NCBI GenBank assembly: GCA_021795795.1
Contig: JAJYPA010000065.1
Coordinates: forward strand, 1 to 25,472
Direction of reading: 5' to 3'
Source of the DNA: Pseudomonadota bacterium
GTDB taxonomy: Bacteria > Pseudomonadota > Gammaproteobacteria > Halothiobacillales > Halothiobacillaceae
Length of the DNA: 25,472 nucleotides
The notes under the pieces are model-generated. The model did no database searches. It was not told the DNA's origin and saw only the letters and a program-made list of their open reading frames with translations. Numbering within the stretch: the first letter of the stretch is position 1; each line of letters begins with the position of its first letter. Both the position numbers and the translations under genes were made by a program. This document shows positions 1 through 25,472 of this stretch, piece after piece.

Positions 1-169
1 GTTCGATCTCGGTGAGCCGGCGCTTGAAGCGCAGGTAGCGCATGCCGCCGCCCTCGAAGCGCTGCGGCCGGAAGCTCTCGGCTCCGCTGGTGATGGAGCC
101 GTCGCGCCCGCGCAGCGCCCAGCCGGTGGTGGTGCCCAAGTCGAGGACGAGGATGGTCATTGTGTTCAT
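1..169 (-). CDS. RuvC-like resolvase/nuclease, N-terminal part (cut by window edge)
   Basis: Only the first 56 residues lie in the window. The N-terminus has the RNase H/RuvC-type first strand ILVLDLGTTTGWA with an acidic residue (Asp10) where these nucleases place their first catalytic aspartate, followed by a glycine/threonine turn. Phage and integrative-element replication modules often carry such a short RuvC-like protein beside the primase to resolve branched DNA. The start at 169 is preferred over the ATG at 160 because GGAG (176-179) sits 6 nt upstream. It follows the primase-helicase gene on the same strand after a 129-nt gap that contains a large dyad; a GGTCACT copy (171-177) overlaps its ribosome binding site. 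Catalytic residues further on cannot be checked, so the nuclease call rests on the N-terminal motif and on context. Confidence 0.7.
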   Translation of the reverse strand, partial: MNTMTILVLDLGTTTGWALRGRDGSITSGAESFRPQRFEGGGMRYLRFKRRLTEIE

Positions 170-196
170 TGGTCACTCCATGCGTTTTTGGCATCT

Positions 197-290
197 GGTG
201 ACCGAAGGTGACCCGTTTCTCGTTATCTGCTCGCGCCTGCGCGCACACACGTATAGAGAGATAACGATATGCCGGTCACTTTCGGTCACC
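197..290. repeat. Large centred dyad of GGTNACC heptamers and an inner inverted repeat
   Basis: In the gap between the primase-helicase and RuvC-like genes, GGTGACCGAAGGTGACC (197-213) is repeated inverted as GGTCACTTTCGGTCACC (274-290) with one mismatch. Each arm holds two GGTNAC-type heptamers starting 10 nt apart, one helical turn. Inside, TCGTTATCT (220-228) pairs perfectly with AGATAACGA (259-267). Both pairs share the same centre, 243.5, giving arms of 32 nt with about 27 matches around a 30-nt middle. A fifth heptamer, GGTCACT (171-177), overlaps the ribosome binding site of the next gene. This could be a replication origin, an operator for a cooperatively binding dimer, or a processing structure. 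Confidence 0.85.
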
Positions 291-298
291 CATTCAGA

Positions 299-2632
299 TC
301 AGTCATTGCGATAGGGCATGTAGCCACCCGAATCGCGAGGTTTGAGCGAGAGTCCCGACAGGGCTTTTGCCCCGCCGTGTAGGCGTGTGCGCGAAAACCC
401 ACGGTTAATGAGTTGCTGGGTGAGCCAGCGGCTGGTGCCTACGTATTCGCCACGCCGCTCGGCACGCTCCCGCCAGCGCTGGTAGATCGCGGAAATTGCT
501 TCGCGCGCCACGGGAGACTGCTGGCAGTCCTCGTCCAGAAACTCGCCAATGGCATCCTCTTCTTCGAAGTACTCGTCGGTAGCGTCAAGCACCTGCTGGG
601 GTGGATCGAGCCGACTCAAGCGCTGCCATTCCAGACAGCCCTGAACCGCCCAGGACAGAATGCCGTCCCGTTCAGCCAGGAGCTTTTGCTGCAGGTGCTT
701 GTCTCGTCTTTCTGAGGGGACGGTGACCGTGAACGGGATCAGGTGCAGGCGACGCTTCATCGCTTCGTCGATGTTGCGAATCGCAGGCTTGTGATTGCCG
801 GCCACGATCAACTTGAATTGTGGCAAGAACTCGAAAAAATCCTGGCGCATGAAGCGGGCGGAAATTTTGTCGCCACCGGTCAGACTCTTGACCTTGGACT
901 CGGCCCAGCGCCGCCCTTGCTCGGTTTCGATGGCGGAGACAAACCTGGCGCCCCGCAAGCTAGCCATGTCTGTCGGATGCCGGTCCGTGCGGGTTTCCAT
1001 GAAGGTGTCCATGGGAGCGTTGGTCGCGTAATCGCCGAGGATGGTGGCCAAGGTGTTCACAAACACCGATTTGCCGTTGGCGCCCGTGCCATAGAGAAAG
1101 AACAGTGCGTGCTCGCGTGTCGACCCGGTCAGTGTATACCCCGCCATACGGGCGAGATAGGCTTGCAGGGCCTGATCACCGCCCGTGACCTCGTTGAGGA
1201 ACTGACGCCATGTTGGGCAATCCCCCGCAGGCGTGGCGGTTGTGATCTTGGTCAGCCGATCCAGACGATCGTGCGAACGCAAGACGCCGTTCTTGAGATT
1301 CACCATGCCGCCCGGCGTGTTGAGCAGCCAGGGGTCGGCATCCCACTCGTCAGCGGTGGCGGCGTGCCGGCGGTCAGAACGTGCGAGCCGCTCGAGTCCA
1401 GCCACCGCGCCACTGCTGGCAAGTTTTGCGGCGACTCGGTACGACTCGGCCTTGAGTGCTGCCTCGCGACAGATCTGCCGCATCAGGTGGTGTGCGGCCA
1501 GCGTCTCCTCGGTTTGCCAGCGCTTACCGGTCCAGAACACCCATTTGCCCCACAGGGCGACATAGCGCCAGTCTTTGGCATATCGACCCGAGAAGGTCAG
1601 CGCCAGCGCGTCTTCGGTGGCCCAGACCGATTGCTCGGTGGGATCTGCCGCCTGCGTGGAGTCTGCCGTCGATTGCTGGAAATGAATGCGCTCACCATTG
1701 GCAATGAACCCCCGTACATCAAAGCCTTCCGCAAGCGCATCGGCTGCATCCCATCCATCCGCAGCGCCATGGGGCGCGTCCGCCGTCGGGTTGTCCGGCG
1801 GCATCAACACCGCGCAATGCTGGACACCCGCTGCCATGACCGCCTCGGCGGCATTCATCGCGTACTCCCAGCCAGGTTTGTCGCGATCGGGCCAAATCAG
1901 GACATGCTTGCCCTGCAGGGATGACCAGTCGGTCTTGTCGATGGGCGCGTTGGCACCGTGCATCGCGGTGGTCGCGCAATGGCCTGCGTCGATCAATGCC
2001 TGCGCGCACTTTTCACCTTCAACCAGAATCACCCGATCGGCATTGGCAATGCCAGGTTGGTTGAACAAAGGCCTGGGATCGGGCGGCGCCATCTTGCGCC
2101 GTTTGGCATCCCACGGCCGAAACTCCTTTTTTCGCCCGGGTGGATCGTAGCGATACACGCAGGCAATCAGACTGCCGTCAGCGGCCAGGTAGTCCCACTT
2201 GGCGGTGTAGGGACCCAACTCATCAACCGGCACGGAGCGGCCTTCGCGACGAGTCACTGTCTGCGCCGGCGATGCCACGCACAGCCATTGGCGGATCCCG
2301 TTGGCCAGGCGCGGGAAGTCATGCCTTGCCGACAGACCTTGAGAAAGCGCCCAAAGATCGATGACGTCGCCGCCTTCGTCGGTGGAAAAGTCCTTCCAGA
2401 GGCCGCGCCGTGGTCCGTCTAGCTCAACCACCAGACTCTTGCCAGGGTTACCATCCACATTGCCGACATAGAACTTGCCACCCCGGATGCATCCCTGCGG
2501 AAACAGGTAGTGGAGGACAGCCTCGAGCCGGTCCAGAAGCCCTGTGCGCAGCGCGTTGGTGTCGGAGGACAGATCGTCGCGCTGCTCGGAGGCATCGTTG
2601 AAATCGTGCCAGATGATGTTGTCGGCCATCAT
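299..2632 (-). CDS. Phage/plasmid-type DNA primase-helicase (TOPRIM + D5-like SF3 helicase)
   Basis: This 777-aa protein combines a primase half and a helicase half, as in the P4/D5 family of replication proteins that prime and unwind element DNA. A TOPRIM region spans about residues 200-275, with VILVEGEK (catalytic Glu205) and the acidic pair in WPDRDKPG (Asp249, Asp251). The C-terminal superfamily III helicase has Walker A GTGANGKS (515-522), an acidic Walker B-like strand around 563-571, and an Asn sensor in IVAGNHKP (609-616). The start at 2632 overlaps the stop of the upstream nuclease gene as ATGA; the longer reading from 2674 would lie inside that gene and lacks a better ribosome binding site. 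The N-terminal zinc finger of classical primases is not evident. The ensemble with helicase, nuclease and RuvC-like genes marks this as the replication core of a prophage or integrative element. Confidence 0.88.
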   Translation of the reverse strand: MMADNIIWHDFNDASEQRDDLSSDTNALRTGLLDRLEAVLHYLFPQGCIRGGKFYVGNVDGNPGKSLVVELDGPRRGLWKDFSTDEGGDVIDLWALSQGLSARHDFPRLANGIRQWLCVASPAQTVTRREGRSVPVDELGPYTAKWDYLAADGSLIACVYRYDPPGRKKEFRPWDAKRRKMAPPDPRPLFNQPGIANADRVILVEGEKCAQALIDAGHCATTAMHGANAPIDKTDWSSLQGKHVLIWPDRDKPGWEYAMNAAEAVMAAGVQHCAVLMPPDNPTADAPHGAADGWDAADALAEGFDVRGFIANGERIHFQQSTADSTQAADPTEQSVWATEDALALTFSGRYAKDWRYVALWGKWVFWTGKRWQTEETLAAHHLMRQICREAALKAESYRVAAKLASSGAVAGLERLARSDRRHAATADEWDADPWLLNTPGGMVNLKNGVLRSHDRLDRLTKITTATPAGDCPTWRQFLNEVTGGDQALQAYLARMAGYTLTGSTREHALFFLYGTGANGKSVFVNTLATILGDYATNAPMDTFMETRTDRHPTDMASLRGARFVSAIETEQGRRWAESKVKSLTGGDKISARFMRQDFFEFLPQFKLIVAGNHKPAIRNIDEAMKRRLHLIPFTVTVPSERRDKHLQQKLLAERDGILSWAVQGCLEWQRLSRLDPPQQVLDATDEYFEEEDAIGEFLDEDCQQSPVAREAISAIYQRWRERAERRGEYVGTSRWLTQQLINRGFSRTRLHGGAKALSGLSLKPRDSGGYMPYRND

Positions 2633-3384
2633 GTCGAACCCCAGCAGCGGTCCTGCCAGGGGCAGAACTTGCACTCGACATGCGTCGGCGTGGTGGCATG
2701 GCGCGGCAACAACTCCTGGCTGTCCGTCGCCGTGATGACACGAACCGCGCGATCGGACATTCGTTGCGCCAGACCGCCATCAAAGGCTACCTGCTCGAAC
2801 CAGATTTCCTCGGAATCCTTGTTGATGGCGGTGAACAACGCAGGGTTGCGCGATATGCCGGGAATGGCAACTTCCATGTAGGCCTGATAGACGGCCAACT
2901 GCGCTGCATAAATTGGCTTGGATTTTCTGACGCCGTGCTTGACCGTGTCCCGCCAGGACTTGTCATTCATGGTCTTGCACTCCCAAAGGGCGGGATAAGT
3001 CATGCCAAGTTCGGCTGGGCCACCGTTCAGCACGCCATCGACGTGACCCTGGATGCGACCACCCGCGACAGAAAAGCCGAACTGACCGCCGCTGGCCTTT
3101 TGGGTGTACAGGTCGAATCCGGCCAGGCGCAGCCAGCGAATCGCAAGGTCCTCCATGACGTGGCCGACTTCAAATATCTTCAAGGTCCGGCCGGGCAACT
3201 CGGCACCGTTGTCCATCGGCGCATCGACGTATTCGTATTGCAGAGCGCGCTCGCAGGCAATGCCCAGTCGTGAGGCGCCCAGATAGCGTCGACGGGCCTG
3301 CTGACTGCGCTCCGCTTGCAGGGCGGCATCTAAAAGCGCCGACACCTGCTCATGAAATTTTGGTTGATGGTTCAGGTCAATCAT
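2629..3384 (-). CDS. Cas4-like PD-(D/E)XK nuclease with probable Fe-S cluster
   Basis: A 251-aa protein with the RecB/Cas4 nuclease core: His75 in GHVMEDL, Asp116 in GHVDGV, the Glu135-x-Lys137 pair in WECKT, and the QLAVY motif (162-166). Four cysteines sit where Cas4/AddB-type enzymes bind a 4Fe-4S cluster: Cys44 near the N-terminus, then Cys238, Cys241 and Cys247 in the C-terminal motif CKFCPWQDRC. Family members degrade DNA ends with 5'-3' or bidirectional polarity; here it probably processes ends during replication or recombination of the element. No cas1 or CRISPR array is nearby, so a CRISPR role is unlikely. The ATG at 3384 overlaps the upstream stop as TGATG; an in-frame TTG one codon earlier is the alternative. 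Its stop overlaps the primase start by 4 nt, so translation is probably coupled. Confidence 0.82.
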   Translation of the reverse strand: MIDLNHQPKFHEQVSALLDAALQAERSQQARRRYLGASRLGIACERALQYEYVDAPMDNGAELPGRTLKIFEVGHVMEDLAIRWLRLAGFDLYTQKASGGQFGFSVAGGRIQGHVDGVLNGGPAELGMTYPALWECKTMNDKSWRDTVKHGVRKSKPIYAAQLAVYQAYMEVAIPGISRNPALFTAINKDSEEIWFEQVAFDGGLAQRMSDRAVRVITATDSQELLPRHATTPTHVECKFCPWQDRCWGST

Positions 3385-3830
3385 CAAAAAGGTATCCTGT
3401 GGTGGTTGCCACCGGTCGAGGCAACTGCCTTGCGGCTGGCGATTTGTTCAAAGAAAGCGCGGTCGCGCTCGACCATGCGTTCGTGCTCGGCGAGCATGTG
3501 GGCCTGATAGGCGTCGACCACGACCTCCACGAGGCGCAGGACCTCGTCCTTGCCGTAATCGGCCAGAAGGCGATCCATGCCGATGGAGGCGACGTACTCA
3601 CCCAACGGAGCGAGTGTGGATCGCATGGCAGCAAGTTCCATGTCACTGGGATCAATCACGGCGTCCTCCTGAAACTGAGTCAGGCGATTCATAGGGTTGG
3701 AGAAGGCGCTCTTGCAACGCATAGAGCAGAATACCCAGTGATCGCTGTAGCGACGGGGATCGGAGCGTCGCATGCGTAGGTTGAAATACCCCAGACCGTT
3801 GGCTTGGCGGGAACACACAGCACATTTCAC
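3384..3830 (-). CDS. Small zinc-ribbon phage protein (DUF6511-like)
   Basis: A 148-aa protein that begins with CAVCSR (Cys3, Cys6) and continues with WVFCSMRC (Cys35, Cys39), a four-cysteine zinc-binding knuckle. The remainder is acidic and helical with no catalytic signature. From memory it resembles the DUF6511 family, common in prophage replication operons and of unknown function; I could not check this. It starts with GTG, whose last bases overlap the helicase stop as GTGA, and GGAG lies 6 nt upstream. Its own stop overlaps the nuclease start by one base. A DNA-binding accessory role beside the helicase and nuclease is inferred from the zinc ribbon and position only. Confidence 0.72.
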   Translation of the reverse strand: MKCAVCSRQANGLGYFNLRMRRSDPRRYSDHWVFCSMRCKSAFSNPMNRLTQFQEDAVIDPSDMELAAMRSTLAPLGEYVASIGMDRLLADYGKDEVLRLVEVVVDAYQAHMLAEHERMVERDRAFFEQIASRKAVASTGGNHHRIPF

Positions 3831-5509
3831 GCAGTCTCCAGAAGTTCGGTCATCACCGTATCGTTGGCAGTCGTCACCAGGCGCTGGATGGCCGCCTTGT
3901 TGAACTGGAAGGTCAGCAGCGCCGAGGCCTGATAGCGTGTCAGGCTGAAATCCACCCGCAGTGGCGCAGGCAGGTAGCGCAGTTGCCCGGGCGTGGGTGA
4001 CTCCTGCAGCCAGCGACGGGTTTTGTGGGCGGCATCGTCGATTTCCTGCTTATTGAGCCAGTCGTTGGCTTGGGCGAGGCATACTGTGCGTTCACCGACA
4101 CCCAGCAAGTGGGCAGGCAGTTTTTCAGCGCCACCCACCGCATACCAATGTCCGTTCAGGAAGAAGACCCCCGCCCAGGCCTTGAAGCCTGTAGCCAGCA
4201 GGGCGCAGTCGTCGCCGAAGAGATCGCACCAGGCAAAGTTGGAGCGCTTGAGCAAGTCGATTTCGGTCATCACGAAATCGCTGATCTGATGGCGCATCTC
4301 CTCGACCTGCTTGGCAAAGTTGTGGCCACAGAGCGGACACTCGCGACTGGCCATCGGCACTTCTGCATCACACTGCGGGCAGTGTTTGGTCGGTGCCTCG
4401 CCGCCCCCGGCGAAGCCATCCAGATCGACTTCCTGCTCCAGACTGCCATGGCGCAAGGATGCCGTGCCGAAGTCCAGCACCACGCAATCCGTCTTGATGA
4501 CGCCCGGGTGTTCAGCGGGGTCAACCACGCGCAGACCGCGCCCGACCATCTGGATCAGGGTCGATTTGTAGGAACTCGGCCGCAGCAGCACGATGCATGA
4601 GGTCGGGGTGTAGTCGTAGCCCTCCGTCAGCACGGCGACATTTACCAGCACCATCACGTCATCGGTTTCATAGGACGCCAGAGTGGCCTGACGTTCGGCA
4701 GGCGTCATCTCGCCGTGAACGACTGCGGCGCGAACCCCTGCCGCATTGAAGGCATGGCAGACGGCATGGGCGTGATCAACCGTGGCTGCGAACGCAATGG
4801 TCTTGCGCCGAGCAGCGTGTTCCTGCCAGTGCTGCACGACGGCAGCATTGACTGGCGTGGTGTTCATGATCGATGCCACGGCATTCATGTCGTAGTCGTC
4901 GGTCAGTTTTCGAACACCATCGAGCGCGTCACGGGTGCCAACATCGACCACAAAGGTGCGTGGCGACACCAGATGACCGGAACGGATCAGTTCGCCCAGC
5001 CGGATCTGGTCGGCGACATTGGAGAACACCTCCCGAAGGCCTTTGCCGTCACCGCGATTCGGCGTGGCGGTCACGCCATAGATCAGCGCATGCGGGTTCT
5101 TGGCGAGAACGGAATCAATGACCAGCCGATACGTCGGCGCCGCGCAGTGGTGGGCCTCGTCGATCACCAACATGTCCAGAGTTGGCATCTGCTCAAGGTT
5201 GCGAGCCAAGGTTTGCACCATGGCAAAGGTAGCCTGACCCGACCAGGACTTCTGGCGGGCATCGAACACGGAGGTGCTGACTTTCGGATTGACCCGACCA
5301 AACTTGGCGCGGTTTTGCGCGGTCAATTCATCCCGGTGGGCCAGGACGCACACCTTGGCATCTGGATGTTGAAGAAATTCCCCGGCCGTGCCGGACAGGC
5401 AAATGGTCTTGCCTGCACCGGTCGGTGCCACGCCGAGGGTGTTGCCGTGGGCCTTCAAGGCCGTAACGCAGCGGGTGACGAATTCCCGTTGCCGTGGACG
5501 CAGCATCAT
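3827..5509 (-). CDS. Superfamily II DEAH-box helicase with C-terminal zinc ribbon
   Basis: This 560-aa protein has a complete SF2 helicase core: Walker A APTGAGKT (28-35), DEAH box VIDEAHH (115-121), motif III GVTATPNR (145-152), and motif VI QMVGRGLR (320-327). It belongs with the RAD25/XPB/UvrB-like branch of DNA translocases. After the core lies a zinc ribbon, CPQC and CPLC (Cys377, Cys380, Cys391, Cys394), then about 160 residues of unknown fold. It most likely unwinds or remodels DNA in replication or recombination of the element. The start at 5509 (MMLRPRQR) is supported by AAGGAG about 8 nt upstream. The gene overlaps the zinc-ribbon protein downstream by 4 nt and lies 12 nt after the DUF669-like gene. 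Confidence 0.88.
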   Translation of the reverse strand: MMLRPRQREFVTRCVTALKAHGNTLGVAPTGAGKTICLSGTAGEFLQHPDAKVCVLAHRDELTAQNRAKFGRVNPKVSTSVFDARQKSWSGQATFAMVQTLARNLEQMPTLDMLVIDEAHHCAAPTYRLVIDSVLAKNPHALIYGVTATPNRGDGKGLREVFSNVADQIRLGELIRSGHLVSPRTFVVDVGTRDALDGVRKLTDDYDMNAVASIMNTTPVNAAVVQHWQEHAARRKTIAFAATVDHAHAVCHAFNAAGVRAAVVHGEMTPAERQATLASYETDDVMVLVNVAVLTEGYDYTPTSCIVLLRPSSYKSTLIQMVGRGLRVVDPAEHPGVIKTDCVVLDFGTASLRHGSLEQEVDLDGFAGGGEAPTKHCPQCDAEVPMASRECPLCGHNFAKQVEEMRHQISDFVMTEIDLLKRSNFAWCDLFGDDCALLATGFKAWAGVFFLNGHWYAVGGAEKLPAHLLGVGERTVCLAQANDWLNKQEIDDAAHKTRRWLQESPTPGQLRYLPAPLRVDFSLTRYQASALLTFQFNKAAIQRLVTTANDTVMTELLETA

Positions 5510-5521
5510 CGGAGGTTCTCC

Positions 5522-6115
5522 TTATTGTGCCCATGCGGGACGGGTGGGAACCGCCGGCAAAGATGGCGTGGCGTTCTGCGGTGCAGAGTGCACATGGCTG
5601 GGCATGCGCACTGGCTGCCCCATCAGGGCGGCGTATTCCTTGTGATCCGGCTGAATGGCTGCCTTGATGACGTTCTTGTCCTGGCCGTTTTGGTCCTTGT
5701 CCCAGTCGACCTTGCCGAGAAACTCGATGCCATCGAGATCAGCGAATCCACTGATGCGGCGTGCGTTCTGTGCGACAGGACTGCCATCATTGGGGTGAAC
5801 ACCACGCGCCGAGTTGAGGATCGCCTTGACGAAAGTCCGGCCCATGTTGGCCCACTCTGGTCCCTTGGGGCTGTGCAGGCCGATGAGCGACCACATTTTG
5901 CGACGGGCGAATTCTCCGTTTGTCACGATAAACTCGCAGTTCAGGTAAACAGAACCGGTATTGTCGTTACGCGTGGCATAGCCGCCAGTCCAGCCCTGCG
6001 ATGCGTCATCGAAGCCGCCCGGCTTGATGGTCATGCGCACCGGTACCAGTGTGCCCTTGGGGATCGGGTCGAAAGAGGTCTGTTCGGAAGCGGAATTGAA
6101 ATCGAAGTAGGTCAT
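5522..6115 (-). CDS. DUF669-like phage protein, possible ssDNA-binding protein
   Basis: A 197-aa protein with an N-terminal pattern typical of phage DUF669 proteins: an FDF start, a FDPIPKG turn, a lysine/glycine-rich strand region, then LNCEFIVTNGEFARRKMW (roughly 78-95), which looks like the strand-turn-strand core of a beta-rich OB-like fold. The C-terminal 50 residues are proline- and glutamine-rich and end in PAWAQ, a low-complexity tail like those that tether partner proteins in ssDNA-binding proteins. Phages often encode such proteins between a Sak4/RecA-like ATPase and a helicase, exactly the order here. The ATG at 6115 has AGGAG about 9 nt upstream and lies 2 nt after the ATPase stop. 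The family match is from memory and the ssDNA-binding role is inference. Confidence 0.6.
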   Translation of the reverse strand: MTYFDFNSASEQTSFDPIPKGTLVPVRMTIKPGGFDDASQGWTGGYATRNDNTGSVYLNCEFIVTNGEFARRKMWSLIGLHSPKGPEWANMGRTFVKAILNSARGVHPNDGSPVAQNARRISGFADLDGIEFLGKVDWDKDQNGQDKNVIKAAIQPDHKEYAALMGQPVRMPSHVHSAPQNATPSLPAVPTRPAWAQ

Positions 6116-6117
6116 GA

Positions 6118-6993
6118 TCAGGACTCCTGGGTAGGAATGGATTCGGGGGTGGAAACGGGTACTGGGCGTGCGAAATCGAGTCGCTCGGTGGCAGGCTTTG
6201 CAGGGCCGGCGATCTTTTCCATCAGGCGGCCGAGATGGGGCTCCTCGATGAGGTCGAGGCGACCGGAGCGATCTTTGGCGGGGAAGCCCCAGGCGTTCAG
6301 CGTGTGGCAGACGAAGGCGCGATAACTGGTGCCGTCATCGGCCTTCAGTTCGGCCAGGGTGACGACCTCATCCACGATGCCCGGCAACTCAAGACCGGTC
6401 TTGGAACCGTCGATCTGCAACGAAAACACCCGACGGTTGAAGTCGTCCAGAGCCTCGTTCAAAATGCCGACGAACCAGACGTTCTTGCGGCGGGTATGCT
6501 GCAGGTGGGTCAGCCAGCCGATCATTTCCTGGCCCATCAGCCCATACGCACCGCGACTGTCGGGCTTGCCGGTCTTCTCCGAGTAGGCCTGCGGCTGGCC
6601 CTTGCACCATTGCAGGCACAAGCGCCCGGCCACGGTGATCGAGTCGACGAAGACGGTCTCGTACTTATCCAGAACCGACAGGTTGCCAAAGCGCGCGCAG
6701 ACCGCGTCGAAGTGAGCCTGGCTGTAGGACTGGTCCTCGCGCAGTGCCGGGTTAGGGCCACCAATGAACACCGCAAAATCGCGGCATTCCTGCCAAGTGC
6801 GGGGGCGGATCGTGTCGCCCGCCCAGCCCTCGACGGCGAGGTCGCCGGCCTCGAGGTCGAAGAACAGGGTTGCTGTAGCGTTCAAGGTCCAGAGTTGCGA
6901 GGTCTTCCCAAGACCGCTTTTGCCAACGAGAACTCCCTTGACGCCGCGCTTTTCGGCCAGGCGCTGGTCTGCAGTGATGATGGGGAGACTCAT
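6118..6993 (-). CDS. Phage P-loop ATPase (AAA_24/Sak4-like)
   Basis: A 291-aa protein with Walker A GKSGLGKT (24-31) after a beta strand, and a following strand ATLFFDLEAGD (about 40-50) that resembles the second acidic strand of RecA-like phage ATPases. A further hydrophobic strand ending in FVDSI looks like Walker B. Phage proteins of this type (AAA_24; Sak4 is a characterised relative) act with a ssDNA-binding protein in annealing or recombination; the next gene downstream is a candidate for that partner. The start at 6993 is chosen over 7029 because a consensus AAGGAGG (7001-7007) lies 7 nt upstream. It overlaps the upstream gene's stop by 4 nt (ATGA). Specific biochemical activity cannot be read from the sequence. 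Confidence 0.75.
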   Translation of the reverse strand: MSLPIITADQRLAEKRGVKGVLVGKSGLGKTSQLWTLNATATLFFDLEAGDLAVEGWAGDTIRPRTWQECRDFAVFIGGPNPALREDQSYSQAHFDAVCARFGNLSVLDKYETVFVDSITVAGRLCLQWCKGQPQAYSEKTGKPDSRGAYGLMGQEMIGWLTHLQHTRRKNVWFVGILNEALDDFNRRVFSLQIDGSKTGLELPGIVDEVVTLAELKADDGTSYRAFVCHTLNAWGFPAKDRSGRLDLIEEPHLGRLMEKIAGPAKPATERLDFARPVPVSTPESIPTQES

Positions 6994-7268
6994 GGCTGCC
7001 CCTCCTTGGAGAAGGTATCTCCAATGCAATGAGCGCCTAGCGCACCGCGTTTTCTGGCAAGTTCATAAAGTTCGTGCAGGGCATTTATGCGTTGTCTGAC
7101 TGGGCGAATCTCGTTTTCCAGATCAATGACCGCCAAGGCGATCTGGTCTATGGTGGCATCTTCAATGGCTACCTCGGCTCCATTTGCCGGAATCAGCGCT
7201 GGCAGTGATTCGAATTGGTAGGGGTGTTGTTTTTTCAATCGGTCGAGCAGGGTATGGTTTTTGAACAT
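6990..7268 (-). CDS. Small helical protein of unknown function
   Basis: A 92-aa acidic protein that I do not recognise. The centre (about residues 35-75) is rich in Glu, Leu and Arg with heptad-like spacing and probably forms a coiled coil; the N-terminus is basic (KNHTLLDRLKKQ). There are no cysteines in pairs, no membrane segment and no catalytic motif. The ATG at 7268 has AGGAG about 8 nt upstream, and the gene ends in a 4-nt overlap with the ATPase, so it is likely translated with it. Position suggests an accessory of the replication or recombination module. Confidence 0.7.
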   Translation of the reverse strand: MFKNHTLLDRLKKQHPYQFESLPALIPANGAEVAIEDATIDQIALAVIDLENEIRPVRQRINALHELYELARKRGALGAHCIGDTFSKEGQP

Positions 7269-7273
7269 GGCGG

Positions 7274-7744
7274 TTACTCCTGAATGAATGCAAGGCGAAA
7301 TCCGGGTTTGCCGGTCTTGAGGGTGCGAGCAGAGGCGAAGGCGCTTTTCAACGTTTCTGGCCAGGCGCCAAACTTGGCTTCTGAAACGCGATAAGTGATC
7401 TCGACATACTGGGTGGGGTCGTCGCCAGTGGACGCGATGCGACGCACGATTTCTGCAAGTTGCTTCTGTTCCCAGTCGATTTTCTTGGACAAATCGGCGG
7501 TGACGCGAACATGACCGTCATCGAAGTGCACGACGCCGGTGTCCTTGCCAGCAGCAAGCCGTAGTTCCTTTGCCCGCGCGGAATACTTCAGATCCAGGGC
7601 ATGATCCACATGCTCGACAATGGCTTTTGCCGCAGACAGCAGGTCAGCCGCATCGTTTTTAAGATGAAATAGAGATTCGCTGGATTGTTCGGCAAGTTTC
7701 CCAGCGGGTGTGGCCAGCACTTGATCGGGGGGGAGGTGGTTCAT
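7274..7744 (-). CDS. Phage hypothetical protein
   Basis: A 156-aa soluble protein without recognised motifs. The first half is alpha-helical with repeated Ala/Leu; the second half contains a possible beta-rich region around ITYRVSEAKFGAW. Small proteins of this kind are common at the start of prophage replication operons. The ATG at 7744 overlaps the stop of the upstream HTH gene (ATGA), and the next gene starts 5 nt after its stop. It belongs to the same transcription unit. Function unknown. Confidence 0.68.
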   Translation of the reverse strand: MNHLPPDQVLATPAGKLAEQSSESLFHLKNDAADLLSAAKAIVEHVDHALDLKYSARAKELRLAAGKDTGVVHFDDGHVRVTADLSKKIDWEQKQLAEIVRRIASTGDDPTQYVEITYRVSEAKFGAWPETLKSAFASARTLKTGKPGFRLAFIQE

Positions 7745-7953
7745 GCCACACCTCCCACATCGGCGCGCTCGGATGTGCTTTTGCGCAGGCTTTCGGACTC
7801 GTAGGTTTCGACGTCCTCGAGGCGGTACAACACACGTCCTTGCAGTTTTAGAAAGACAGGCCCGATTCCTTCAGAGCGCCAGCGTTCCAGGCTTGCTTCG
7901 CTGATGCCCCAACGGTCGGCCAGTTGGCGTTGGTTAAGGTGTTTGATGCTCAC
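7741..7953 (-). CDS. AlpA/excisionase-like winged-HTH DNA-binding protein
   Basis: A 70-aa protein with the MerR/AlpA-type signature: LNQRQLADRWGISEASLERW forms the helix-turn-helix, followed by GPVFLKLQGRVLYRLEDVETY, the wing and closing helix typical of AlpA and Xis proteins. These bind near attachment sites or early promoters and act as excision or regulatory factors. The start is GTG at 7953, because AAAGGAG (7960-7966) lies 6 nt upstream; the longer reading from 8007 would run through this ribosome binding site. It is the first gene of the long minus-strand operon, consistent with a regulator or recombination directionality factor. Which recombinase it would serve is not shown in this window. 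Confidence 0.8.
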   Translation of the reverse strand: MSIKHLNQRQLADRWGISEASLERWRSEGIGPVFLKLQGRVLYRLEDVETYESESLRKSTSERADVGGVA

Positions 7954-8014
7954 GTTTGTCTCCTTTAGGTGATTGCGAAAACGTGAGGTCAGTTTCCGAC
8001 TCGGCATGTATGGG

Positions 8015-8043
8015 CATCAGCCACCGCCATGTGCGGGCTGATG
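8015..8043. promoter_or_regulatory. 8-bp inverted repeat upstream of the AlpA-like gene
   Basis: CATCAGCC (8015-8022) and GGCTGATG (8036-8043) form a perfect inverted repeat with a 13-nt spacer in the 131-nt region between the minus-strand terminator and the first gene of the replication operon. It could be an operator for that operon or a leader hairpin. No convincing -35/-10 pair could be assigned around it. Confidence 0.45.
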
Positions 8044-8084
8044 TACGGGCTCAGCCAAAACAGGAAAAAGCGGGTTCCAGAAAG

Positions 8085-8106
8085 CAAAAAACCGCCCGAA
8101 GGCGGT
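8085..8106 (-). terminator. Rho-independent terminator after the 335-aa gene
   Basis: On the minus strand ACCGCC-TTCG-GGCGGT forms a 6-bp stem with a stable TTCG tetraloop, followed directly by a run of T residues (the A run at 8086-8091 on the given strand). It lies about 29 nt beyond the stop of the minus-strand gene at 8135 and separates that gene from the replication operon, so the two units are transcribed independently. Confidence 0.88.
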
Positions 8107-8134
8107 TGTGCGGAGTACCTCTGACTGTTACTGG

Positions 8135-9142
8135 TCAGTCCAGATTGAATCCATAATGTCCATTACCATCGCCAGCAATGTAGTCCTTCCATATCGTATT
8201 GCCGCTGAAAATACTCGAGACACGCTTGCCATTTGCAGCCTCTGGCGAGCCATAGACTGTGACCAAGATTTCACGGGCAGGAACCCACCGACGTCCATTT
8301 GTGAACTGGTCGAATAAATACTTGACCGCTATAGTCTGCTTTTTTCCTTTGATGGCCCATGGCTTGTCGGATTTGGTAGCGATAACCAGCGTGTTGGTGA
8401 ATGGATCGAAGCGGACCGGAAGCGACTTTTCTTCATTGCGTCCAGCAGGGGCCACCAGCAATCGGTGGATCAGGTCGATGTCGAAAGTCGGTTTGACTGA
8501 GTGGTCCAGCAGCACGCTGGCGATTGGAATGACGCGATAACTTCGCGGCGGCGGCACGATTCCAGGCAGGGACTGACCTGTGGTGAAAATCAATCCTTGA
8601 TCGGGCAATGAGGCTGCCTGGAAATGGGAAAATACCTGCTCGATGCATGACGATAACCCCCGCACCAGCCATACATCCACCTGTACGTCGCCAATGCGCA
8701 TCTTGCCGAGATTCCACAGTACGCCATCGATGGCTGGTGCTGTGATACCGCGTCGATGCGCCTGTGGAATTTCAAGCAGGTCGGCCAGAAAGTTAAGAAA
8801 CTTGGTCTCCGAGACAGCATACACAGCCACCGAATCGGCAGCGACATATTTGGTGCGAAAAGTTTCTGGGCACCGGTAGCGATAGCGTCCCAGGTCATCG
8901 TCTTCCTCGACCTCAACCGGCACGCGTTCGTCACCTCTGGTTGCCGGATAGCAACCGGCATAACCAATACGCTCGGTCCACTGCGCAAGATCCCGGTCGG
9001 AGAGCGCCGGGCGGTGCGGCAGGTCCCAACCGGGCACACCATGCAGGCGCTGACCATCGCCATCGCCAACGGCGTGGCTCGACTGTTCGAAGAGATCGAT
9101 CAGATCAAGCAACGAGGGTATCTTCAGGTTCTTCTGTGACAT
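8135..9142 (-). CDS. Unknown protein with a possible C-terminal winged helix
   Basis: I do not recognise this 335-aa protein. The N-terminal third is polar; the middle has several beta-like stretches (VQVDVWLVRGL, YRVIPIASVLL). The last 75 residues (a helix after KGKKQTIAVKYLFDQ, a second helix around VPAREILVTVYG, then GNGHYGFNLD at the end) resemble the layout of an OmpR-type winged helix, whose wing typically ends in a Gly-Tyr hairpin. The start is ATG at 9142, with AAGGAA about 8 nt upstream; an in-frame GTG lies one codon earlier. The gene overlaps the 409-aa gene by 38 nt and ends before a strong terminator, so the pair is one unit. A sensor or DNA-binding partner of the 409-aa protein is only a guess. 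Confidence 0.7.
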   Translation of the reverse strand: MSQKNLKIPSLLDLIDLFEQSSHAVGDGDGQRLHGVPGWDLPHRPALSDRDLAQWTERIGYAGCYPATRGDERVPVEVEEDDDLGRYRYRCPETFRTKYVAADSVAVYAVSETKFLNFLADLLEIPQAHRRGITAPAIDGVLWNLGKMRIGDVQVDVWLVRGLSSCIEQVFSHFQAASLPDQGLIFTTGQSLPGIVPPPRSYRVIPIASVLLDHSVKPTFDIDLIHRLLVAPAGRNEEKSLPVRFDPFTNTLVIATKSDKPWAIKGKKQTIAVKYLFDQFTNGRRWVPAREILVTVYGSPEAANGKRVSSIFSGNTIWKDYIAGDGNGHYGFNLD

Positions 9143-10334
9143 CACTGATTTCCTTCACCAACTGCCACTTGGCCAGCAAACGGTCGCAGAGTGCCCGGTC
9201 CTTTTCACGTTTAACCTTGATATTGCATTTGTTGCCATCACGCAGGATGACGGCGATTGTGCGTGCCCGCTCTTTTCCCACTTTCTTGATGCGGATTGAC
9301 AGTTTCGCATAGGTGATGTGGTGATTGCGAAAGTCGAACGATGGGGAAATCAATGAACGGGCAGCGGTGTAAATGTCATCGACGTCCTTGGGCCAAATTT
9401 TGACCAGCAAGGAACGGTGGTTGTCCTGGGTATAACCAAGATCGATCACCTTGACAGACTCGACTGCTTCGCCGGACAGATCGAAACTGCGAGGCGCAGC
9501 CAGACTCTGGAAGTCATACTGCTTCAAAGGAATCTTGTCCCCGGTGAAGGGCGACTGCAGCAGCGAATCCGCCACGATCCGTGCCAGTGCCTCGCGGCCA
9601 TCCGTATCTTTGGACAGCACCTCCAAGTGACCGTTGGCCGGTTCATAGGTGATGTGCGAGGAGATTGCGCGGATCACCTCCTGCGGTACGAGTTCGCTGG
9701 CCTGTACGCGATCAATGATCTCGGGTGGGCGGTTGTGATGTACGCTGACTTGATAAAGACTTACGTCTTCACCCGTGAGTGTGTTAGGCCGTAGCCGCTT
9801 GAATACCTGAACGGCAACAGCATCTCTCGCGCAGCCCAGTTGCTGGGCAATGGCCTGATGAAATTCCGAGCGTGCGGTCGCGTCATCCAGCACCGTGAGG
9901 TCCTTGGGGGCTATGTAGCCGGAATAGCAAGACATACTTTGCCTGAACACGTCAGCTTGGCGGGCATTTAGCGATTCCTCGAAAAGCGCAGGCTCATTCA
10001 GGTGCAGCCATAACGCACGCTCATACTGATTCGAGATAGCGCCAAATGCTGACTTGTTATTGTCGTCGAAGATTTCCTGGCTGATGCCTTCGATGACGTC
10101 CTGGCCAGCACCGTCTGAGAGCAAGGCGATACGTTCGGCCACTTCTTCGATCTTCTGGCGTTCGCTCACCTTCAAAGCCGACAGAACTGGTTCCATGATG
10201 GCGCGCTGTTCCTGCTTTCCCTGCTTTTTGTCCAGTTCCGGCATGTCCAAGTCGAACTGGTCCACCATGAATGTTCGGAAAACTTCCGGAGCCATGTGGC
10301 TGAGCAGTTTAGACAGATTTTCAGCATCGTTCAT
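9105..10334 (-). CDS. Unknown 409-aa protein, first gene of leftward pair
   Basis: An intact acidic protein with no motif I can name. The N-terminal 110 residues are helical, including a Lys/Gln/Glu-rich stretch near DKKQGKQEQRA; the centre mixes strands and helices; the C-terminal 80 residues are strongly basic (IKKVGKERARTIA, then NIKVKREKDRA), which would suit nucleic-acid binding. The start is ATG at 10334, because GGGGA (10341-10345) lies 6 nt upstream; the ATG at 10340 abuts that site and is less likely. It diverges from the XRE/ImmA genes across a 204-nt region holding a perfect palindrome, so it is probably repressed by the XRE protein. It overlaps the next gene by 38 nt. Effector or defence function is possible but unproven. 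Confidence 0.72.
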   Translation of the reverse strand: MNDAENLSKLLSHMAPEVFRTFMVDQFDLDMPELDKKQGKQEQRAIMEPVLSALKVSERQKIEEVAERIALLSDGAGQDVIEGISQEIFDDNNKSAFGAISNQYERALWLHLNEPALFEESLNARQADVFRQSMSCYSGYIAPKDLTVLDDATARSEFHQAIAQQLGCARDAVAVQVFKRLRPNTLTGEDVSLYQVSVHHNRPPEIIDRVQASELVPQEVIRAISSHITYEPANGHLEVLSKDTDGREALARIVADSLLQSPFTGDKIPLKQYDFQSLAAPRSFDLSGEAVESVKVIDLGYTQDNHRSLLVKIWPKDVDDIYTAARSLISPSFDFRNHHITYAKLSIRIKKVGKERARTIAVILRDGNKCNIKVKREKDRALCDRLLAKWQLVKEISDVTEEPEDTLVA

Positions 10335-10417
10335 TGACATTCCCCATTTGCAAGGTGTTGATCGGGTTGGCACCAGCCCAGGCCCCGTCTTCTTGTTGGG
10401 GATTTAAGACCGATTAT

Positions 10418-10433
10418 GTTCGGTTTGCCGAAC
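10418..10433. promoter_or_regulatory. Palindromic operator candidate in divergent promoter region
   Basis: GTTCGG-TTTG-CCGAAC is a perfect 6+6 palindrome with a 4-nt spacer, the size bound by XRE-type dimers. It lies 84 nt upstream of the 409-aa gene and 105 nt upstream of the XRE gene. A second half-site, GTTCGG (10485-10490), overlaps the candidate -35 of the rightward promoter. The most natural binder is the XRE protein encoded at 10539. Confidence 0.6.
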
Positions 10434-10483
10434 GATTGAGATTATTGATGGCCGGATAGTAACTTGTCAAGAAGGTACAATCT

Positions 10484-10513
10484 TGTTCGGCTCAGTGGTA
10501 TTATTTTTATACA
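10484..10513 (+). promoter_or_regulatory. Candidate promoter of the XRE/ImmA genes
   Basis: TTGTTC (10484-10489) and TATACA (10508-10513), separated by 18 nt, are a plausible but weak sigma-70 pair 25 nt before the XRE start codon. The -35 hexamer overlaps a GTTCGG half-site, which would allow autorepression. Another -10-like hexamer, TATTAT (10499-10504), lacks a good partner, so the exact promoter is uncertain. Confidence 0.35.
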
Positions 10514-10538
10514 GATGCAGACAACATAGGAGAAATGA

Positions 10539-10859
10539 GTGTCTTCCCCCCTAGGTGAAAAGATTCGCGTACTGCGCAAGCAAAACAATCTCAGTCTCGA
10601 ACAACTGGCTGAACTGACGGAATCGAGCAAGAGTTATATCTGGGAACTGGAGAACAAGGACGATCCGAAACCGTCGGCTGAGAAGATCAGCAAGATTGCG
10701 GCAGCACTCAAGGTTACTACTGACTTTTTGATCACCGAATCTATGGCCACACCGGATGAGGCGGTGCTTGATGAGGCGTTATTTCGCAAGTTCAGAGCCA
10801 TGTCCGAGGTGGACAAGAAAAAGATTCGCAAAATCATCGACGGATGGGATGACGAATGA
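10539..10859 (+). CDS. XRE-family HTH repressor
   Basis: A 106-aa regulator with an N-terminal cro/C1-type helix-turn-helix: IRVLRKQNNLSLEQLAEL, then SSKSYIWELEN and a closing helix around ISKIAAALKV (residues about 9-65). The acidic C-terminal tail (EVDKKKIRKIIDGWDDE) probably dimerises or contacts the peptidase. It starts with GTG at 10539, with AGGAG (10528-10532) 6 nt upstream; the nearby ATG at 10535 is in another frame and stops at once. The stop overlaps the ImmA start as ATGA. XRE plus ImmA/IrrE pairs control the lysogeny-like state of elements such as ICEBs1, where the peptidase destroys the repressor after DNA damage. Here the repressor probably controls both divergent promoters. 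Confidence 0.88.
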   Translation: MSSPLGEKIRVLRKQNNLSLEQLAELTESSKSYIWELENKDDPKPSAEKISKIAAALKVTTDFLITESMATPDEAVLDEALFRKFRAMSEVDKKKIRKIIDGWDDE

Positions 10860-11752
10860 CGGTTGCAAAAAAACCCATGGCCGAGGCCAATCGAATTTCC
10901 TCGATGCTCAATCTGGTGTTGGGTCCGCAGCGTTTCCCAGTCAAGGTGGATGAGGTGGCCCAGGAATATTCCCGGCAATGTTTCAGGGATTCCCCAATTG
11001 ATAAAATCCAGGGTGAGCATCTCGATGATTTTGACGGGATGCTCAAGGCGAACAAATCCCGGTCAAAGTGGCTTATCGTATACAACGATGGGGTTATGGC
11101 TGCGGGTCGCAAACGATTTACGATTGCCCATGAGTTTGGTCACTACCTATTGCATCGTCATCAACGGGATACTTTTGAATGTGGGGACGGTGACATCGGA
11201 ACGGGAGACAACAACGGACGGGATATTGAGGCCGAAGCGGATCTTTTTGCGTCAACGCTGTTGATGCCCCTGGATGATTTCAGACATCAGATCGAGGGTC
11301 AACAGATCAGTTTCGATCTGTTGGGGCATTGTGCTGACAGATATGGCGTCTCGTTGACTGCTGCGGCCTTACGCTGTCTTGAAGTTCTAACCAAGCGCAC
11401 GGTGTTGGTGGCCAGTCGTGACGATCACATGCTGTGGGCCAAGTCGAACACGGCGGCACTCAAATCTGGTGCATACTTTCCGACGCGTAAGAACACCATC
11501 GAGTTACCCCGCCAGGCGCTGGCACATAGTGACAATGGCAGGGATGCAGGAAATCAACAGACGGGTAGGGCACAGGAGTGGTTCCCACGTGAACCCGCCA
11601 GTATGCAGGTTACCGAAATGACACGAAGGGCGGGCCAGTACGATTACATACTGACGCTACTATTGATGCCCGACGCTGAATGGAGTGACTCCCTGCGTGA
11701 TGATGAAGAAGTCGATGAGGATACCTTTGATCGATTCGCCCGTAATGGATAA
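10856..11752 (+). CDS. ImmA/IrrE-family metallopeptidase
   Basis: A 298-aa protein with the zinc peptidase motif HEFGH (92-96) and the downstream acidic helix GRDIEAEADLFASTLLMP (121-138) that supplies the third metal ligand. Relatives (ImmA of ICEBs1, IrrE/PprI of Deinococcus) cleave XRE-type repressors and so derepress genes under stress. The expected target is the XRE protein encoded immediately upstream, with which it overlaps by 4 nt (ATGA). The C-terminal 120 residues beyond the peptidase core are longer than in minimal ImmA and could be a sensing domain. Catalytic residues are intact, so an active enzyme is expected. Confidence 0.9.
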   Translation: MTVAKKPMAEANRISSMLNLVLGPQRFPVKVDEVAQEYSRQCFRDSPIDKIQGEHLDDFDGMLKANKSRSKWLIVYNDGVMAAGRKRFTIAHEFGHYLLHRHQRDTFECGDGDIGTGDNNGRDIEAEADLFASTLLMPLDDFRHQIEGQQISFDLLGHCADRYGVSLTAAALRCLEVLTKRTVLVASRDDHMLWAKSNTAALKSGAYFPTRKNTIELPRQALAHSDNGRDAGNQQTGRAQEWFPREPASMQVTEMTRRAGQYDYILTLLLMPDAEWSDSLRDDEEVDEDTFDRFARNG

Positions 11753-11775
11753 ACCACAGCCTGAGGCATTTCATC

Positions 11776-12984
11776 ATGAGAGCACATAAATGGCAGTTCA
11801 GTGCCCGGTTTCGGCGTCATGCTTTCGGCTGGCGATCGGATACGCCGATCCAGCGCATCAAGGAGGCTCTCGCAGAAATCAAACTGGTTGCGCGCAAGGA
11901 GCCGGTGGTTGCGGCTGAGGGTGCCGTGACGCTACTGGAGAAACTTTCACCTGCGCTGGAGCAGGTGGATAGTTCGTCTGGTTCTCTGGGCTCGGCAGTG
12001 AACCGGGCCATCGATACCTTGGTACCGATCATTGCCAAGGCCAATGTTGAGCCAGATGTTCGACAGCAATGGCTGGAACGGCTTTGGCAGGCCCTGGAAA
12101 ACGATGGGATTCCCTACTTGGAGTTGCTGGGCGAATACTGGGGAGAGTTATGCGCCACTCCGGAGATGGCTGCCAAGTGGGCCGACAAATTTTTACCGCT
12201 GGTTGAGTATATTTGGGTGCCTCAGGAATCTGGTCGGGGATTTTTCAAAGGAACGATCGCCTGTCTTGCATCGTTCTACGCGGCTGGCCGTCATGAACAG
12301 TTGTTGACTTTGCTGGGTCGTGCGCCGTTCCGGTGGTGGCACTACCATCAGTGGGGGGTCAAAGCACTGGTTGCGATGGGGAAGAAAGTTGAGGCGGTGC
12401 GCTATGCCGAGCAGTTGCGCGGGGTGAATGATCCAGGTTGGCAGATTGCCGAATCTTGCGAGGCCATTCTTCTGTCATCGGGCATGGCTGAAGAGGCATA
12501 CCGGCGTTATGCGCTTGAAGCCAACCGGGGAGCAACCAATCTGGCGACATTTCGGGCCATCGTCAGGAAATACCCGAATGTGGCACCCGAACAGATTTTG
12601 CGTGACTTGATCAACAGCACTCCTGGGGCCGAAGGCAAGTGGTTTGCTACGGCAAAGGATGCTGGTTTGTTCGGTGTAGCCATTGAACTGGTCAACAATA
12701 GTCCGACTGATCCACGCACGCTGGTGCGCGCCGCGCGGGACTTTGCCGTGAGTCAACCTGAATTTGCTGTGGCCTCCGGACTTGCAGCACTGCGATGGCT
12801 GGCGCTCGGTCACGGTTACGACATCACCGTTCTCGATGTGCTCGATGCATACTCGACGGTGCTGCATACCGCCGAAAAAGCCGGACGGGATATCCAACAA
12901 GTCAAGGGGCAGATCGTCGATTTGTTATCTGGCACCCCAGTTGGCAAACAGTTCCTGAAAACCGTTCTGTCACATCCTCAATAA
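11776..12984 (+). CDS. Alpha-helical repeat protein of unknown function (402 aa)
   Basis: A 402-aa soluble protein made almost wholly of short helices with TPR/HEAT-like spacing (for example AMGKKVEAVRYAEQLRG and SSGMAEEAYRRYALEAN). The opening SARFRRHAFGW and the phrases KWFATAKDAGLF and TLVRAARDFA match, in my memory, a widespread family of about 400-aa uncharacterised proteins often found on plasmids and islands; this could not be checked. The start at 11776 lies 23 nt after the ImmA stop, with a weak TGAGG upstream, so it may be cotranscribed with XRE/ImmA. No catalytic motif is visible. A scaffold or protein-binding role is inferred from the repeat structure. Confidence 0.75.
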   Translation: MRAHKWQFSARFRRHAFGWRSDTPIQRIKEALAEIKLVARKEPVVAAEGAVTLLEKLSPALEQVDSSSGSLGSAVNRAIDTLVPIIAKANVEPDVRQQWLERLWQALENDGIPYLELLGEYWGELCATPEMAAKWADKFLPLVEYIWVPQESGRGFFKGTIACLASFYAAGRHEQLLTLLGRAPFRWWHYHQWGVKALVAMGKKVEAVRYAEQLRGVNDPGWQIAESCEAILLSSGMAEEAYRRYALEANRGATNLATFRAIVRKYPNVAPEQILRDLINSTPGAEGKWFATAKDAGLFGVAIELVNNSPTDPRTLVRAARDFAVSQPEFAVASGLAALRWLALGHGYDITVLDVLDAYSTVLHTAEKAGRDIQQVKGQIVDLLSGTPVGKQFLKTVLSHPQ

Positions 12985-13139
12985 CACTCTGATTGGTCGG
13001 CCGTATCTTGCTGACAGCAGGGTATTTTTGAAGCGGATAGCAACACTTCGAACGCCTACGAAATTCCCTCATGGCATCAAGGGCGGTTCACCCGGACAAT
13101 TTGCTATTCAAGCGAGTTTGACGGAGAGGACCGATAGCC

Positions 13140-13358
13140 ATGTATGCAATCAGCCATATTCCACCCGATCGAATGACACCGGAGCAGCGTCGTCGCGAGA
13201 TCGCCTCGCTGTTGGCAAATGGACTGGTACGTCTACGTAGTGCCGGTGTGACGCAGTCCGAAAACCTGGCCGCAGAGAGCGAGTTTGAACTTGCTATTTC
13301 GCCCGAAGGAAGCGTTCATCAGGTCTCCAACCCACCGAGGAAAAAGGAGATCCCATGA
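13140..13358 (+). CDS. Small protein of the DUF2924/recombinase cassette
   Basis: A 72-aa protein with TPEQRRREIASLLANGLVRLR, a helix typical of the tiny ORF that precedes DUF2924 and recombinase genes in proteobacterial islands. The rest is polar and probably disordered. GGAGAGG lies about 10 nt before the ATG at 13140; a second in-frame ATG at 13173 is possible. Its stop overlaps the DUF2924 start (ATGA), placing it first in the four-gene unit. Function unknown. Confidence 0.7.
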   Translation: MYAISHIPPDRMTPEQRRREIASLLANGLVRLRSAGVTQSENLAAESEFELAISPEGSVHQVSNPPRKKEIP

Positions 13359-13855
13359 ACCCAAAAAACCCCCCCTACGTCACGCCACCTTCAGTGGTGT
13401 CGCAGATTGCACAATTGCCGAGCCTGGGCATGACGGAGATCCGGGCGTTGTGGAGACACTTGTTTTGTGCAGATACGCCGACGCATAGCCGCCCGTTTCT
13501 GGAGCGACGCATTGCCTACCGGCTGCAGGAAATCGAGTTTCGCAAGGTTGATCATAACCTGATCGATCGGAACAACCGCCGCATCAAAAACATCCTGGAA
13601 ACCGGTCAGAATAAAAAGCGCGATCGCAATTACCGTCCGGTCGCCGGTACGGTGTTGGCGCGGGAATACCAGGGTGTCACTCATAGAGTCGTGGTAACCA
13701 CCGATGGTCAATATGATTTTCAGGGGCGTATGTACCCAAGCCTCTCCATGATTGCAAGGGAGATCACCGGAACACGATGGTCTGGTCCCTTGTTCTTCGG
13801 GCTCAAGCCGTCAGCCACACCCAAGGCCGCCTCCAAAAAAGGAGTTCGTCGATGA
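13355..13855 (+). CDS. DUF2924 family protein
   Basis: A 166-aa basic protein with the DUF2924 hallmarks: an N-terminal helix around LPSLGMTEIRALW, the RPFLERRIAYRLQE segment, and a C-terminal small domain built from LAREYQGVTHRVVV, a GQYDFQGRMYPSLS turn and IAREITGTRWSGPLFFGL, the last resembling a small DNA- or chromatin-binding fold. DUF2924 genes almost always sit directly before a large serine recombinase, as here. The start overlaps the previous gene and its stop overlaps the recombinase start, both as ATGA. An accessory DNA-binding role in recombination is likely but has not, to my knowledge, been shown. Confidence 0.85.
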   Translation: MNPKNPPYVTPPSVVSQIAQLPSLGMTEIRALWRHLFCADTPTHSRPFLERRIAYRLQEIEFRKVDHNLIDRNNRRIKNILETGQNKKRDRNYRPVAGTVLAREYQGVTHRVVVTTDGQYDFQGRMYPSLSMIAREITGTRWSGPLFFGLKPSATPKAASKKGVRR

Positions 13856-15207
13856 GTGAAGTCCTGAAACGCCGTATGCGCTGCGCGGTCTACACGCGCA
13901 AATCCACCGATGAGGGGCTCGACCAGGAATACAACTCCATCGATGCTCAACGCGACGCCGGTCATGCCTATATCACCAGCCAACGTGCCGAGGGCTGGAC
14001 TCCTGTCGCCGATGACTACGACGATCCGGCATTCTCTGGCGGCAATATGGAACGGCCCGCACTCAAGCGACTGATGGCGGACATCGAGGCCGGCAAGATC
14101 GATATCGTCGTCATCTACAAGATCGACCGGCTGACCCGTAGCCTCGCGGACTTTTCCAAGATGGTCGAAGTGTTCGAGCGACAGGGTGTGTCCTTTGTCT
14201 CTGTAACCCAGCAGTTCAACACCACGACGAGCATGGGGCGACTGATGCTGAACATCCTGCTGTCCTTCGCCCAATTCGAGCGTGAGGTCACCGGCGAGCG
14301 CATCCGCGACAAGATTGCCGCCAGCAAGCGCAAGGGTATGTGGATGGGCGGCGTACCACCAATCGGCTACGACGTCAGGAACCGGCGACTGGTGCCCAAC
14401 GAACGCGAGGCCAAGGTCGTCCGTCACATTTTTCAACGCTTCGTCGAACTCGGCTCATCGACCATGCTGGTTAAGGAATTGCGCCTCGATGGGGTGACCT
14501 CAAAGGCGTGGACGACGCAGGACGGCAAGGTGCGCGAGGGAAAACCGATCGACAAGAGTCTGATCTACAAGATGCTCGGCAACCGCACCTACCTCGGCGA
14601 ACTGCGCCACAAGGAGCAGTGGTATCAGGCGGAGCATCCACCCATCGTCGACCGCGCACTGTGGGACAACGTCCACGCCATCCTGGCCACCAATGGGCGG
14701 GTGCGCGGAAATGCGACGCGGGCGACCGTGGCGTATCTGCTCAAGGGCATCGTCTTCGGCAACGACGGGCGAGCGCTGTCGCCCTGGCACACCACGAAAA
14801 AGAACGGACGCCGCTACCGCTACTACGTGCCACAGCGCGACGCCAAGGAGCACGCGGGTGCCTCGGGCCTGCCGCGTCTGCCGGCCGCAGAACTCGAATC
14901 AGCGGTACTGGAGCAACTACGGACGGTCCTGCGCGCCCCGGAACTCTTGCATGAGATGTTGCCACAGGCGATCAAACTCGACCCCACCTTGGACGAGGCC
15001 AAAATCACCGTGGCCATGATCCGGCTCGACGTGATTTGGGACCAACTGTTCCCGGCCGAGCAGACGCGGATCGTGAAATTACTGGTGGAGAAAGTGATTG
15101 TGTCTCCAACCAACATCGAACTGCGACTGCGAACTAATGGTATCGAGCGCCTGGTGCTTGAACTGCAACCGGCGGGCGTTGCCCAGCCCGAGGAGGCATT
15201 GGCATGA
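13852..15207 (+). CDS. Large serine recombinase (resolvase/integrase)
   Basis: A 451-aa site-specific recombinase. The N-terminal catalytic domain begins CAVYTRKSTDEGL, with nucleophile Ser18, and includes the Arg-containing IDRLTRSLADF motif (about 88-98). The Recombinase domain follows (IGYDVRNRRLVPNE, IFQRFVELGS), then a region in which the usual zinc-ribbon cysteines are absent, as in other DUF2924-linked members, and the tyrosine-rich RRYRYYVPQRDA. Such enzymes cut and rejoin DNA through a phosphoserine bond to integrate or excise an element. The start at 13852 has AAAAGGAG upstream and overlaps the DUF2924 stop (ATGA). No truncation or missing catalytic residue is visible, so it is probably active. 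Its attachment sites are not obvious. Confidence 0.92.
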   Translation: MSEVLKRRMRCAVYTRKSTDEGLDQEYNSIDAQRDAGHAYITSQRAEGWTPVADDYDDPAFSGGNMERPALKRLMADIEAGKIDIVVIYKIDRLTRSLADFSKMVEVFERQGVSFVSVTQQFNTTTSMGRLMLNILLSFAQFEREVTGERIRDKIAASKRKGMWMGGVPPIGYDVRNRRLVPNEREAKVVRHIFQRFVELGSSTMLVKELRLDGVTSKAWTTQDGKVREGKPIDKSLIYKMLGNRTYLGELRHKEQWYQAEHPPIVDRALWDNVHAILATNGRVRGNATRATVAYLLKGIVFGNDGRALSPWHTTKKNGRRYRYYVPQRDAKEHAGASGLPRLPAAELESAVLEQLRTVLRAPELLHEMLPQAIKLDPTLDEAKITVAMIRLDVIWDQLFPAEQTRIVKLLVEKVIVSPTNIELRLRTNGIERLVLELQPAGVAQPEEALA

Positions 15208-15653
15208 GCGAGATCCGCATCCAGAAGACGGGCGAACCCGACGTCATCGAGGCCAGCGATGGCCGACTGACGTTGTCGGTGCCGATCCAGATCAAACGCC
15301 GTAGCGGACGCAAACTGGTCACGCTGCCAAATGGCGAGACAGCCAAGGCAAGGCCATGGGACACCGCAACAACGCCGCTGCAACTGGCGTTGGCCAGAGG
15401 TCATCGGTGGTTGGCTATGCTCCAATCTGGCGAAGCCAGGTCGCTCAAAGAGATCGCCACCAGGGAGGGGGTCGACAACAGTTACATTAGCCGGATGGTC
15501 AACCTGACGACCTTGGCGCCGGACATCGTTGCCGCTATCCTCGACGATGCACTGCCGAACCACATCACGCTGTTCGATCTGGCGGTGGATCCGCCAGCGC
15601 TGTGGGAGGAGCAGCATGCCCGGATCGATGAGGGCGCCGAGGGGAAGGGCTAG
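15204..15653 (+). CDS. Recombinase-associated HTH protein
   Basis: A 149-aa protein that follows the recombinase with an ATGA overlap. An N-terminal beta-rich stretch (LTLSVPIQIKRRSGRK) is followed by a helix-turn-helix region: LALARGHRWLAMLQ, SLKEIATREGVDNSYISRMV (about 91-111), then LTTLAPDIVAAILD and a C-terminal ITLFDLAVDPPALWEEQ. This HTH layout resembles ParB/KorB-type DNA-binding segments. Genes of this kind are standard partners of DUF2924-linked recombinases and may act as directionality or regulatory factors. Two broken relatives occur 3 kb downstream (18566-19077), so the element class has inserted or duplicated here more than once. Confidence 0.82.
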   Translation: MSEIRIQKTGEPDVIEASDGRLTLSVPIQIKRRSGRKLVTLPNGETAKARPWDTATTPLQLALARGHRWLAMLQSGEARSLKEIATREGVDNSYISRMVNLTTLAPDIVAAILDDALPNHITLFDLAVDPPALWEEQHARIDEGAEGKG

Positions 15654-16053
15654 GTGTACCCCGCAGCAAGTGCACATTTCAGCCATGGGCACCCACCCCA
15701 AGGAAATTGCCAAGGGTGCCACGATTATCCCGTGCGCCGCTTACATCTTCTGTCCAGTTTGCCGTGGAATACGCATTCATGGCTCTATAATCTCTCGGAA
15801 TTTGGCCTCCACCAAACACGGAGCGATTCAGCAACGAACTTGACTCCAACTCGACAGCCCCTTGCTGCGGTGCTCTGCCTTGGTTTCTTTGACGGAGCGC
15901 TCGAAGTCGGTGCGCGGAATTAACTTGAGTATTTGGCTGAACATGCTGCATGATGCTTTCACGTTGGGTCTCCCTCGGTCAGGTATGGCGGGTTTGGTGA
16001 TTCACCTATACCCTACACCTTGGGATGACCCAGCGTCAGAATCTATTTTGGAC
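15654..16053. other. Gene-free 400-nt stretch ending at an IS3-type end
   Basis: No convincing coding region is present; the open frame running into the transposase fragment below looks like chance. A consensus -10 hexamer (TATAAT, 15786-15791) has no -35 at a usable distance. The stretch ends at 16044-16054 with TATTTTGGACA, the same 11-mer seen at other IS3-like ends in this region. Confidence 0.5.
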
Positions 16054-16054
16054 A
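16044..16054 (+). repeat. IS3-type terminal repeat, copy 1
   Basis: TATTTTGGACA ends in CA, as IS3-family right ends do. It abuts the transposase C-terminal fragment that follows, suggesting one IS3-like end nested in or joined to another IS3-like element. The same 11-mer or its complement recurs at 16695-16705 and 16846-16856, with a one-base variant at 16721-16731. Confidence 0.5.
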
Positions 16055-16224
16055 AGAGTGAACGGGTGTACCTTCATGCCTATGACACAGTCAGCCAGGC
16101 AAGGGCGTCCATCATGGACTATGTGAATTGGTACAACAAATTCAGGCCGAATTCCAGCCTGAAGAAAAGAACCCCGGATGGGGTTTACAACGTGATGCTG
16201 CCGACGGTCAAACTGGCAGTGTGA
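16054..16224 (+). pseudogene. IS3-family transposase OrfB, C-terminal fragment
   Basis: The last 56 codons encode RVYLHAYDTVSQARASIMDY, then WYNKFRPNSSLKKRTPD and a stop, the standard C-terminus of IS3-family OrfB integrase-type transposases (the YNxxRPHSSL motif is clear). The DDE catalytic core that should precede it is missing; upstream sequence is unrelated and begins at a TATTTTGGACA terminal-repeat-like 11-mer. It is therefore a dead remnant left by nested insertion or deletion, not a gene. Confidence 0.85.
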
Positions 16225-16311
16225 GAACAGCAGGTGATCCACTTAAAAACAGGATTCCGCTGTTCAAACAACCGGAGCCAACTCTCCCTCGCGATCCTCT
16301 GAAAATTGGCC

Positions 16312-16761
16312 ATGGATATGGATATGCAACCCACCCCAGCTACTGACCATCAGCTACTATCGTCTTGGCTCGCCGTTATAGGGATGTTGACGATGTACTG
16401 GTCTCCGGTTGAGCGCCACATTGATCAATGCGTTCATTTTCTCCATGGAAAACTGACTCTTTCAAAAAAACAAAAGAAAAAGCCAACAAGGCTTGGCTCC
16501 AAGCTGGAGTTCATCAAGTGCAATATGCCGCCAGAAATTTTCGATCAGAATGGATTCGAATGCTTGGTAAATATGACAAAGGGTACTGTTCAAATTCGAG
16601 ACGTATGTGTTCATGGAGTGCTCAATTCTTACGATCACAGCAAAATTGAAATCGGCAAAATTGACGGCACCAAAGATGGACACCACATCACTCTTGTCCA
16701 AAATAAGTTTTCACGAAAGTTGTTTTGGACAGCATATTTGATTCAAATGCCGACGCTGTAG
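16312..16761 (+). CDS. AT-rich unknown protein, probably truncated at an IS end
   Basis: A 149-aa reading frame, distinctly richer in A+T than its neighbours, that I do not recognise by name. TDHQLLSSWLAVIGMLTMYW, then PVERHIDQCVHFL and VQIRDVCVHGVL look like conserved helices of a genuine soluble protein. The last residues (LFWTAYLIQMPTL) are encoded by TTTTGGACAGCATATTTG, a direct repeat found again at 16848-16865 that includes an IS3-like end, so the natural C-terminus has probably been replaced. The ATG at 16312 is followed by two more in-frame ATGs (16318, 16324); no strong ribosome binding site is seen. Base composition points to transfer from another source. Confidence 0.5.
   Translation: MDMDMQPTPATDHQLLSSWLAVIGMLTMYWSPVERHIDQCVHFLHGKLTLSKKQKKKPTRLGSKLEFIKCNMPPEIFDQNGFECLVNMTKGTVQIRDVCVHGVLNSYDHSKIEIGKIDGTKDGHHITLVQNKFSRKLFWTAYLIQMPTL
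16695..16731. repeat. Inverted pair of IS3-like ends inside the AT-rich gene
   Basis: TGTCCAAAA (16695-16703) and TTTTGGACA (16723-16731) form a perfect 9-bp inverted repeat. Including neighbours, the left copy is the exact complement of TATTTTGGACA. They start with TG and end with CA like IS3-family ends, and lie only 19 nt apart, too close to enclose an IS. Confidence 0.55.
16723..16740 (+). repeat. Direct repeat, copy 1 (IS3-like end plus flank)
   Basis: TTTTGGACAGCATATTTG occurs here and again at 16848-16865, exactly 125 nt apart. The first nine bases match the IS3-like end and the remainder would be flank, so the pair looks like a short duplication or the footprint of an insertion. Confidence 0.7.
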
Positions 16762-16845
16762 TGGGATACCACCCCGAAACAGGCTTGTAGAGCGGGATGG
16801 GAAGCGGTGGTTAGCAGGTTTAGCAGACTTGCCTGCACCAGCAGT

Positions 16846-16865
16846 TATTTTGGACAGCATATTTG
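16846..16865 (+). repeat. Direct repeat, copy 2, with IS3-like right end
   Basis: TATTTTGGACA (16846-16856) followed by GCATATTTG. The sequence just before it (CTGCACCAGCAGT and a GCAGG/CCTGC inverted pair at 16815-16837) resembles the subterminal part of an IS3-family right end. The transposase of this copy is absent. Confidence 0.6.
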
Positions 16866-16966
16866 TGATGGTAGGCACGATTTTCAAATTGACCTTGTTT
16901 CAAACGTAACTGATTGATTTATCTATAAGGACAAACCTGTCCAGCAAGCGTTTTGGACGGCAGTGA

Positions 16967-17170
16967 CACCACATTGAAAATTTCACCATTGACCGAGATC
17001 GTCTCGAAAACTCTGCGAAGGCTCTATCTGTATTACAGGAGCAGTGGGGTTCCATTGCTTCGGCGTTGTACGAGCATACAAAAATGGCTAACCAGGCAGT
17101 CGAGAGGGACTGCGCAAAAGCGCGCAGCCCCTTGGCTCCACGTTCGACATTTCCGAAAGGTAATCGGTAA
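16967..17170 (+). pseudogene. 3' remnant of an unknown gene preceding a GIY-YIG gene
   Basis: Frame from an in-frame stop at 16964 to TAA at 17168-17170 encodes about 67 residues without any start codon. The peptide (FTIDRDRLENSAKALSVLQ, WGSIASALYEHTKMANQAVE, then APRSTFPKGNR) looks like a real acidic helical C-terminus. Its stop overlaps the next ATG as TAATG, the hallmark of an operon neighbour. It is the surviving tail of a gene cut from its 5' part, probably at the TTTTGGAC-like junction near 16950. The original function is unknown. Confidence 0.5.
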
Positions 17171-17268
17171 TGTCGAACATTGTTTATATCCTGACGGATG
17201 ATGTGATGCCGAGACTGATCAAGATGGGACGGACTGTACACCGCTTCCGCGCTATATCATCTTTATGA
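17170..17268 (+). pseudogene. GIY-YIG-type nuclease, N-terminal fragment
   Basis: ATG at 17170 opens a 32-codon frame whose first 22 residues, MSNIVYILTDDVMPRLIKMG plus RT, match the start of GIY-YIG/T5orf172-type endonucleases (a VYILT strand, then an xxKMGRT strand carrying the conserved Gly-Arg). After GRT the sequence changes to unrelated residues and stops at 17266-17268, inside the start of the methyltransferase gene. The nuclease was thus cut at about 17237. AAAGG lies upstream and the start overlaps the preceding remnant's stop (TAATG), so the two were once an operon. Confidence 0.65.
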
Positions 17269-18044
17269 TGACACCTTCCTTTAAAGACCATTTTTCTGGT
17301 ATCGCGGACCGTTATGTTGCGTTTCGGCCACGCTATCCCGACGCACTCTTCGATTATCTGGCGGGTGCGCCTCGACGCAGGGAATTGGCGTGGGATTGCG
17401 CATGCGGCAGCGGACAGGCGACGCAGGCGCTGGCTGACCGTTTCATCTCGGTGATCGCCACGGATGCCAGCCAGTCCCAGGTCGCTGCCGCGCCGTCCCA
17501 TCCCCGCATTGATTATCGCGTTGCGCCGGCAGAGGAAAGCGGTCTGCCCTCCGGCTCGGCGGACCTTGTTACGGTCGCCCAGGCACTGCATTGGTTCGAC
17601 ATCGACCGGTTTTATGCCGAAGCTCGGCGGGTACTGGTGCCGGGAGGCCTCCTTGCGGTATGGACCTACGGTGTTTTGCACGTGGAGGACAGGGAAATCG
17701 ATGCCCTCGTCACCCGTTTTTATCGAGTTACGCTGGGCCCGTATTGGCCGCCGGAGCGGGAGTTGGTGGAAAAGGAATACCGGACCTTGCCTTTCCCGTT
17801 CCGCGAACGGCGGCCTCCATCTTTCCGGATGGAGGCGCTATGGTCCTTGCCGCAGTTGCTGGGTTATTTCCGCAGTTGGTCGGCTACCAGTCGCTATATT
17901 GCCGCACACGGCGACGACCCGGTATCTGCACTTGCCGATGCCCTATCGCTCCTGTGGGGAGATCCCGACCGCGTACGAGAAATACCTGGCCTCTGTTCCT
18001 GCGGGTGGGAGAGGGCTGAACGAGGCCCACTGAGGGCATGTTGA
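17265..18044 (+). CDS. Class I SAM-dependent methyltransferase (altered C-terminus)
   Basis: A 259-aa methyltransferase of the SmtA/UbiE-like class: SGIADRYVAFRPRYPDALF at the start, motif I WDCACGSGQATQAL (about 43-56), the acidic strand VIATDASQSQV, and the motif VTVAQALHWFD (about 104-114) typical of this family. Substrate unknown. The last residues are wrong: after VREI, the reading frame gives a cysteine-rich tail ending at 18044, whereas the frame starting with TGG at 17987 encodes WPLFLRVGEG and stops at 18019, the ending I expect for this family. A one-base loss near 17985 explains this. The core fold may still form. The start at 17265 overlaps the GIY-YIG remnant; ATG at 17268 is an alternative. 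Confidence 0.78.
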   Translation: MMTPSFKDHFSGIADRYVAFRPRYPDALFDYLAGAPRRRELAWDCACGSGQATQALADRFISVIATDASQSQVAAAPSHPRIDYRVAPAEESGLPSGSADLVTVAQALHWFDIDRFYAEARRVLVPGGLLAVWTYGVLHVEDREIDALVTRFYRVTLGPYWPPERELVEKEYRTLPFPFRERRPPSFRMEALWSLPQLLGYFRSWSATSRYIAAHGDDPVSALADALSLLWGDPDRVREIPGLCSCGWERAERGPLRAC

Positions 18045-18378
18045 TCAAGATTCCGACGGTGGTCCGCTCGGACGAGCATGTCCCTATCCTCTCGGGCGGC
18101 CCCTCGCGGCGGGCGGTGTGGCCTTTTCTGTCTATCGGTCCAGGTAGCCAATGCCGCAATCCAACCGCTTGATTCGTCCGCTTGTAACTTGTTGATCTGT
18201 AACAGGTGAATTTGTGGTGCTTGCGGACTTCGGGCGCTTGATGGGGAGCAATACCGGAGAGAAGAAGGGCCTGGAGAGAGAGGAATGTGCCGAAAGATGG
18301 GTCGGATGGCAGACCAGTGAAGTCCTCAGGCGTTTGCAGGAATCCGCGCAAACACGCGGGAACCGGCGCAATTCGCCA
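18045..18378. other. 334-nt stretch with no recognised gene
   Basis: No frame on either strand gives a protein that looks real, and no promoter pair or repeat stands out. It lies between the damaged methyltransferase and a minus-strand terminator and is probably flank left by rearrangement. Confidence 0.5.
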
Positions 18379-18410
18379 GAAAAAAACCCCAACCGAGAAC
18401 GGTTGGGGTT
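18379..18410 (-). terminator. Strong rho-independent terminator, minus strand
   Basis: AACCCCAACC (18385-18394) and GGTTGGGGTT (18401-18410) form a perfect 10-bp stem with a GAGAAC loop; on the minus strand it is followed by seven T residues (A run at 18380-18386). No intact minus-strand gene lies immediately upstream, but a tRNA/tmRNA-like 3' end does, suggesting it once served a stable RNA gene. Confidence 0.9.
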
Positions 18411-18417
18411 GGTGTAC

Positions 18418-18454
18418 TGGTGGTGCATTACGGAACCGAACCCGCGTCCGTTTT
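18418..18454 (-). other. Possible tRNA/tmRNA 3'-end remnant
   Basis: On the minus strand the sequence reads CGGACGCGGGTTCGGTTCC and then ends GCACCACCA just before the terminator. The first part resembles the T-arm entry of tRNAs and the 3' end of tmRNA (E. coli tmRNA has GGACGCGGGTTC), and the CCA is in the right place. However, the second half of the T stem does not pair and no matching 5' acceptor strand is found upstream, so no complete RNA can be folded. It may be a residual attachment site. Low confidence. Confidence 0.3.
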
Positions 18455-18565
18455 CCGAGCAAGATAGCAAAACTTGGCTGTAAAGGGCGCGAGTTCGAGT
18501 ATCTGGCCATTTGCGTGTACCGATGACCTCCGGTGCTGGAGGAGGGTTGGGCATGGTAAAACTCC

Positions 18566-18757
18566 GATGGATGTTGCTGGACTTGTGGGGATGGACCAGG
18601 CTTTCGTGAGTCGGATGATCAATCTCAGTACTTGGTCTCAAGCATCGTGGCTGCCATTCTGGACGAGACATTACCGCCGGAGGTGACGCTGTTCGATCTG
18701 GCATCGGGTATGCCACTGTGGGAGAAGCGATGGACACCGCTGAGTGCCAGGGGCTGG
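18566..18757 (+). pseudogene. Recombinase-associated HTH protein, broken copy A
   Basis: Fragments of the same family as the intact gene at 15204. One frame gives FVSRMINLST (compare YISRMVNLTT), then after a frameshift near 18630 another gives SSIVAAILDETLPPEVTLFD (compare DIVAAILDDAL and ITLFDLA) and MPLWEKRW. It is a diverged C-terminal half, not translatable as one protein, and runs straight into copy B near 18757. Confidence 0.75.
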
Positions 18758-19077
18758 TCACGCACCCCCAACGGGGAAACAGTCAAACCCAGACCTTGGG
18801 ACACCACGACCACGCCGCCGCAACTGGCGTTGGTCCGAGGTTATCGCTGGCAGGCCATGCTCGAATCTGGAGAAGTAGAATCGCTCAAAGAGATCGCCGC
18901 CAGAGAAGGGATCGACAACAGTTATGTCAGCCGGATGGTCAACCTAACCACGCTGGCGCCTGACATCGTCGCAGCCATCCTGGACCAAACCACATCACGC
19001 TGTTCGATTTGGCGGTTGATCCGCCAGCGCTGTGGGAGCAGCAGCGGGCAAGGTTAACCGCCGGAGTAGGCGAGTAA
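18758..19077 (+). pseudogene. Recombinase-associated HTH protein, broken copy B
   Basis: Closely related to the intact gene at 15204: TPNGETVKPRPWDTTTTPPQ, LALVRGYRWQAMLESGE, SLKEIAAREGIDNSYVSRMV and LTTLAPDIVAAILD align nearly residue for residue. The first 50 or so residues are absent. Near 18985-18990 about 10 bases are missing relative to the intact gene, shifting the frame; the continuation HITLFDLAVDPPALWEQQ resumes in a new frame and ends with TAA at 19075-19077. It marks a second, decayed recombinase-type element in the same place. Confidence 0.85.
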
Positions 19078-19213
19078 CTGGGTTCACCATGGGTTTGAAA
19101 TTAGCGCTATTTTTGGACAATGTCGGTTAAGGCCAACATTGTTGTTGACTTTCGTCAGTTCTAGTCATAATATCTGCAACATCTCAATAGGTAATGGATC
19201 GGGCGAGGCAATC

Positions 19214-19837
19214 ATGAGTGGATGCGGCGACTGGATGGACGATTACGGCTGGAAAATTCTTGGCTGCGCGGCGACGGGTGTCGTTGCCATGGTGGCTGCG
19301 CCGGTTTGGGCACCGGTTGGGGCGATTACAGCGGTAGGGGCCATGATCGGGGCGGGCGTCGGCGGGGTGGCTGGTGTCGCTTGGGGAGTAGTTTCTGACT
19401 CGGGTTCGGCGACGCGAGAGCAGGCGGCTGAACAGCGGGGGCATAATCAGGCGAAGGCGAAACACGAGCAGGAACTGCAGGAAATCAAGGCACGTTACGA
19501 GAAATATATCGCGCATCAACGCCAACAGGCATCGTACTGGGATTTGATACTGGCTTTGTATAGTGTGGGCTTTGCCACCTTACTGCATAGCAGGCGAACC
19601 GATCGCGAATCCCTTGCGGAACTCAAACAGTTCATCGGTGGCCTAGCGTCTGATGCCCTTCCGGAGGCTGTGTGTGTTGAGATGAGTGCGATTGAACAAG
19701 CAGAACCTGATCTCAAAACTGCTATGGTCAGAGCCCAAAAAGTGATGGCAGACCGTATGGAACTGTGTGACGAGGTGGTGGTCCTGCTGGGTGAGCAGGC
19801 AACCCGCGCTGACTGGCAGCAACTGCGATATGCTTGA
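19214..19837 (+). CDS. Glycine-zipper membrane protein with coiled coil (gene 1 of three)
   Basis: A 207-aa protein I do not recognise. Residues 14-60 are a long hydrophobic Gly/Ala/Val stretch (IGAGVGGVAGVAWGVV at its end) with GxxxG-type spacing, a glycine zipper able to cross or oligomerise in the membrane. A charged Gln/Glu/Lys coiled coil follows (about 66-105), then a short hydrophobic helix (DLILALYSVGFATLL, 110-124) and an acidic helical C-terminus. No secretion signal is evident. The start at 19214 (MSGCGDW) has GAGG 5 nt upstream; the longer reading from 19139 lacks a ribosome binding site. Gene 2 begins 10 nt after its stop. With two neighbours that also carry hydrophobic glycine-rich segments, a joint membrane complex is a reasonable guess. 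Confidence 0.75.
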   Translation: MSGCGDWMDDYGWKILGCAATGVVAMVAAPVWAPVGAITAVGAMIGAGVGGVAGVAWGVVSDSGSATREQAAEQRGHNQAKAKHEQELQEIKARYEKYIAHQRQQASYWDLILALYSVGFATLLHSRRTDRESLAELKQFIGGLASDALPEAVCVEMSAIEQAEPDLKTAMVRAQKVMADRMELCDEVVVLLGEQATRADWQQLRYA

Positions 19838-19847
19838 TGGGGGGAAT

Positions 19848-21518
19848 ATGACATCACGTACAGAGCAATTTCGCCGCCGCCAGCAAAAGCGGGCCGCGCA
19901 ACGGCAGGCTACACCGCTAGTGCTGCTGCCAGATGCCGGGACTGCGGCAGCCTTGGCATCAGCCGAGGTCGACAATGCTTTCGTGGACCGCCCGGTTTTT
20001 CTGGATCGATTCGAGATACAGGCGGACATGAGTACGCAGGATCCGGCGTCGCTGCTGGCGGAACTAGCGGCGCACTACCAGAATGACAAGGTTGCCGATG
20101 CCATGCTCAGCACACGCACGCAAATCATGGATCAGATTGCTGGTGCTTTTGGCCTGGGCAAATTGGTAGGGCTGGTCGATCGCAAGGGAGGGTACGTCGA
20201 TACGGTCCACAATGTGCGGCAAGGAGTCTATGCGACTGAACTTGAACGACATCGATACGAATTGCGGGGTGAGTATGATGCCGTTGGTGCCGCTTACCGT
20301 ACTCATCCGAATTACATTGCAAAAGGTCGTGCGGCGAAGCAGAAATTTGAATTCGGCAAGTTGTTTGATGAGTATACCGGGGAGCGGTTTCGGCCGTCTG
20401 ATGTACATCACAAGCAGCGACGGCCCACGATAGATCACATCAAATCCGTAAAGTCGACCCACAACGATGCAGGCCGGGTACTGGCTGAAGTGGATGGGGT
20501 CGAGTTGGCAAATCAGGATTCCAATCTCGCAATCACCAGTAAGACGGTCAACAGCGCAAAACGCAGTGATCAACCGGTTGAGTTCGGTAAGCGACTCGCA
20601 GAGGGTGCAAGCCCCCGTCGCGCGGACATTGAAAGGCTAGAAGCCTCGTCAACGACGCTATCAGAGCGTGAGCGAAAAAACTTGACGAAATTGAAGGTAC
20701 TGGAAGCGGTTGACGTGGAAAGGCTAGAGCGGCAGGAACAAAGAGCAACTCAGGCCATGGATACGCAAATCAATGATGCCTACTACGGGAGCAATAAATT
20801 TGTGAAAGCGGCCGGCAGTGCGGCTGCCACCGAAGGCGCGAAGACCGGTTTGCGCGAACTCGTGGGTGAGGTATTGCTGGAATTTCTCTCAGCTTCTTAC
20901 GATGAAATGATGGATGTTTGGAATAGCGGTAGGCAAGAAGCCAGTATTTGGAGGGAAATGACTGTCAGGCTGAAACGCATTGCATTGCGAACGGCATCTA
21001 AATGGGATCAATACATCGAGCGATTTATCGAGGGAGGCATCGCAGGGTTGCTGTCGAGCCTCGTGACCACACTCGTCAATGCATTCATTACCACTGTTCG
21101 TCGCGTGGCAAGAATGATTCGTGAAGGACTTGTATCTGTCGCCCGGGCGGTTAAGATTGTCCTGTTGCCGCCTGAGGATGCAGATAGGTCGACCGTGCTG
21201 CACGAGGCCACCAAGGTCATTGTAGGCGGTGCCATCATTATCGGAGGAGTTGCACTGGAAGAGCAGATAGACAAGATGTTGCGTTTTCTGCCCGGATTGA
21301 GTTTGATTGCGGACTCGGCAGCGCCCGCGATTGCCGGGGCCTTGACCGCCATGGTGACCGGCCTTGCAATCTATGGGCTTGATCGCCTGGATCTCTTTGG
21401 TGTTAATGAACTTGCACGGCAACGTTCGATCGGCGAAATGCTCGATCAGCGCGAGGAAGCGACCGTGGCGCAGATCGAACACATGCACAGTATGCTGATC
21501 GGAAAGGCAGGGGAGTAA
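19848..21518 (+). CDS. HNH-like nuclease with C-terminal membrane region (gene 2 of three)
   Basis: A 556-aa protein. Residues about 173-240 look like an HNH endonuclease fold: FDEYTGERF, then TIDHIKS (Asp196-His197), His205-Asn206, the DSNLAIT strand with Asn226, and TVNSAKRSD (Asn235, Lys238), the usual spacing of an HNH nuclease that lacks zinc cysteines. A charged coiled-coil stretch (about 255-305) follows. The C-terminal half has three hydrophobic, glycine-rich segments: about 396-415, 453-470 and 484-510. This suggests a nuclease tethered to, or released from, the membrane. The start at 19848 follows a G-rich GATGGGGGG; an in-frame ATG at 19830 is possible but overlaps gene 1. Its stop overlaps gene 3 as TAATG. 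The nuclease call is from motif spacing and is untested. Confidence 0.7.
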   Translation: MTSRTEQFRRRQQKRAAQRQATPLVLLPDAGTAAALASAEVDNAFVDRPVFLDRFEIQADMSTQDPASLLAELAAHYQNDKVADAMLSTRTQIMDQIAGAFGLGKLVGLVDRKGGYVDTVHNVRQGVYATELERHRYELRGEYDAVGAAYRTHPNYIAKGRAAKQKFEFGKLFDEYTGERFRPSDVHHKQRRPTIDHIKSVKSTHNDAGRVLAEVDGVELANQDSNLAITSKTVNSAKRSDQPVEFGKRLAEGASPRRADIERLEASSTTLSERERKNLTKLKVLEAVDVERLERQEQRATQAMDTQINDAYYGSNKFVKAAGSAAATEGAKTGLRELVGEVLLEFLSASYDEMMDVWNSGRQEASIWREMTVRLKRIALRTASKWDQYIERFIEGGIAGLLSSLVTTLVNAFITTVRRVARMIREGLVSVARAVKIVLLPPEDADRSTVLHEATKVIVGGAIIIGGVALEEQIDKMLRFLPGLSLIADSAAPAIAGALTAMVTGLAIYGLDRLDLFGVNELARQRSIGEMLDQREEATVAQIEHMHSMLIGKAGE

Positions 21519-22069
21519 TGGAGAAAGAAGCCTTGGCCGCCGTCTTTCTTCAGAACAATGAGACGCTTCGCAATACCTTGGCACGCAACGTTGCCGCCGG
21601 TCGGAATGCGCTGAATCTTACGCAACAGCAACTGGCTGATCAGGCACAAGTATCTAGAACTACCATCATTCAGATTGAGGCTGCGGAGGGCGACCCTCGT
21701 CTTTCGACGCTAGTCAATATTGCCCTGGTATTTGGATTGCCGACGGCGTTCCTGCTATTTGGTAAGGACGAAATATTGGTCGTCGCGGAAGCACCCAGCA
21801 GTCAACATGCTCAACGGATTCGAGAAACATTGACCGATGAAGATATCGCAAAAATGCGGCGTCTGCTCGGATCCGGCATTAATAAGAGTCAGGCAAAGGC
21901 GGCGGCCATTGGGGCATCCGCTGCGGGACTTTCCGGTGTGTCTGCCGCTTCTCTGGCAGGGGCAGCTATTGGTAGCCGAATTATGCCCGGTCTAGGCACG
22001 GCAATTGGCGGTGCAATCGGAGCAATTATTGCGGTAAGCAAACAGTTAAAAGATGAATCTGGTTCCTGA
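21518..22069 (+). CDS. XRE regulator with C-terminal glycine zipper (gene 3 of three)
   Basis: A 183-aa protein with an N-terminal cro/C1-type HTH (residues about 22-81: ALNLTQQQLADQAQVSRTTI, then a recognition and closing helix LVNIALVFGLPTAFLL). A hinge follows, then a Gly/Ala-rich hydrophobic segment (128-172) containing AAAIGASAAGLSG and GTAIGGAIGAIIAV, a classic glycine zipper like those in membrane-inserting or pore-forming peptides. A DNA-binding domain fused to such a segment is unusual. It could regulate the operon from the membrane, or act as the antitoxin or sensor of the two upstream proteins. The start has GGGGAG upstream and overlaps gene 2 (TAATG), so it is certainly in the same unit. 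Confidence 0.85.
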   Translation: MEKEALAAVFLQNNETLRNTLARNVAAGRNALNLTQQQLADQAQVSRTTIIQIEAAEGDPRLSTLVNIALVFGLPTAFLLFGKDEILVVAEAPSSQHAQRIRETLTDEDIAKMRRLLGSGINKSQAKAAAIGASAAGLSGVSAASLAGAAIGSRIMPGLGTAIGGAIGAIIAVSKQLKDESGS

Positions 22070-22108
22070 GTGTGATCACCGGATTTGATGGCCTGATTTT
22101 CAGGTTGG

Positions 22109-22273
22109 ATGATGGGTTGGTGGCTTGATCATGGCGAGCGACGACCAGATTCGAGCCCTGTTCCAACTTTCAACGAGTTGGATCGCGAATGGGGTTGGGA
22201 TCGTCGGAATGAAAACGTGCCACCCTCGGTGTTGCGGCAGATGCCTGAAGTGCAGACCGACCCTGTCCGATGA
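22109..22273 (+). CDS. Possible 54-aa small protein
   Basis: An ATG-started frame (second in-frame ATG at 22112) encoding a tryptophan- and acid-rich peptide: GWWLDHGERRPDSSPVPTF, then NELDREWGWDRRNENVPPSV and a TGA. Composition is protein-like rather than random, but there is no strong ribosome binding site (only AGG in TCAGG), and no family is recognised. It could be a remnant of a longer gene or an unused frame between the three-gene unit and the IS66 scrap. Confidence 0.25.
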   Translation: MMGWWLDHGERRPDSSPVPTFNELDREWGWDRRNENVPPSVLRQMPEVQTDPVR

Positions 22274-22369
22274 CGGGATTTTCGTTATCCGCTGATAGAG
22301 GTCATGGGTGGGTTACTGCGTAACAAGGTGTCCGGGTGCCAATGGCCAACAGTTTTGACCTGGTTTCTG

Positions 22370-22509
22370 GCCGCTCATTTTGCCCCAGATCAGAAGCGGC
22401 CTTGCGTGTATTTCTGAACGATCCGGAAGTACCCCCTGGATACCAATCATCTGGAACGTGCCCTGCGGGTGATTCCCATGGGAAAAAAGAATTGGAATTT
22501 CTGCTGGAC
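22370..22509 (+). pseudogene. IS66-family transposase fragment (frameshifted)
   Basis: Two frames together give the IS66 TnpC C-terminal signature: FLNDPEVP in one frame, then LDTNHLERALRVIPMGKKNW and NFCWT in the next. The join lies in a five-C run (22432-22436), one C longer than a continuous frame would need. The fragment ends at about 22509, where the usual continuation after the tryptophan is lost and the end of the minus-strand gene begins. It is a dead scrap whose far end coincides with the 3' side of the 901-aa gene. Confidence 0.85.
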
Positions 22510-22516
22510 CCCGACC

Positions 22517-25222
22517 TCAGATCCCCCGCCTCCGAGAATACTCTCGAATTCGCAGATAACGCGCATCTTGCGCAAACTGTGGCGCGGCTTGCGCGATCTC
22601 GTCCAAGCATTGGCCCAACTCCCGGGGTGCCCACTGCTGGTCAGCAATCACGGCATTCAGCAGCAGTAATGCCTCGGCAGGGAACCGTCTGCACAAACCC
22701 GATTCGTGCAGCAGGTGTACGACGTAGTCCGGGTGTTCAATCGGTAGCAGCCAGTCCTGCACCGCAGACAAGGCCGCCGGGAATTCGCCTCGGGCGGCAA
22801 TCACCAGACGAGTTAGGGACTCGGCTATTCGCGGTGTAGCCAAATAGCGGGACTTTGGCCAGATCTGTCGCCAGAACGGCTGGGCACGGTTTTTCCAGAA
22901 GTCCTCACGCTGATCGGCAGCGCCTTCAAGGGCCTGGGGGAGCGCCTGCGCGGACTCCTCCAGGCCTTCTTGTGGAAGCGCACCAATCGCCGATCGGAAC
23001 TCATCTTCGGTGTATCCCTCGGTCGGACCCAATGCTGCGTAGGTCAGGAAGGCCGCGAACTGCTGGCGGTGCTTGCCAAGATCGGCATAGTGGTTTGCAC
23101 TATCCAGGAACTGCGACTTGAAGGCTGACAACAACGGCTGGTACAAACGCGGCGACCAGAGGAAGCCTTCCCACACGGCTTTTGCTTCGGCGGGATTACT
23201 CCAGTTGAACAACGGCAAAAGGTGCTGTTCGGTCCAAGGGCGATCCACACGGAAAAATGCGATCAGCCGCGAACCCAGCAATACCCGACCGTGGCGGAAT
23301 CGGTCCACCTGCACGTCGCATAGTGTGGTGAACATGGGCTTGATGTCAGTTGGAAGCAGATCGTTGTCGTTCGGGTTCTGTTTGAACCACAGATTGATCA
23401 GTGCCTGCGTGACATGCGCGACGGGGTGGTTAATCGCAGATCCGACGGGGTCATAGGTTTCGACGCCATTACGGATGATGCGGAAAACCGGGCCAGTTTT
23501 AAGCGGTAGTGCCAGCACTCGGCGGCACAACTCCATCAGGATGCCCTCGTGGCGGTTGATGGACTTGGATGCAGCTTCCATCCACCACGTAACACCGTGG
23601 GCAATCTCCTGAAGTACAGTATCGGGCATGGCCCGCACCAGCGGTGCTGCGTATCGCCAGGAGCGCAACACTGTGCCTTCTTCGGCCCAGGCCTGTAGAG
23701 CCCCGCGCCATCGGTCAGCGGGCCACACGCCATCCTGTGCCAAATCACATAACGCGAACAGACTGTGAAAGAAGCGCGTGCGGCAAACGTCACGCCACGT
23801 ATCTTCGTAGAAAGGTCGCCGTTCGGGCGTCGGCTTTGTGAGCCATTTCACCAACTCCTGTCGCTTGCGGGGGGCAATGTCGACGTCTCGGCTATCCTCG
23901 TAATCCGGATCGCCAGTGCCACTCATCCAGTGCGAGAACTCGTCACGCTCGTTGGTCGCCAACTGCCATTGCGGGTGGGCAGTGGAAATTTCCGCCAAGC
24001 GCGCTGCCGCGGGCGCCTCCAGCGCGCAGCCCGAAGTGTTCAGCTTGGCCAGATGCAGCCAGACGGAACGAGCCACCAAGTCTTGCCACCGATCTGCTTC
24101 CAGGTCGTTCCGATACATCTCGCGCGGGGGGCCAGCTAAGATGGCTGCCTCTAGGCGTTCTTGTGTGGCTCCTGCCAAATGTCGCCCCTGCAGAACGAGT
24201 AGCCTGAACACTTCCCGCCCCATATCTGTTGACCACAGCCACCAAGCGCCATCGGCCAACAGCCAACCCACCCACTGCTCGGGCGTGATGCAACCATCCT
24301 GACTGGCGGCAAACAGGGCCAGGCGTTTGAAGGTGGGGTACGGCAATTCGAACCAGCTCTGCGCGATTCGTGTCGCGCGCGCACTGTCGTTCGTGCGAAC
24401 CGCCAACCACGCATCGCGCAGCAATTCGATCAGGCTCACCCAGTCACGGAACCACCGGTTCTGCCAATGTGGCGTAATGGACGGAAGATCCCAGTGTGAG
24501 CGGTCGCTGTGGACATCGGCCTCGCCCAACTCGCGTAACATGTCTAGTGCATCACGCAATAGTTGCTGAAAATCCTCCAGCAGGACCGGCAGGGCCGATG
24601 TCCAGTGCTCATCAGCCAAGTCGCGCAGAGCGGAATGCACCTGATCAGCGGTCAGCACGAGTTCCCAGTCCACCAATTGTTCGATTCGCGTGGGCTCGTC
24701 AGTGCTGTTCGAGTCGTCGCCGCTCCAGCGAAACGGCTTTTTCAAGACTACCTTGGGTTCGAGTAACTCGCGCAACTCCAGACGTAGCGTGGTGGTCAGG
24801 CCTTCCCGCATAAGATGGTCTTTCCAGCGATACAAATCGGGGGCGTGCCTTGGGGACTTCACCCGGCCACTAAGCAGTAGGCGCCACAAGGTGCGCATCA
24901 GGGGGCCAGGAATGGCCTTGGGTGCGTGCAAGCGGATTTCATTCAGCTCGGAGGTCTTGCCACCACGTTCCAGTGAAGCAAAGCGATCCAACTCGTGCTC
25001 AATCAGCCACTGCCAACGGTCGTACAACTGTCCACCACGTTCCGCAATCCAGATGACGAGTCTCGGGTCATCCAGGTGGCGCACCAGCCAACGGGCCAGA
25101 TGGAACATTACGTCATCCCATTGGCTGCCGGTGGTGCCACCGGAGGCAAGCAGCATCGGCGGTGCATGGTCATAGGGCGCAGGTGTTAGGACCCTGATTA
25201 TTCCACCGGTCAAATCCCACAT
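22517..25222 (-). CDS. Large protein with DUF4020-like C-terminus, probably lacking its N-terminal domain
   Basis: A 901-aa, mostly helical protein rich in Trp, Arg and Leu. Its C-terminal 180 residues (FWRQIWPKSRYLATPRIAES, LTRLVIAARGEFPAALSAVQ, HPDYVVHLLHESGLCRRFP and a final REYSRRRG) resemble, from memory, DUF4020, usually the C-terminal domain of SIR2-containing proteins of about 1,200 or more residues linked to anti-phage islands. No SIR2 or other enzymatic domain is present in the translated part. The first confident start is ATG at 25222 (a TTG at 25237 is in frame); beyond it lies sequence with IS-like repeats and a transposase tail, without a ribosome binding site at the ATG. The likely history is loss of the 5' end by insertion. 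The remaining helical part may be unexpressed or non-functional. Confidence 0.62.
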   Translation of the reverse strand: MWDLTGGIIRVLTPAPYDHAPPMLLASGGTTGSQWDDVMFHLARWLVRHLDDPRLVIWIAERGGQLYDRWQWLIEHELDRFASLERGGKTSELNEIRLHAPKAIPGPLMRTLWRLLLSGRVKSPRHAPDLYRWKDHLMREGLTTTLRLELRELLEPKVVLKKPFRWSGDDSNSTDEPTRIEQLVDWELVLTADQVHSALRDLADEHWTSALPVLLEDFQQLLRDALDMLRELGEADVHSDRSHWDLPSITPHWQNRWFRDWVSLIELLRDAWLAVRTNDSARATRIAQSWFELPYPTFKRLALFAASQDGCITPEQWVGWLLADGAWWLWSTDMGREVFRLLVLQGRHLAGATQERLEAAILAGPPREMYRNDLEADRWQDLVARSVWLHLAKLNTSGCALEAPAAARLAEISTAHPQWQLATNERDEFSHWMSGTGDPDYEDSRDVDIAPRKRQELVKWLTKPTPERRPFYEDTWRDVCRTRFFHSLFALCDLAQDGVWPADRWRGALQAWAEEGTVLRSWRYAAPLVRAMPDTVLQEIAHGVTWWMEAASKSINRHEGILMELCRRVLALPLKTGPVFRIIRNGVETYDPVGSAINHPVAHVTQALINLWFKQNPNDNDLLPTDIKPMFTTLCDVQVDRFRHGRVLLGSRLIAFFRVDRPWTEQHLLPLFNWSNPAEAKAVWEGFLWSPRLYQPLLSAFKSQFLDSANHYADLGKHRQQFAAFLTYAALGPTEGYTEDEFRSAIGALPQEGLEESAQALPQALEGAADQREDFWKNRAQPFWRQIWPKSRYLATPRIAESLTRLVIAARGEFPAALSAVQDWLLPIEHPDYVVHLLHESGLCRRFPAEALLLLNAVIADQQWAPRELGQCLDEIAQAAPQFAQDARYLRIREYSRRRGI

Positions 25223-25266
25223 TAATCCGCACGGCAATGAGCCTGATTTCCCGGAATGATTCCCCA

Positions 25267-25295
25267 GGTGGAATAGTGTGGGCAGGTGGTGGAAT
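25267..25295. repeat. GGTGGAAT direct repeats near a probable IS end
   Basis: GGTGGAAT occurs at 25267-25274 and 25288-25295, exactly two helical turns (21 nt) apart. Short repeated sites of this kind are typical of the subterminal region of IS21-type and similar elements, where transposase binds. No complete terminal inverted repeat could be identified. Confidence 0.4.
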
Positions 25296-25345
25296 GCGGG
25301 CCAGGGTGATGGCTTTTTGGGAGATGGGAGAAACTGTGGACGTAC

Positions 25346-25365
25346 CCCCCCTATGCTGAGGGGGG
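25346..25365. repeat. C6/G6 hairpin downstream of the edge gene
   Basis: CCCCCC (25346-25351) and GGGGGG (25360-25365) form a 6-bp GC stem with an 8-nt loop, 9 nt beyond the stop of the minus-strand gene at the window edge. There is no T run after it, so it is at best a weak terminator; it could also be part of an IS end. Confidence 0.45.
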
Positions 25366-25374
25366 CGACCGGAT

Positions 25375-25472
25375 TCAGACGGGTGGCAAGTCGGTGAAGA
25401 GGTCGAGTTGTCCTGGATCTGGGGGCGGTGGGTCGGGAATCATGGAGCGGTGGTAGCGGTGGATCTGGGCGA
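25375..25472 (-). CDS. C-terminal end of a probable transposase (cut by window edge)
   Basis: Thirty-two codons ending in TGA (25375-25377) encode AQIHRYHRSMIPDPPPPDPG and then QLDLFTDLPPV. A proline-rich, acidic tail of this kind is common at the end of IS transposases, and the neighbouring GGTGGAAT repeats and hairpin support a mobile element. The family cannot be named from this fragment. It reads toward the truncated 901-aa gene and is probably the element that removed that gene's 5' end. Confidence 0.45.
   Translation of the reverse strand, partial: AQIHRYHRSMIPDPPPPDPGQLDLFTDLPPV

Follow-up and report, generated by a model that had tools for sequence, protein, structure and literature searches.

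The window, meaning the whole 25,472-nucleotide stretch of DNA that was analysed, has a G+C content of 57% and carries an operon of three intact open reading frames (ORFs) on the forward strand. The layout given in a preliminary description of this DNA proved exact: genes 1 and 2 are 10 nt apart (19838-19847), and genes 2 and 3 meet at a TAATG (21516-21520) in which stop and start codons share one nucleotide. Differences in G+C between codon positions were present in genes 1, 2 and 3. Homologues of each gene were found in other DNA: four database proteins for gene 1, including one 100% copy, together with matches at 12 loci; 25 further database proteins for gene 2; and 17 for gene 3. Thus, all three are real genes and not chance ORFs. 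Because our ORF calls took the longest frame, starts are unreliable, and so are some of the antisense ORFs called in GC-rich loci. The promoter-like site upstream of gene 1 is weak, as two such sites were seen in the whole stretch against a chance expectation of 2.2. The features of the locus are as follows:

19145..19173, + strand: weak promoter-like site, TTGACT-17-TAATAT, 40 nt 5' of gene 1
19214..19837, + strand: gene 1, 207 aa; Gly/Ala membrane-like segment (~13-61), long helix (67-125) and TerB-like helical tail
19848..21518, + strand: gene 2, 556 aa; probable HNH nuclease with a C-terminal membrane-like domain, PDC-M40B family
20178..20219, + strand: gene 2 residues 111-124, conserved motif D..GG.V.T.HN.R upstream of the HNH region (alignment)
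20355..20561, + strand: gene 2 residues 170-238, HNH core with YTG, D196-H197, H205/D207, N226, N235 and K238
20775..21467, + strand: gene 2 residues 310-540, conserved membrane-like helical domain (alignment, AlphaFold, hydropathy)
21518..22069, + strand: gene 3, 183 aa; XRE helix-turn-helix (HTH) regulator with a C-terminal glycine-rich hydrophobic segment, not a conserved partner

Judging by sequence and predicted structure, gene 2 most likely encodes a diverged HNH (beta-beta-alpha metal) nuclease that would cut DNA. The AlphaFold model contains a confident beta-beta-alpha core, and H197, D207, N226 and N235 were invariant in all 105 aligned rows, which bears out the HNH-like region with His197 proposed earlier. 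H197, N226 and N235 supply the His/Asn/His-or-Asn pattern of HNH proteins, with the predicted strands and helix placed accordingly. The upstream motif was also highly conserved in these rows (D111 and G114, 102/105 each; R124, 103/105; H121, 97/105). In its D-H...N...N..K order, and possibly in predicted fold, gene 2 is similar to Vvn and the Cas9-type HNH domain. A structural re-alignment over the core listed Vvn and 13 Cas9 entries, with unrelated membrane proteins ranking above them; four comparison rows labelled Cas9 are unnamed proteins that are Cas9-sized by frame length. Unlike these enzymes, gene 2 has no guide-RNA apparatus, carries an insertion with H205 and D207 between the two halves of the core, and joins its HNH region to a membrane-like domain.

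In profile searches, no curated HNH cut-off was passed by gene 2, the best HNH-type model being GmrSD_C (E 0.016, 3 of 23 members). Kinship with GmrSD_C was dropped because profile comparison came back empty, despite the weak Pfam match of those three members. Searched against the sequences of solved structures, the gene 2 profile returned a single chain, at E 0.12 and outside the HNH region.

The C-terminal domain of gene 2 is also conserved, with Y313, F318, G340, G400, N411 and R425 invariant in 105/105 rows. Hydropathy analysis (19-residue windows, at least 1.5) resolved three separate membrane-like stretches at residues 396-417, 450-468 and 490-511, matching the three hydrophobic segments noted previously. 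The match of gene 2 to the PADLOC candidate model PDC-M40B (E 2.6e-48) spans most of the protein, from residue 88 to 534.

Gene 1 combines a strong Gly/Ala hydropathy stretch (residues 13-61) with a helical remainder. In the AlphaFold model, residues 67-207 consist of a long helix together with a helical bundle, pLDDT being mostly over 90 for residues 111-207, and the glycine-rich residues 1-65 are left unmodelled. The protein is most likely a membrane-bound partner of gene 2, and sequence comparison shows its tail to be TerB-like: the gene-1 family profile matched the cluster of small TerB genes with an E value of 4.5e-6 and a probability of 87%. Among five gene-1 relatives scanned with Pfam TerB, one (L002) exceeded the cut-off (29.8 over 24.4 bits), two fell under it and two gave no match; gene 1 itself fails the cut-off. 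A Foldseek search of the PDB with gene 1 gave no useful match. Alignment A2 of this family comprised 8 of the 12 gene-1 loci and four proteins.

One scan of GTDB genome contigs yielded 163 relatives of gene 2, and the neighbours of the best 80 were analysed; several of these loci were ended by contig edges. L015, which has no intact core, was excluded from the neighbour counts and the tree, leaving 79 loci. Among these, drawn from the best 80 of the 163 relatives, the commonest neighbour was a gene of ~90 aa with a CxxCxxCC cysteine cluster (64/79), located downstream at 62 of the 64 loci with a median overlap of 4 nt. A coiled-coil/glycine-zipper gene of ~360 aa resembling PDC-M09A occurred at 60/79, a WYL-type regulator at 37/79 and a small TerB gene at 10/79. 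Family names for neighbours rest on one to three representatives per family.

A quick gene 2 tree, built without bootstrap, separated a window side of 30 rows (17 loci) from a sister side of 75 rows (62 loci). The gene-1-type protein adjoined gene 2 relatives at 12/17 loci of the window clade versus 0/62 of the sister clade, whose members mostly have other partners. phmmer from gene 1 alone matched the adjoining gene at 12 loci, all on the window side, and the gene-1 family profile matched the same 12 (L001-L005, L008-L012, L014 and L051) and none of the 62 sister loci. Nine of the 12 contributed to that profile; L001, L003 and L004 did not. L014 and L051 have identical gene 2 sequences. The other five window-side loci carry a JukA-like gene instead (L007), partners of the sister-clade type (L013 and L016) or an unrelated-looking 214-aa gene (L006), or are ended by a contig edge (L032).

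We assign the window operon to the PDC-M40B family, as a variant with the zipper-TerB protein and the HNH-membrane protein as its core. It could be argued that nothing more than a catalogue entry is at hand, namely a regular PDC-M40 system whose neighbours differ between lineages: the PDC-M40B model matched all 23 members of gene 2 alignment A1 (23 of 26 gene 2 proteins; P0004, P0021 and P0023 omitted), and a genome of the same genus, G005, has PDC-M40B together with PDC-M40C. However, neither PDC-M40C nor PDC-M40A was matched by the eight window proteins scanned (the three operon proteins, E ≤ 1, and five others), and the partner is a different, TerB-tailed protein; we regard this account as rather unlikely. 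PDC-M40A was dropped as a near neighbour of the gene 2 family: its matches, counted genome-wide, occurred in 4 of 17 genomes (reached via 18 loci).

Gene 3 is an XRE protein. Its glycine-rich hydrophobic tail is common to 16 aligned database relatives (alignment A3, which omits P0049, the weakest relative). Hydropathy marked a membrane-like stretch at residues 155-174 and a second at 61-89, the latter located where the HTH match ends and not credible as a membrane segment. Hydropathy stretches were thus present in all three genes, in agreement with the earlier claim of a membrane-capable segment in every component. Antitoxins are often XRE proteins. A unit of the abortive-infection or toxin-antitoxin kind, in which gene 2 would kill the host as a nuclease or pore and the XRE protein would restrain it, would fit with this, with the overlap of gene 3 and the gene 2 stop codon, and with the likeness of gene 3 to the HipB-type antitoxin model TIGR03070, albeit below cut-off (42.6 of 71.65 bits). 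Obligate pairing with an XRE protein was nevertheless not borne out: a gene-3-type protein adjoined gene 2 relatives at 0/80 loci (phmmer, E ≤ 0.1; best 80 of 163 relatives), in a search that is blind to other kinds of XRE gene and in which some loci were ended by contig edges. Three weak HTH matches at these 80 loci lay about 2 kb or more from the gene 2 relatives, on the opposite strand. Similarly, in a possibly incomplete gene table of plasmid pQBR103, a 189-aa and a 558-aa gene appear and no XRE gene is annotated close to them. We consider the toxin-antitoxin explanation improbable.

The same count led us to reject the three-part complex of the preliminary description. Its linkage of genes 1 and 2 held, while the XRE protein as a fixed third part did not: 37 loci carry the WYL-type regulator instead, and the one strong relative of gene 3 lies beside a dynamin-like operon. 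One refuting outcome named in the description, that homologues turn up on their own or within a known system, was thus half realised. Among genomes of the class, 40 of 369 contained some match to gene 3, one of them strong. In a scan of the phylum with the gene 3 profile (E ≤ 1e-12), 3 of 398 genomes had matches, all confined to the HTH. Viral contigs gave 16 partial matches, and plasmids none. Gene 3 looks like a local add-on.

As described previously, a serine recombinase lies at 13777-15207, and repeated or IS-like remnants occur around the operon. In eight genomes of the genus, the operon interior had no DNA match, and the flanks matched in seven. From ~22065 onward, the DNA belongs to an element that occurs in multiple copies in the genus, with its edge at the gene 3 stop codon. 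In G005, the gene 2 relative (524 aa, PDC-M40B, with its PDC-M40C partner) sits between two copies of an HTH sequence, repeats of which are found in the window too, and the unit adjoins a recombinase that on visual comparison looks like that of the window. More broadly, relatives of gene 2 were present in 70 plasmid records and in seven Aeromonas jumbo-phage records (four phages); the window operon itself had no DNA-level match in plasmids. The copy in jumbo phage LAh10 keeps D196, H197, D207, N226 and N235, but not H205, and is preceded by a PDC-M09A-like gene. The gene 2 family is therefore real, mobile and widespread.

This distribution raises the alternative that mobile elements or phages use the module to compete with one another, and that it does not serve to defend the host, as the jumbo-phage copies, with HNH residues retained in LAh10, the plasmid records and the G005 copy between HTH repeats beside a recombinase would suggest. 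Against it, bacterial copies are many (the 163 of the genome-contig scan), whereas one relative came out of a pattern-limited scan covering 2.9 million viral contigs, and defence models were richer in the flanks of bacterial copies than in control stretches. Specifically, PADLOC models at E ≤ 1e-10 numbered 124 in flanks (119 of 421 ORFs, 61 of 76 loci) and 25 in controls (116 of 305 ORFs; 34 stretches, 11 of the same genomes), a rough contrast in that it tallies matched, redundant models and not proteins. Six of the 20 first-chosen control stretches were nonexistent, and one early stretch had just 936 bases. In the window, the PADLOC defence models Dsr1 and CapP matched at 22517-25237 and 10856-11752, respectively. 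We judge the competition alternative unlikely. The earlier suggestion of a glycine-zipper partner for a membrane-like HNH protein in defence-like surroundings was supported.

Fusions of the gene-1-type tail to JukA connect the family to a known type of defence. On Citrobacter freundii and Enterobacter asburiae plasmids, the gene that ends 9 nt before the HNH gene, with a WYL gene ahead of it, encodes an identical protein of 404 aa (same accession), which is annotated as a 'ubiquinol-cytochrome C chaperone'. Residues 10-238 of the Citrobacter protein matched PADLOC JukA (E 2.4e-58), and the gene-1 family profile matched residues 302-380 with 95% probability (E 2.5e-8); as controls for the tail, five other families, including the small TerB genes, were all at 0.7% or below. 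The gene order recurs on a Raoultella planticola plasmid, where the 404-aa gene is matched by its similar annotation. In Burkholderia arboris (L003), a protein with JukA and tail parts lies directly downstream of the HNH gene (JukA part, E 3e-20 by phmmer with the Citrobacter query; tail, E 5e-30 with the gene-1 profile). JukA-like genes in which no tail was detected stand next to the HNH gene in Mailhella (L007), across a gap of 30 nt, and 387 nt downstream of the HNH gene in Gilliamella (L044). In total, JukA accompanied gene 2 relatives at 3/79 loci (best 80 of 163) and in two plasmid records tested, with a third by annotation. Under the reading preferred below, the coupling tail of the partner would be the constant part and the sensor head the part that is swapped.

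In the review PMC13282480, JukA is described as a sensor joined to diverse effectors, and Juk as acting on the early-infection vesicle of nucleus-forming phages; the effector JukB is described as a pore former (PMC13282480, PMC12931631). The operon could accordingly be a Juk-type anti-jumbo-phage system with a membrane-bound nuclease in place of JukB on the early phage vesicle. JukA with a fused gene-1-type tail adjoins the HNH protein in C. freundii, E. asburiae and B. arboris, and the one-sensor, diverse-effector scheme would accommodate such a nuclease. Dionysus, which is said to encode a TerB homologue (PMC12926258), is likewise said to act on early jumbo-phage infection or the early vesicle (PMC13282480). 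However, none of genes 1-3 matched PADLOC JukA (E ≤ 1), gene 1 retains the tail only, and the window effector is an HNH-membrane protein. We have not filed the operon as Juk because JukA is absent. JukA is also common, occurring in over 20% of Gram-negatives according to the same review, although that frequency would not explain the adjacency and the fusion. A Juk-type system in the strict sense is possible, if doubtful; most likely, the operon works like Juk, as a membrane-level sensor and effector.

The preferred reading, to which we assign a probability of about 0.58, is that the products of genes 1 and 2 together make up an anti-phage module of two proteins, localised to the membrane, whose nuclease cuts DNA there, the anti-phage function being inferred from context. 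Gene 2 would be the effector, an HNH DNA nuclease anchored in the inner membrane via its conserved C-terminal helical domain. Gene 1 would act as sensor or coupler, its glycine-rich segment entering the membrane and its TerB-like cytosolic tail docking onto gene 2. Upon phage infection, the pair would assemble at the DNA-entry membrane or at a phage-derived vesicle, where the nuclease would cut phage DNA. In the window lineage, gene 3 may repress or tune the operon.

A more specific version is offered tentatively, as a joint proposal. In it, JukA/TerB-type early sensors would have a second effector class, a membrane-embedded Cas9-like HNH nuclease, brought by the sensor to the giant-phage entry site or vesicle to cut DNA before the phage nucleus forms; the window would hold a stripped form, in which a short glycine-zipper anchor takes the place of JukA on a coupling tail of the same type; and the effector would have been captured by some jumbo phages. 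If true, a likely job could be named for a catalogued but unexplained family (163 relatives, 70 plasmid records and jumbo phages), nuclease effectors would join the Juk/TerB type of membrane-level immunity, and how a nuclease reaches phage DNA hidden in a vesicle would become directly testable.

The preliminary description had held that no described system has this architecture. That statement was overtaken in part, as gene 2 belongs to PADLOC PDC-M40B and a gene-1-like tail is fused to JukA elsewhere. Our search found no tested function for PDC-M40B and no paper naming the PDC-M40 system. Nor did the literature search, with JukA plus HNH outside its scope, find a paper whose title or opening of the abstract deals with such an HNH/TerB-type operon; the Juk paper may already list an HNH effector. 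Dionysus, also mentioned in PMC12931631, is said to share the TerB likeness with gene 1 and may be the same system under another name. Shango (TerB, ATPase and helicase; PMC10250203) likewise has a TerB-like protein, but its ATPase and helicase are absent from the window operon.

Finally, genes 1 and 3 each touch on LeoABC, a bacterial dynamin-like system in PADLOC, although the window operon has no GTPase. Gene 1 weakly matched the C-terminal part of LeoBC (E 1.2e-7), possibly via its glycine-rich stretch, and a gene-3-type regulator stands ahead of three dynamin-like genes in L212. The strong gene 3 relative, in genome G104 (E 2e-21, residues 10-172), is preceded by a 2122-aa protein matching PDC-S37/Hhe; downstream of it come a gene of 205 aa and three dynamin-like genes, of which two have clear Leo matches. 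Judged from this place and the window, gene 3 may be an interchangeable regulator for defence operons that act at the membrane.

Domains resembling those of genes 1 and 3 were found in other settings, and relatives of gene 2, the HNH-membrane protein, were found in phages, as follows.

Locus L004, 4630-6960: 776-aa protein ahead of a relative of gene 2, with the gene-1 domain at its end (residues 567-775)
Locus L212, 8851-15611: XRE-zipper regulator, 205-aa gene and three dynamin-like genes, in that order
Aeromonas jumbo phage LAh10 (locus L162), 4934-7530: 336-aa gene and HNH-membrane gene in tandem
Aeromonas jumbo phage D9 (locus L218), 3934-6530: the same tandem
Aeromonas jumbo phage D3 (locus L219), 2934-5530: the same tandem

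The first 560 residues of the 776-aa protein may represent another sensor head. The XRE-zipper and dynamin-like genes of L212, which adjoin a 2122-aa PDC-S37/Hhe-like protein, constitute a candidate dynamin defence operon. In LAh10 and D3, the tandem is followed by a gene annotated as PagP. In many plasmid records, members of gene 2's family are labelled ATP--cob(I)alamin adenosyltransferase (6956-8527 of the enterobacterial plasmid locus L163, and other enterobacterial plasmids). Further labels on the family include lactate permease and DNA repair protein; such names look like misannotations.

The surroundings of the operon in the window, together with a locus of a same-genus genome (L213), contained the following features.

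Window 299-8007, minus strand: phage- or ICE-like gene block, recognized by eye
Window 10539-11752, plus strand: XRE-like ORF, then a CapP-type protease (PADLOC capP, E 6e-69)
Window 15327-15615 and 18767-19045: repeated copies of a SopB-like HTH gene
L213 502-736 and 3761-3995: repeated copies of a SopB-like HTH gene
Window 22065-22510: element present in multiple copies in the genus, starting at the stop codon of gene 3
Window 22517-25237, minus strand: Dsr1 defence sirtuin, represented by its C-terminal 70% (PADLOC match to model positions 388-1275)

The multi-copy element resembles an IS66-type remnant, and it may hide where gene 3 originally ended. The SopB-like HTH gene behind the serine recombinase recurs, at 80-93% identity, on each side of cargo in the window and in the same-genus genome. 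This arrangement resembles a recombinase-linked cassette that leaves partial HTH copies behind when it inserts.

At the DNA level, the Dsr1 stretch matched Shewanella plasmids at 83% identity. The match to Dsr1 sets in at ORF residue 17. The preceding sequence in the same frame, inspected by eye, does not resemble a continuation of Dsr1; the N-terminal part therefore seems to be missing, shifted or beyond the window. The XRE-like ORF and CapP-type protease are perhaps a CapH/CapP-like regulatory pair. Finally, the phage- or ICE-like block contains, by eye, a long primase-type ORF, a helicase-type ORF and nucleotide-binding ORFs.
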